Shown in pieces: positions 1 through 64,000 of a DNA stretch of 64,000 bases. The DNA is from Styela clava (lineage: Eukaryota > Chordata > Ascidiacea > Stolidobranchia > Styelidae), in the NCBI RefSeq assembly GCF_964204865.1, contig NC_135254.1:4345001-4409000 (forward strand), read 5' to 3'. A program made the position numbers and the translations under genes. Under the pieces are notes generated by a model. That model did not search any database. It saw nothing but the letters and a program-made list of their open reading frames with translations, and was not told the DNA's origin. The stretch's first letter is position 1. Every line of letters starts with the position of its first letter.

Positions 1-195
1 CTTTGTTTATAGTTTATTATTTTAAACCCTGGCTCTTTGCTATTTCTTGTAAAGTTGTTCAGCTTCATTCTGCATCGGATGGCAAAGAACTTGCGATGTA
101 TCACATAAAAGATTTGAACGCAATGAATCGTATTCTACGTTACTGACAGACGGATCAATTAAAATCGCAACTTTTGCAAATATCGTTTTTATTGT

Positions 196-262
196 TGAGA
201 ACTTCTTCTCAACATTTAGCATAGAACATTCATTCATGATGCGCAACCAATCGTCACAAATC
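196..262 (+). promoter_or_regulatory. Conserved upstream block of U1 genes (candidate PSE region)
   Basis: About 67 bp immediately before each U1 start are almost invariant across all eight copies, from TGAGAACTTCTTCTCAAC through TTTAGCATAGAACATTC to the start. snRNA genes of this kind are driven by a proximal sequence element centred about 50-60 bp upstream, which places TTCTCAACATTTAGCATAG as the candidate. Equivalent blocks precede the other copies at 951, 1705, 2444, 3168, 3923, 4646 and 5405. No TATA box lies at -25, consistent with a Pol II snRNA promoter, but PSE sequences diverge between phyla and I cannot confirm it by motif. Conservation alone could also reflect homogenisation of the array. 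Confidence 0.5.
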
Positions 263-423
263 ATACTTACCTGACGAGGCAGTCAACCGTGATCACGTAA
301 GCGGTTCTGCCTAGGCGAGGTCCAGTCATTGCACCCAGACTAAATTGACACTAGCGATTATCCCAAATGTGGATAACTCGGTCGTGTAATTTCTGCTAGT
401 GGGGACTGCGTTCGCGCTATCCC
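263..423 (+). ncRNA. U1 snRNA, copy 1 (class A)
   Basis: Recognised as U1 by its parts in order: the 5' end ATACTTACCTG that pairs with 5' splice sites; stem-loop 1 with a GATCAC-containing loop for U1-70K; stem-loop 2 with the loop ATTGCACCCA for U1A; stem-loop 3 with arms GATTATCC and GGATAAC; the Sm site in GTAATTTCTG; and stem-loop 4, GGGACTGCGTTCGCGCTATCCC. The length to the final CCC is 161 nt against 164 nt in human; the exact 3' end is not fixed by sequence. Class A features are loop 1 GATCACGTAA and ATTGACACTAG after stem-loop 2. Specific to this copy, the left arm of stem-loop 2 reads TCCAGTC instead of TTTAGTC, which breaks two pairs with GACTAAA. Confidence 0.95.
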
Positions 424-1017
424 TTTTATATATTTGTTCACTACCAATAATCTTGTTGTCTTACGAGTTAGGTCAATGAGCGGCCACGTTGCTTTCATTA
501 GTTGTGGCCGTATTGATCCTCGTTTGGGTGTGGTATATTTCTCATGAACAATCTTACAATCCATTCATTGATATTATTCCATGACATGCCTTGCCATTAT
601 CCAAGTTATTTCCTTTATCCAACCGTCTCTAGATTGATTCCTTATTTGCAGTTCCACATTCAGATTGTGTTGCCATTGATTGAGCAATAGAATGAGCGCC
701 AAGATTTGGAAGTATAATTGTTTGCTGTCCAAGGGTACGTATTGGGGCTGTGGCTCTTTGTTTATAGTTTATTATTTTAAACCCTGGCTCTTTGCTATTT
801 CTTGTAAAGTTGTTCAGCTTCATTCTGCATCGGATGGCAAAGAACTTGCGATGTATCACATAAAAGATTTGAACGCAATGAATCGTATTCTACGTTACTG
901 ACAGACGAATCAATTAAAATCGCAACTTTTGCAAATATCGTTTTTATTGTTGAGAACTTCTTCTCAACATTTAGCATAGAACATTCATTCATGATGCGCA
1001 ACCAATCGTCACAAATC

Positions 1018-1178
1018 ATACTTACCTGACGAGGCAGTCAACCGTGATCACGTAAGCGGTTCTGCCTAGGCGAGGTTTAGTCATTGCACCCAGACTAAAT
1101 TGACACTAGCGATTATCCCAAATGTGGATAACTCGGTCGTGTAATTTCTGCTAGTGGGGACTGCGTTCGCGCTATCCC
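1018..1178 (+). ncRNA. U1 snRNA, copy 2 (class A)
   Basis: Full-length 161-nt U1 with the canonical 5' splice-site-pairing end, a U1A loop ATTGCACCCA with fully paired TTTAGTC/GACTAAA arms, Sm site AATTTCTG and a GCGTTCGCGC stem-loop 4. Stem-loop 1 carries the class A loop GATCACGTAA. Apart from that loop every recognised element is intact, so this is a good candidate for an expressed class A gene. Confidence 0.95.
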
Positions 1179-1771
1179 TTTTATATATTTGCTCACTACC
1201 AATAATCTTGTTGGTTTTCGAGTTAGGTCAATGAGCGGCCACGCTGCTTTCATTAGTTGTGGCCGTATTGATTCTCGTTTGGGTGTGTTATATTTCTCAT
1301 GACCAATCTTACAATCCATTTATTGATATTATTCCATGACATGCTTTGCCATTATCCAAGTTATCACTTTATCCGACCGTCTCTAGATTGATTCCTTATT
1401 TGCAGTTCCACATTCAGATTGTGTTGCCATTGATTGAGCAATAGAATGAGCGCCAAGATTTGGAAGTATAATTGTTTGCTGTCCAAGGGTACGTATTGGG
1501 GCTGTGGCTCTTTGTTTATAGTTTATTATTTTAAACCCTGGCTCTTTGCTATTTCTTGTAAAGTTGTTCAGCTTCATTCTGCATCGGATGGCAAAGAACT
1601 CGCGATGTATCACATAAAAGATTTGAACGCAATGAATCGTATTCTACGTTACTGACAGACGAATCAATTGAAATCGCAACTTTTGCACATATCGTTTTAA
1701 TTGTTGAGAACTTCTTCTCAACATTCAGCATAGAACATTCATTCATGATGCGCAACCAATCGTCACAAATC

Positions 1772-1932
1772 ATACTTACCTGACGAGGCAGTCAACCGTG
1801 ATCACGTAAGCGGTTCTGCCTAGGCGAGGTTTAGTTATTGCACCCAGACTAAATTGACACTAGCGATTATCCCAAATGTGGATAACTCGGTCGTGTAATT
1901 TCTGCTAGTGGGGACTGCGTTCGCGCTATCCC
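1772..1932 (+). ncRNA. U1 snRNA, copy 3 (class A)
   Basis: Full-length 161-nt U1 with all recognised elements. It has the class A loop 1 (GATCACGTAA) and ATTGACACTAG. The closing pair of stem-loop 2 is a U-G wobble because the left arm reads TTTAGTT. The Sm site AATTTCTG and stem-loop 4 match copy 2. Confidence 0.95.
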
Positions 1933-2510
1933 TTTTATATATTTGCTCACTACCAATAATCTTGTTGGCTTTCGAGTTAGGTCAATGAGCGGCCACGCTG
2001 CTTTCATTAGTTGTGGCCGTATTGATCCTCGTTTGGGTGTGTTATAGTTCTCATGACCAATCTTACAATCCATTTATTGATATTATTCCATGACATGCTT
2101 TGCCATTATCCAAGTTATCCCTTTATCCGACCGTCCTTGCTTGCAGTTCCACATTCAGATTGTGTTGCCATTGATTGAGCAATAGAATGAGCGCCAAGAT
2201 TCGGAAATATCGTTATTCTCTGTTTAAGGTACGTATCGGAGCTGCGGCTCTTTGTTTATAGTTTAATATTTCAACCCCTGGTCCTTGCTATTTCTTGTAA
2301 AGTTGTTCAGCTTCATTCTGCATCGGATGGCAAAAAACTCGCGATGTATCACATAAAAGATTTGAACGCAATGAATCGTATTCTATGTTACTGACAGACG
2401 AATCAAATAAAATTGCAACTTTTGCACATATCGTTTTTATTGTTGAGAACTTCTTTTCAACGTTTAGCATAGAACATTCATTCATGATGCGCAACCAATC
2501 GCCACAAATC

Positions 2511-2670
2511 ATACTTACCTGACGAGGCAGTCAACCGCGATCACGAAGGCGGTTCTGCCTAGACGAGGTTTAGTCATTGCACCCAGGCTAAATTGACCCT
2601 AGCGATTATCCCAAATGTGGATAACTCGGTCGCGTAATTTCTGCTAGTGGGACTGCGTTCGCGCTGTCCC
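2511..2670 (+). ncRNA. U1 snRNA, copy 4 (class B)
   Basis: U1 of 160 nt; it is one base short because stem-loop 4 has TGGGACTG where other copies have TGGGGACTG. Class B: loop 1 is GATCACGAAG, the form found in most animals, closed by perfectly paired AACCGC/GCGGTT arms, and the sequence after stem-loop 2 is ATTGACCCTAG. Small changes include GGCTAAA for GACTAAA in stem-loop 2 and GCTGTCCC in stem-loop 4. The spacer that follows lacks about 30 bp present in the other units. Confidence 0.93.
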
Positions 2671-3234
2671 TTTTATATATTTGCTTAGGTCAATGAGCGG
2701 CCACGTTGCTTTCATTAGTTGTGGCCGTATTGATCCTCGTTTGGGTGTGGTATATTTCTCATGAACAATCTTACAATCCATTCATTGATATTATTCCATG
2801 ACATGCCTTGCCATTATCCAAGTTATTTCCTTTATCCAACCGTCTCTAGATTGATTCCTTATTTGCAGTTCCACATTCAGATTGTGTTGCCATTGATTGA
2901 GCAATAGAATGAGCGCCAAGATTTGGAAGTATAATTGTTTGCTGTCCAAGGGTACGTATTGGGGCTGTGGCTCTTTGTTTATAGTTTATTATTTTAAACC
3001 CTGGCTCTTTGCTATTTCTTGTAAAGTTGTTCAGCTACATTCTGCATCGGATGGCAAAGAACTCGCGATGTCTCACATAAAAGATTTGAACGCCATGAAT
3101 CGTATTCTACGTTACTGACAGACGAATCAATTAAAATTGCAACTTTTGCACATATCGTTTTTATTGCTGAGAACTTCTTCTCAACATTTAGTATAGAACA
3201 TTCATTCATGATGCGCAACCAATCGTCACAAATC

Positions 3235-3395
3235 ATACTTACCTGACGAGGCAGTCAACCGCGATCACGAAGACGGTTCTGCCTAGGCGAGGTTTAGTCA
3301 TTGCACCCAGACTAAATTGACCCTAGCGATTATCCCAAATGTAGATAACTCGGTCGTGTAATTTCTGCTAGTGGGGACTGCGTTGGCGCTATCCC
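3235..3395 (+). ncRNA. U1 snRNA, copy 5 (class B, stem-loop variants)
   Basis: Full-length class B U1 with intact 5' end and Sm site. It departs from the others at three structured points: GAAGACGG in stem-loop 1 makes the closing pair C-A; ATGTAGATAAC in stem-loop 3 breaks a pair; and stem-loop 4 reads GCGTTGGCGC, replacing the UUCG tetraloop that is invariant elsewhere in the array. Three structural changes in one copy suggest relaxed selection, so this may be poorly functional. Confidence 0.9.
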
Positions 3396-3989
3396 TTTTA
3401 TATATTTGCTTACGACCAATATCCTGTTGGCTTACGAGTTAGGTCAATGAGCGGCCACGTTGCTTTCATTGGTTGTGGCCATATTGATCCTCGTTTGGGT
3501 GTGGTATATTTCTCATGAACAATCTTACAATTCATTCATTGATATTATTCCATGACATGCCTTGCCATTATCCAAGTTATTTCCTTTATCCAACCGTCTC
3601 TAGATTGATTCCTTATTTGCAGTTCCACATTCAGATTGTGTTGCCATTGATTGAGCAATAGAATGAGCGCCAAGATTTGGAAGTATAATTGTTTGCTGTC
3701 CAAAGGTACGTATTGGGGCTGTGGCTCTTGGTTTATAGTTTATTATTTTAAACCCTGGCTCTTTTCTATTTCTTGTAAAGTTGTTCAGCTTCATTCTGCC
3801 ATCGGATGGCAAAGAACTCGCGATGTATCACATAAAATATTTGAACGCAATGAATCGTATTCTACGTTACTGACAGACGAATCAATTAAAATTGCAACTT
3901 TTGCACATATCGTTTTTATTGTTGAGAACTTCTTCTCAACATTTAGCATAGAACATTCATTCATGATGCGCAACCAATCGTCACAAATC

Positions 3990-4150
3990 ATACTTACCTG
4001 ACGAGGCAGTCAACCGCGATCACGAAGGCGGTTCTGCCTAGGCGAGGTTTAGTCATTGCACCCAGACTAAATTGACCCTAGCGATTATCCCAAATGTGGA
4101 TAACTCCGTCGTGTAATTTATGCTAGTGGGGACTGCGTTCGCGCTATCCC
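3990..4150 (+). ncRNA. U1 snRNA, copy 6 (class B)
   Basis: Full-length 161-nt class B U1 with loop 1 GATCACGAAG and paired stem-loops 1 to 4. The Sm region reads GTAATTTATGC rather than GTAATTTCTGC and the preceding stem has ACTCCGTCG for ACTCGGTCG. The core AATTT is retained, so Sm binding is plausible. Confidence 0.94.
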
Positions 4151-4712
4151 TTTTATATATTTGCTCACTACCAATAATCCTGTTGGCTTTCGAGTTAGGT
4201 CAATGAGCGGCCACGTTGCTTTTATTAGTTGTGGCCGTATTGATCCTCGTTTGGTGTGTTATATTTCTCTTGACCAATCTTACAGTCCATTTATTGATAT
4301 TATTCCATGACATGCCTTGCCATTATCCAAGTTATCCCTTTATCCAACCGTCCTTGCTGGCAGTTCCACATTCAGGTTGTGTTGCCATTGATTGAGCAAT
4401 AGAATGAGCGCCAAGATTCGGAAATATCATTATTCTCTGTTTAAGGTACGTATCGGAGCTGCGGCTCTTTGTTTATAGTTTAATATTCAACCCCTGGTCC
4501 TTACTATTTCTTGTAAAGTTGTTCAGCTTCATTAAAGAACTCGCGATGTATCACATAAAAGATTTGAACGCAATGAATCGTATTCTACGTTACTGACAGA
4601 CGATTCAATTAAAATTGCAACTCTTGCACATATCGTTTTTATTGTGGAGAAGTTCTTCTCAACATTTAGCATAGAACATTCATTCATGATGCGCAACCAA
4701 TCGTCACAAATC

Positions 4713-4873
4713 ATACTTACCTGACGAGGCAGTCAACCGCGATCACGAAGGCGGTTCTGCCTAGGCGAGGTTTAGTCATTGCACCCAGACTAAATTGACC
4801 CTAGCGATTATCCCAAATGTGGATAACTCGGTCGTGTATTTTATGCTAGTGGGGACTGCGTTCGCGCTATCCC
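4713..4873 (+). ncRNA. U1 snRNA, copy 7 (class B)
   Basis: Full-length 161-nt class B U1. The Sm region is changed to GTATTTTATGC, so the usual AATTT core becomes ATTTT; this still resembles a general Sm site (a U run bounded by purines). The remaining elements, including the 5' end and U1A loop, are intact. It shares the TTATGC change with copy 6, suggesting a recent common origin. Confidence 0.93.
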
Positions 4874-5471
4874 TTTCATATATTTGCTCACGACCAATAA
4901 TCCTGTTGGCTTTCGAGTTAGGTCAATGAGCGGCCAAGTTGCTTTCATTACTTGTGGCCGTATTGATCCTCGTTTGGGTGTGTTATATTTCTCATGACCA
5001 ATCTTACAATCCATTTATTTATATTATTCCATGACATGCCTTGCCATTATCCAAGTTATCCCTTTATCCAACCGTCTTTAGATTGATTCCTTATTTGCAG
5101 TTCCACATTCAGATTGTGTTGCCATTGATTGAGCAATAGAATGAGCGCCAAGATTCGGAAATATCATTATTCTCTGTTTAAGGTACGTATCGGAGCTGCG
5201 GCTCTTTGTTCATAGTTTAATATTTCAACCCCTGGTCCTTGCTATTTCTTGTAAAGTTGTTCATGTTCAGTTTCATTCTGCCATCGGATGGCAAAGAACT
5301 CGCGATGTATCACATAAAAGATTTGAACGCAATGAATCGTATTCTACGTTACTGACAGACGAATCAATTAAAATTGCAACTTTTGCACATATCGTTTTTA
5401 TTGTTGAGAACTTCTTCTCAACATTTAGCATAGAACATTCATTCATGATGCGCAACCAATCGTCACAAATC

Positions 5472-5534
5472 ATACTTATCTGACGGGGCAGTCAACCGCG
5501 ATCACGAAGGCGGTTCTGCCTAGGCGAGGTTTAG
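5472..5534 (+). pseudogene. Truncated U1 snRNA, copy 8
   Basis: Only the first ~63 nt of a U1 gene remain: the 5' end and all of stem-loop 1 (class B loop), ending in GGCGAGGTTTA just before stem-loop 2. The U1A loop, Sm site and stem-loop 4 are missing, so a stable U1 snRNP cannot form. The splice-site-pairing segment is also altered, from ATACTTACCTG to ATACTTATCTG, and CTGACGAGG has become CTGACGGGG. The upstream block is intact, so transcription into downstream DNA could still occur. This marks the right end of the array. Confidence 0.9.
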
Positions 5535-6090
5535 GTTATACCTTACCATTGCAAAATTTTAGACGCTTCAATTCAGAGTGTTTTGGAGAGTTAGCACTTA
5601 CAAACTGGCTCCCATCAGCAAAACTATAATTTTTATTCAAAACATCAAACTGTTTGCCGCTCACAGGTTGATCATTGTAACAGCATAAACAAAGAAAACA
5701 TCATTAACATAATAATCATTTTTAACATGCTAATTCGACAGCGTTTTATTGACATTGTGAGAAAAAGGTCATTGTGCATTCGCATAAGCAACACAGTGGT
5801 ACATCATTATAGAGCAACAAGAACGGGATTTCAAATGGGCATCTTGTGACCTCTTGCGCTCCCAGTATAACAACCACGGCACTAGACCATGGTATTGCCC
5901 AAAACTTGAATAACCACACAATAGCTTAATTACATTTTGGTACCATAATTTTCATTCTTTTATTAATACAAAATTTTCACACATCGTGATAACTTTTAAA
6001 TATCATTGAACCCGTCAATCACAAGAATTTTTGCTTAAATAAGAACAAATATTATTTTTATCATCAATTATTATCATCATTATTATCAAG
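5535..6090. other. Spacer between U1 array and DTC exons
   Basis: AT-rich sequence with no ORF of note. I see no RING finger, zinc finger or start exon for the downstream DTC gene. The last 60 bp are TTATCATCA-rich and could act as a polypyrimidine-like splice region before 6091. Confidence 0.4.
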
Positions 6091-9015
6091 TTCTGGTTTC
6101 ATTTATCCAGATGCAGAATCTCAGTCTTCAAGTCAAACTGCTTCTGGTCCAAGAATCATCAAACAACAACCATCTGGAGGGAGGATGAAAAGCAGTATGT
6201 CGCAAGAATCACTGCCAGGATATGAAGGATGGACTATTGTCATCACCTACTCATTTCCTGCTGGAAGTCTGATGGTGAGTTATGAAACAAATTTAATTAT
6301 TGGTCGGAAAATAAATTACAGATTTACTAGAATCAAGATTCTTAATCAATAAGGTTTTTGTTTTTAATATTAATCCCCATTGCACATTAGCATATTTGAA
6401 CATCGATTGATTTCAATTTCTTTCCTGAATTACCGGTAAATACCAGTTCAATACAAGCAGCCACAAATATTTAGTAGGGTGGTTCACGTATTACAGCCTC
6501 CTCCACCATCAAGTCCATGCTTCCGAAAACGAATAACTGGCTAAACAATCTCTTACGTGTTATAGACTGGTAACCGGATTAGAGGCTGTGGTTCGCCACT
6601 TGATTAAGTCTCTTATAGGCTTTTCCCTCCCCAGTGTAAATATGGTAATTCTGTCATATCTTATTTTTAATGAAATTCAAGCTATCAGACACTGATATCT
6701 AATGATATTTAAGGAGATATTAATATTTCAAATTTTCTGGTTCTGCATTTCCTATCCAATTTATTTCATCCTGGGTGAGGTGGTTGGCATGGATTTGAAC
6801 CGAGATGTTCAATATTTGATGTCAGCTTAGTTCAGTCCAACACTTCAACCATTAGGCCTGCGGTTCCAAAACTTTTTGTTTGTGCGGCGATGAATTATAT
6901 GGAAAAAACTGCTAACGGCGCACTAAGGGAAAAAATTTGAATAAAATTCTATATTGTGATCATTAATGTGTAAATTAATGATCATTAATATGTTTGTAAA
7001 CATATACGCCAAATGTCAACTTTTCTCTGCCTGATTTTATTTTGAAACTCTAAACAAACTCTGTTCAACAGATAAATAAACTGCAGCCTGGGAAATTGCA
7101 GCAAGCAGTGTCCATAACTATTGTTACGTAACACTAGTCCACCGCGGTACACCCTTTGGTAACCACTGCGTTAGGCCATTGCACAGTCCAGAAGCTTGAA
7201 AGAAGTATTGCTAAATGTTTGCATTCACTCACATGAGGTATTGCTTCTCATAGAAATATACAGAATCAGGCAGTATTTTGTATAATGCTTATATGGGTTG
7301 ACTCTGGTTCATGCTTTGTCCATCTATAATTAATTTAAACTGGTATGCTGATTGAATTCAGTTCTAATGGAAATCAAAGTTTTGAAAGGTTTGTTATTGA
7401 GAAAAAGTTCGAATATAGAAGCCATTTGTGCAGTAAAATCGTAACATAGCAATATATAGATCATGCTTGTTAAAACCTGGGTAATATCAAATTGTTATTT
7501 GCTCAAACTTAAGGTGTAATTAGATTCAATCGTGCAGTAAAATCATTGCATAGCCAAATATTTAGTGGGCTTCTTCATAAGTTCTGATTTCAATGTATGA
7601 TTGAGTTATCGGGTTGTCAAGTTGAATCAATGTATTGGTAATGGAAATATCAAGTATTTTGATAAACTAATTGTTAACCTCTGCTAAATCTTCATAGATA
7701 TTCTGATATTTATATCAGTTTAACAAACCCCCAGGTATGAGAGATGATTAGTTTTTTTTTTCCTCAGGGGGTTTCATATGAAGCTCAAGAATTCACTGAA
7801 TATTTGCCACGGAATGATGGACGGATATGTTGCGGCTTACTCTATCGAGCATTCAATGCAGGATGGATTTTTAAGATTCAGGAAGTTGGTGACAGAAGAG
7901 GAAAAATTGTTTGGAACGATGAGTTTCCTCATAAGACTAATAAAACTGGAGGACCTGAGAAGTAAGTACTTTGTGTTCTTTATGTTTGATGGGTATTTAC
8001 TTCCTAAAATGTTAAGAAATAGGAAGGAATAAAACAAATGCAAAGTCTTGTTATGTATTGCACTACAAATCAATTCAAAATTCTCTCAAAATCCTTATTT
8101 TGGTATCTAAATCGTCATTTATGGGAAATAATAAAAAAAGGGATTCACAAGCCCTGGTATTTAAGTTATTGCTCACAATGACCTTAGGATTTATTTACTA
8201 AATTTTCAAAGCATAAAGACATATCGGATAAAATAGTTTTCCTAAAAATTATTCAAATTTATTTATTTGGATTTTACCAACCTTGTTCAAATGAAAACTA
8301 AGCTCCTTTTTATAGGAAAATGATTTATTTAATTCAGAGTGACTTAATGTTATTTAACTGCCAGGGTCTGGTCTAAATTTCCGGACATATCCACCTAACC
8401 ATTATGATCACAACTGGTATTTATCAAATAGATTAGAAATCTAAATTATGATTCTAAAATGTTGTATTTTGGGCATCTGCGCTATGGTTGTGATTCTCAG
8501 TACCAATGGTTTTCTTATAATTCACTCTGAACAAAACTCAAGACAAGTTGAATTTTGACATTTATTTGGAAGCCAGTGTCATAATTTGTTCCTGTTAAGA
8601 AGTTGCAATTTCAGACTTTTTAACAAAAACTAAATTGGTCGTTATGATAAATTTAAATGGAGTATTCTTGGAGTATTCGTACCAAAATGGTGCACAACCT
8701 GACATAGTATTGTGTACCAAGTTAGTTTTCAGGTTGTGCGTTACCTTGGTACAAATACTTCCGGAGCGCCTAAATGTTTGTCAACCAAGAATTTTTCTTC
8801 AACTCCCTAGGTGCAAGTTCTGTACTGCAATACTCTGAAGTCAGGATCCACCATTTACCAAACTTCCATTCTTTTTCTATGTACATGTTCAATGAGAGTT
8901 CATCAAATATTTTTTTTTCAGCGATGGATATCCTGATCCAAACCATACAATGAAACTGAAAGAAGCATTGAAGGCAAAAGGATTTGAGTTTGATGCATCA
9001 ATATCGGTGAGATAA
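6091..9015 (+). CDS. Deltex C-terminal (DTC) domain protein, three 3' exons
   Basis: Exons 6091-6274, 7768-7961 and 8922-9015 join in frame (GTGAGT, GTAAGT donors; CAG acceptors) and end at TAA 9013-9015. The protein reads a Ser/Gln-rich stretch, then GYEGWTIVITYSFPAG, YLPRNDGR, GKIVWND, PHKTN and DGYPDPN, ending EALKAKGFEF. These follow the order of the DTC domain of Deltex-family E3 ubiquitin ligases (strand after the Gly-rich start, the YLPD segment, the VWN..HKT motif, GYPDPNYL and a closing helix). DTC binds ADP-ribose/NAD and works with a preceding RING in DTX1-4 and DTX3L. No RING is in the window. Differences from typical DTC: no Cys before YLP, and PHKT in place of HHKT. The first coding exon is unknown; translation could begin at the Met codons near 6185-6200, giving an almost bare DTC. 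The 5' boundary of the first exon is uncertain. Confidence 0.75.
6475..6665 (+). repeat. SINE family A, 3' part (in DTC intron 1)
   Basis: Resembles the right two-thirds of the tRNA-derived SINE at 46364-46700: GGTGGTTCACGTA, the CCTCCACCA.CAAGTCCATGC block, TGGTAACCGGA and the ending TATAGGCTTTTCCCTCCC. The tRNA-like head is missing, as in a 5'-truncated retroposon. Confidence 0.7.
6772..6868 (-). repeat. SINE family B (tRNA-like head), fragment
   Basis: Read on the minus strand it begins GGCCTAATGGTTGAAGTG (box A-like) and contains GGTTCAAATCCATGCC (box B), followed by ACCACCTCACCCAGGATG. The same string recurs in degraded form near 10500, 10815, 13440 and 51670, so this is a second, older tRNA-derived SINE family. 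Confidence 0.6.
8670..8762. mobile_element. Short foldback element (~93 bp) in DTC intron 2
   Basis: Two arms are inverted complements: GAGTATTCGTACCAAAATGG...GCACAACCTG and CAGGTTGTGCG...CCTTGGTACAAATACTTCC. The same terminal style (GGCGCTCC.GAAGTAT.TGTACCAAG) occurs in the larger foldback element at 12863-13109, suggesting one MITE family. No clear target duplication is visible. Confidence 0.55.
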
Positions 9016-10893
9016 TTTTATTAATATGACACTCTGGCAAAATATTGCTGTGCCAACTTTCCCCAACATGTATCCATATAAATAGTCTTGAATAACAATT
9101 AGATAATCATCAGTTGAAACTGAATTGAGTAATGAACTTGCATTGGTATCAAAGGTAGATAAAGGGTTGCCTGTTTACATGAAGTTTTGCCCAATTCTAA
9201 TAATTTACTATTCGATTTGATTCAAATATTCGATTTGAAAAGCCCAGCCCTAAAGACATCATAAAGTGCTCTACTGTCACATGTGATGTCACAATAACAT
9301 TATTTTGAAGCTTTTAAAATGCAAATTCAAAAGCGCAATCTTCAATGAGACACTCCATCTGCTGGGCAGATTTTATTGACAATAAAGGTTTTACATTCAC
9401 ACAGTTCTTTTGATTTCATGTAGGTTCTTTGACAATGCACTATTAAAGTGAGGACAAAACAGTGTGTAGGATATGGTGATTTTAATAATATAGAAATTAA
9501 AGTTTGTTTTATACCACGTTTTTATGTTTTCACCTTCGGACAAGGACTTGTACAAGCATCCACTGATATGTAATGACTAATATTTTCAAAGATACAGGAA
9601 TTTTACCAAAGAAATTAGTTTTGTAGTTTGGGAAATGTGAAGCTTGGATAGATATAATAAATATAATAGATATTATACGTAAATTATGACATGTTTTTGC
9701 TTTCGTTTCATTGACTCTCTCTCTCAATTCTTCTTTCATTTCACAGAATCTCATGTTGAAGCAATTGAGATTTTGATTGAGTTGAAGATCTCCAGAAAGA
9801 TTTCCTGTAACATCTGTTCCATTGTTACCTGAATAATATAGTAAACTTTGATGTTGAACCCGCCTTCATTTAAACTACATCAAAGACCAAATTAATAATG
9901 CCATTGCGGCTGTTGTATCATGAAATAAGTAAAATGGCCCAGGCGGCTAAAGTGTTATACTCATGTAGATTTGGAGGACAAAACCCCCCTCTTTTGAAAT
10001 GTAAAAAATAAAATAAAAGCATCTTTCTGTATCATGCATAGTAATTTTTCTAGCTTGAAACGCCTTTTGGACCCTCAAGACTCATGACACACAGAAGTTT
10101 TCTAGCGTTTGGCCGGACTCGCAAGGTCTTTCGATCTTACATGGCAAATAAATATTTCAAACACCCCCCTTTGAAAATTTCTAGCTTCGTCCCTGGTTGG
10201 ACCTAACTTCCAAGCTTCCCAAATTACCTAACTCATCTCAAGTTTGAATTCCACACCACCTCACCCAGTGTGTGTTACATTGGGCAGGCAATGCCAAGCT
10301 GTAAAGATTTCAGTCCTTTCGGATAAATAGCAGCTCCCTTCATACATATTGTTAGATATCAGTGGCTGCTAAAGTAATATTTTGGAGTCATTTTTAGATA
10401 ATTTTTTTTGGCTTCCATTGCCCTGAACAAGTATCCAATGATGAATATGGAACGTCTATATTGCATGGGAGGGCTTGAAATATTCCTGTTTAGCACTGTA
10501 TACAACACTCTGGGTGAGGTGGTGATTGAACTTGGAGGTGATGGGTATATGATTAAACTTGGGTTCTTCAATCAGACATGCCAACTTAGTCAAGTATAAA
10601 ACACTAGGGCTAGGCTTTTGGGATGGTTGCATTGTCAATATATTAGATTTGGTGGAATTAATCAATGAAACATCATTTAGCCTCATGAATTCTTCATAAA
10701 TTAAAATATGTTGAATAAACTGGCATTTTTGTGTCAGCCCGTATACTACAAAATTGTTCTAATAAAAGCCCACCACCACTGGACTTTTGCTGTTTAAATA
10801 TTGCTGTATGTAATACTCTGGGTGAGGTGGTGGGCATATGACTTATGTGCTTTAATATGCGATGCCAACATATTCAAGTTCATAACATTAGGC
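9016..10893. other. Intergenic region with SINE family B fragments
   Basis: No coding exon recognised. Fragments of SINE family B lie at about 9536-9620 (CAAGGACTTGTACAAGCATC...ACTGATATG), 10400-10615 and 10740-10893, all shown by the shared GGGTGAGGTGGTG and ATGCCAACWTA strings. The small ORFs here run through these repeats and are not genes. Confidence 0.5.
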
Positions 10894-11120
10894 CAGTGGT
10901 CGGCAAACTTTATGTACTTGCAGGCCAAATATACACATTTCCCGTAGCGTGGGGGCCACAATAATTCCGCCTACATCAATTGCCACATTAAACTTCAAAT
11001 TATGGCGCACACGTGGCTTTTTATGCTTTGTTAAAAGCTTGCCACAATGAGAAGTGTATGTGATTTTTTTATCTGGCATTTTTGTGTCAGTCATGATTCT
11101 TTTAAGCTGCATAGATTATC
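10894..11120. mobile_element. hAT-like terminus, one end only
   Basis: Starts CAGTGGTCGGCAAACTTTATG, a typical end of non-autonomous hAT elements, directly after SINE family B sequence ending ACATTAGGC. No matching right end or 8-bp duplication was found, so the element is truncated or too decayed; the right boundary given is a guess. Confidence 0.4.
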
Positions 11121-11300
11121 TGTTTAAATATTCTATTTCTGCCCTGGGTTTTATTTGTCAACAACAACTAAATGCATTATTCATCTAAGTTTCAATGTCA
11201 TTTTTATGCATTTTAATATATTACCTGTATGATATATTGTATACTTTTTTCGTAGGTTCCCCACTGCCGCTGTAAATACCACATTCTGATAGACCTATAC

Positions 11301-12074
11301 CAGTGGTTCCCAAACTTTTTAGAGTTGGGACCCACTATTTATTACCACAGCTTATGGCGATCCATTTAACTTTAATAAAACATACATGGAGGAAACGAAA
11401 ATAAGACCTGGCCTGAAAATAAGATAGATTGTATTTAAAAAAAAATATATTTTAATTAAACCCTACCCTTAAAATAAATTTAAAATGTGTTGGAGAGGAA
11501 AGGTTCAGTGACCTGAGGTAAGGTGAAGATCACACATCAATTCAAGATTGTGTGATGTCACAATCATAATTATGATATTTGTCACATGATTTCTGTATAG
11601 GAAATACAAAAAAAAACAATGGATGTTTATTTTTCTATTATGTTTATTGTAAAACTTCGTGATTTTCTACAGTGTAATTTTATTTTTGTTAAATGAACAC
11701 GAAAGACCTCTTCCAAAAAAACAAAAACATAGCGTTATTCTTCAAAAAATAAATAAATCTATATCCTGTCTAAATTTCGGGGAAACATTGTAAGAAGGGC
11801 TGTACAGTGTACAAAACTGCTATGCGTAAAAAACCACATGGTCATTCTTTGTGTAGCAAATTTTTGTCCCTTCAAGAAGATCATAAAAAAGAAACTTTCA
11901 CAAATTAGAATTTAAATTTAATTTCTTTTGTTTTTTTGTTTAATTTTTTTTTGAGTCGCCACCGATCCTAATAACCAGTATAATTAATCAAAGTTCTCTA
12001 TCTTTTCCCAAAGTTCTTGATCTTTTCACGACCCACCAAGATTCCTTTTGCGACCCATAGTTTGGGAACCGCTG
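11301..12074. mobile_element. Non-autonomous hAT-like element (~774 bp)
   Basis: Ends are inverted: CAGTGGTTCCCAAACTTTTT on the left and AGTTTGGGAACCGCTG on the right; both sides also carry a 'gaCCCAC'/'GCGACCCATAG' subterminal motif. The flanks show an imperfect 8-bp duplication, ACCTATAC left and TCCTATAC right, the latter offset by two bases. No transposase inside. Confidence 0.65.
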
Positions 12075-12257
12075 AGTCCTATACAATTCTTCTGAGCCAA
12101 CCACCGCTGTATATATCTATCATTATTCTATTAAATATCCAATAGCATTTTTATATATTATTTTCATAATTATGCGACCGAGCCAAGATCTGTATATCCA
12201 AAGCATCTGACAATATACAAATCAAGAGTTCCAGCAAAATATTTTTTTCCGAAAAGG

Positions 12258-12662
12258 CTACTTTGTGCACTTTTTAACTTTATATCTAATTGTGTTATGA
12301 ATTTGTGATACATATTGTTTTTCCAACCATTTAGTCTTCTTATAAAGAAATGTATTAGTAATATTATTGTGCTTTTTTACAAATAATTTTATATTCATTC
12401 CTCCCAATTTTTTATGCTTAATTAATATCAGATTCTCAAAAATGTCACGTTTCACACTTGTGTTTTTTACCCATTTTGCTGCACTAGTACCACACTGAGT
12501 TGGAGCAGATATATATTGTATCGAATGGTCCAAGTAAGCGTGTGAAGTGGCTTTAGCAGAAGGTTTGAGTGAGTTGTACGGAGTGTGATTTGAACAGTTG
12601 GAACTGTTGTGTGGCACAGTATTTTGAGACATATAATTAATTTGGCGCTTCATATTGTCCAT
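12258..12662 (-). CDS. Unrecognised 134-codon ORF
   Basis: An open frame from ATG 12662 to the stop at 12258. The N-terminal half is Ser/Asn/Thr-rich (NSSNCSNHTPYNS); the C-terminal half is Lys/Asn-rich (KHKKLGGMNIKLFVKK). I recognise no domain. It sits alone between repeats with no splice context, and AT-rich DNA of this length can give such an ORF by chance. It is listed only because it is longer than the background. Confidence 0.15.
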   Translation of the reverse strand: MDNMKRQINYMSQNTVPHNSSNCSNHTPYNSLKPSAKATSHAYLDHSIQYISAPTQCGTSAAKWVKNTSVKRDIFENLILIKHKKLGGMNIKLFVKKHNNITNTFLYKKTKWLEKQYVSQIHNTIRYKVKKCTK

Positions 12663-12862
12663 AAAAGTTCCTAGACCGCTTTTGACTGATTTTTATTGTA
12701 ATATTGATTTTATTAAATTATTAAATCTGATTCTGCAACAATTTCTATGTTTATTGAGGAAGCCAAACTGATAAAGGAATCATGGTGGGCAGAGACAGAT
12801 GGGATGTTTGTCACCATACAGCTAAACAGGTTAAAACACTGCACTTATCTGCCTGAGGCAGC

Positions 12863-13109
12863 CATGGGGGCGCTCCAGAAGTATGTGAACCAAGATGGCG
12901 AACACCGGAACGTAGTATGTGTACCAGGTTAGGGTTGGGCCACAAGTTTATTCCAATTTTCCTCATTTCAGTTCTATTACGAGTTCGGGGACTAGCCAAG
13001 TGACTCTTGTAGTATTTGTACCTGAATATATGGCCTAACCCTAACCTGGTACACATACTACGTTCCGGTGTTCGCCATCTTGGTTCACATACTACAGGAG
13101 TACCCCCGT
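12863..13109. mobile_element. Foldback/MITE element with ~80-bp inverted arms
   Basis: The left arm runs GTATGTGAACCAAGATGGCG, ACACCGGAACGTAGTATGTG, TACCAGGTTAGGGTTGGGCC; the right arm is its near-perfect complement (13030-13109). Arms of about 80 bp flank a ~90-bp loop. The ORFs on both strands across it (61 and 112 codons) simply read the two arms. Related to the 93-bp element at 8670. Target duplication is not clear. Confidence 0.75.
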
Positions 13110-13389
13110 GGGAGTTCCATATTGTTCCAAAGTTCTTATCTAGTTCCAAAGTTTTTATCTAGTTTTTGAAAAACTCATTAAAAATAGAAAGTCGCTGCTA
13201 ATTTGCAACTTTTGTGAACAAATAAATCTGATTGGTATTTATCTGCTGCATTTTAAACATATTCAATACTCAAAATTTTTTTTATAATCTCTTTGGAATA
13301 GAAGATTGTACTGTTTCGGCCCTCCTGTAGGAAAAATAACTAAATGTAGGATAAAATTCCTTTTTATTATATGATGCCTAGTTGTGCTT

Positions 13390-13600
13390 TTAGAACCGAA
13401 CAAAGCCCTGCACAAGCAGTCAAAGAAATCCAGCGGCAAGGAGACACCCTAGGTGAGGTTGGGGCAGGGGCCATAGGGGCAGCATGATATAGAAGTGAGT
13501 TTATTGCAAAGTTTGATAAGCGCCTGGGTTGGGGACGTGGAATTTGAACCTGAAATTTGTAATCTGCAATGCCAACGAATAGAGGTCTATGATTAGAATA
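13390..13600 (-). repeat. SINE family B copy
   Basis: Contains GAACAAAGCCCTGCACAAGCAGTC, the GGTGAGGTTGGGG segment and, on the minus strand, GGTTCAAATTCC (box B-like). It matches the fuller copy at 51558-51775 in the order of its blocks. Confidence 0.55.
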
Positions 13601-13961
13601 CTATCATAGATAGGCTGAATGTAATGAATCAAGTAAACTGATTTGCTGGAGTTGACAAAAGTTAATTACGGCTTAAATTGAGCTCTCAGATAAGTGTTCA
13701 GGTTTAAAAAAGTGTTTTCGATGAGTAGCGTTCAGGTATTCATCTTTTTCCCTACAACCAACAAAGTTGGTTTTACCGTGGAAGCAATGAAGCCTTGCTG
13801 TTTATCACTGCCAGAATAAAATGTAATGTACGTGGAAGCGGCAGGGTAATATTTTTTGCTTTTTTTAAAAGCGATTCAGAACTTTTCCAAGTGTCTCAAA
13901 CCATTGCGTTCTGTTGGCTTTTATACTGTTTGCGAGATTTCGAGACATGTTGAAGAAAACA

Positions 13962-14210
13962 AGGCAGTGTGGCGCATCGTGCTAAGCGTTAGGAATAATT
14001 TTGCATCGTAATGTTGGAATCCTATGCCGGATTGATTATGTTCGAGAACAATGCTCCTCTCTGTCGTAGGGTGGTTCGCGTAACAGCTCCATGCATCTGA
14101 AAACTGGTCAACTGATCCCATACCCGATATGGAAGGGTGAACCGGACGTGAGACCGTGGTTCGCCATATGGTTAAGCCGCCTTATCGGCCTTCCTCTCCC
14201 TCGGTCGAAG
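13962..14210 (+). repeat. SINE family A copy, degraded head
   Basis: Starts GTGTGGCGCATCGTGCTAAGCGTTAGGAAT (box A region of the family) and runs to GCCATATGGTTAAGCCGCCTTATCGGCC, matching 46364-46700 throughout but with a damaged box B region (GGAATCCTATGCC). Antisense and sense small ORFs here are repeat artefacts. Confidence 0.75.
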
Positions 14211-14393
14211 TTTGAGGCTTCTTGGAATGTTTCGATTTTGAATGGGCCTGTGAACAACAGCGCCACCAATCAGATATATAGTAAATCTAATATTTCTATT
14301 CAGAACATTTTTCAAATTATGAACACCCATCAAATCTAAAACATTTAGGGAAAGTATTGAATGAAAATAGATTGAAAATATGTCTGCTTTGTT

Positions 14394-15541
14394 CAGTGGC
14401 GTATCTAGGTAAAATGGCGCCCATGGCAAAGATTTAAAAATGCGACCCCTCCTTCGCTTGTTTCCTTTTTTCGTTTACATGAAATTGATGGCTCTCAACT
14501 ACGCAACATAACAAGCAATTTAATAACTACACAATAAACAGTAGACGGTCGGGCAATAACAAAATCTTAGAATAGTATATTTCGTGACGCAAATTTGCCA
14601 ATGATTTCATCAAAAATTTTTTTTTTTTTGTTTCACCCCTCTCTATACTTAATATAGCCAGATCACAAAGCTTTCCTGGCTAATTGAAGATCGAAGGTAT
14701 GACAGAATCAATTTTAGTTCACTAAACGACCGATCGCAATTTTCTATGGATACTGCCAATGTCAGCAAAATTTGCAAAGCCATCTGGAGATTGGGGAAAT
14801 TCAAAAAAGACTCTTTGACACACACTGTTTTCTTGTCATAGTCTATATCTTACATGGGCCTGATGCTTCCACAACCAAATTTCGATGTTTTAGCTGAAAA
14901 ATAGCTCGAGGAATTTGTTGAGATTTTGGCACGAGGCTAATTGTTTTCCACTAAGAGGTTGAATGTGGATGGCTTCCAATGGAACCAAGATGCTCTCGCA
15001 GCACAGGATCAAGGACGGCAAGGAATTTTATTAAGCCAAGAAAATGACCAACATTTGAATTACTATCTGCTTGAAGTGACTCCCTGTGCCCTTGCAAAGC
15101 GAGATTTTGTTCCGCCAGACACTTTATTTCATGCGATATTCATTTAAGAATCTCACTACATTTTTCCCTTTCCTTTTTAATTTGTACATGGAAATTGGCG
15201 TCAATAATTCCGGTTTATTGCCCCAATTTCTTTCCACGCTGTAAAACATTCTCTCTCATTGTACGAATATTCATAAATGTTCACTCCAGTACGATATCAG
15301 AGCTAATATGAGGTGCAGTAAGTCCAGTACCGTATCAATTTCGGCTTATTAATGTTGAATCACCGTCAATTGCGCTAAGTGACGGAACAAACTGCATTGA
15401 TCGTTGGAAACTGCAAACTGCATTGACTTTGGTTAAATTTGTTGAAAATTATACAATTAGAACTTTTCGCGTTTTTTGCGCCCCCGTCCAAACGGCGCCC
15501 ATGGCACGAGCCATGGCTGCCATACCCTAGATACGCCACTG
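14394..15541. mobile_element. Non-autonomous DNA transposon, CAGTGGCGTATC ends (1148 bp)
   Basis: The left end CAGTGGCGTATCTAGGTAAA and the right end CCCTAGATACGCCACTG are inverted repeats, each followed inwards by a GCGCCCATGGCA motif. The flanks are GCTTTGTT and CCTTTGTT, a 7-of-8 target duplication, which fits hAT. No transposase ORF. A related fragment lies at 31297. Confidence 0.75.
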
Positions 15542-16934
15542 CCTTTGTTGCCTATTTAAAGCGGGTCAATTCGGAGCAGACTATGTTCGCACTGAACAGA
15601 ACTCAGCGATATAAGCGGCCACTAAAGAACTGGTTAAAATGAACGCTTCCGGAAAACTATTATGAACTATCCCTGGCATGAGCATATCAATTTTGTCCAA
15701 TTTTCACTATGCTGAATCAACATTTGTTTGATTGGATTCTTTAGGAATCATCATGTTGCCATATGAATGGTTGCCATGAAAGTTTCCGCAAAGTTCATCA
15801 TAGTTAGCTCTACAACTATGTCAAACCAGATGATATCCATTCAAGTGTTTTTTGAACCAATTTACATTAATAATAAAAAAACATATTTTATGCTGAGATG
15901 GATTATTGGTTCAAAACTAGTGATGTTTGCAAAAAGAGGCAATTTCTTTTTTAAAACATGTTTTCGTGTGTCCACGGCGAACATGTCTATGGACACCAGG
16001 TTTAGTTTAGTATTGCTGGAAATCTATTGCCTTCCTACGCATATTTTTATTACAAAATTCTCTAAATCTCATAATTTTAGATTGTAATTGTCATGTTGGG
16101 TGGATATGGTGGGCATACACATTCAACTTCATCCTAAGTTATGTTTGCCTCGGGTAATTTGCTGTTGTTACGTTGTTTTGTTTTATATGATTAAATTCAT
16201 TGAATGATTAGCTCCATATTCTCTTGACATTGATTTTCTAATAGGCACGCGGAATACTGGAATACACGAAAAGTTCAGTCTTACAAAATTTTGAAGGCCT
16301 TTATTTCTGATCATTTATTATATGATACTCGTGGCCTCAAAAATTTTTCGAAATCACTGCCTCGAATTTTTGTTTCCGCCAAATATGAAAAAAATCTCTT
16401 TTTTGTTGATTTTCGAAGCCTGTACAGAGTTGTGAACAAAACACATGCTTGTGAATAAAGTTACTTCCAAAAGCAAATTGATATTTGAATTGGATGCACT
16501 AAATATGCGTAAAATTGATTTATAATTGTTTTTAAGACCTTCTTCTCATAAAGTTACACTTTGTTTACCACCATTTTAATATTTTAACTTGTGACTTCAA
16601 TTACTATTAAAAATCTTTGTCCAAAGTCGTTGGCAAGTTGCTGATATTATTTTAGTTTTAAACCGTCAGGCTCACATATATATTTTCATGGAATAATAGT
16701 GTTCCCTCATAAATCCAATCTTTTTTGTATAGTTTTTCATTGATTGCAAATATTACCCCTAATTACTGAAAGAGCCTAAGTAATTTAAAATATTTGTTTT
16801 GTTGTCTGTAAAATTTAATTCTCTGTAGGATTGAATATAAATTATAAATTTGAAAAAATATTTTCAATGGGGGAGCTTTTTTACTGTGCGGGATTTCGTT
16901 GAAAACCCCAGGTTTATTAGTTCCTTGTTTTCTG
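15542..16934. other. No recognised feature
   Basis: AT-rich sequence with scattered ORFs of up to 106 codons, including one at 15767-16087 that is hydrophobic and low in complexity. I see no domains, exons or repeats I can name. Confidence 0.3.
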
Positions 16935-19900
16935 CACCACTGTGAAGCTAGCAGGACTTTCAGCCAGAATATTTTTACACATTGAATATAGGTTCTACGC
17001 GCAAATAGTTTTCACTTATAGTTACATATAAAATTGAAAAAGGTGATCAAAATATAATTTTAGTACGGAAATACATGAAAAATCTTCAAACTGACTGAAT
17101 ACAATGAATTTGACAAAAAATATAGTGTTTAAGAAAAGACCAACTCAGCGAAAAATGAATTTTCAAGTATTCCGCAAATACGAAGTTTCGAAAAATTATC
17201 GTATTTAAAACGTCGATTTCTCGAAAACCGCCAATAAAGGCAGCACCACGACACATTCGAAAAAAAAAACTGATTCGTCATAGATTTGATTTTGATATGT
17301 CAGAACAGTAGCAGCACGTTTTGACTTGGCCATATATAATACCAAAAATAGCGTATAATTTTCAATTTTAATAACTATGTAGATATAACATATTTAAAAA
17401 CGGTTTGGTATTTCAACTGAATTTACTGGACAATTCATCAAATACTTTTTTCTCTTGGTCATACATCAAAACTGTACGTTCATTAAACTTGTAATAAGTG
17501 GGCAAATCTTAAAATACCAAAAAATTATTTTACGCCCTCTTGTGGATTTTTTCCGGAATTTTTAAAAAAACATCGTTTTTGAAAAGGCGATTTCTCAAAA
17601 ACCGCCAATAAAGGCAGCACTACGTCACATTCGGAGAAAAGCAGATACCTTATAGATTTAATTTCATTATGTTAGAACAGTAGCAGCACGTTTTGACTTG
17701 GCTTGGCCATATATAATACCAAACATAGCGTATAATTTTCAATTTTATTAGTTATGTAGATATAACATATTTAAAAACGGTTTGATATTTCAACTGAATT
17801 TACTTGATAATGCATCAAATACCTTTTTTTTCTTGGTTATACATCAAAACCGTACGTTCATTAAACTTGGAATAAGTGGGCAAATCTTAAAATAACAAAA
17901 AATGATTTTACGCCCTCTTTTGGATTATTTCCGGAATTTTAAAAAAAAATATCGTGTTTGAAAGGGCGATTTCTCAAAAACCGCCAATAAAGGCAGCACT
18001 ACGACACATTCGGAGAAAAGCAGGTACCTTATAGATTTAATTTCATTATGTTAGAACAGTAGCAGCACGTTTTGACTTGGCTTGGCCATATATAATACCA
18101 AACATAGCGTATAATTTTCAATTTTATTAGTTATGTAGATATAACATATTTAAAAACGGTTTGATATTTCAACTGAATTTACTTGATAATGCATCAAATA
18201 CCTTTTTTTTCTTGGTTATACATCAAAACCGTACGTTCATTAAACTTGGAATAAGTGGGCAAATCTTAAAATAACAAAAAATGATTTTACGCCCTCTTTT
18301 GGATTATTTCCGGAATTTTAAAAAAAAATATCGTGTTTGAAAGGGCGATTTCTCAAAAACCGCCAATAAAGGCAGCACTACGACACATTCGGAGAAAAGC
18401 AGGTACCTTATAGATTTAATTTCATTATGTTAGAACAGTAGCAGCACGTTTTGACTTGGCCATATATAATACCAAACATAGCGTGTATTCAAAATTTTAT
18501 AAACAATGCAGACGTAACATATTTAAAAACCGTTTGCTATTTCAACTAAATTTACTAGATAATTTATCGAGCATTTTTTTCTCTTGGACATACATATATA
18601 CTGTACGTTCATTAAACTTGAAATAAGTTGCGGAAAGTATAAAATACCAAAAACCAAGTTACGTCCTCTTGTGGATTACCTTCAAAATTTCAAAAAATTA
18701 TCGTATTTGAAATAGCGATTTCTCGAAAACCGCCAATACAGGCAGCACAACGACACATTCGGAGAAAAGCAGATACCTCATAGATACGATTTTCATATGT
18801 CAGAACAGTGGCAGCACGTTTTGACTTGGCCATATATAATACCAAACATAGCGTATAATTTTCAATTTTATTAACTATGTAGATATAACATATTTAAAAA
18901 CGGTTTGGTATTTCAACTAAATTTACTGGATAATTTATCAAATACTTTTTTTCTCTTGGTCATACATCAAAACCGTACGTTCATTAAACTTGGAATAAGT
19001 GGGCAAATCTTAAAATACCAAAAAATGATTTTACGCCCTCTTGTGGATTTTTTCCGGTATTTTTAAAAAAATATCGTTTTTGAAAAGGCGATTTCTCAAA
19101 AACCGCCAATAAAGGCAGCACTACGACACATTCGGAGAAAAGCAGGTACCTTATAGATTTAATTTCATTATGTCATAACAGTAGCAGCATGTTTTGACTT
19201 GGCCATATATAATACCAAACATCGCGTGTATTCAAAATTTAATAAACAATGCAGACGTAACATATTTAAAAACCGTTTTATATTTCAACTAAATTTACTA
19301 GATAATTTATCGAACATTTTTTTTCTCTTGGGCATACATATATTCTGTACGATCATTAAACTTGGAACAAGTTGCGGAAAGTATAAAATAGCAAAAACCA
19401 AGTTACGTCCTCTTGTGGATCATCTTCAAAATTTCGAAAAATTATCGTATTTGAAATAGCGATTTCTCGAAAACCGCCAATAAAGGCAGCACTACGACAC
19501 ATTCGGAGAAAAGCAGATACCTGATAGATTAAACTTCATTATGTCAGAACAATAGCAGCACGTTTTGACTTGGCCATGTATAATACCAAACATAGCGTGT
19601 TTTCAAAATGTTATAAACAATGCAGACGTAACATAATTTAAAAACCGTTTGTTATTTCAACTAAATTTACTAGATAATTTATCAAACAACTTTTTCTCTT
19701 GGACATACATATATACTGTACGTCCATTAAACTTGGAATGAGTTGCGGAAAGTATGATTTAACAAAAAAATCATTTTACGCCCTCTTGTTGGTTATTTTC
19801 AAAAATTTATCGTTTTTGAAATAGCGATTTTTCAAAAACCGCCAATAAAGGCAGCACTACGACACATTCGGAGAAAAGCAGATACCTTATAGATTCGATT

Positions 19901-22900
19901 TTATTATGTCAGAACAGTAGCAGCACGTTTTGACTTGGCCAATCATAATACCAAACATAGCGTATAATTTTCAATTTTATTAACTATGTAGATGTAACAT
20001 ATTTAAAAACGGTTTGCTGTTTCAACTAAATTTACTGGATAATTCATCAAATACTTTCCTCTCTTGGCCATACATCAAAACTGTACGTTCATTAAAATTG
20101 GAATAAGTGGGCAAATCCTAAAATAACAAAAAATGATTTGACGCCATCTTGTGGATTTTTTTCGGATTTTCAAAAAAATATCTTTTTGAAATAGCGATTT
20201 CTCAAAAACCGCCAATAAAGGCAGCACTACGACACATTCGGAGAAAAGCAGATACCTCATAAATTCGATTTCATTATGTCAGAACAATAGCAGCACGTTT
20301 TAACTCGGCCAAATATATTACCAAACATAGCGTGAATTCAAAATTTCATAAACAATGCAGACGTAACATATTTAAAAAGTGATTTGTATTTCAACTAAAT
20401 TTACTAGATAATAAATCAAACATCTTTTTCTATTAAACATACACCAATACTGTACGTTCACTAAACTTTGAATAAGTTGCGGAAAATATGAAATACCAAA
20501 AAAATCATTTTAAGCCCTTTTGTGGATTATTTTCAAAATTTCGTAAAATTATCGTTTTTTAAAGAGCGATTTATAGAAAACCGCCAATAAAGGCAGCACT
20601 ACGACGCATTCGGAGAAAGGCAGATACCTTATAGATTTGATTTTATTATGTCACAACAGTAGCAGCACGTTTTGACTTGGTCATATATAATACCAAACAT
20701 AGCGTGTATTCTTCAACTTTTGAATAATGCTGACGTTAAAAATTAATAAAGCTGTCGTATTTTAAACAAATTTACTGAATACTTGTTCAAATATAATTTT
20801 CCCCCAGTCACACATCAATACTGAACAAAGTGAGAAATATATTTGATCCAATATCTAGCAAATTAAGTTGAAATACAAGCTTTTTAAGTTCGTTACGTCC
20901 ATTTTAATATAAAATTTTGAAAACACGTTATGTTTGGTATTATACATGACCAAGTCAAAGTGTGCTGTTACTGTTTTGCTATGGTGAAGTCGAATCTATA
21001 AGTTATCTGATTTGCTCAGATAATCAAAATAAATAATCAAAAAATGTTTTGTTATTTTAAGATTCGCCCACTTATTCCAAGTTAATGAACGTACAGTTCT
21101 GATGTATGACCGAGAGAAAAATTTGATGAATTATCCAGTAAATTTAGTTGAAATACCAAACCGTTTTTAAATATGTTACATCCACATTGGTAATAAAATT
21201 GAAAATTATACGCTATGTTTGGTATTATATATGGCCAAGTCAAAACGTGCTGCTACTGTTTTGACATATGAAAATCGAATCTATAAGGTATCTGCTTTTC
21301 TCCGAATGTGTCGTAGTGCTGCCTTTATTGGCGGTTTTCGTGAAATCGCTATTTCGAATACGATAATTTTTTGAAATTTTGAAGATAATCCACAAGAGGA
21401 CGTAACTTGGTTTTTGATATTTTATACTTTCCGCAAATTATTCCAAGTTTAATGATCGTACAGTATATATGTATTTCCAAGAGAAAAAAATGTTCGATAA
21501 ATTATCTAGAAATTTTGGTGGAAAACCAAACGGTTTTTAAATATGTTACGTCTGCATTGTTTATAAAATTTTGAATACACGCTATGTTTGGTATTATATA
21601 TGGCCAAGTCAAAACGTGCTGCTACTGTTCTGACATAATGAAATTAAATCTATAAGGTACCTGCTTTTCTCCGAATGTGTCGTAGTGCTGCCTTTATTGG
21701 CGGTTTTAGAGAAATCGCCCTTTCAAACACGATATTTTTTTGAAAATTCCCGAAAAAATCCACAAGAGGGCGTGAAATCATTTTTTGCTATTTTAAGATT
21801 TGCCCACTTATTCCAAGTTTAATGAACGTACGGTTTTGATGTATGACCAAGAGAAAAAAGTATTTGATGAATTATCCAGTAAATCCAGTTGAAAAACCAA
21901 ACCGTTTTTAAATATGTTATATCTACATAGTTAATAAAATTGAAAATTATACGCTATTTTTGGTATTATATATGGCCAAGTCAAAACGCGCTGCTATTGT
22001 TCTGACATATTAAAATCGAATCTATAAGGTATCTGCTTTTCTCCGAATGTGACGTAGTGCTGCCTTTATTGGCGGTTTTCGAGAATTCTCTATTTCAAAT
22101 ACGATAATTTTTTGAAATTTTGAAGGTAATCCACAAGAGGACGTAAAATGTTTTTGGTATTTTATACTTTTCGCAACTTATTCCAAGTTTAATGAACGTA
22201 CAATATATATGTATGTCCAAGAGAAAAAGATGTTCCATTAGATATCTAGTAAATTTAGTTGAAATACCAAACGGTTTTTAAATATGTTACGTCTGCATTG
22301 TTTATAAAATTTTGAATACACGCTATGTTTGATATTATATATGGCCAAGTCAAAACGTGCTGCTACTGTTCTGACATAATGAAATTAAATCTATAAGGTA
22401 TCTGCTTTTCTCCGAATGTGTCGTAGTGCTGCCTTTATTGGCGGTTTTTGAGAAATCGCCTTTTCAAAAACGGTATTTTTTTAAAAATACCGGAAAAAAT
22501 CCACAAAAGGGCGTAAAATCATTTTTTGTTATTTTAAGATTTGCCCACTTATTCCAAGTTTAATGAACGTACAGTTTTGGTGTATGACCAAGAGAAAAAA
22601 GTATTTGATAAATTATCCAGTAAATTCAGTTGAAATACCAAACCGTTTTTAAATATGTTATATCTACATAGTTAAAAAAAAGTGAAAATTATACGCTATT
22701 TTTGGTATTATATATAGTCAAGTCAAAACGTGCTGCTACTGTTCTGACATATTAAAATCGAATCTATAAGGAATCTGCTTTTCTCCGAATGTGTCGTGGT
22801 GCTGCCTTTATTGGCGGTTTTCTAGAAATCGACGTTTTAAAAACGATAATTTTTTGCGAAACTTCGTATTTGCGTAATACCTGAAAATTCATTTTTCGCT

Positions 22901-23123
22901 CAGTTGGTCTTTTCTTAAACACATATATATTCTTATATTTTGTCCAATTCATTGTATTGAGTCAGTTTGAAGATTTTTCATGTATTTCCGTGCTAAAATT
23001 ATATTTTAATCAACTTTTTTCAATTTTTATATGTACCTATAAGTGAACACTATTTGCGCGTAGAACCTATATTTAATGTGTAAAAATATTCTGGCTGAAA
23101 GTGCTGCTAGCTTCACAGTGGTG
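16935..23123. repeat. 6.2-kb inverted repeat (foldback) made of tandem ~372-bp units
   Basis: The outermost ~300 bp are unique inverted ends: CACCACTGTGAAGCTAGCAG at 16935 and its complement ending at 23123, continuing through TTCAGCCAGAATATTTTTAC and TCTACGCGCAAATAGT. Inside, about ten direct units run rightwards (core CCGCCAATAAAGGCAGCAC near 17225, 17598, 17970, 18357, 18729, 19100, 19471, 19838, 20207 and 20578), then about five reversed units (near 21321, 21691, 22064, 22435 and 22805). Orientation switches near 20830-20950. Unit hallmarks are CGACACATTCGGAGAAAAGC, AGCAGCACGTTTTGACTTGG and ACGCCCTCTTGTGGAT. No transposase is present. I see no target duplication next to the ends. The architecture resembles foldback-type elements with long, internally repetitive terminal repeats. 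ORFs inside are repeat artefacts. Confidence 0.85.
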
Positions 23124-24032
23124 TTTAAATATCACCTTTCAATGAAAAGTTTTGTAACTTTTTGCAGCTGGTGTAAAGAAAAGTTCTTGGATAACTAAGT
23201 TAGGTACCGGTACGGCAACGCCAGGTGAAGGCAGAATAACGTTAATAATAGATCACTTGACAATATGTTACAGCTTTAGAAGCCCGAAAATACCGCCACC
23301 ACTAGTGAAATACCATTTGAAGACCGTTAAAACGAGCAACGCACCACTCTATCGCCCTACACAAGCCTGGATGTTTGCAAAGTTTGTCTGAGCGACCAAA
23401 ATTAAAACAATAAAAGTCAAAGGTCGGGGAAAGGTCCATAGTTGCATGCATGCAGAGGTGGGCTAGATCTGCTTCACTCACCAAAAAGAAGTCAAAACTA
23501 ACCGAATTAAGGTCCAAATTATTTTAAATACTATTAATCAATAAAAGTACCGTTAGGTAAAATTAATTAAAGCAGTATGATACCGAGGTAGGAAAATCGG
23601 TTTCTAAAGTCACGAATCATAGGCAAGAAAATTCAATTGAGGTTGTTGATCACTGCGGTCAGTTCAAATTCATCACGGTTAATTCATCAATCATCAGTAA
23701 ATCTTATTGGAGGTGCATCAGGTTCAGGCACTATAAGACGACCCAATGGTAATAGATGGGTGGAATTTTAGACTAAACGATTATCGATTCCTCAAAATGG
23801 CATATCGATTCACAGGCCATATGACTAGTGACCATATAACTAGTTAATTATGCGTGTTTTCGTCTTTGACTGTTAACTCGGGAGAGGCTGTGTTAGCCAT
23901 ATGGTTAAGATGGCTCAGATTTTCTTTTCGTGTGTTTGCTGCTTTCTTTGAAGTTCAGTATACATGAAATATGCGCATAACTGGCCATATGATAAAGAGT
24001 CAGGTTTCATAATACCATTGTAGCACTTAAAA
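23124..24032. other. Intergenic, no gene recognised
   Basis: Contains a possible SINE family A fragment around 23885-23925 (GAGAGGCTGTG, CCATATGGTTAAG). The 71-codon minus-strand ORF at 23302-23517 has no recognisable domain. Confidence 0.3.
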
Positions 24033-24500
24033 ACTCATATTTTGTATCATCAGTAAGACTAAAGATAGGTCTTTTTACACCTAGGTGGCATCGTTCATTT
24101 TAGGTGTCCACATGGCGTGTGCGTTTATAGAAGGACACTATTCGACAAGCATTTGCAGGGAACCATGTCCGTGGTCATTCAAACAACGTCTAAATGTATA
24201 CATTTCAGATATTGCGTCACAGGTTGTTTTTAATGAGACATTACAAATGGGAATATTTATTTCTGAATTCAGAAATCCAATCTCTCACTATTTGAAGATG
24301 GATTTTAAAATTCTCGGTATCAATGTTTTAGAATTTTAAGGTATATTGGTGGAGCATAGAGTGTGAAAGTTTATGTTGGTTTATCTTAGTTGCAATAAGA
24401 TATTAAAATGAAATAGCGATTCTTTCAGGTTGCTCATCATGGTGGAAATGGCTTCTCAGACATGCTCGGGCCATATAAAGGCATGCTATATGACAGGTAT
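24033..24500 (+). repeat. Tandem segmental duplication, left copy
   Basis: This block matches 28305-28620 in order: AACTCATATTTTGTATCATCAG, GTGACATCGTTCATTTTAGG (one mismatch here), GGAGCATAGAGTGTGAAAGTTT and GTTGCTCATCATGGTG. The right copy lacks about 130 bp corresponding to 24140-24265. Both intron-like and exon-like parts are conserved, so it is a DNA-level duplication. Removing the hAT element leaves a unit of roughly 0.65 kb. Confidence 0.8.
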
Positions 24501-24548
24501 GGCAAACCACGCTTTGTGACCCACCGCGATTTTTCGGAGACCCACAAA
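24429..24548 (+). pseudogene. Candidate terminal exon split by hAT insertion (left part)
   Basis: After TTTCAG at 24428 an open frame runs VAHHGGNGFSDMLGPY, then GMLYDRYGKPRFVTHRDF, to THK in the target duplication. The frame resumes after the transposon at 28180-28206 as GTCEIQTY followed by TAA. Excision of the element and one target copy would leave a continuous 48-codon reading frame, which is unlikely by chance in this AT-rich DNA. With the element in place the frame reads four codons into it and stops. I do not recognise the protein. A GTATGG at 24496 could also act as a donor, so this may be an internal exon. A degraded copy (VAHHGENRFPGMFEPY) sits at 28556-28620. Confidence 0.45.
24541..24548 (+). 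repeat. hAT target-site duplication, left
   Basis: CCCACAAA, identical to 28172-28179; 8 bp is the size made by hAT transposases. Confidence 0.95.
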
Positions 24549-27500
24549 CAGTGTTCCCTCTAAGGTGTGCGCGTGTGCGCGCGCACACAGCTTTCAGAGG
24601 CCGCGCACACGCATAGATTTACTGCGCACAGACGTATTTCGATGTAATCTATCAATGTTCTCGGTTGGCAGGTTGAGAAAGTTTGTTATTGGATTCGCTA
24701 AAAGGATGCATTTCTTTGAAAGTTAAGATGGCATCATGTGCGAAGAAGGTACCAGCAGTAACTGTAGCGGCCATGATCATAAGCATTGACCGCTGTTATA
24801 GTAACTTAACTGGCAACGATATCATGGGGTCATTGAACCTTGACCATTTTGGCATTGGCGGGATCTCTTTCGGCGTGAGTCGCTTGGAGGTAGGACGTAT
24901 AAATTTGTATCCTATTCAATCGGAGGGGTTTTAGCATTATTAATTAGGCGTCGTTGAAATTTACATCATATAATTCTGTTTTTCCTATTTTGTATAGTTA
25001 TTATTGGTCCCTCCTGTGTAATAGCACTGTATTTTACCGGATTTTTGTTTGACAACTATTTCATCATTATTTGACTCATATTTCACCAACTTTTAACTCA
25101 GCAATAAACGTATTTGGACAATCATTTCGAGACTTTGAAAAAAAAACTCAGACAGAACCGCGTCATCAAAAATAAAGTGCCTGTACAACTATTTATTCCA
25201 GTCGCCCTAACGAGCACGTCGCCATCGTATGGTTCTGAGCCGTTATAGTAACATAATCAATAGCTGCCATAACCTAGCTGCTGTATCCATTGCATGTTTG
25301 TCCACTTATGCTGTAGTTGAAATAAGCTTAAGATAGCCTACTAACAGAACTGTTACTACTAATTGTATTGTTAAGTAGCCTGAGGTTGTAGGCTACATTG
25401 TAATCCGTTAATTTGTCCGTTACTCATTGAGCCATTTTTCAACCAGGTTAGTTTTATTAGGCTGTTAGTTACCGTGAACCCTGCAACAGAATAGGCTAGA
25501 AAAAACCAGCTTACGTTTAAAAGAAGCTAAGTAAACAGTTCTGAGCCTCGCTTAAGCTTTTTGGGAACTGATGCGATTGTGCTGTACTCTGCACATTGCA
25601 TTACTTTCAGCAAAATGTCAACTTTGATTAAAAAAACCTTTGAGATGTTTTTCTATTCATTCAATTGAATACTTAGATCAACGAAGCCAATAAAAAACTG
25701 TCATATCTGAATCATTTTCACAGAATATTACTTTTTGTTTCATGGCTCAACATACTGATAAAGTATTATCCTGTAGCTGTAAAGACTAACTTTTCTGCTC
25801 TGTATGTCAGCCGAACCAAAACGTAAAAGGACTGCTAACTCGTTCAAAAAAGATTGGTTGGATGAAGCAGTGATAACGGCAACTCCCACGGCTCATGATG
25901 ATCAATGTGTATATTTACGTGATGTATTTGTATATGATGAAAATGAAGGCATTATTACATGTCTTTATTGTCATGATGCCATGGTTTCTGGTGAATTTTC
26001 AAATGGCAAAAAGTGGTACAATAATGTATGGAAGCTTGACTTTTTAAAACGGCATTTAAAAAGTAAGACCCACCTATATGGTGTACAAAAGCTCAGAAAC
26101 AAGAACCCTTTATTACCAGCCCATGGAATATTAAAAATGCTAAGTGAAACCCCAGAGGAACGTAATCGGAAGCGTGCATGTAAGGAAGAGATTGTAATTC
26201 TTATTGACAACATTCTATTGGCAGTAAAGATGAACAGTTCTTTACTTTCTGTACAAGATATCAACGACCACATGGCTAAGTATGTTCGAATACCTGAAAG
26301 TTGGCGAAGCAAAAATTACGCTTTTGAATTTTTGGAATATATTGATGTAGTTATTAGCCAGGAAATAATGGAAGAAATAGCTTCTGCCGATTTTCACACT
26401 CTAACTGTAGATGAAAGTACAGATATATCCGTAAGCAAATGTCTGATTTTATATTTTAAATACAGAGTCTCTTTTGAATATAAAACTAGATTTGGTGGAA
26501 TCATACAACTAAAGTCGTGTGATGCTTCATCTATTGTCACTGCAATTGAAGAGTTTTACAAAAAATATAGACTTGAGCTGGATAAAATGGTTATGTTTAC
26601 ATCCGATGGTGCAGCAGTAATGCTAGGTAGAAGAAATGGTGTGGCGGCGAAGCTCAAAGAGCGTATACCACATTTAGTACAACAACACTGCGTTGCACAT
26701 CGGGAAGATTTGGGCATAGCTGATACATGGAAAGAAGTGAAGCTATTGCAAGATATCGAAACGTTAATGCGAACTATTTATTCCATGTTTTCTCGTTCTA
26801 CAATCAACCGCTGTAAATTTCAAGATATTGCTGCAGCTTGTGAAAACGAAGCGATTGCTTTTAAACCACTTAATGAAGTTCGATGGTTGTCACGTCACTT
26901 TGCTCTGCAGGCCATCATTAAAAACTATGATAGCTTGATTGCATATTTTGAAGAGATGAAATCTAATGACCCAATTTCTAAATATTGTTTTAAAAAATTA
27001 AAAAATAATGGAGTTCGTATAGCTTTGGAAGTTTTAAATGCGGTTTTTGAGCAACTAGCTGCTTTGTGTAAAATTTTCCAAAGACAAGGATTGACACCGA
27101 TTGATGCACAGAATTTTGCACATGCAAAAATAAATAAACTACGGCAGAAGTATCTTGGTGACACAACATTTTGGGGTGAAAGAGTGGATAATTTGTTAGC
27201 TAGAATATCGGAAGAAGAAATTGCCACTTTTGACTCTGAAGGACTGCTGGATTTTATAAGGCTTTTATGTGATCATCTGATAGAAAGATTCCCAGAAGGA
27301 GAGGTACAAGACTGGGTAGCTTTTGATTGTGCTGCATTGAAATCCCCTTGCTATACTTTTGGTATCACCGAAATTAAAGCTCTGTGTTCTAAATATGAGT
27401 TTGTTTTGCCAGAACGAAGTATAATTATTGATCAATAAACAGATTTTAAATACGCAATAGCTGAAAAAATTAAGGCTGGAGTTGTTAGCACTTTTGCTGA

Positions 27501-28171
27501 TTTGATAAACTTTATGTTTCAGCATGAACAGTTTAGAGAATTGGCCAAGCTTGTAGATATCGGTGGGAATTTTCTTGCATCCAGCGTTGAATGTGAGCGC
27601 GGGTTTAGTTTGATGAATTCCATCAAAACCAAGCTAAGGAACAGACTGGGAGAAAGGCATTTGGACATGATAATGAGGATCAAGTCTTATCAGCGAGATG
27701 GATGTGTTATAGACAAGGTGAGGGTTTATGAAGAATGGGTCAGCAATAAGGATAGACGTGAGAAAGTTGGTCAATGAAAGTAAAGAAATACTGTAAAACA
27801 TAGGTCCTCGACTCTTTATAGCATATTGTCCCCTGACACGAGATAGAGCTAACGTTTCTTTTTGAAAAACATTGCTCCAATTGTTTCGTTTTCTTTTGTT
27901 CTTTTTTCACTCTTTATTTGAATTCAAATAAAACCATCTTTTACAATCAATTTCATTTGTTATTTTTCATGTATGATAACATATAGCCTTCACTAAAGCA
28001 TTTACAATTTATTGAAAAACTTATTAAGCTTAATAAGCCCACTTATTATCCGGTTAAAGCGCCAAAATTTCTTCATTGTTTTTTTTGCACAAATATTAGT
28101 CATTTCCAAAAAAGTGCGCACACACCAAAATTTCTGCGCACACATACTACAAAAAATTAGAGGGAACATTG
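24549..28171 (+). mobile_element. Near-intact autonomous hAT transposon (3623 bp)
   Basis: The ends are CAGTGTTCCCTCTAA on the left and TTAGAGGGAACATTG on the right, 14 of 15 bases inverted. Exact 8-bp duplications (CCCACAAA) flank it. Subterminal GTGCGCGCGCACAC and GTGCGCACACA motifs occur at both ends. Inside is one transposase gene (25804-27777) and a possible polyadenylation signal near 27927. The perfect target duplication points to a fairly recent insertion. A 248-bp internally deleted derivative lies at 53913-54160. Confidence 0.95.
25804..27777 (+). pseudogene. hAT transposase, one in-frame stop
   Basis: One reading frame of 657 codons is interrupted only by TAA at 27436-27438 (codon 545). 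N-terminus: basic PKRKR (residues 5-9) as a possible nuclear signal. A BED-like zinc finger follows with C53, C56, H84 and H90. The RNase H-fold core shows TLTVDESTDIS (about residue 205, first Asp), VMFTSDGAAVMLGRRNG (second Asp) and QQHCVAHREDL, the C-x-x-H region of hAT enzymes. The C-terminal dimerisation segment, after the stop, has SSVECERGFSLMNSIKT and RNRLGERHLDMIMRI. Similar proteins include vertebrate domesticated hAT-type ZBED/C17orf113-like genes. The stop removes the dimerisation region, so the copy is probably inactive unless read through or the base is a sequencing error. Start chosen at the first ATG before the finger. Confidence 0.93.
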
Positions 28172-28179
28172 CCCACAAA
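28172..28179 (+). repeat. hAT target-site duplication, right
   Basis: CCCACAAA, identical to 24541-24548. Confidence 0.95.
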
Positions 28180-28206
28180 GGCACGTGTGAAATACAAACA
28201 TACTAA
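28180..28206 (+). pseudogene. Candidate terminal exon split by hAT insertion (right part)
   Basis: Continues the frame of 24429-24548: GTCEIQTY then TAA. See the left part. Confidence 0.4.
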
Positions 28207-28304
28207 CATAAGTGATAAAAATTAATAAAACCATTTATAATCAAATTTAACAATAAGTAAACTATTATAATCTAACGCCAGTTGGGTACGGACGCTAAAT
28301 TCAA

Positions 28305-28620
28305 ATTGAACTCATATTTTGTATCATCAGTGAGCTTAAAGATAGATCTTTCTATTCCTAGGTGACATCGTTCATTTTAGGTGTCCACATGCCGTGTGCG
28401 TTTATATAAAGAAATCCAATCTCTCAATATTTGAAGATGGGTTTCAAAATTCTCAGAACGGATGTCTAGAAATTGAAGTTATATTTATGGAGCATAGAGT
28501 GTGAAAGTTTGCGTTAGTTTATCTTAGTTTCGATAAGAAATATCGATTGTTTCAGGTTGCTCATCATGGTGAAAATCGCTTCCCAGGCATGTTTGAGCCA
28601 TATAAATGCATGCTATAGTA
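28305..28620 (+). repeat. Tandem segmental duplication, right copy
   Basis: Partner of 24033-24500, missing about 130 bp. The exon-like part has lost its downstream half and runs into a stop, so this copy is decayed. Confidence 0.8.
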
Positions 28621-28649
28621 TATGAGAACCAAAAAAAAATTGTTACTGC

Positions 28650-28841
28650 GAAAAGAAGGCTAAAAAAGTTGGAGTAGACCCAGAAGCAACTGTTGAAATG
28701 TGTTACAGTCTACTAGACAGATTTAACACTAAATCAAAAAAGAAAGGACCTGACAGGTCATTTCCGGATCTTCGGAACTCCATACTTGATGTAAACTCTA
28801 GTGTAGCAGAACATCAAAATGCTGTAATGGTCCGAGACAGG
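28650..28841 (+). CDS. Unassigned exon-like ORF
   Basis: Open frame reading KKVGVDPEATVEMCYSLL, DRFNTKSKKKGPDRSFPD, LRNSILDVNSSVAEHQ, NAVMVRDR, followed by a good donor (GACAG|GTAAAT). The composition looks like a real protein, but I do not recognise a family. A possible next exon begins after TTCTTCACAG at 28951. No acceptor is clear at its left edge, where the segmental duplication ends. Confidence 0.3.
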
Positions 28842-29587
28842 TAAATTGGTAATAAGATAAAACATTTTTGTTGGCTTAGGTAAATGTTTCTGTGAATTGC
28901 TGTAATCTTAATATAGTATAATTTTCAATGTCATTTTGATTTCTTCACAGGTACTCACTGTGCATTATGGATATCCCCAATTTCTTATTATTGAGTCGTT
29001 TGATATTGCACCTACAGAATGTGCGGACAAATAGAACCATAATGAATGTTATGTAGTGGTGTGACGATTGATGAAAGAGGAATTGCGATCCCACTCTCTC
29101 AAGGTTAACAAAAAAAATGTAACAATTCATGGAATTTTCCTTTTCGCTAGATTGAAAAGTTTCAGTTTTTTATATATATTTTGATATTCTAAATTATTTC
29201 TGTTTTAAAAAATTAAATTATTTATTTTCTTTATTGACATGTATTTTATCCAATACAATGTTGTCGGTTTTAGTTCTTTGTCAGAAAAGGAGAAATTTCG
29301 TGAATGTTGATTAATGTGCATAAAATACACATAAATATGCATAAAATGTTCATTTTTATAAATATATTTTCATTGTTAGCAGTCAGGCGTCTGCTTCGTA
29401 CTACTGATCACAAACATTCTTCGTAAAGTGCCATGGTAACTGCTTTTAGTTCATTTTTTTATTTGATAACCGACTTGAATAAAATTTAATGTCAGTAATC
29501 AGTTGTTTATTTTGACTGTTATAAAATTACAACTACTGTTCCAAGAAATGCTTCATTGAAGTATTTTCATACTTGTGCACTTGTAAT

Positions 29588-30650
29588 ATGAATGATATAT
29601 TTAAACTTTCGGAAGCTGAAGTTTCATCGCAGAACTGTGATGAGGAATTGATAAGCAATGACATTCTGGCAAACTCTTCCGGATTAGAAATTGAAACGTA
29701 AAATTTTATTCAACGTGGCAACCGCCCCTGTTAATTGGCGTATAGTTGTGATTTCGTAGCAATTTCATTAGGTAATAATTAGGAAAACAATCTCTAATAC
29801 AAAAGCTATGTGGTTGCTTATTAAGGCAGATGACAGTGATGTACCTGAAATCATAAGTACGACACATGCTGAGTGAAAAATCTGGTTAAAAGGCTTCATC
29901 TCCTTAAAACCTCATCTTTGGATCATGGATGGAGTATGTAATTTCATTTGCACTTGAATATATCGAAATGAAGAAAAATTTAATATTTTAATTTGCCCAT
30001 TTACGATCCAAGCAAATGTTATTTTTTTTTTACAAATTCCATCTTTCTTGCTGAATATAGATAAATCTACTATACTTCTTGACGACTGAAAAACAAATTT
30101 GAATTGTAACCAATTAAATGATAAGCATTTGTTCTCTCTTCAATATAGTCTCCATAGGTGTATATGATTTACTAAATTGAAATACATGAAAGAAGTCTAC
30201 ATAATAGACTCTAAACTAGAGTCTAGTCTCATTTTTGTTAAAAAAAAATATCTTGGAGAGAAATAGACCTGTTCCTTTCCGTCAATTGCTTTCAAAGATC
30301 TCTTATTTCTTTTGCAAAATTTTGGTAGATAAAATAGAGCTAATTAACAAAGTTGCTGTATTTGATGTGTGTTTGAGCTCTTTTGTGATTAAGGTTTTTG
30401 CTAAAAAAAATATCCAATGTGAAGTTGAAGGACTATGAAGTTGTTGTTGAAATATGGAACGTAAATAATGATTAATGAAAACCTTTGGTATTGCCAACTT
30501 CGCTTTTCATTCCCTTGATTATTTACTTGAAAGTAATTTGAAATCTTTTCTGTTAGGTGATCAACGTTACTGAGCGTATAGTATATTTAATCGATCCAGT
30601 TGGAAGCAACTTGAAAGAGAGTCAACATGCTGAAAGAAGTATTAGGTTAA
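29588..30650 (+). CDS. Unassigned exon-like ORFs, possible decayed Ulp1-like protease piece
   Basis: Three short exon-like stretches: an ATG frame at 29588-29699 (MNDIFKLSEAEVSSQNCDEE...) ending at a GTAAAA donor; 29895-29935 (LKGFISLKPHLWIMDG) before GTATGT; and 30558-30647 after TGTTAG (NVTERIVYLIDPVGSNLKES). The last resembles the VYYLDPLG strand of C48/Ulp1-type proteases often carried by transposons. No catalytic Cys or His motif follows in frame. The three pieces do not join into one convincing domain, so this is a weak call. Confidence 0.2.
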
Positions 30651-30979
30651 TTTCCCACAGATTTGATGACAGTAATTTAATATATGTCAATATCAACTGT
30701 GATTTTCATATTTCAAAGGAATTCTGCAGTTAAGCGAGAGTAGAGGAATTCGGGACACTACTTCAAAAAAAATATAACCTAACCAAACTGATGGTTCCAG
30801 CTGCAAGGTGTTTCTCATGAAGATGAGGTTGTAGGAAATTTTGAGCCATTTTCAATAGGCATATTATAATACTTCATGGTCCTGATGGCGTAATCGAGAT
30901 TAAAAGATATATGTCGATGCAGGTTGTAAATTGCTGAAAAAAATCTCGGAAATGTCTGGTTGGCCTATGTGTTATTGAA

Positions 30980-31090
30980 ATATGGGATTAGTCAGCCATT
31001 TACTAGTCTCAGATGCATGGACTCGACGGTGGAAGCCTAAACTGACTAGCCTTACGTGAACCTTATGTGTTTATTGGACGCGTAGTGGAC
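30980..31090 (-). repeat. SINE family A fragment
   Basis: TATGGGATTAGTCAGCCATTTACTAG, GATGCATGGACTCGACGGTGG and CTTACGTGAACC correspond to the minus-strand body of the family seen at 53286 and 58648. Confidence 0.6.
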
Positions 31091-31296
31091 CTAAGGATCG
31101 TTTTAATATTATGTTGTTAGTATTCATCATCATTATAAAATAGCTCTCTTGGTCTTATTCTATTCATATTTACTTCAATTTATTTTAGATATGAACGATG
31201 TGTGGCAATGCGACGCTTCGTGGAACTTGGGTTTGTTCTCACATTTATTTGTTAGTCTCTGAAGATTACATTATGAATTAATATTTTTCATTGTCA

Positions 31297-31500
31297 GTGG
31301 CGTATCCATAGTACGGCAGCCATGAGCTTGGTTTGGACAGGGGTGTGGGGAAGGGCCACAATTTTTATCATATTATGTTTCCATGAAATAATTTCAAATT
31401 AGAAATAACTGAAACTCGTATTTTTTCTTAATAATATCTCTTTCCAACAATAGTCTTCAGAAATTATCAGTCAACGATCAAAGAAGAGCATTTTTTAATG
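31297..31500 (-). mobile_element. Fragment of the CAGTGGCGTATC transposon family
   Basis: Begins CAGTGGCGTATCCATAG and continues ACGGCAGCCATGAG and TTTGGACAGGGG, matching the complement of the right end of the element at 14394-15541. No second end or duplication seen, so it is truncated. Confidence 0.55.
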
Positions 31501-31702
31501 ATCGTAGACCACTGGTTGTTATTGTACTGATTCCTTGACCCTTTAGTTCTGGTGTCTAAAACTCAATTACCCTAATGACCTCTAGTATTTTTATGTTGTT
31601 GGGAGTGTTAAGATAAATGTTTATGAACTACCAAAGCGATCCCAACTTGAGATAAACAATAAACGAGAATACAGCAGATAAGTTATCTCACAGAATTTAT
31701 AG

Positions 31703-32310
31703 TATGATCCCGGAGCAATTTGACACACTGCACAATGACACGAACATGTTTTCTGTTGAAGATTTCACCATGTCTGGTATGTAACAGCGCAGAATGACCA
31801 CCGTACATCTACAGTAATTTTGACATTCTAATGCCTGATATTATGCAGAATCGAACTGGCATGTTCCTTTATCAAATAATTTTTAATTTTCCTGAACCAG
31901 ACTCTAGCGTAGGTCAAAAATATGGTTAATATTTACTACTCTACGTTTTTTGGCCACAGCACCACCCACTCCTTCGGGTTGTTTTTCACATTCGCTCTGT
32001 CTTGTAACGCCTTTTTCACATAAACTTTTCTGTGGCTTTTTAGAAACTGGTGAAAACACAACGCCAACAGAGATTCAAATTGAGTGTTTGGAAATTCCAG
32101 AAATAGAAAATACGTTACACACGCACTGAAAATCAAGAAAGCATTCAAACAATGATACCTCCTCGGAGTTCATCAGTAAATATATGTAGCAGAAAACAGA
32201 AACCAAAAATTTATTCTCCACCTCTGTCATCAGCATATGCATCGTATGAAGCGTTCAGACACAGATCCAGAAAGCTTTCTTTTGGAAAGCCAGAAGATAC
32301 AGCATGATCT
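31703..32310 (+). CDS. Unassigned exon-like ORFs
   Basis: An ATG frame at 31703 (MIPEQFDTLHNDTNMFSVED) ends at GGTATGTAA, a good donor. Beyond TTTTTAG a frame reads TGENTTPTEIQIECLEI, then a one-base shift leads to ESIQTMIPPRSSSVNI, PPLSSAYASYEAFRH and KLSFGKPEDTA before TGA at about 32307. The Ser-rich tail looks coding, but the frameshift and lack of a domain mean this is either a decayed gene or a tail exon of an unknown one. Confidence 0.2.
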
Positions 32311-32948
32311 CAAGGTTGGGACGCCAGAGCTTCAGATACGGTATATAGAGGAAAAGCATTGTGCAAAGATCGCAGCTTACCACTTGGAATAAACACTGAT
32401 TTATTGACATCTGCGGCCTGAAATGACGGGAAAGATGGTGAAAACCAGTAATCTGAGACAGTTCTCGGCTATTGATCGCGATCAATTTAAATAAACAAAT
32501 ATGCAATATTTCCACAATTGACGGGGAGCCGCTAGAGACTACTAAAGCGTCATCGTATCAGCGGCTAACGCCTTTTTGCCCAGTTGAATACCAGGTTACG
32601 TTTAAAACAAACATCGAGAAAAAAAATAATAATATAGCATTATGACTGGCTGAATGAATTTAATATAGTAAACATAAATTAAATATAGTGAGAATCAACT
32701 AGGAAAAAGTGACAAATTAGTCAGAAAATGACCTAAGGGCTGGTGAATTACTGACATTTATGAGCATCAAGGAGTATATATTTACGATCAAGGTAATGTT
32801 TCAAAATGAAGTTTTTTTTAACGTTTGTTTGAATAAGGTATAATTCTAGAACGAATTGAATCTCATAAGTTCACACCCATGAATTTGATACCGTTTTCAA
32901 ATCGTATGGTTTGAGGAATAGCGAGTTATGTAATATGAGCTATTAGCA
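32311..32948. other. No recognised feature
   Basis: AT-rich sequence. The minus-strand 86-codon ORF at 32255-32515 overlaps the exon-like frame on the other strand and shows no domain. Confidence 0.3.
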
Positions 32949-33450
32949 CAGGGTTCATAACATTTTTTGGCTTGCGACCCCCTTTGGTGGTTTACACATA
33001 CCTCGCGACCCCACCTCACTTTCTATACTTATCAATAAAATAAGCTGCCAAGTGAATATTGTGTTATTTTATTTTTTCATTAAGCTGCAGTTTTACTCAA
33101 TGTGACGGCTGACATTGAAACCGCGTAGCCAACTGCGTAATTCGTGGTTGGATTTTTGACAAAGCTAATCTCAAATTATCCTCGACTTCCATTCGATTTC
33201 GGGCCTTTGTTTGCATATGAAGAAGAGCTGGAAAGCCGCTTTCGCCCAGGAAAGTTGTGACAAGTGGTACCGGTAGCAGAATTCGGAAAGCTAGTTCAGC
33301 CAGTTAGGATTCATACATGGACCACCAGAACTGGGCTAGTGATTTTCCACAAATTCTTCTGGACAACCATCGCACAGCCGTATGGAAGAATACAACACCG
33401 TGGGTCGAATCCATATCTTTACAAAGTGTGTTGAAACAGGCTTTGGTGCA
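32949..33450 (-). pseudogene. Decayed hAT transposase 3' part with one transposon end
   Basis: On the minus strand, from about 33450 to the stop at 33097: LCKDMDSTHGVVFFHTAVRW (the RWLSR motif region), a jump caused by internal deletion to KSLAQFWWSMYES, a stop, then LAELAFRILLPVP, TTFLGESGFPALLHMQTKAR and NRMEVEDNLRLALSKIQPRI. This is the C-terminal dimerisation region of ZBED5/FAM200-like hAT transposases. Downstream in that orientation the transposon end is present at 32949 (CAGGGTTCATAACATTTTTTGG with GCGACCCC motifs). The 5' half is missing and a target duplication was not found. Confidence 0.7.
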
Positions 33451-33640
33451 TTAGATTCGTATCTAAACAATGGCCACAATAAACCTCAAATTATAGTGCA
33501 CTCTCGACTCCCATTTTTCTGTTAAACTCCTGTTATACTGAGACGTGTATGTGGACGTTTTTACATTTATTATCAAACACAATGCATTGTTTATACATCA
33601 ATGCTTATCATCAATGTGAAAAATGGTGTTGTGTCTATGT

Positions 33641-34748
33641 CAGGGGTTCTCAAACTTTTTGTGTTGCGGAGCCCTTGAAAAAGTTGACTATTATTCACGG
33701 AGCCCCAAAATAAATGTTAAAATTGTTACTTTCCGAATAATATTTCTGAGTAAGTCAAAAGTAATGTACTTATTTTAAATGCTTAACCTCTTTTAATAGG
33801 GTTAATACAAGTCATAAATGAATCTAAATGTAAAAGATGAATTATATATACTAAAGCTGTAAACTTGATACTTGACGAACATATTAATAAATTAGGGTTC
33901 GGATCTTTTACCTTTAGATATTTTTGAAAGACTTAAAAGGCCGCTAATAACGTACTCGATTGCATTTTGTTACGATCGCCGATTGTTTTCGTCAGCATGG
34001 CGGTGTTTATTCTCCCTAAATCAAAAATTTTCCTCGACATATACATGTATGATGTATTGTTCCACAATGACGACGAGTATTGCTTTTTTGTTCTCGTGGG
34101 GAATTATGAGTTCAATGTGAAAAACATGTTACCATATTATAGACACCGGAGACGAAATGCTAAAAATAATAAATAATAAAAGGTAAATCCGCAACTCAAA
34201 TTTCTTGATTGAAAAGCGGCATACTGAAATATTAAAACTAAAACTTAAAATGGGAGATAACACTATAAGTTTTGTTTCAGCAGACTCACGTCAGATTAAA
34301 AACACGTTCATAGACATTGTGAATCAAAAATTTGGTGTTATGTTGGGTTTTCTTTGGTTATTCGTCGTAGTAACTGCGAAACCGAAACACAGTCAATTGT
34401 GCGCGCGATGTACCTATTTTTCCATTCTGAAACTACCGACGGAGCCGCATGCAATGAAATAAATTTCCATCTTTCGTATTTTGCCCCGACATCTTGCTCG
34501 TGAGTGCGAAAGAACAAAATCAAGCTTGACAAATCCCAAGATCGCAAAAATACGACTGCAATTTATGTATAGTTGGCAGTTTTTCGCGTATTTTATGTTA
34601 TTTCAGAATAGTAGTCTTTCATTTCAGTAATCCTAATAGTAAAATTAGCCAATTCAGTATTTTAAAAAGTAATCGAATAGCTCGCGGAGCCCCTGGGTTT
34701 CTCTCACGGAGCCCTGGGGCTCCGTACGGAGCACTTTGAGAACCTATG
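33641..34748. mobile_element. Non-autonomous hAT element (1108 bp) with exact TSD
   Basis: The left end CAGGGGTTCTCAAACTTTTT and the right end AAGTGCTCCGTACGG on the reverse strand (CACTTTGAGAACCTATG on the + strand) form imperfect inverted ends, with GGAGCCCC motifs repeated near both. The flanks are identical 8-bp copies, GTCTATGT at 33633-33640 and 34749-34756. The two ORFs inside (69 and 85 codons) show no domain. It lies next to older transposase remains at 34790 onwards. Confidence 0.85.
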
Positions 34749-34789
34749 GTCTATGTGATGGCCGAAGCGTTAAAATCAACTGGCAACTT

Positions 34790-36960
34790 TGTTGAGGATA
34801 TCTGCAGTAAATCCTTCAAATGGCAATCCGACAAAAAAGCTGCTCACAGCAATATGTTCTTCCAAACTTACACATTACACGATTTGCATTGTCCTACAGA
34901 TGTGGATAACTAGATTTCTGCACATATTCTCTATAAAATCGATCGGAACTGAATCGTATTTGACCTTAAAGATATCGGATGATTGAAGTTCAATTATTTG
35001 CATTTTATGTGGCTCAGTTTTGACATCAACTGAAAATGTCATGGCAAATAAATCGACTACGTCTTTCTGATTTTTTATATCCAAAAGTCGAGATTCAAAT
35101 TGAGTTTTAGTAGTAACGATTACTGATAAGCAAATTTGGAACTGATGAGTTGATTTTCCCAGATACGCAGCATCCATCCGATTAGTGAATTGTCCCTTTC
35201 CTTGCAGTTTTAAGTTAAGCTTGTTCATGTGAGAAAGACTAAGGATCGCCAAATTCTTCAACACCAAAACCTGCATTTTTTGTTTTAAGAAGGTTACAAT
35301 TTTTCGTTTTGCAATTCATTCTTACTAAATCTACATTTACTACAGAAGGTGTCATAAGGACAAATTGCCGTTTCAGACTCTCACCGACACAACTTGCAGA
35401 GATATCAAGCAAGCGGTATTTTCTCTCCTATTATCCAGTCAGAAATCTGTTTGAATTGGTCAGCTTTCTTTTTTTTTAAACCCATGTTTACAGAATACCT
35501 TACAAATAACTGCAAATTGATTGATTGCCGAATTTTATGTTGCGAAAAACCATCCGGCAGGAATGGTATTTTTCGGCTATAACATTACTATTTAGTTATC
35601 AGACATATCCGACCTAGGCCAATAGATTCCTCATTCGATTTTTAGTTTTCTATGAAGCCTATTTTGTTAGCAGATATTTTTGACCAAAAAGATAGAAAAC
35701 CAATAAATAATTTAGACTAGCCAAGCACATTATTCAACTTTGCCAGTTGCCTCAGCTAACCATGACAGCAATCAATTCAGTGACACTAGTGATGTATAAC
35801 AATATGCCAAAAGATTTTTCTGGTTATTTTCATGGCGAAACAACATCAAACGCAATTTTTTGTTTAAATGCCCGCATATGCGACGCGGGCCACATGTGGC
35901 CCACGGGCCTGGATTTGGACCACCCTGATTTAACTCCACAAAAATACAACAAATCATGATGCTGCGCACTCATTTCTTCCAGTAAACATTTGAATTGGTG
36001 GTGGTTAAGGTCTTTTGCCAAAATAAATTTTATATTTTCAGCAACAGTGGACATTAAAGTCACCATGTCTAAATGTGTCACCCTCGATGCCAAAAGTTCC
36101 TGATGAATTATGCATTGTAATTTAATAATTGTGTTGAAAAGGCCCAACGAAGTTACATGACATAATCTCCTTCCACGAAATATCAAGTATGTTTATGAGC
36201 TTTCGTTAGATCATAGTCTAACTTCTTCAGATAAAACAAGCTATGGCTGCAAATAATAAAGATCAGTAATTAGTTAAAAATTGTAGGATAAAAATTACAG
36301 AAATACATTATACATTGGTCGGTTAGGTACATCTCTACTTTGCCGGTTCAGAAATTGATACTGGGGGTTTCCAGGTTTGTCCATTTATATGTGTTCTGAT
36401 GTTTGAATTTGAACCTTTTGTTTGTGTTTCTTTTAAAGTCTTTTTATTTGAGTTACAGTATTTTATGTTGATTCCTTGTGGTTGCCGGGTTCCTATTGTT
36501 ATTTATCTTCATAATACTATCTCAGTCACGCATCCTTGTAGCAACAGCCACATACGGATCCGGAATAGAAAGTAAACAAGGGGAAAGGACTTACAGTTCA
36601 ATACACAATAACCTAGTACACCCCATATTGAAGTATGATTTTGTAAAACGGCAATTGCACCATCGGTAGTAGCGGAAATAAATTTGGACAGGTCTAGCTG
36701 CATTCTACCGGTACATTTCAATATCGCTTGTCATCTCTCTTCATCGGAATTAATTCGGCATACTCCTCAATTACGTCCAAATTATCTGTACTACCGCGGA
36801 TGAAAATGGCAAGTTGCACTGTATCGCATGCATCCGTGCTTTCATCAAATGCGAGGGAAAAATAATCAAAATCAGCAGTTCTGTTTTTGAGTTGCAATTT
36901 AAGATTTTCAGAGATGACTTCCACTTTCTGATTTTCCCAAACCTTCAAAGCCAATTTTCT
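34790..36960 (-). pseudogene. Decayed GTF2IRD2-like hAT transposase, fragmented
   Basis: Read on the minus strand from 36960: ALKVWENQKVEVISENLK, DYFSLAFDESTDACDTVQLA and IFIRGSTDN (first catalytic Asp region); 36720-36650 LDLSKFISATTDGAIAVL (second Asp); 36125-35960 CIIHQELLASRVTHLD and KDLNHHQFKCLLEEM; after a break, 35240-34875 MNKLNLKLQGKGQF, FAMTFSVDVKTEP and KVKYDSVPIDF; and finally FGRTYCCEQLFC near 34830, the C-terminal dimerisation motif. The order is that of the hAT transposase domesticated in vertebrate GTF2IRD2. Frameshifts, gaps and an inserted transposon end at 35932 show it is dead. Confidence 0.8.
35860..35932 (-). mobile_element. hAT-type terminus inserted in the transposase remnant
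   Basis: On the minus strand, CAGGGTGGTCCAAATCCAGG then GCCCGTGGGCCACATGTGG; this interrupts the transposase frame right after LLYFCGVKS. The other end probably lies leftwards (towards 35290) but I could not identify it. Confidence 0.5.
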
Positions 36961-37194
36961 AAAATCGAAATGATCTTAACTGATAATTATCGAATTATAA
37001 CTGACATATGCTACACTTACGCTACTACTACAAAACAAATCGTACGACAACCGTTGTTACAACATAATGCTTCTCTGAGGAAGTCTGATTTGGTCGGACG
37101 AAACGATACCGAAATATGTTTGTGTTACTGTGCAGTAGGACTCTTGAATTGGATTGATAAATCTGTATGGAGACAATAATAATAAATTTATTAA

Positions 37195-37279
37195 GACTAA
37201 TTTGTTTTATGCATTAACTGTGAGGTCGTTCGCGAGCTGCAAAAAAATTTATTCGCGGTCCGCAGTTTGCAGATCCCTG
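37195..37279 (-). mobile_element. hAT-type terminus, possible 5' end of the GTF2IRD2-like element
   Basis: On the minus strand, CAGGGATCTGCAAACTGCGG followed by ACCGCGAATAAAT and CAGCTCGCGAAC. It lies about 320 bp upstream of the transposase remains in the matching orientation, so it could be that element's 5' end. No matching left end found. Confidence 0.5.
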
Positions 37280-38573
37280 CTATACAGCATTCCTACTCAT
37301 TTAGATTATTTAATAGCAATGCTGGATATTTTATTATCAATGTAAAATATTAGGCATCGTGCGTGATCAGAACAAAGCAGAAATCTAATCAGTCGAGTAC
37401 ACGGCTGAATAGCCAATCTAACCAGCTAGATGCCCAAGCTTTTTCCAAAATTTAAAATTATACTCCCAGTGGCCATAATTACGGGTACAAGATATTCGAA
37501 TCTAGTTAAGGTATTTTTAACGTGTAGTATGGTATACCTGCGGTTGAGTAGCATAAACTTATAACAGTCCGGATATAAAGTTGATACAACGCCTTGAAGA
37601 GTCTTCGACACTTTCGTGCAGCACAAGATATACTGATGAGTAGGTAGTGACATAATTCCAACATGAGTCTAGTCAACGACTCAGCACCGAATACCCAAGT
37701 CTTCATGAAATCGTGAGTATGTACATGCCAATGGTGAAATATTAGTTTGATGAACGAGTAAAAGAAAACTGTTCAACGAACTGTCTGTGTACCGCTAGTC
37801 TACGCTGCGGCTACTCACCTGTAGAAGTTCTAACACGCCTGCGAAGATATACATTAACCTGATGCCGGTCATGTAAATCAGGGGTGTGCAAACTGTGACC
37901 TATGAGGCTGACTAACTAACCCCGTACCGGTACCTGACATGAACTGGCAGACTAATACCGGTAACCGAACGAAGGCCGTAGTTTGCCACATGATTAAGCC
38001 GTATCCTATCCTAATAATTACTTGAGGCACCAACGTTAGATAGTCATACCGGTACCATGAGACTAGTGCGGTAGGTATTGCTTTTCTATCACCATCTTTC
38101 AGAAGATCATTAAAAGTCTAATCTCACTATCTTATCCACCGGGAAAACTTTGCAACAGGACACCGATTGTCGACTGTCGTCTAAAGACTAATACGATTTT
38201 ACGTGCTAATTAAATTGAGCGCTAAATTTTCTGCATCATGTCGTGTTTCATTGAACACCAATCACGGTCTTGCGATATCAAATGGTTATAAACCTCGTAC
38301 AACCTTTTTTTTTTCAACGTTGGTGATTTTACACGTTATATGGTAACGAAGATTATCGAATGGGCCCCCAGTTTTGTCTCATTTTCCGCCGTGTTTTATT
38401 GGTCATGTCATCGTACATCTGTCACAGCTAAATTTTTATTCTGTGTGTTTAAAGAATCAGAAGACTCAGATTCCGGATTTGTGGTTTATTATGAAGCAGC
38501 TTCGCAGTTAAAAACACTTAAAACAGAGAACACAGGAAAACACGTCCGACATCCAACTCAGTCGAGCGAAGAA
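37280..38573. other. Intergenic with repeat fragments
   Basis: A lone hAT-like end starts at 37879 (CAGGGGTGTGCAAACTGTG), and a SINE family A tail at about 37955-38015 (GGTAACCGAACGAAGGCCG, CACATGATTAAGCCG). Otherwise nothing recognised. Confidence 0.4.
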
Positions 38574-38638
38574 GAGGCTGGAAGCTCTTTTTTACACGAC
38601 TCGATGGTGGTCGGAGTCCGACCGAACCGGTCGGATAA
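38574..38638. repeat. 65-bp repeat, copy 1
   Basis: GGAAGCTCTTTTTTACACGA, CTCGATGGTGGTCGGAGTCC and GACCGAACCGGTCGG recur at 39283-39347 with few changes. This copy lies outside the hAT element that carries the second. Confidence 0.7.
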
Positions 38639-38865
38639 AGTATATCCAAATTAAGGGTCCTCGAAAAGCATATGCAAATATAAAAAGACAAACTAAATTG
38701 AAACACGCGGATAATAAAACTCGTGACACATCGTTTTCTGGCAACTCCGCTCTGTCGTTTCGAAAACGAGAGGGATTACCAACTTGACACTTTGGGGGAC
38801 AAGGCGATTTTTCTTTGTTTTCGCGATTTCATGCTGTTGTTTCGCAGGGTGCAATGAGTTTAAGG

Positions 38866-39523
38866 CAGTGGTCTTCAAACTTTTTGAGACACGACCCCAT
38901 CTACAATATTATTACGTATGATAAGCACTCGCGACCCCAAGTTATATATATATATATATATAAGTTCACTTACAGACACGAAAAAAATATTTATCAAATT
39001 CGGAACCCAACAACAACCATATTTAATCAGTGTGAAGAATGCGACTGCTTCCTTCCAACGAGATCTTGCATTCGTGGCTTAATGTTGCTTAGCTTAAACG
39101 CAAATCGTGTTCTACGTTTAATCGATTTCGGTGCTTTGATTTTAGCAGACTCATAGCACTAAAAGCCAAGCTTTCAAAAAGATTGATCATACGATATTTT
39201 TCTTTCATGTTTATCAGCCATTTAATAAATTGTAATTATCAATATGACGGTAGCCTGGAACCGTCAGGGAAGGTAATATCAAGAGGCGGGAAGCTCTTTT
39301 TTTCACGACTCGATGGTGGTCGGAGTCCGGACCGAACCGGTCGGATATTACCTGTCTGCGTGCTTGTTATTCATTCTTTTGTTTGAAGTATCTAGCGTTA
39401 AGCCGAGAAGTCACACACATAATAAAAATAATAAAAGAAAAGACAACGATGGGCACTCGGCGACCCCAGAAATATTTAAGGCGACCCCATTTGGGGTCGC
39501 GACCCACACTTTGGTGACCACTG
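38866..39523. mobile_element. Non-autonomous hAT element (658 bp) with exact TSD
   Basis: Left end CAGTGGTCTTCAAACTTTTTG; right end CACACTTTGGTGACCACTG. GCGACCCC-type motifs near both ends and an (AT)n run at 38943-38962. The flanking duplication is GTTTAAGG at 38858-38865 and 39524-39531, exact. It contains copy 2 of the 65-bp repeat (39283-39347). Confidence 0.85.
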
Positions 39524-39548
39524 GTTTAAGGTACACTATAGAATAGAT

Positions 39549-40963
39549 CAGTAATTTTCAACCTCTTTTGTACCGCGGAACACTTTTTATAGTCGTAAAA
39601 TTATGGCGGAACACCAAATGAGATTTTTGTTATTAAACTATATTATGCAATTAACTGACATCGATCATTTCGACATAAAAATAAAAGAACGAAATTGATA
39701 ATATACCTTGTTCTCTTTAGCTGAAAAAGACGTGACACGTTCCGATTCAGAGCTAAAGTATGGTACACGTAAATGTTTTTGCGAGTTCGCTTATGCATAC
39801 TATAATAAGCTAGAAACAGGAATGGTATTTTAGTGTGATATTTGGGGCTGTTACGGTGAGTTTTTTAAATATTTGATTCTGACTGGAATTAGAGTGACAC
39901 AAACACGCAGCTTTTTTTAAACGACTCTTTATTTCCCACGTTTTTTAACTTTCATAGTGGCCAATAAAATGGTGGGCAAAATCAAATATTTTCTCGACTC
40001 AAATAATTCGTACATTTCTAACGAATACCGAATAGTCCAATAACAATATTTTTACACACAACATGATTCCAGAACGTCGGAGGCCGGTTTGGAAATCAAT
40101 AGAAAGATTGAAAATCGGCAACAAAACGATTTTTACTGGTTAATTTCGTCAAAATCGATGCGTTCTTGTACGCTATTATTAATTTTCTTGGGTCAGCGGA
40201 GATCAAAGTTTCATATTATTAGTATAACTATGCTATCACATCGGCGACATATGTTAATGAAATTAGGGAGTGATTTCAAAGCCCAAATAAATTTTAACCA
40301 GATTTTCATCATTTGCATCGGCATTTGCAACGTCCCAGACCCACAGTGCAATTTGTGATTGCGTCAATCATAAATGCTTATTTAAATTCTGGAATAAGGG
40401 CACACCTTGAACAAAAACGTATTGAAAACGTCTTTGTAACTCTAAATTTCCAATAATGATTTTTATATCCCGGTCATGCGTGGAATGATTAAAACCATCT
40501 TAAGTCCAAGAACGTTATTCTAAATACCTTATTTGAATTGACGTTTCTACATTTACGAAATGTTGTTGGCGCACTTTTTGCAAAATTCAAGCGACTGATT
40601 TACCGGCGCGCGAGTTTCGTGCCAAGCAGAGCGGTACAGGTCGCGTGGTATCGGATATACGAAGAGTAAAATATTATTTGAATGTTTTAATTTCCCATTC
40701 GCTATTCGATTATTTTGTCCATCTCTAGGTCGATCAGTGAAAAATGGTAGCAACATTGAAAACACTTTTTAGCAAGAATTGGAAATTTTCTGGAGGCCCC
40801 AATCCAGAAAGTTTCTAGAAGTACATCAACCCGCAGCCTTGCGTAATTTGTATAAGTTCATCGGCTGATTGAATTTCATTTATGACGTAATATTCCTTCA
40901 AAAAAAGTAATTTTTTGCGGAACACCTGAAGGTCTCTCGCGGAACACCGGTTGAAAATCACCG
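39549..40963. mobile_element. Non-autonomous hAT element (1415 bp)
   Basis: Left end CAGTAATTTTCAACCTCTTT then GCGGAACAC; right end GCGGAACACCGGTTGAAAATCACCG. The flanks GAATAGAT (39541-39548) and AAATAGAT (40964-40971) match at 7 of 8 bases. It sits only 17 bp beyond the outer duplication copy of the previous element. Nothing inside is recognised as transposase. Confidence 0.8.
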
Positions 40964-41039
40964 AAATAGATCACCGTGGTCTAAGGTTGTGGCCTAGTTT
41001 TGAATCATCCTGGATTAGATGTCGACTAAATTTGATACG

Positions 41040-41328
41040 ATTCCCTGGTATTTAACAATACTGCAAAGAGATGGTTGTACGGTACCGGTAGCCTACCTTA
41101 TTTTCAGTATCGGTACCGTACGGTACCCTGTGGCCTGTAGGCTACTCCAGTGCCGTACTAGGTAGAGTGTGCCACGGTAAAGGTAAATAAACAAGACCTT
41201 TTACCCAAATCTAATAGTTCTGTTTTGCTGATGCGTACTTAACATACACACATGAGGTGAATGTAATTGTGAAAGTTTGAAAATCTGAAAGTTTCCATAA
41301 CTTACCGAATGGTCACACGGTACCTGTA
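41040..41328. other. GGTACCGTACC-rich interval
   Basis: Short palindromic GGTACCGTAC / ACCGGTAC words are clustered. A similar cluster lies at 48320-48600. No gene seen. Confidence 0.4.
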
Positions 41329-42384
41329 ATGGAGTCCGACAAATCTTTTTTATGTAGCATTGGGCAAAAAGTCTCCGGCACCAATGACGAAGTAATGAAA
41401 CGAGCCACACTATTTCGCAAATATCCAGAACTGTCTAAAAGATACTTAGCTAAAAGGATCAAGTGGAATTCAGACAGGCATATATTTCGGTATATATATC
41501 AATTTTTATTTATTAAAATATTGATGTAATATTTCTGCGTACGGTAGACTATATCCTCGTTATTGCATATTTAATTTACAGTCGGAGATTGGACTATGAT
41601 GAAGTTCTTTCTACATCTAACTGGGACATTGAACTTCTTACCACCATTCACTCAATGCCAGCTGGACCATTATGTCTCATCAAAAATTCCTGGAAGTATT
41701 TTGCAAAAAGGTTATTCAAGCTTTAGAAGTAGAAAGGTTATTATATACGTAATCTTTGATAAAACAAAGCCACTTCTTCTTGTCATAGCTCTAAGTGGTT
41801 CCACAAAAATTCTCGAAATCACTTTGTTAAAGAAAAAATATTTGTCATTTGCTGCTTTGCGTAGGTGTTAAATTCACTGTTCAGTTTCCTCACAGACATT
41901 CATGATATTGATCTGTAAATTTTGCATTATACCCAGTTTATTATGTATGTATTTCTCGATATATTTCAGATGGATACAATAAGTTCCCAACAATGTGGCG
42001 AAAATGTTTATGTACGTGCCTATGTACATAAATCATACAGTAACATGATCACAAGAGCTGTGTTCATACATGGTGTACCCTCTAGCTAGCAGCTGCTGCA
42101 CATGCTTGGTTGGGAAATCGGGATTGTGTTCCCACGTTATAGCCATATTTTTCCAACTTATTTATATTGCCAAACATGGGTCTGCATTACTGGAACAACA
42201 ATGCACAGACTTGCCTATGAGATGGCATAAACATTTCAGGAAGAGCTGCATTGCAATTCAGCCCATCACGGATATACAGGTAAGTCTGTTTGGTAATTTG
42301 CACGGACCGCCAGCAATCAACTTTGAGATCATCAAAATGCTGCAACAAAAGCAATTTTATTCCAGTATAGAATGTTACTACTAA
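41329..42384 (+). pseudogene. SWIM zinc-finger protein remnant
   Basis: Exon-like pieces: 41329 onwards (MESDKSFLCSIGQKVSG, then LFRKYPELSKRYLAKRIKW); 41583 onwards after TTACAG (LDYDEVLSTSNWDIELL, KNSWKYFAKR); and 41971 onwards after TTTCAG (CGENVYVRAYVHKSYSN, AVFIHGVPSS). The last piece needs a frameshift near 42085 to reach CTCLVGKSGLCSHVIAIFFQ and CTDLPMRWHKHFRK. The CxC...CxH pattern is the SWIM finger, and the order (strand, CxC, CxHvaA, CT.LP..W) is that of large invertebrate proteins in which SWIM is followed by a YqaJ-type nuclease. No YqaJ domain is recognisable downstream; an ORF at 42747-42980 might be a decayed part. The frameshift argues for a pseudogene. Confidence 0.6.
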
Positions 42385-42984
42385 TTTATATCTGAACCAC
42401 ATTGGTCTAAAATAGCTATTACAGCTGTTAATAAAAACAAGTTGTATGTGGATACAGTCACATGTTAACAGAATTTGGTATTAAGTTTGTAGTTCAGTCA
42501 TTGTGTTGTATGTGTTAGGTTACACCAGTCAGGCAACGAAGTGTGATTAAAAACACAAGAATCAGATCGAGAGACATTCCACATTAAACTCTGGGTGGAA
42601 ACTAAGTGCATTGTGCCAAACTTTAAGATCGCGTAGACATCGGTGTACTGAATCTGCAACTTTGTGTCTTGAATCAATGACATAAAATCATATTTTCATG
42701 ATATTCAGAAACGAACTTGGTGCCTCATCTATCTAAATAGCTTTCAATGGGTCAATATGCGAAAAAAAAACTTCTTGCTGCTATTTACGATGGTTTTGCT
42801 ACGCAAGCAGCCAGCCCTAGGTACATAGCTGCTGAGAAAAGAAAGAAAATTTTTCTAAATGCTCACAATACAAAGCAATATCATTTGTTGGGTTCGTCTA
42901 AAATTGCTGTAATTGTCAGGATTTTGTGCAAGATCAATATTCGCTGCGAGAAAACCCTAACACTGAGCACACTAATGTAAGAAT

Positions 42985-44014
42985 GTAGAAACATTTATTT
43001 CTGCATCTGGAACAAGCAAGTAGAAAGTTATAATAAAAATTATGATTTTAAATATCAATTGTTGTCTTTGGTGACTGGTTACTCCTTCTTTGCCTGAAAA
43101 ATATATACAAAGCTTTTTTTTTGTGGTACCGGAGGTTGGTGACGCCTAAATTTAATATAAAAGGTAGTATTCTAAAAGATATGTTTGGCCTAAATTCGTT
43201 TCGTCAAAAGAATATTCATAATCGCTAGTACGCACTTTCAAAGCAATAACATTTTTATATGAGAACTGTCTTACCGGTCCGATATAGGCCAAAAATCGCC
43301 ATGTAATATTGAGCAATTGCCATTCGATTACATGCCAATACGCTGTTCAAAATCTCATAGTTCCGAAGGTATCCAATCCTAAGAATAAAAATTTTGTTAT
43401 TTTATGAATGAAACTTGAATAGCAGATATGGTTGTTTTGATGTTTATGAACAGATGTATTAACTGGAGAAAATCATCCATTCTATGACCAATAATAGTGT
43501 AGCAACGGAATTAGAATGTTCTGTTCCAATTGCTCACTTAATCTGTGCTTAAATCATGTGCATTGTAGAATCATTGCAGAAACCAGTAGGTTTCATATAT
43601 ACTAATTTTCCTTAGGATAAGCCAGAGGTACTACTTAAACCATGATGCGTACCATCTTTCCACATGAATCCTCAGACATGCGATCTTGTAATTGTCATCA
43701 CATTAACCCTTCGGAAAATTGATTTCCTGTTTTCATTGGAGGTCTGTTGTGCCCTGCACCTTTCTCCGCAGCAAGTTCACTAATCGCAAAACCTGAACAA
43801 CAGAATCCTTCTGTTTAACACTGATATATGCTTATAGAACCTAAATGTTAATGCGTTGAAATGACTGGATTACAATTCTATCTCACACAGGATAAGTACT
43901 TGAGTGGGCCTCATTTGGTACATCGCTAAATTGGGCTTTCGTTAGATATATGGTCGTCAACATTGCCAATTTATTGTGAGATTTTATAAAGCATGTAAAA
44001 CTAACTACAACCAC
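42985..44014. other. No recognised feature between the SWIM and transposase remnants
   Basis: About 1 kb of AT-rich DNA separates the two convergent remnants. No repeat or domain recognised. Confidence 0.3.
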
Positions 44015-45178
44015 TCAATACGAGCCCTTGTCAGTTAATATTCCATCATGAAGTAAGCAATTTTTAAGTGAGCCTGTTATTGGTGTTAGAGTTGTGTCTG
44101 TGATAGATCCTGGATATAAATCTGGAACCATTGTTAAAGCACCATGAGGAGCTAAGCAAACTAGCGTTTTAACAGTATGACATTGCTTGTAATCCAAAAA
44201 AAAAAGATTGTGTTTAAATTCAAATCGGAAAATTGGTTTTTTTTTGAATTCCGTTGCATCCAAGACCAGTGTTATATGGCCGAATCCTAATTCTTGGTAA
44301 ATTGGAGGCATAACTGTTTTCATTAATCCATGTGAAGGCTGCAAGTCCACCATACTAAAAAGTGCATTGCCAAACACTTCAAAAAATTCTGCTCATTGTT
44401 GAGGCCAAAACTTTGAGCATCCAGCCGGCAAATTCCATATGCAGAGCATGTCTGCAGATGGATAGGGTTGTGAAGAGCTCGTTTTTTTACTAACTTTCCG
44501 CTTGCAACTTTCATTGCTAACACACGGTTGATATTTGATTAGGTGTAGGTATGGCTCAAAGCAGTTAAACAAAGTCTCAAAACTGTCTCGACTCATGCCT
44601 GTGAAACACCTGAAATAACTGTCCTAGCACACTGTCCCAGCTAAACTTCCATTTGTCCTCCATCATTCTGTCAACCTTTCTCTGTTTCAAATTTCTCATT
44701 TTCTCGCTTTCCCTCAAATCCTTTTTTAGCTTTTCTATCGTATTTCCCAATCTGAAATTTCCACTGAGAAGTAATTCATTTTCAGTAACCTGCTGGCTGA
44801 CCAATGTGAACATAAAGTGTAGCATTTTCTCCATTCGCCTCACTTAAGACTTTCCTTGACATTCTGCAAGATCTCACGAGGTTGTAGTAGTTTGTTGTGC
44901 CTACTTTGCCTTGCACTTCTTTTTACAGATCTACGGTCTCTAGCACTCCTCCTTTGTCTAAGACCAGTAGGCACCCTAATATCAGGCAAATGTTGCGAAT
45001 TTCGCCTTGGATCACTCCAGTGCAATGAGCAGACACATTGCCAGCGCCTCTAATCTATTCGGAAGAAGCTCTTATAATGTGACAAAAGCTCCTTTTTTAG
45101 TGGAACATAGTAATACAGGTCGGAGTTTCTCCAGTTAGAATTACACTCTGCGACGAAGCAGTCCCAATGCTCCGTCAT
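44015..45178 (-). pseudogene. THAP-domain plus DDE_4 transposase remnant (ISL2EU/Harbinger-like)
   Basis: Minus strand from ATG 45178: WDCFVAECNSNWRNSDLYY, a stop (TAG at 45050-45052), then QCVCSLHW. This gives the THAP pattern C-x4-C...C-x2-H. After a linker (GLRQRRSARDRRSVKRSA) and a helical region (LLSGNFRLGNTIEKLKKDL, 44843-44577), frames change several times. The DDE part (44377-44015) reads GFGHITLVLDATEFKKKP (first Asp), LDYKQCHTVKTLVCLAPHGA and GILTDKGSY (second Asp), then a stop; the final catalytic Glu segment is absent. THAP with this DDE family is typical of ISL2EU-type transposons. The copy is dead: at least one stop, frameshifts and a 3' truncation. Confidence 0.75.
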
Positions 45179-46363
45179 TCTTAGCAATGAGTTAATCTGT
45201 ATTTAATCAATACCATGAAAAATACTGTTAAAGCAACCCCTACACACGACGCGCTCTTCCAAGCAAGTACGACAAGTCAAAACGTACGGTACCGAAAAGG
45301 CGCGCAATAGCGACCGTCCCCCTAAACATCAGAAAACGTCATCAGTTTGCTATATTTTGAAGCTTACCGAAGAGGATTTCCGTTCGAATTTATTTGCGTA
45401 TTTGGAAGGGTTTTGTTGGTTGAAATAAATGAAAATATATATTAGGCATTAGGATAAAGTAGGAGGTCGTGGCATCTGCCACGACGAGTGTTATTAGCTC
45501 GCTACGAAAACTCGGTCTCGTGTGATTACACTTGTGTTTTTTCCCAAAGAGCCCTCAATAGCCATTGCGGCAGACATCAAACACCGTGATCTTAGCTTGA
45601 ATATACAGAGAGCAAACTCGGCGTTATTGCACCATTTTATTATTGGTGCCGACTGCCACCTTACAGGCGATTTTCCGATTGCAACAATCTCAATTTTTTG
45701 GAATAGTGAACTTTTTTTAATTTAGATTGAATGACTTTTCGAGTTCTCCCGGAAAATGCTGAGTACCCGACGTTGTTGCCATCGATTTTAGTATCCTGGG
45801 AATTGACTCACTAAACCACGACGAACTCTACAGGAAAAACAAAGAGAATTTCTGGATTGACAAAATGAAGACTCGGCAACCACAGGGAATCAATAGAAAA
45901 GATTAAAACTCAAACGGAGAAGTGGCCTTAACGCAAATATAAAACCAAAAGACAAACAGTACTATCAAAAAAACAACAACAATACAAACAAATATGGTTC
46001 ATTTACAAACAAAGGAAACAACACAAATAGACGAAGCCCAACCCAACCAAATCAGTTAGACCGGCTATTCTAAAATGATACGATAGCATCCATATCCAGT
46101 TATAGGAAACTCAATAATATGCTAAATTTATACGATCTTTTATATTTACAGTTATATCTTGTATTGTTTGAAGAAGTTAGACCATGATCTAACTAAAGCT
46201 CACAAATATACTTCCTATTTCGTTGAAAGAGATCATGTTATTTTTACTTTATCCGACGTTGGACGATAAAAAATTATTTGCGATAAATTTAGATAAAATT
46301 TTACCTTTCACTACACCCGGTTTCCGAAAATACGAAGTTATAACGCAAAACAATGCGTTTTGG
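45179..46363. other. Intergenic, no recognised feature
   Basis: No coding exon found. The right end of the putative ISL2EU element should lie in the first part of this stretch, but I could not find inverted ends. Confidence 0.3.
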
Positions 46364-46700
46364 GCGCGGCGGTGTGGCTCAACGGGCTAAGCGTTAGGAA
46401 TACGCTCGCCACCGCACCTCTAATTACTCTGTGTGGGTTTGCAGGTTCGAATCCCATGCAGGGATGGTTATGTGCGAGAGGATCGCTGGACTCCTCGCCG
46501 TCGTTGGGTGGTTCACGTAACCGCTGGTCGGTTACGGCTTCCTCCACCACCAAGTCCATGCTCCCGAAAACAAACAATATAACTAATCCCATACCCGACT
46601 TGGAATGGTAACCGGACGAGAGGCCGTGGTTCGGCATATGGATAAGCCGTCTTATCGGCTTTTCTCTCCCCCGGGATAAATATGTATATCCTATCCTGTT
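46364..46700 (+). repeat. SINE family A, full-length tRNA-derived copy
   Basis: The tRNA-like head has box A (TGGCTCAACGGGCTAAGCG) and box B (GGTTCGAATCCC), giving an internal Pol III promoter. The body continues with GGTGGTTCACGTAACCGC, CACCAAGTCCATGCTCCCG, TGGTAACCGGACGAGAGG and the tail GCCGTCTTATCGGCTTTTCTC. It is the most complete of at least seven copies or fragments in this window. The 144- and 83-codon ORFs across it are artefacts. Confidence 0.85.
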
Positions 46701-48705
46701 ACATTTATTTTGCGCTGCCAATAGAATACATATCTTGGATTTCGAGTTGATAAAACCGTTCCTATTGCCCAAGCGCGATACACACCTGGTTGAGTGTCAG
46801 GCGGTAATTTAGTCGAAGATAAATTAAAATAGTTGGCACACGTGGTATGTATAACGATGATGACTGGAAATTAAAATTTGGTAACAGAAATAAGTTGTCT
46901 CAAGATGTTATTTTAGAAGTTTTGCTCGCAGAAGAAATCGATTTCTGTCAAAAGCACAAGACATTTAAACAATATATAACGATATCATATCAGTCCGATA
47001 ACCTACATCCTCATTAAACATCGGTTACAGCCAGATAGCTGAGGACTACACGCGTCACAATATCGCGCAGGATTGCCAGACTGAAGCGATCAAAAAAAGC
47101 CAAATCAAGACATGAAAAAAGCCAACCATTTTACTAAGTACAAAAGCCGTCAGATTTTAAGCCCTTGGCAACGTACTGATGATGATGTAGAGCCATCAGT
47201 TCATTCAGTGAGGCACACGAATAGAAAGTAAAGTTCCTATAGAACTGCAGAAAGTAAAATAAATATCAAGCGGACAGCACTATTTTACCATTCAATATAT
47301 ACAATACAGGGTGCCGCTTCAGTCTGTCAGTATGTAATATACCTACAATATGTTTCTACTTAAACTTGTGCTATACCTTAAAAAAATTCTCCCTATATCG
47401 TACTTTACTATTGAAAATTTTTCCACTTTTAAAATTTATAAACCATCAATTTTATTAAAAAATTATCTAACCCCCTGCCGCTCACAGGTGGACCACTGAT
47501 ATCTAATTCAGTAATTTTAGCGTAGTTAATCACATCGTTACTGCAATTACAGAATTAAACTAAAGCTGAAAGCTCACATAAACCATATCAGGCATAATGA
47601 AGATGGGGTTGTACAACTATTTTTTGGAAACAGAACGTAAACTAACAAATAACACGCAAAACCATAAAAACGAGGCAATGTTTACAACCCTGCTTGAGCA
47701 GCTGCAGAAACTGGAATTATTTCTTATTGGGTATTGTTAAGAGTTAATGTAACAAACAAGAAAATCGATGCTCCAGGAATTCCTAAGTAGCTAAGTAATA
47801 GGCTACAGGTAGCCTAATAGGCTATTGTTCAGTTGTTACACACTAAATATTGTATTCCATATGATTTTAATAATAGACACTAGAATAGACTTGAAAAAAG
47901 CCAAACGGAAATTCTGACGCCAAACGCGTTTGAAAAATGGCAAATTTGGCGTTAAAATAGCCAATATGGCAACCCTGACATCGCGTTGAGAGAATTCCAT
48001 GACGCATCACTCAAGCGTAACGAGAGAACCGTGTAACCCAAATAAACAAAGACGAAAACAGCGTGAGCGAACTATAATGGTGTCATCGTGCTGTGCTTTG
48101 GCAAGCTGTATGACGTAATTGTGACACACAAATGACATAATTTTTGGATGTCGTAGCCAAGTGTGGGTTAGGATCGGTACGGTACATGCATAAATTGTTA
48201 CGTCACGCATTACAGTACGGAACTTGCAGTGTACCGGTTGGTCCTACATTCCAAGCAAAACGTTCAAATCACGAGTGTTGCAGCACAACTTTTTTTGTTT
48301 CCAGTTTTCTGTCGCCGTCAATGAGTAAACGGTACCGTACCGGTACCGGTAGTTTTTTCCATTCAAAACAGCTGGTACTAGATTATATGGCACTTAATAC
48401 TGTCATACAAAAAGTAGAATATTACGGGTAACTCACCTTTGTAGTTTGTATACGGTTTCTAGTGTTGAGGTGGTACCGGTACCGGCGGTACGGTACGGTA
48501 ACGTACTGGTAGTGGTACCGTACCTTACGGTATCGCTTACAGACATGTACCGGTACTGGTTTGTGGTCTGCGGTACCGGTACCGTAACTATGATTATTCA
48601 GGTCTGAGTGCTGCAGTGTAGTTTCGTACCTAAACTTTAGGCTAAAGTACTTTTTTTTATTTTTATTTCTAGTGGCCGTAGCATAAAGTTATTTGAGATA
48701 TCACA
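46701..48705. other. Intergenic upstream of the TMEM101 homologue
   Basis: Mostly featureless. 48320-48600 is dense in overlapping ACCGGTACCGTACC words, directly upstream of the first exon. The 95-codon ORF at 48144-48431 runs into these words and shows no domain. Confidence 0.4.
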
Positions 48706-51700
48706 ATGCCGTTTGAAAACTTTGGACGAGACACTCGTCGATTTGTGTACACATCATCAAGAATAATCATCACTCGTTTCCCTTTCTGGGAAGCATTCAG
48801 TACTGCCATGTTACTGGGAGAGTTGGATGGGAGGGGAAGGTAAAGTAATTTATTTCAATTTTTATTTAATCACTTTAACTCCCCAAGGGACTTGTGAAAT
48901 GAAAAACTGAAATAGCAATATTAAACTTATTAAAAAAAAATTTCTATGCTATGCTCACATATGACATTCGCACTAAACAAGGCCCTGTACAGGCAGCCAC
49001 TGATATGTATGTATGTATGTTTATTCATCTCGTAAAAGCAAAAACACAGGAGTTAGTAAATATCAACATTGAAGACGGGATGTATACACAAGACCACACT
49101 GGCCTAAAACACATATGCTATGACATGTACGAGTCTATTATAATTACTGAAATTATTCAGCATTTATATTGAATCTATAGTTTGCAGCCAATATACTCAT
49201 ATAGCTAGACTACTTATACATTGTGCCATGTCCATTATTACAATTTATTCGTTCACTTTTAAGGTTGCACCATGTTCCTGACTATGCGATTTATGCTCAC
49301 ATTGGAGTCTGCATTATACTTGGAAGTCTGATGAGTTTTGATGAAGGAAAAAGAAGATTTGCTTCTCAGCTTTCAGCTGCTCAGGTAAAACCTGATTAAT
49401 TTCTTTACCTAGTTTGATGTTTCTACAATTCACCTGCTGTGGAATAGGAATTTTAAATGTCTCTAAGATCTAACACGTTTTAGTTAAAACAACAATATGG
49501 TACACATCAGTTTTGTGATGGATCAATCTTTTATTTGGCTACCGCAGACAGCCTCAATCATGAGCAATGGGACTTCAACATTTCTTCTTGTATAATACGC
49601 ACCAATAATATGCAGGTGTATTCTAGCACCTGGATCACTATAGATTTTTCGATTATGTGTGTGTGTGTGTGTGTGCCGTAAAAAGTTTCAATACTTTTTT
49701 AATACTACGAACACGTACTACTTCTTTTATCAATACCTTTCCCCCTAAAATCTGTACTCTTTAATCAAACCTTACTTGAGGTTTTGTTTGCTTTCCGGTT
49801 TCTATAATCAGTTTATTTATTTTGTTTTTATCAAATATTTTATCGTCCATTGCTGATTATGGAGTCAAAATAAACTCATACTTATCTCTTGCGTTGCGGG
49901 TTTTTTATCTTGTCGAGGGGTTTCAAACATTCTGTCTGCTTTTCATCAACTTTTCTTCTGACTTATTATGTTATTTAAATATTTGCCACCTATCGTTAAG
50001 CATAACGTAATATGGAATAATAATTTTTGATATTATTTATGTCTTACTTATTCTGGAGGCGAAATTTCAACTTGGAAATGTCTATTATGAATAATAAATG
50101 AGTTCCAAGTAAAGTCTGCTACCTACCCCAGGGTTACATGACCCATACAGGGTTTCATGTTTCATATATCCCCTATAAGTATTTTCATGTATTTGCATAG
50201 TACAACAAACAATGTAAATCTGCGAACCTACTACATTTTTACAAGAATGAGAAGGCTAAGTAGTTCATGACAAATCTGGAGTCTTATTTTTCTATTAACA
50301 AGGGTCATAGTCTGGTGACAACACCATATGACAGGATTGTTATTTATTGTTCCAGATGGCATTTGTTGCCTTCGCATCATTTGGGATATGGAATAGAACC
50401 AACCAAATGATGGCGCTAAAGATTGTTAGCAGATATCTCGGCGTAATGGCATCGTATCTACTGCTATCTGGCGGATTTGCTGACATGAAAGCATCCCATA
50501 GAAGATTTGCACAGCTTGGTGAGTATATCTTTTACCAATATTTGAAATGAGGCAATGACTGAGAGTGATAAAATGAAATTTTGTGACATTATCCCGTCAT
50601 ATTATATAGATGTAAGCCAAATGGGCCCGTGCACTGGCAGCTCAATATGGTTATTAGATAAAATATTTTCTTCTGGCATAGTTATACAAATGCTATAAAT
50701 AAGGAGAATTGATTAATAAAGTGTAACTTTGAAATTGACCGCTGCAAATTCATTATGAATAAATTGATTGGAATTAAGCACAATCATCAGTAAATTCTGT
50801 CGAGCTATTCATGGTATGAAAGAAACATATAAAGTTTTTGAGTTTCAAATTAGAAAATTTACAAATTTGTTTTAGGCAACTTCACCGTAGGAATGTGTCT
50901 GATATCTGAAGCTTACCTGCTTTATTCATGGCCTACAGAGAGGGCAAAGGTCATGAGTTTGCTTCCGTCACAATTGATGAATTATGAAGAAATCATCGTC
51001 ATTGTGTATTGGTATGTTTTATTAATGATTCTTCGATATAACTAAAGCCATATATGCCTAACCATCCCAACTTGATTGGAATTGGCCAGGGCATTAATTA
51101 ATTATTTCCCACATCTGAGAAAATTTAGAATCGAACTCAGACTCCGGGTTGAACAAATTGTGGTTTTGTACGACCACATATTCTAAACTCCAGGTCCGAA
51201 CCTTGAGAAAATTAACTTTGGCGTATACCAGCTGTTTTTCATGGCCCGTGAAGAATGCTTGGTAAAATTAAAGCTTTTTGAGTTTATGCGGAAACTTTTG
51301 ACTTGTTTTATCACTATGGAAAATCTGGAATTTCGACTCTAAAGATTCAACCACAGCTCAAATTAAACAGTCCTAGTTTCTCTATAAAGCTTACATAATA
51401 ATATTATCTTAATCGTTGTTCATTCATACCACATAGTCTAGGACCGATGGGGGGTTATCGAGCATCATCGCCCCAGTCCCAAGTCTGCATGTGGAGATGG
51501 CAGGCCCACTGGCAACCCGGGTATATAGTGTGACATAGCTATTCAAGATTTTCTTTCTGAACATGGTCCTGTATAAGCAGTCACTGATACCTAACAGTAT
51601 GAAAGAAGCTACCAATATTTTTCAAGATCTGGAATCTTTCTGGTTTGGCTCCGCCTACCCAATTTACTGTAACCTTGGTGAGGTGGGGGCCATGGAATTT

Positions 51701-52019
51701 GGGACTCAAGATGAGTAGACTGCTGTCCAACACAGGTCAGTCTAGTGTCAAAGGCTATTGTGCCACAATTATCATGTTGTAAATTTTTTTTCTTATTTAC
51801 AGTGCTCTCTTTTGCCTCTGTGCGTTCTGCTTCATGTCTGGATCAAATCTCAACTCTGGTTCAAAGTGTGCTCTTGCTTTATGGTTCCTAGTCGTACTAT
51901 TTAACCTAGATTACAAGTACTGGGCAAACTATGTGGAATTGTGGACGCAGTTCCGCATCATTGCTGCTGATATTTGTTTCACTTCATTATTGGCAGTGAA
52001 CTATGTCATGAGGTCGTAA
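48706..52019 (+). CDS. TMEM101: Transmembrane protein 101 homologue, five exons
   Basis: Exons 48706-48839, 49264-49384, 50356-50518, 50876-51011 and 51803-52019 join in frame through GT-AG introns. They give 771 nt, or 256 aa plus stop, against 257 aa in human TMEM101. Matching landmarks in order: RIIITRFPFWEAFSTAMLL, HIGVCIILGSLMSFDEGKRR, SRYLGVMASYLLLSGG, MCLISEAYLLYSW, a LLPSQLMNYEEI segment, a Gly/Ser turn, and LDYKYWANYVELWTQFRIIA, which parallels the YWHNTRRVEFWNQ stretch of vertebrates. The hydrophobic segments indicate a multi-pass membrane protein. TMEM101 has no settled enzymatic role; human screens linked it to NF-kB activation. The start ATG is the first in frame and gives the family length. 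A minisatellite follows the stop. Confidence 0.85.
49657..49676. repeat. (TG)n microsatellite in TMEM101 intron 2
   Basis: About nine TG repeats. Confidence 0.9.
51558..51775 (-). repeat. SINE family B, fuller copy in TMEM101 intron 4
   Basis: Blocks in order on the + strand: GAACATGGTCCTGTATAAGC, CACTGATACCTAACAGTATG, CAATATTTTTCAAGATCTGG, GGTGAGGTGGGGGCCATGG and TCCAACACAGG. The same blocks occur scattered at 9.5-13.6 kb and near 48976. Confidence 0.6.
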
Positions 52020-52089
52020 TTTCACAAATGAATATCCCAATATCTGTTTGAAAGCTTTTTTTTTTGGCAGAAATTTCAATGCATGTTCA

Positions 52090-52340
52090 CCATGCAGAAT
52101 GTCCTTAAAAACAGGGCTTCATAAACTGCTAATTTACAAATATCCTTGAAAAACAGGTCTTTTTAACTGCTAATTTGCAAATGTCCTTAGAAACAAGGCT
52201 TTATACCTGCCAATTTACAAATGTCCTTGAAAAACAGGGCTTCTTAACTGCTAATTTGCAAATGTCCTTAGAAACAAGGCTTCATACCTGCCAATTTACA
52301 AATGTCCTTGAAAAACAGGGCTTCTTAACTGCTAATTCAC
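52090..52340 (+). repeat. Minisatellite, ~81-bp dimeric period, after the TMEM101 stop
   Basis: GCTAATTTGCAAATGTCCTT and GCCAATTTACAAATGTCCTT alternate; identical points recur 81 bp apart (52165 and 52246), with a ~40-bp half-period. Probably in the 3' UTR or just downstream. The 65-codon ORF here is a repeat artefact. Confidence 0.85.
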
Positions 52341-53285
52341 TTACATTTGAGATGTATTTTAGTGTCACCTGAACTGCCATCACTTTCTTCCAATTTTTGA
52401 AAATTTAAGCAGTGATTAAGGCCAAGAATCATGAATTTCGATTCTTTAAAACGGTACTTAACAATGAATATGCATATTTTCGTCATTACATATAGAATGA
52501 TCAAAAAAATTAATGATGTGTGAATGTGCATTTAATTATTGAATGGTGAAAGTCTTATTTATAGTTTTTCAAAAGTCTGATAGAAGTGGTATGTCATAAA
52601 CAAATTATGGAGTTGAATTATGGATATTTCTGAATACTTTTTTGGTTGAAATTCGAAAATATTGTACAATCAGATTATCTTATAATAAACAAACCATTCT
52701 TAAAAAAGTTTTCTACATATATCTATCAGACGTCAAATGGTCTGTCTCAATTCCTATTATCCTTTTCTATTCCGAACCCAGCACCATTTTATAATTGCCA
52801 TGGAAGAATAATTTAGCTTTTAAATAATCGATGTCCTAACTACCATTATCACATTGCACCATTCATCCATCGTTTTGTAAATCCTATATAATTCAGTTAT
52901 CATGTTTACTGACATTTTATCTTGTTTCACATTTTATACTCAGTTTTTATACCTGCAATAGCTATGCTTTACTAACAACTTTAGATGAGTTTTTACACCA
53001 AAACCTTTTCTTCAAAATATTATGCATGAGTAATAGAAATTGCATTTTTCTAAAATGAACTGACTAATTGAAATGTTGTGTTTGTGTTCAGAAGCTTGAA
53101 CTTGATTTTGGGAGCAGGCCCTAGTTTTTAACCTGTCCTCGCTGCGTTAGAACAAGAAGTATCAAATCCTCTTAGACTAGTGATAAAGTTCTTCTGTTTG
53201 GTAAACGAGTTAGGGTTGTTGAGTTTTTAAGGAGTTGTTGTTTCGAGCAAGTAGTTGAAATCTGTTTAGCTGGTATTCAAAAGTT
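52341..53285. other. No recognised feature
   Basis: AT-rich intergenic sequence. Confidence 0.3.
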
Positions 53286-53592
53286 TAGGTGTGGGGAGGG
53301 AAGCCGATAACACGGCCCAATCACTTGACGGCCTATCGTCCCAGGTCCATAAGGTCACCAGTTCGTGTCGGGCATGGGATTAGTTAGCCAATTATTTATT
53401 TCAAATGCATGGACTTGGTGGTAGAGGAAGCTATAACTGACCAGCAGTTACTTGAACCACCACGCGCGGCGAGTCCAGAAATCCTCTTCGATATATTTTA
53501 ACCCCATATCGGATTTAACCCATGCAAGGTAATCAGAGGTGCGAGTATTCCTAACGCTTAGCGCGATGAGACACACCGTCGAGCATTGATAG
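53286..53592 (-). repeat. SINE family A copy
   Basis: Reads on the minus strand from box A (CTAAGCGTTAGGAATACTCG at the right) to the AGCCGATAACACGGCCC-like tail at the left; the + strand shows GGCATGGGATTAGTTAGCCA and TGCATGGACTTGGTGGTAGA. Confidence 0.75.
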
Positions 53593-53904
53593 AATTAAAG
53601 GCAGCAGAATTCCTGACAAACCTAAAGATTTGAAAGAAGACCTGCATATGCCTCACAATTGCTTGGGTGTCACTGTACTGTCTTCCTTTTGACCATTATG
53701 TTTATGTTTGTCAAGTTTGTGGAGAATCGGAGTACTCCCTACCCTACCATGTGGCAGATAGCCAAGTCACCTCTTAAATACTTAAGAAATATAATTCGAA
53801 CTGTACTACCTTTCAGAGCTGCAGGATTCCGCATCATTTCCAATATTATAGTGCTAGAGGTCAAAGTAAATTATAAGGAAAAGTACGCATGCCGACCATT
53901 ATGT

Positions 53905-54168
53905 CTGTCAAGCAGTGTTCCCTCTAAGGTGTGCGCGCGCACACAGCTTTCAGAGGCTGCGCACAAGAATAGATTTACTGCGCACAGACGTATTTTGATG
54001 TAACGTAACGTATGCTCTCGGTTGGCAGGTTGAGAAAGTTTGTTGTTGGCCCACCCATTACACGGTTAGAACGCCAAAATTTCTTCATTGGTTTTTGCAC
54101 AAATATTAGTCATTTCCAAAAAAGTGCGCACACATACTACAAAAATTAGAGGGAACATTGCTGTCAAG
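53905..54168 (+). mobile_element. Internally deleted hAT derivative (248 bp) with exact TSD
   Basis: The element proper is 53913-54160. It has the same ends as the autonomous copy (CAGTGTTCCCTCTAA / TTAGAGGGAACATTG) and shares about 130 bp of its left end and about 110 bp of its right end, including GCACAAATATTAGTCATTTCC; the middle 3.3 kb is deleted. Exact 8-bp duplications CTGTCAAG flank it (53905-53912 and 54161-54168). It could be mobilised by the transposase of a 24549-type element. Confidence 0.93.
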
Positions 54169-54643
54169 TATGTAAAAAATGCTGGTATTCTTCACAGTGA
54201 GGCAAAAAATCGAAGTCACCTCTAAAAACTTTTTTCCAAATTTAATAAGAAATAAACCTGTAAAACCTTTCAGAACTGTGGAGATCGGCATCATTTCTAG
54301 CATTATAGTGGTATTCAAACTGAATAAAACCATCATCCCGCTAACTTTTTTTACTGAGTCATCAGAATGGGAGTCTTCTTTTTTCCCAAACAACTTTTTA
54401 GTCCCATGATCTTTTTAGGTGGGTGTCGACACCGTCAAACAAGGCTTCAATCCCATTTCAACTCAAACCAGCGATACAAATTTGAAAAATAAATCTGGCA
54501 ACACACTTATAGTTGACAATCATCTTGTTTAAAAAATTATATCAGTGTTAATGAAATGAAATTTAAATGAAGCAAATTGAAACACATTAATAATTATCAA
54601 TAAATAATCAATTGAAAATATTTAAAAATAATTAGAAAATTAA

Positions 54644-57245
54644 TCACATAATTGCACAATTTTCAGGATTCATATCTGGCCCAAACATGTTCCCGCCACC
54701 TGGGAATCCCCCTCCTCCAGCCCCAAATATTCTGCTCATGTCCATGGGTGTCTCCCCACCACATTTTTCTAATAATTCCTGGGGAGGGTTGCCACATTCT
54801 TGCATTTTTTCTACCAAAGCCATAAGTTCGTTCAGCCTTTGCTTTTTCACTTCTTTGGTGTCATTTTCATTATCGGCCTCGAAATTTTTACAAATTTTAA
54901 CGATAACAAGACTTTGCTGCTCATAGCGCTTGAAGTCTGTTTCAGGTACTTTATCCTTGTTAGACTCTAACCAGCCAGGGTATACCTCCGAAATTTGTTT
55001 CATTGTGGGATACAAAACGTCTTTAGACAATAAATTCTCCATCATGTTTTCCATCATAGAGATAAAATTATTCTCCATCCCTTCCATGTCCCCCATTTGA
55101 CCCATCATGTCACTCAACCCTCCCCCCATCCCTAAATTTCTCATTTCTTGGAGCAGTTTTTCCTCTTCGGTAGCACCTGTCATATTCTTTAGTTCATCAG
55201 CGCTACTCCCAATTCCAGAAATTGTGTCTTCCATCACTTTGTTCAAATCTGCAGGGCTAGCTTGTCGTTGACCTGCGCTGCTTCCAGATGGCCCGGTATT
55301 GCTTGAAGAACTCATTGCAGAAGGCACGGCACCCCCTAAAAAATATAACAAAAGACAAAATAAACATTAGATTTGAACAGGGTAGTAAAAAAGGCCCTAT
55401 GATGCCTAGAGCGCTGTACCTAACTACCAGTATGTTAGCATCGCAGATTGAAATCTTGGATTAAAACACCATTGTCGCCTCTTATTGGTGTATAAAGACA
55501 AATTTCCTTCATTAGACTCAATTTAAATATCTTGGCTATCTTGCCCAGAGAGCCAATTTCCTGAGGCATAATTGGGGGCCTCCCCCAGTGTGTTGTAGCA
55601 TAATGTCCCCAAGTTGAACCTATGTATAATGGGATAGCAGCTTATTTATATAGAATCGATAGGTTCCAAACCCATATCAGTTTTTTGCCATATCTAGGAG
55701 AGGCAGCGAACAAAAGACACTGAAGCGGATAAAGCACACTGAACCAAACTATGTGCTAATGGTGTCATCAAATGGTGTTTATTGAACTAAATGTCAGGGC
55801 ATCTTGAAATTGGAGAACTGATACTGATATATATCATTTGTTCATATCATACCTGACGCAGCATTTTCCATAGTACTTGGAAGATTCTTCAACTGTGACG
55901 CAAGTTCTGGGTCATCATTAACTAATTCTTTCATTGCGGATTCCCACTCTTGTTGAAGTCTTTGAGAAACTTCATTGTCAAAAAATTGATCAAATATTTC
56001 TGATGGAGGGGGCACGCTCACATTCTGAGAGGTTGAAGACGAGGGTGAACTGGCAGGAACATCTTTTGGAGGTTCTAAAGACTGAATATAAAAATATTGT
56101 TTTACAGACATTTCTACAGTTTTACTTTGAGGAAACTAATAAAGGTCCTTATTATAAAAGAAGCCGATTCAAAAGAAAAATCGCTACTCGTCGCATCTTT
56201 GGATCTTAAATTCAACCTCCATATCCATCAATACAACCAGAGGGTTTTATAAATTTCCAAACAGATAGTATTCTGGTTTTTTCAAAAGTCATTGTGCCTT
56301 TTGCATGTCACAGAATGCTTGTTTTAAAGCCTTTAGAGAAATAGCAGCTCAGTACCGGTTGGAGGTGCAGTTCTTACCACTTCATGGCAACTCCTGCCAC
56401 GAACGAACTGCGGCAGCTCTTGCCATGGCTTTATAGCGCTATTCAGTATTAACGGTATATTCACAAATTAATGTACCAGATTTAATTGATCATGCGGAAT
56501 TATATCTACTACTACCCCAACCCCAAATCCATCCAAACTGTATCCATAAGAAAAACATTCCAACTTACCCAATATTTGTCACCATAAGGAACTGCCCTGC
56601 CTTCACGGCCCACCTGCCGTGGTTACGGCAGCAAAATTTTACCTGCCATTGGTTTTCAATTTGCTGCCGCGGCAATGGCAGCCTGTCATTGGTTTGTGGC
56701 AGCTAGAAAGTTAGTCGCCATGGGTTTGGCCGTAGCGGCCATCATCAGCAGGTGGGCCGTAAAGACAGGGCTGTCCCTTATGGTGATAAATATTGGGTAA
56801 GTTGGAACGTTTTTCTTATGGATAGTTTTGATGGATTTGGGGTTAGGGTTAGGGTTTGAGTAGATATAATTTCGCATGATCAATTAAAATTGGGTATATC
56901 AATTTGTGAATATACCGTTATAACTGAATACTGAATAGCGCTATAAAACCATGGCAAGAGCTGCCGCGGTTCGTTTGTGGCAGGAGCTGCCATGGAGTGG
57001 TAAGAACTGCGCCTCGCATCATCCCTGGCCATGTTTGGAGTAAAAGGTGCCATACAAAAGAGGTGCAAAGAAAACTGTGCATAAAAAAATGGTTCTCCAA
57101 ATTCATTCTATCAGCATTTTACCTTCGAAGAACCTGGTGAATTTTTTTTCTCTTCACTTCCTTCTACAGGTACTTTTACTTCTGTTGGCTTTTTATCAAA
57201 GTCAGACAAAGCATCGTTCAGCAAATCATCTAAATCCGCATCCAT
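54644..57245 (-). CDS. PEX19: Peroxisomal biogenesis factor 19, three exons
   Basis: Minus-strand exons 57245-57123, 56081-55853 and 55335-54644 join in frame (1044 nt, 347 aa; human PEX19 is 299 aa). PEX19 is the cytosolic chaperone and shuttle for peroxisomal membrane proteins and docks on PEX3. The N-terminus reads MDADLDDLLNDALSDFDKK, the acidic start that binds PEX3. A Pro/Ser-rich linker follows, then EIFDQFFDNEVSQRLQQEW. The C-terminal domain has MENLLSKDVLYPTMKQI, YPGWLESNKDKVP and RYEQQSLVIVKICKNFEAD, the region that binds cargo membrane segments. It ends in CAIM, a CaaX farnesylation box like that of vertebrate and yeast PEX19. The extra length lies mainly in Ser/Gly-rich and Gly/Met-rich linkers. 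Intron 1 contains a 654-bp inverted repeat. Confidence 0.95.
56362..57015. mobile_element. Foldback element (654 bp) in PEX19 intron 1
   Basis: The arms, of about 290 bp, are inverted copies: AGTTCTTACCACTTCATGGC / GCCATGGAGTGGTAAGAACT at the outside, then GCGCTATTCAGTATT and GAAAAACATTCCAACTTACC further in. The centre is rich in GGCAGC and GCTGCC. The right arm contains GGGTTAGGGTTAGGGTTT. No clear target duplication. ORFs inside are artefacts of the arms. Confidence 0.8.
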
Positions 57246-57815
57246 TATTATTTAATTATTTTTGACTAAAAAGACACAAAAAGAAAATTACAGGAAAATA
57301 ATTTAGAACTGATTCAAACTCAGAAAGTACATTTTGTAACAATGATCGGATCGTTGGTAACACAGATTGGAAATGACAACAAAATTACATGGCCATGAGG
57401 AATTATAAAATGGGGTCTAGTCTCCAAGTGTGGTACACTGTCAGACTGTACACTATAGGAGACGCTATTTTTCAAAAGACAATAATGGCTTAGTTAAATT
57501 AACACAATTTGACCTCAAAATAACCTGGGAGTCAAAAAGCGAAAAATAGCAGCACTGACACATTTATTTTCAGGCAAGAATATTCTGATCAGTCACGCCT
57601 TGGTGGTTCCAAATCGTGTCAAAGTCTGAATGAAGCTGACCAAACCTGACATAAGTATCGCAGAACATACGGAAAATACACTCATATTTAAACATTTTGG
57701 ATTCAGACAACAATTAATGATCTCAGGAGGATATAATTTCAAGTAGCAAAAAGGCTTTTATCCTGACTTTCAATTTCCTAAAAGGTTGAAATGTAATTAG
57801 GTTTTTCAAAAATGA
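57246..57815. other. Spacer between TIMM8 and PEX19
   Basis: 570 bp that must hold the TIMM8 3' end and the PEX19 promoter. No TATA box or other motif stands out. Confidence 0.4.
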
Positions 57816-58091
57816 TTACTGTTTTTGAGAGCTCATTCTCTGCCTTATAAACTGGTCAGATTCTAAAAACCTTTCAGCACAGTTTGTGAGACATGTTTCT
57901 TGTCTTCCAAGGCTGTTTCCAACTCTATCAACACATATATTCCAACAGTCTGATGTCAGTTTATTGACGATGACCTTCAATTGGTTTTGCGCTTCCATTT
58001 TCTGTTGTTCTTCTATCAGCATTCTTGCAAGATCTGGATTATTTTTCAGCTGTTCCGTGACATCCTGCAAAGCGTTTGCATCAAAATCCAT
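57816..58091 (-). CDS. TIMM8: Mitochondrial small Tim chaperone, TIMM8 type
   Basis: A single-exon 91-aa protein. It carries the twin CX3C signature of small Tim proteins: CWNIC and CLTNC, separated by 15 residues; the four Cys form two disulphides in the intermembrane space. The flanks favour TIMM8 (DDP1) over 9, 10 or 13: the acidic N-terminus with DPNALQ-like FDANALQDV, and the tail ERFLESDQFIRQRMSSQKQ, similar to ERF.D.S.FI..R in TIMM8A/B. With TIMM13 it would form the hexamer that escorts inner-membrane precursors such as TIMM23. The start is the ATG at 58091. The vertebrate A/B distinction cannot be applied here. Confidence 0.88.
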   Translation of the reverse strand: MDFDANALQDVTEQLKNNPDLARMLIEEQQKMEAQNQLKVIVNKLTSDCWNICVDRVGNSLGRQETCLTNCAERFLESDQFIRQRMSSQKQ

Positions 58092-58439
58092 TTTAAACGT
58101 TTTTTCTTCACTTTAAACACGTAGAAGTAATCAATATTTTGAAATAATGCAGCAATAACGACAAAATATAACAGATTGCAGGTGAGTAAATCGCGTAGCG
58201 AGTAATGTTTTGCAATGAGGTGAAATATCCGATCGAGCGTTGGTATTGTGCAGGAGTGGCTCCGGATGAAATCCGGAACCTGCATGAAAATGTCTCCATA
58301 ATATATATTTATACTCGCAATTAATTCTGTTGAGCCTGAGATTTGCAAAGTTATGCATTTTTTTTTAAATTGTAGGGTACCAAATAAATTCATGTCTGGT
58401 TTGAAATCTATAGATTTTGAAGATTGCACACTTCGGGGG

Positions 58440-58585
58440 CACATTCTAGGGGTACATGTCGCACAACTGTATCTTAGACCAGTAAGGTCTTGAACATGTA
58501 TCTATCCCGTCTCTGTTTTACTGTTTAATTATTATGCAGACACTGTTACATTTTTGAGGCAAATAAACATACATACATACATTTT
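58440..58585 (+). repeat. Possible retroposon 3' tail with (ATAC)n
   Basis: TTGAACATGTATCTATCCCG then GAGGCAAATAAACATACATA with repeated CATA; this resembles a LINE or SINE 3' end finishing in a microsatellite. The complementary tail motif, (GTAT)n followed by TTTATTCATCTCG, occurs near 49005. Confidence 0.4.
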
Positions 58586-58647
58586 TCTGTTTCCTTATTA
58601 TAACGACCACGACTAAAATTGAATTTGCATATATATATATATATCCA

Positions 58648-58928
58648 GGGTGGGAGGAAAGGAATGAGACGACTTAACGGCTTAATCATGTGACGAACCA
58701 CGGCCACTCGTCCGGTTACAATTCCATGTCGGGTATGGGATTAGTTAGTCAGTTATTTGTTTCGGATGCATGGACTTGGTGGTCGAGGAAGGCGTAACCA
58801 ACCAGTGGTTCGGTGAAAACCACCCTTATGTGAACAACCTACGGCAGCGAGAAGCCCAGCAATCCTTTATCCCCACACAGGGTAATCAGAAGTGCGGTTG
58901 AATTCCGAGCGCTTAGCCACACCGTCTA
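58648..58928 (-). repeat. SINE family A copy
   Basis: On the + strand: GACGAACCACGGCCACTCG, GGGTATGGGATTAGTTAGTC, GATGCATGGACTTGGTGGTC and GAGCGCTTAGCCACACCGTC. It is the complement of the family with a worn tRNA-like head; an (AT)n run precedes it at 58628. Confidence 0.75.
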
Positions 58929-60626
58929 TTTACCTATACCTACTTCAACTATATTTGGGAGCCCAAATGTGACAGTGCAATTCTGAAACGATATGCGCTT
59001 GTATGTCTTGCAGAAAGTGCTACTTGCAAGCACAATATTTACGAGACGAAGTTCATTTTACATACATTTATGCTGGAAATAATTTTTCATTGATCTAAAT
59101 GCTTTTTCTTGTTCCAATCTTTCAGGTGACGGAAAATGACAAGGAGGTAAACCAATACTAATAATGGGTTGAAATACCCCTTCTTATCATATCAGTCCCT
59201 CTTAAGGGTGAGAGGTAAATTACCATCACACCTCTGACTACAAGAGTTCATGGATTCAAATCCTGATCCACAGTGCTGCCTATTACTTCACCTTTGTAGA
59301 TTTGTTCACAAACTGCAACCATCGAGTCAATGCATGTGAAAAAGGTAATGGTGAACTACAGCAGTGCAAGATATGGTTGGGACTGTTAACCATATGGGAA
59401 GCTGATGTTTGAAAGATTTTATACCTCTTTTGAAGATAAATATAAAAATTCCCTTTTATCTACCTTATTTGTTTCGGCATCCCCATTAAAAAGCCCAAAA
59501 TCAACAGACCATGAAGCATATTAGCATAGCATTTTTAATTTAATTTTCACCTGCTATTAATAATTGCACATGCATATTTTTGTATTATCAGAATATGAAA
59601 TAGAATTGATTTGTTCTTTCACTGCACAAAAGCAATTGCATTAACATAATTAAAACCATAGAAATATATACTCAGTAACAATATTTATTAATAATCGACT
59701 ATATATGATACACTGTGGGTATAATTAATAGAATAAATGTAATGAGGCAAATTGGTGATAGCTGTATTATATTTAGTGCAATTTATGCAGAAATGGGATA
59801 GTTTGAAATGAAAAAAGGAATATGCTACAACTAAGTTTGTCTTTATTAAAAAATCTCGTAGATTTGCTCATTTCCACACGGGAGAAGACAGTATTTGAAT
59901 ATGCATAGTGAATATTGGGTGAAATTTCAGTCCATTATGAAAATGCAGTTACAGGTTTTCATATATTTTTTACACTTACAGAAATCATTGATATAACGAA
60001 AAAGAATTTTCGTAACAGGGTTTGATTTGTCAGCCTTATATTGGCGATGCCGACAAAGGTTGCGAGTGTTAATAAAATGGTTGACATATATCAAGAAATG
60101 ACTTCATAACGAAATGGAAATTGTGACAAGACTTTATGGACACCAACCCTGGCTCACAGAAATCACAATACATGCAAAAGTCTGATTCAAGTTATAATCA
60201 CAAAGTCTTAAAAGGCACTTGATCAAAAGTAAAATATACATAGGCACTACTCAACAAATATCAAAGGGCTGTCAACCAATGTAGAGTAAAGAGTTTACTC
60301 TGGGGAAGAAATTATTATTCCTAAATATTGAAGTTTAGCTCGGACTTTATAAATTAATATATTAAACAGTTAAACCATATATGAAACAGCACAAGAGTTA
60401 ATTTTATTAGTTAAAAAAAACAGTGAAATTCTAAATTTCATTTAACCACCACTTTGAAAAATCTTTTAATCATCTCAGATTCAAGCGGCTGCTATACAAA
60501 AAACAATTAAAGGCAAATACGCAAACAATAATTTTCACCATAAATTTCAAGCACCAAAATTGGGTATATTTGGAACTAACAGGTCCCCAGTTAAAATGAT
60601 ATACCCTGTTATAACATTACACCTTT
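58929..60626. other. Intergenic, no gene recognised
   Basis: A weak tRNA-derived repeat may lie near 59200-59290 (GGATTCAAATCCTGATCC resembles a box B). Otherwise AT-rich. Confidence 0.3.
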
Positions 60627-60837
60627 CTAATTACAAGGCAATTTATATTCAATATAATCGGCATAATTTTCATTCAAATATGTTACCACAGCATTTTTTA
60701 GCTGCATCAAATCATTTTCACTATTATATATATTGATTGTGGGACGGATTCTAAATTGGTCGTTATAAACTGAAATTGTAACTTGGGTTTTGTGAAATTT
60801 GAAGATGTCTTTAGTCATCACGTCTGCTTCAGTGAGC
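60627..60837 (-). CDS. Class-V aminotransferase-like C-terminal exon 1
   Basis: After a TTTTTTAG acceptor the minus-strand exon reads LTEADVMTKDIFKFHKTQ, VTISVYNDQFRIRPTINIY, NSENDLMQLKNAVVTYLNEN and a tail ending PCN, stop at 60627. The RxxxxxYNxxxDxxxLxxAV pattern is the C-terminal end of class-V PLP-dependent aminotransferases (cysteine desulphurase / isopenicillin-N-epimerase group). It shares intron phase and about 60 alignable residues with the exon at 63526. No upstream exon with the PLP lysine is recognisable between the two, so it is either a last exon of a gene with distant exons, an alternative last exon, or a duplicated remnant. Confidence 0.5.
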
Positions 60838-60918
60838 CTAAAAAATAAAAATAATATTATTAGTTTAAATTTATTTAATAAAAAAATTTTCATGTTGAAG
60901 AACTGGGATGATTTAAAT

Positions 60919-61203
60919 CAGTTGTTCTCAAACGATGGGCCACAATTTTTTGAGGGGACGTAAGTTAATTGGAAATATAAATAGGTTAGATTTGATCTTG
61001 CTCGCCTTATTTTGGATATTTAGATTCTTTTATTTTGGTTATTTGTGTTTCATCCATATTTTCAACGTGTTTTTGAATAAAACATACTATCGCCTTACTA
61101 TCTGATATTTGAAGCTTATCGTTAGCTAGTATTTTTCAGGTGGGGCGCAAGACTTGACAAATTCTAAAAAAGGAGCGCGGCTTAAAAAGTTCGAGAACCA
61201 CTG
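60919..61203. mobile_element. Short non-autonomous hAT element (285 bp) with exact TSD
   Basis: Left end CAGTTGTTCTCAAACGATGG; right end AAAGTTCGAGAACCACTG. Exact 8-bp duplication ATTTAAAT at 60911-60918 and 61204-61211. Subterminal GGGCC and GCGCGGC motifs. Confidence 0.88.
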
Positions 61204-61211
61204 ATTTAAAT

Positions 61212-63000
61212 TGAGACCTTATTGATAGCAGAAAGATCAACTACCCCAGGTTTTAGCCCCGTGTAACCCATAGTGGGAGAAATAAGGTGAGCTTTGATAT
61301 GATAAATGGAAAGATTCAGCTTCAGAAGGTTGCTTATCTAAATCCTTGTTTAGAGCAAAGAAGCAAATGTATTTATTGTCTAGTTTTCTAGGTTCAATTT
61401 GGACTCTATAATTCGAAGATAAAGATTGATGAGGGTTCCTCTAATTGATGCTTTTAAAACTATACCGAATGACAAAGCAGATTTGAATGGCATGACTTCA
61501 TAACAGATGAATTTTAGACATTTTTTAGGCTTTTTCGTAAGATTCTTATTAGATGGTTGGTCCAACATCTATTAAAAACAGGTTATTCAGAGATGAGAAA
61601 AGAGAATAAAAGAAACCCTTTACAATTAAAAAACAATGATTCATGCATATTAAAGGTGAGGGCCAGGATTATTAATTACGAAAGTGAAAATTAATTTCAC
61701 ATTATGAAGTTCTAAAATCCATGCAGTATCCATTTTCCAGGAATAATATAAAATATGTTGTAGTATTCAACCTTTCAAATCACTGTTATAAAATAGGTAC
61801 CTAATAGTCAAAAATTTTGAATTTCAGAATTTCACTATAGAGTTTATTTAAAAATGAGATTTTTTCAAAATAAATTTCAAGGTATTTTCGAAATGTTCTA
61901 TCCTTAGTATGCAACAAAAAATGAAATTGCCATTTATCTTGATTTTTTTTGAGTTATGGCTCATTTTTGAACTTCAAAGAAGAATTTGTTATTAAAATAA
62001 TGCTTGTTATTATTACTGCATTAAGATATATACGTTGAATAAGATACATGAGCAGGACACCATAATCAATAGACTATGAAGCCTAATTCATAAATTATTA
62101 TGATACATGCAATGCAAGACAGTATACGAAATTACTTGAACATTTTGACAAATCATATCACAGACAGTGAGTGGGAAGGCGTCATGCTCATAGCAGGTCT
62201 TGGCAAAAACATGTAGCAAGAAAACAAGGCTTCCTATAAGTGTGCATGAAGTAGGTTGAGGCATAATTTTTTCAAACTTATTTGAAAAATATGTGGCCAA
62301 ACAATGACCCTCAGGAAAAATTTGAAAAAATAGAAGTAATGACATTTATGAGGCACTTTTTAACTTTACCTACTGATAGAAAGTTTGCGATTGATGCAGT
62401 ACTTTAAACAAATTGATCTATAAGTCGACTTTGTGTTAAACAAGAACTGAGCAGAGGTGTATGTTTAAGATTCTTTTCTGTGCAGTTTGTTTCTTAAAAT
62501 CCTTATTAATACCTTCCATCCAAAGTGATTGATATGGCTGGCAAAACACTTTTTTTTCATATTCAAAAATTGCCTCCAGACAAGCAGCCACCAAAATACA
62601 AAAAAGTGAAATTCTTCTAGAATAGAAGTTCTCAACTAGTCTCTTCTAGCTCACGTTTTAGCAAATTTTAAAATTAAAATTTACCCACCTATCTTTGTAT
62701 ACTGTCTATTTCATGACCGATGTCATAACGAATCCAAAATTTCAGACCATACCATTCTCACAAGATGGCAATTTAACAAAGCGAATAATTTGAACCAGGG
62801 ATGGCCAATACCTAATAATTCACTATTTTGAGTATGAAATATCGGATATATTCAAAAATAAATCAATAGTTTTTCTTAGTGTATGAAGGAATTTGTATAC
62901 AACGAAAAATGGAATTAACATGACGTACAGCTTTGACCAAGCATACCCAAATAGAAAATTTTCCTTGGTGGCTTTGGTAACTGCATATAGAATGGTTTTT
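61212..63000. other. Region between aminotransferase-like exons
   Basis: If the exon at 60627 belongs to a complete gene, its other exons should be here on the minus strand. Frames at 61380-61568 and 62088-62345 show no class-V motifs (no SFHK lysine segment, no RPH). I see nothing else. Confidence 0.35.
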
Positions 63001-63024
63001 ATTCAGCGTGAGAAATTGAATGCA

Positions 63025-63350
63025 TGGAAAGGATTCTGGGAAATTTCGGCGTAGGAAATCTCGCCGCATAGGAAAATCCGCCGCAAGAGCATTTTGCTGT
63101 AAAACGAGTATTCGTGACAAAAACAATTAAGTTTTATTAAAAAAAGATTCGTTAGTCAGGAGCATACTCTAACCCTATAAACATAACTGTTTTTATCACA
63201 AATACTTGTTTTACAGCAAAATGCTTTTGCGGCAATTTTTCATGCAACAAATTTTCCTATGTGGCGACATTTCTTGCGACGAGATTTCCTATGGCGAAAT
63301 TTCTTGCGGCGAGATTTCCTACGACGAAATTTCCTGCTGTGAATTTTCCA
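63025..63350. repeat. Foldback region of GGCGAAATTTCC-type short repeats
   Basis: A ~14-bp word (GGAAATTTCGCCGTA / GAGATTTCCTATGGCG and variants) is repeated in one orientation at 63035-63085 and in the other at 63220-63350, with TTTTGCTGTAAAACGAGTAT and ATACTTGTTTTACAGCAAAA as inner inverted arms. Probably a small foldback transposable element with subterminal tandem repeats. Confidence 0.7.
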
Positions 63351-63525
63351 AACACACATGAAAAAAAAGCACTTTGAATCATTGAATGGTCAATGAATAT
63401 TTTCCGGGCATGGGAATCTGAATTAGTAGCATGTTTGAATACACCACATACGTTTTTTAATTTCAGTTGAGAAACAAGTCACCATGCACCACCATAGAAT
63501 TGAAAAATACTGAATTTACTTTATT

Positions 63526-63718
63526 CTACAGCTTTAAATGTTTCAGGTCTTCGTTAACAAATTTAACAACGCTTTCTTTGATAGCGACATAGTCTGCTTT
63601 GGAATTGTACACATTAAAGGACAAACGTAGAAATGTTGTTTCATTGCAATAATTGAAACATGCCTGCATCCCATATTTTGTATAAAAATCTTTCGTCAAA
63701 TCCCAAATTTCTTCAAGT
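63526..63718 (-). CDS. Class-V aminotransferase-like C-terminal exon 2
   Basis: After the acceptor TGTTTCAG the minus strand reads LEEIWDLTKDFYTKYGMQ, ACFNYCNETTFLRLSFNVY and NSKADYVAIKESVVKFVNED, ending HLKL and TAG at 63526-63528. FLRLSFNVYNSKADYVAIKE is the class-V C-terminal signature. The phase (one base before the first Leu codon) is the same as in the exon at 60627, showing shared ancestry of the exon rather than chance. The rest of the gene would lie upstream, beyond 63718 and probably beyond the window. Confidence 0.6.
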
Positions 63719-63949
63719 CTGAAACATGATTAATGTATGCTCCAATGATGGCTGTGGAATCACAAATGGGCTATTTTACTGTGAATATTATAGTATGTTC
63801 AGCTATGAGCCTTTATCTAATAGTGAAAAAGCACTATTTGAATTGCATTGTGGTGATTCACAATTCCTAACACATGCCACATCAGACAATAATTATCCGA
63901 CAATAATTCAGTTGCGAAATTATCCATTCCCCAACAAACCAACCCAAAT

Positions 63950-64000
63950 TTAATCCTGAGTTTTCATTTTCGATAAAACTTCAAGTAACGTATCTTTGAC
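63950..64000 (-). CDS. Possible third C-terminal exon, partial
   Basis: The minus strand from the window edge reads VKDTLLEVLSKMKTQD then TAA. It lines up with IKESVVKFVNEDLKHLKL of the exon at 63526. Only 16 codons are visible, so the call is tentative; it lies 230 bp upstream of that exon. Confidence 0.3.
   Translation of the reverse strand, partial: VKDTLLEVLSKMKTQD

Follow-up and report, generated by a model that had tools for sequence, protein, structure and literature searches.

The array and its U1 copies in the window

The window is a 64,000-nucleotide stretch of Styela clava DNA (C5:4345001-4409000, on the 24.9-Mb contig C5), and the right-hand end of a tandem U1 array on the + strand occupies its positions 1..5534. 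A cmscan search against the Rfam U1 family (RF00003, gathering score of 69.5 bits) returned seven U1 matches on the + strand, scoring 130.3-142.0 bits (E 1.1e-32 to 4.5e-36), each of which covers model positions 1-166 of 166, with U1 start-to-start spacing of 723-759 bases. An eighth, truncated copy was found only below the gathering score, at 37.7 bits. The earlier note had described a tandem U1 snRNA cluster over 1-5534, with eight copies, seven of them full length, in units of ~0.75 kb. This description was confirmed, the span being the part of the array that falls inside the window, with position 1 a cut within the array; the expectation of high-scoring RF00003 matches at all eight starts was borne out at seven and failed at copy 8.

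The seven full copies all differ from one another in sequence, and none of them has all tested pairs and motifs intact. Pair 53-88 is broken in copies 1 (263..425, 130.3 bits), 2 (1018..1180, 134.4 bits) and 3 (1772..1934, 130.6 bits), together with pair 61-80 in copy 1, and in these three copies the 3' half of loop I is altered to GUAA instead of GAAG. Copy 4 (2511..2672, 131.6 bits) has two broken pairs and a 3' stem that is short by one base, and its unit lacks ~30 bases directly downstream when compared with the other units. In copy 5 (3235..3397, 133.8 bits) pairs 28-39 and 101-109 are broken, and in copy 6 (3990..4152, 138.8 bits) pair 93-118 is. Copy 7 (4713..4875) reaches the window maximum of 142.0 bits with no tested pair broken, carries a single change, A127T, where the Sm site begins, and folds with a z of -2.36, a value equalled or bettered by 3 of 200 shuffles. 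The 5' end AUACUUACCUG, which pairs with 5' splice sites, is present in seven of the eight window copies, and the loop I GAUCACG and loop II AUUGCAC motifs, which we take to be the U1-70K and U1A sites, respectively, are found in all seven full copies. The Sm site reads AAUUU(C/A)UG in six of these and AUUUUAUG in copy 7, the Rfam consensus being AAUUUgUGg. Copy 8 (5472..5534, + strand) comprises U1 nucleotides 1-63, with the 5' end ATACTTATCTG, and, lying where the array ends, is probably a pseudogene. Insertion of a Dada-U1 DNA transposon (PMC3706591) was considered as the cause of this truncation, and is unsupported because no U1 remainder follows copy 8 within the window, where positions 5535-64000 hold no array-matching DNA at E up to 1.

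As read from the sequence, the ~0.75-kb unit is composed of a promoter-like (PSE-like) block some 60-40 bases upstream of U1, a 163-nt U1 and a spacer; in Pol II snRNA genes, the PSE lies about 50-60 bases upstream and is common to different snRNA genes. The putative block of copy 7 (CTTCTCAACATTTAGCATAGAACATTCATT, 4655..4684, + strand, about -58 to -29) resembles dispersed U1 genes at equal distance, and a version of it with a few changes lies upstream in the other window units. In the array consensus CATA is located at -43, and all six dispersed genes examined have it between -42 and -44. The similarity of the PSE-like block is modest: the best 24-base matches between the array consensus and the dispersed genes agree at 15-17 bases, a value that, according to the gene, 0-5 of 100 shuffles attained. 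Across array units, 15 of the 20 sites at -60..-41 are variable. No other Rfam family was detected in window positions 1-7000 up to E 1, ARAGORN, run with bacterial settings, reported no tRNA in the window, and a U1 pattern from the window had 0 matches in viral_contigs. The ORFs considered as possible spacer peptides, at 3651-4001 and 5145-5483, fall in spacer DNA and the first U1 bases. A PEX19 ORF and transposase-like ORFs point to a eukaryote, most likely an animal.

Extent and block-wise reshaping of the array

Leftward of window position 1, the array continues for ~167 kb. Array DNA begins at about C5:4178073, where the left edge was read, with the first U1 start at C5:4178407 and the final U1 letter at C5:4350534; in total, the array on C5 measures 172 kb and contains 233 U1 starts, 223 of them near full length, in units mostly of 0.72-0.76 kb. 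A search with the U1 5' 27-mer returned 869 matches in the 377-Mb genome when up to 3 mismatches were tolerated (626 exact), and 0 with the reversed control. The "at least eight units" proposed earlier is therefore far too low. Subtracting eight dispersed places leaves ~860 array-type copies, of which 259 were read in two contiguous stretches. In a first look, 42 of 5897 genome candidates were scored, and all 42 exceeded the cut-off, 36 of them on C5. U1 arrays occur on this contig in both orientations. Several of them thus share one chromosome-scale contig, and positions 1..5534 of the window form the right edge of one.

The array copies are diverse, with 92 distinct U1 sequences among the 223 and 172 distinct whole units among 232. 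When similarity was compared across lags 1-59, adjacent units (lag 1) were the least alike. Seven copied blocks of 5-12 kb were compared and found to be 99.8-100% identical, including one pair of 12,420 bases at 99.92% and another of 7,569 bases at 100%. The array has been reshaped by recent copying of multi-unit blocks of 5-12 kb.

Constraint and defects among array copies

Among 232 units, U1 and the spacer were variable at equal proportions of their sites (83/163 and 231/450, respectively; p = 1). Nucleotide diversity (pi), however, was about one third lower in U1 (0.035) than in the spacer (0.051-0.054), and a matched-size test on runs of 7-25 units gave median odds ratios of 0.69-0.78. 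The lower U1 diversity suggests mild constraint, and the first impression that no selection at all acts on the array was softened by the matched-size test. Among distinct variants, 42 pair-breaking changes were seen versus 37.8 expected at random and 12 motif changes versus 17.0, neither difference being significant. At least one pair of the Rfam structure is broken in 190 of the 223 copies (100 when the three commonest broken pairs are ignored), and all tested pairs and motifs are intact in 28. The 5' end ATACTTACCTG is retained in 198 copies and altered in 25. Eleven of these 25 are U5C, the largest class, and a reading of such variant ends as a new splicing specificity is disfavoured for U5C because each of the 11 copies holds 3-6 further defects. 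Equal variability, near-random pair breakage and common defects imply that the array could be largely dead.

Clearer constraint was obtained in two other arrays, with an odds ratio of 0.37 (p 5e-4) over 15 units in one and of 0.23 (p 6e-8) over 12 units (6 distinct) in the other; these values were not used as a conclusion, given that both samples were taken around top-scoring copies and are thus biased. Regarding the conserved RNA product that the earlier note had anticipated, the Rfam match supports a U1 RNA gene, but from copy to copy U1 shows no marked excess of conservation over the spacer. The case for an RNA gene is therefore founded on the Rfam match and on the dispersed class, not on conservation within the array.

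The dispersed U1 class

Two U1 classes, tandem and dispersed, are present in the genome. The dispersed class comprises eight places, counted at up to 3 mismatches. Across six of these genes, U1 differs at 0-9 of 164 positions, while the 163 downstream bases differ at 105-127 in an ungapped comparison. Two dispersed genes compared with the array consensus differ from it by 12-15 bases, and their changes in stem-loop II are compensated, the array-type sequence being GTTTAGTCATTGCACCCAGACTAAAT and the dispersed-type sequence GCTTGGCCATTGCACTTGGGCCAGGT. None of the six pairs changed between the array consensus and these two genes is broken, and three are changed on both sides in one of them (L003).

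Interpretation of the two U1 classes

Taken together, the locus is probably part of a functional tandem array that supplies U1, accompanied by a second, dispersed class and reshaped by block copying. Under this interpretation, the intact array copies would most likely be transcribed by RNA polymerase II via SNAPc into U1 snRNA and would jointly supply bulk U1, plausibly in oocytes and early embryos, a timing suggested by analogy only. The eight dispersed places would represent a second and better conserved class. Most array copies would be left to drift, because a single copy among hundreds matters little, and many of those that carry the defects described above are probably no longer functional.

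A rather unlikely alternative is that most of the array DNA is a satellite derived from U1: a functional unit was amplified, and now both spreads by block duplication, as other satellite DNA does, and decays, the U1 in use being made by the dispersed genes. This would agree with the equal fraction of variable sites in U1 and spacer, with pairs broken at about the random rate, with the 25 altered 5' ends and the multiply defective U5C copies among them, with the higher-order copying of blocks, and with six dispersed genes that are well conserved in spite of unrelated downstream flanks. Nevertheless, a decaying satellite would not readily account for the reduced U1 diversity, for odds ratios below one in runs of 7-25 units, for the clearer (though sampling-biased) constraint in two other arrays or for the intact 5' end in 198 of 223 copies, and the two dispersed genes compared keep every one of their changed pairs unbroken. 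That the copy number was inflated by misassembly, through haplotype or repeat expansion, is very improbable: such errors can yield block copies like those observed, which reach 12.4 kb in length and are 99.8-100% identical, but the array holds 92 U1 sequences and 172 distinct units, the seven full window copies are mutually different, and the 180 kb fetched around the array, inside a 24.9-Mb contig, contains 0 N. It is also possible, and proposed here tentatively, that two structurally maintained U1 classes coexist at ~100:1, the array copies turning over through higher-order block duplication like centromeric satellite and largely escaping per-copy selection, and the eight dispersed ones being under clearer constraint.

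Relation to known systems and significance

Tandem plus dispersed U1 genes are a known arrangement, of which this is a large example. The embryonic U1 genes of sea urchin and Xenopus are tandem, and the present genome resembles theirs in having tandem U1 units and a second U1 class elsewhere. The earlier note called the unit compact beside the repeats of these animals, for which it gave 1.1-1.8 kb. It differs from them in its 0.72-0.76-kb units, its 869 U1 5' ends, the occurrence of both orientations on C5, the block-wise copying and the 92 U1 sequences among 223 copies. The primate RNU2 array encodes U2, and has a longer and more homogeneous unit. Both are tandem snRNA arrays, that of RNU2 being described in the titles of cited papers as under concerted evolution; unlike RNU2, the array studied here shows neighbours that are least alike and multi-unit block copying. 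A crustacean tandem unit links 5S and U1, according to a title cited in PMC3464664, whereas by Rfam the unit here is U1 alone (window 1-7000, E up to 1). U1 clusters are reported on nearly all chromosome pairs of hake, with cichlids and Astyanax also mapped (PMC4696792), and U snRNA genes are counted among the tandem repeats of morabine grasshoppers (PMC7754599). No report of a U1 array of such size was found in the open-licence papers searched, which is no proof of absence.

PMC4291461 describes U1 isoforms as developmentally regulated in Xenopus, sea urchin and mouse. It also states that snRNA genes with many copies show concerted evolution, and that their organisation is not reflected in vertebrate assemblies. 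Here a whole array is readable, with multi-unit block copying, two separate U1 classes and weak per-copy selection. For an essential RNA, both gene dosage and evolution in concert thereby become directly measurable, while what U1 is stays unchanged. If two classes are indeed maintained in this way, natural DNA could show the number of intact U1 genes that an embryo needs, and could be used to test whether mutant U1s, such as the 25 of 223 with altered 5' ends, enter snRNPs.

Extent and context of the U1 array

The seven full-length U1 snRNA copies of the window, all on the plus strand, scored 130.3-142.0 bits in cmscan, where the gathering score is 69.5 bits. The unit length of about 0.75 kb proposed in the earlier note was correct; the U1 starts are spaced 723-759 bases apart. 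Of the eight copies it listed, these seven scored above the gathering score, while the truncated copy 8 (5472-5534), whose 5' end is ATACTTATCTG and whose U1 match stops at nucleotide 63 (window 5534), reached 37.7 bits, below the gathering score, and was recovered at a lowered threshold. No Rfam family besides U1 was found in window positions 1-7000 on either strand (up to E 1), and array sequence was not found again in positions 5535-64000 (E up to 1).

The window (C5:4345001-4409000) holds just the end of a longer array. Contiguous DNA was read on contig C5, at 4170001-4350000, joined to the window, and at 4650001-4670000. The former, together with the window, contained 241 U1 matches, all on the plus strand, comprising 233 with a U1 start (223 near full length) and eight 3'-end fragments. 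In the assembly, array DNA begins at about C5:4178073, the first U1 start lies at C5:4178407 and the last U1 letter at C5:4350534. The eight fragments, extending from nucleotide 123, 127 or 129 to 163 (C5:4180903, 4188464, 4192307, 4199189, 4208901, 4215786, 4217396 and 4219006), sit about 226-232 bases downstream of a U1 start; units of 845 or 857 bases are also eight in number. At C5:4650001-4670000, all 26 U1 matches were near full length, and the limits of that array lie beyond both ends of the stretch.

Across the genome (376.6 Mb, 379 contigs), the 27-base 5' end of U1 has 626 exact matches and 869 with up to three mismatches (439 forward, 430 reverse); a reversed-pattern control gave no matches. 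The map of U1 places rests on listings of about 100 places and is thus incomplete. Among the places listed or scored, C5 carries U1 on the plus strand at 2.73, 3.46-3.53, 4.18-4.35 and 4.65-4.67 Mb and on the minus strand at 2.38-2.53, 3.29 and 3.71-3.73 Mb. A second, dispersed class is found on contigs C1, C2, C10 and C18. U1 clusters have been described in fish, insects and crustaceans (passages of PMC4696792 and PMC7754599 and a reference title in PMC3464664); the present finding is a large, well-resolved example of this kind.

Turnover by block copying

Turnover of the array proceeds by multi-unit blocks, as seen from similar runs of units that recur at long lags and are near-identical base by base. 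Among its 232 units, 172 are distinct. Adjacent units showed the lowest similarity of lags 1-59 (mean 12-mer Jaccard 0.42), with no lag-1 pair above 0.95, and runs of similar units reappeared at longer lags. Base-by-base comparison of seven of the listed runs gave blocks of 17 units (12,420 bases, 99.92% identity), 13 units (9,558 bases, 99.76%, the two copies overlapping) and 10 units (7,569 bases, 100%); the remaining four spanned 7 units each (5,103-5,242 bases, 99.78-99.96%). One compared block, C5:4341268-4346509, extends into the window. Such turnover resembles the higher-order repeats of satellites.

Constraint on the array copies

In the 232 units, variable sites amounted to 83/163 in U1, 34/60 in the promoter (-60 to -1) and 231/450 in the spacer (U1 versus spacer, p = 1). 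Site counts saturate with many copies, and the comparison was therefore repeated with nucleotide diversity and shorter runs. Diversity was 0.035 in U1, 0.039 at -60 to -1 and 0.051-0.054 in the spacer, and the median U1-versus-spacer odds ratio was 0.69, 0.76 and 0.78 in runs of 7, 15 and 25 units, and 0.96 and 0.95 in runs of 50 and 100. Given these values, constraint on array U1 is weak but probably not absent. In samples from other arrays, which surround top-scoring copies and are thus biased toward constraint, the odds ratio was 0.70 (25 units, p = 0.28), 0.37 (15 units, p = 5e-4), 0.23 (p = 6e-8, 12 units with 6 distinct sequences) and 0.70 (p = 0.41, 3 units). The fifth sample, with 2 units, was too small.

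The 99 distinct U1 variants were compared with random changes at the same transition rate: 42 break a pair (37.8 expected), 20 keep one (14.4), 12 hit core motifs (17.0) and 25 fall elsewhere (29.8), and neither the broken-pair nor the motif-hit share departs from chance. Counting 43 of the 45 Rfam pairs, the two omitted being T-T in the array consensus itself, at least one broken pair was found in 190 of the 223 near full-length copies, and in 100 after the three commonest broken pairs were omitted. All tested pairs and motifs are intact in 28 copies, and 18 are identical to the consensus. Every one of the seven full copies in the window carries a tested defect, copy 7 being nearest to defect-free.

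The dispersed U1 class

An alternative stem-loop II was found at eight places in the genome, six of which were read. These carry U1 genes of 164 nt, and the approximately 3.2 kb read around each contain no further U1 match. The six differ from one another at 0-9 positions within U1 and at 105-127 of 163 downstream bases (ungapped comparison). Several also align upstream, in U1-spanning matches of 229-536 bases with 81-98% identity, so that conservation extends in part to their promoter side. The six genes and the array consensus have in common a block containing CATA at -42 to -44, which resembles the proximal sequence element of snRNA genes and is a putative one, here seen in U1 genes.

Two dispersed genes, L003 and L001, differ from the array consensus at 12 and 15 positions, respectively. 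Together they change six pairs and break none; L003 accounts for three of these, each altered on both sides. In contrast, 42 of 62 paired variants are broken in the array (Fisher p = 0.002, with cells that are not fully independent), and the absence of broken pairs in the dispersed genes is unlikely to be a chance outcome.

Other features of the window and flank

A tandem repeat of about 370 bases forms two oppositely oriented arrays (17182-20721 and 21047-22856), about 80-92% alike, which constitute a large inverted satellite pair. Immediately left of the U1 array, L050 (C5:4175027-4177809) is collinear, in pieces of 77-91% identity, with window 14011-16935, 8.5-11.4 kb right of the array; either the flank was duplicated long ago or both sides contain the same mobile element. 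Transposase-like ORFs lie at 25783-27438 (plus; DUF4371, 33.4 bits, barely above the 32.1 cut-off) and 44015-44392 (minus; DDE_Tnp_4 match). A PEX19 coding stretch with a CAIM end occupies 54644-55366 (minus; Pfam Pex19, 146 bits; matching PEX19 structures) and identifies the genome as that of a eukaryote. The window also contains an 81-base-period tandem repeat (52093-52337), a near-palindrome of about 650 bases (56362-57015) and an imperfect inverted repeat adjoining GGCGAAATTTCC-rich tandem repeats (63039-63289).

Functional implications

Intact array copies would most likely be transcribed by snRNA-type polymerase II machinery and supply bulk U1. The sequence data are fitted nearly as well by arrays that are a decaying U1-derived satellite next to a few working genes. 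U1 isoforms are developmentally regulated in Xenopus, sea urchin and mouse, according to passages of PMC4291461. By analogy, the tandem U1 genes of Styela clava may serve oocytes and embryos.
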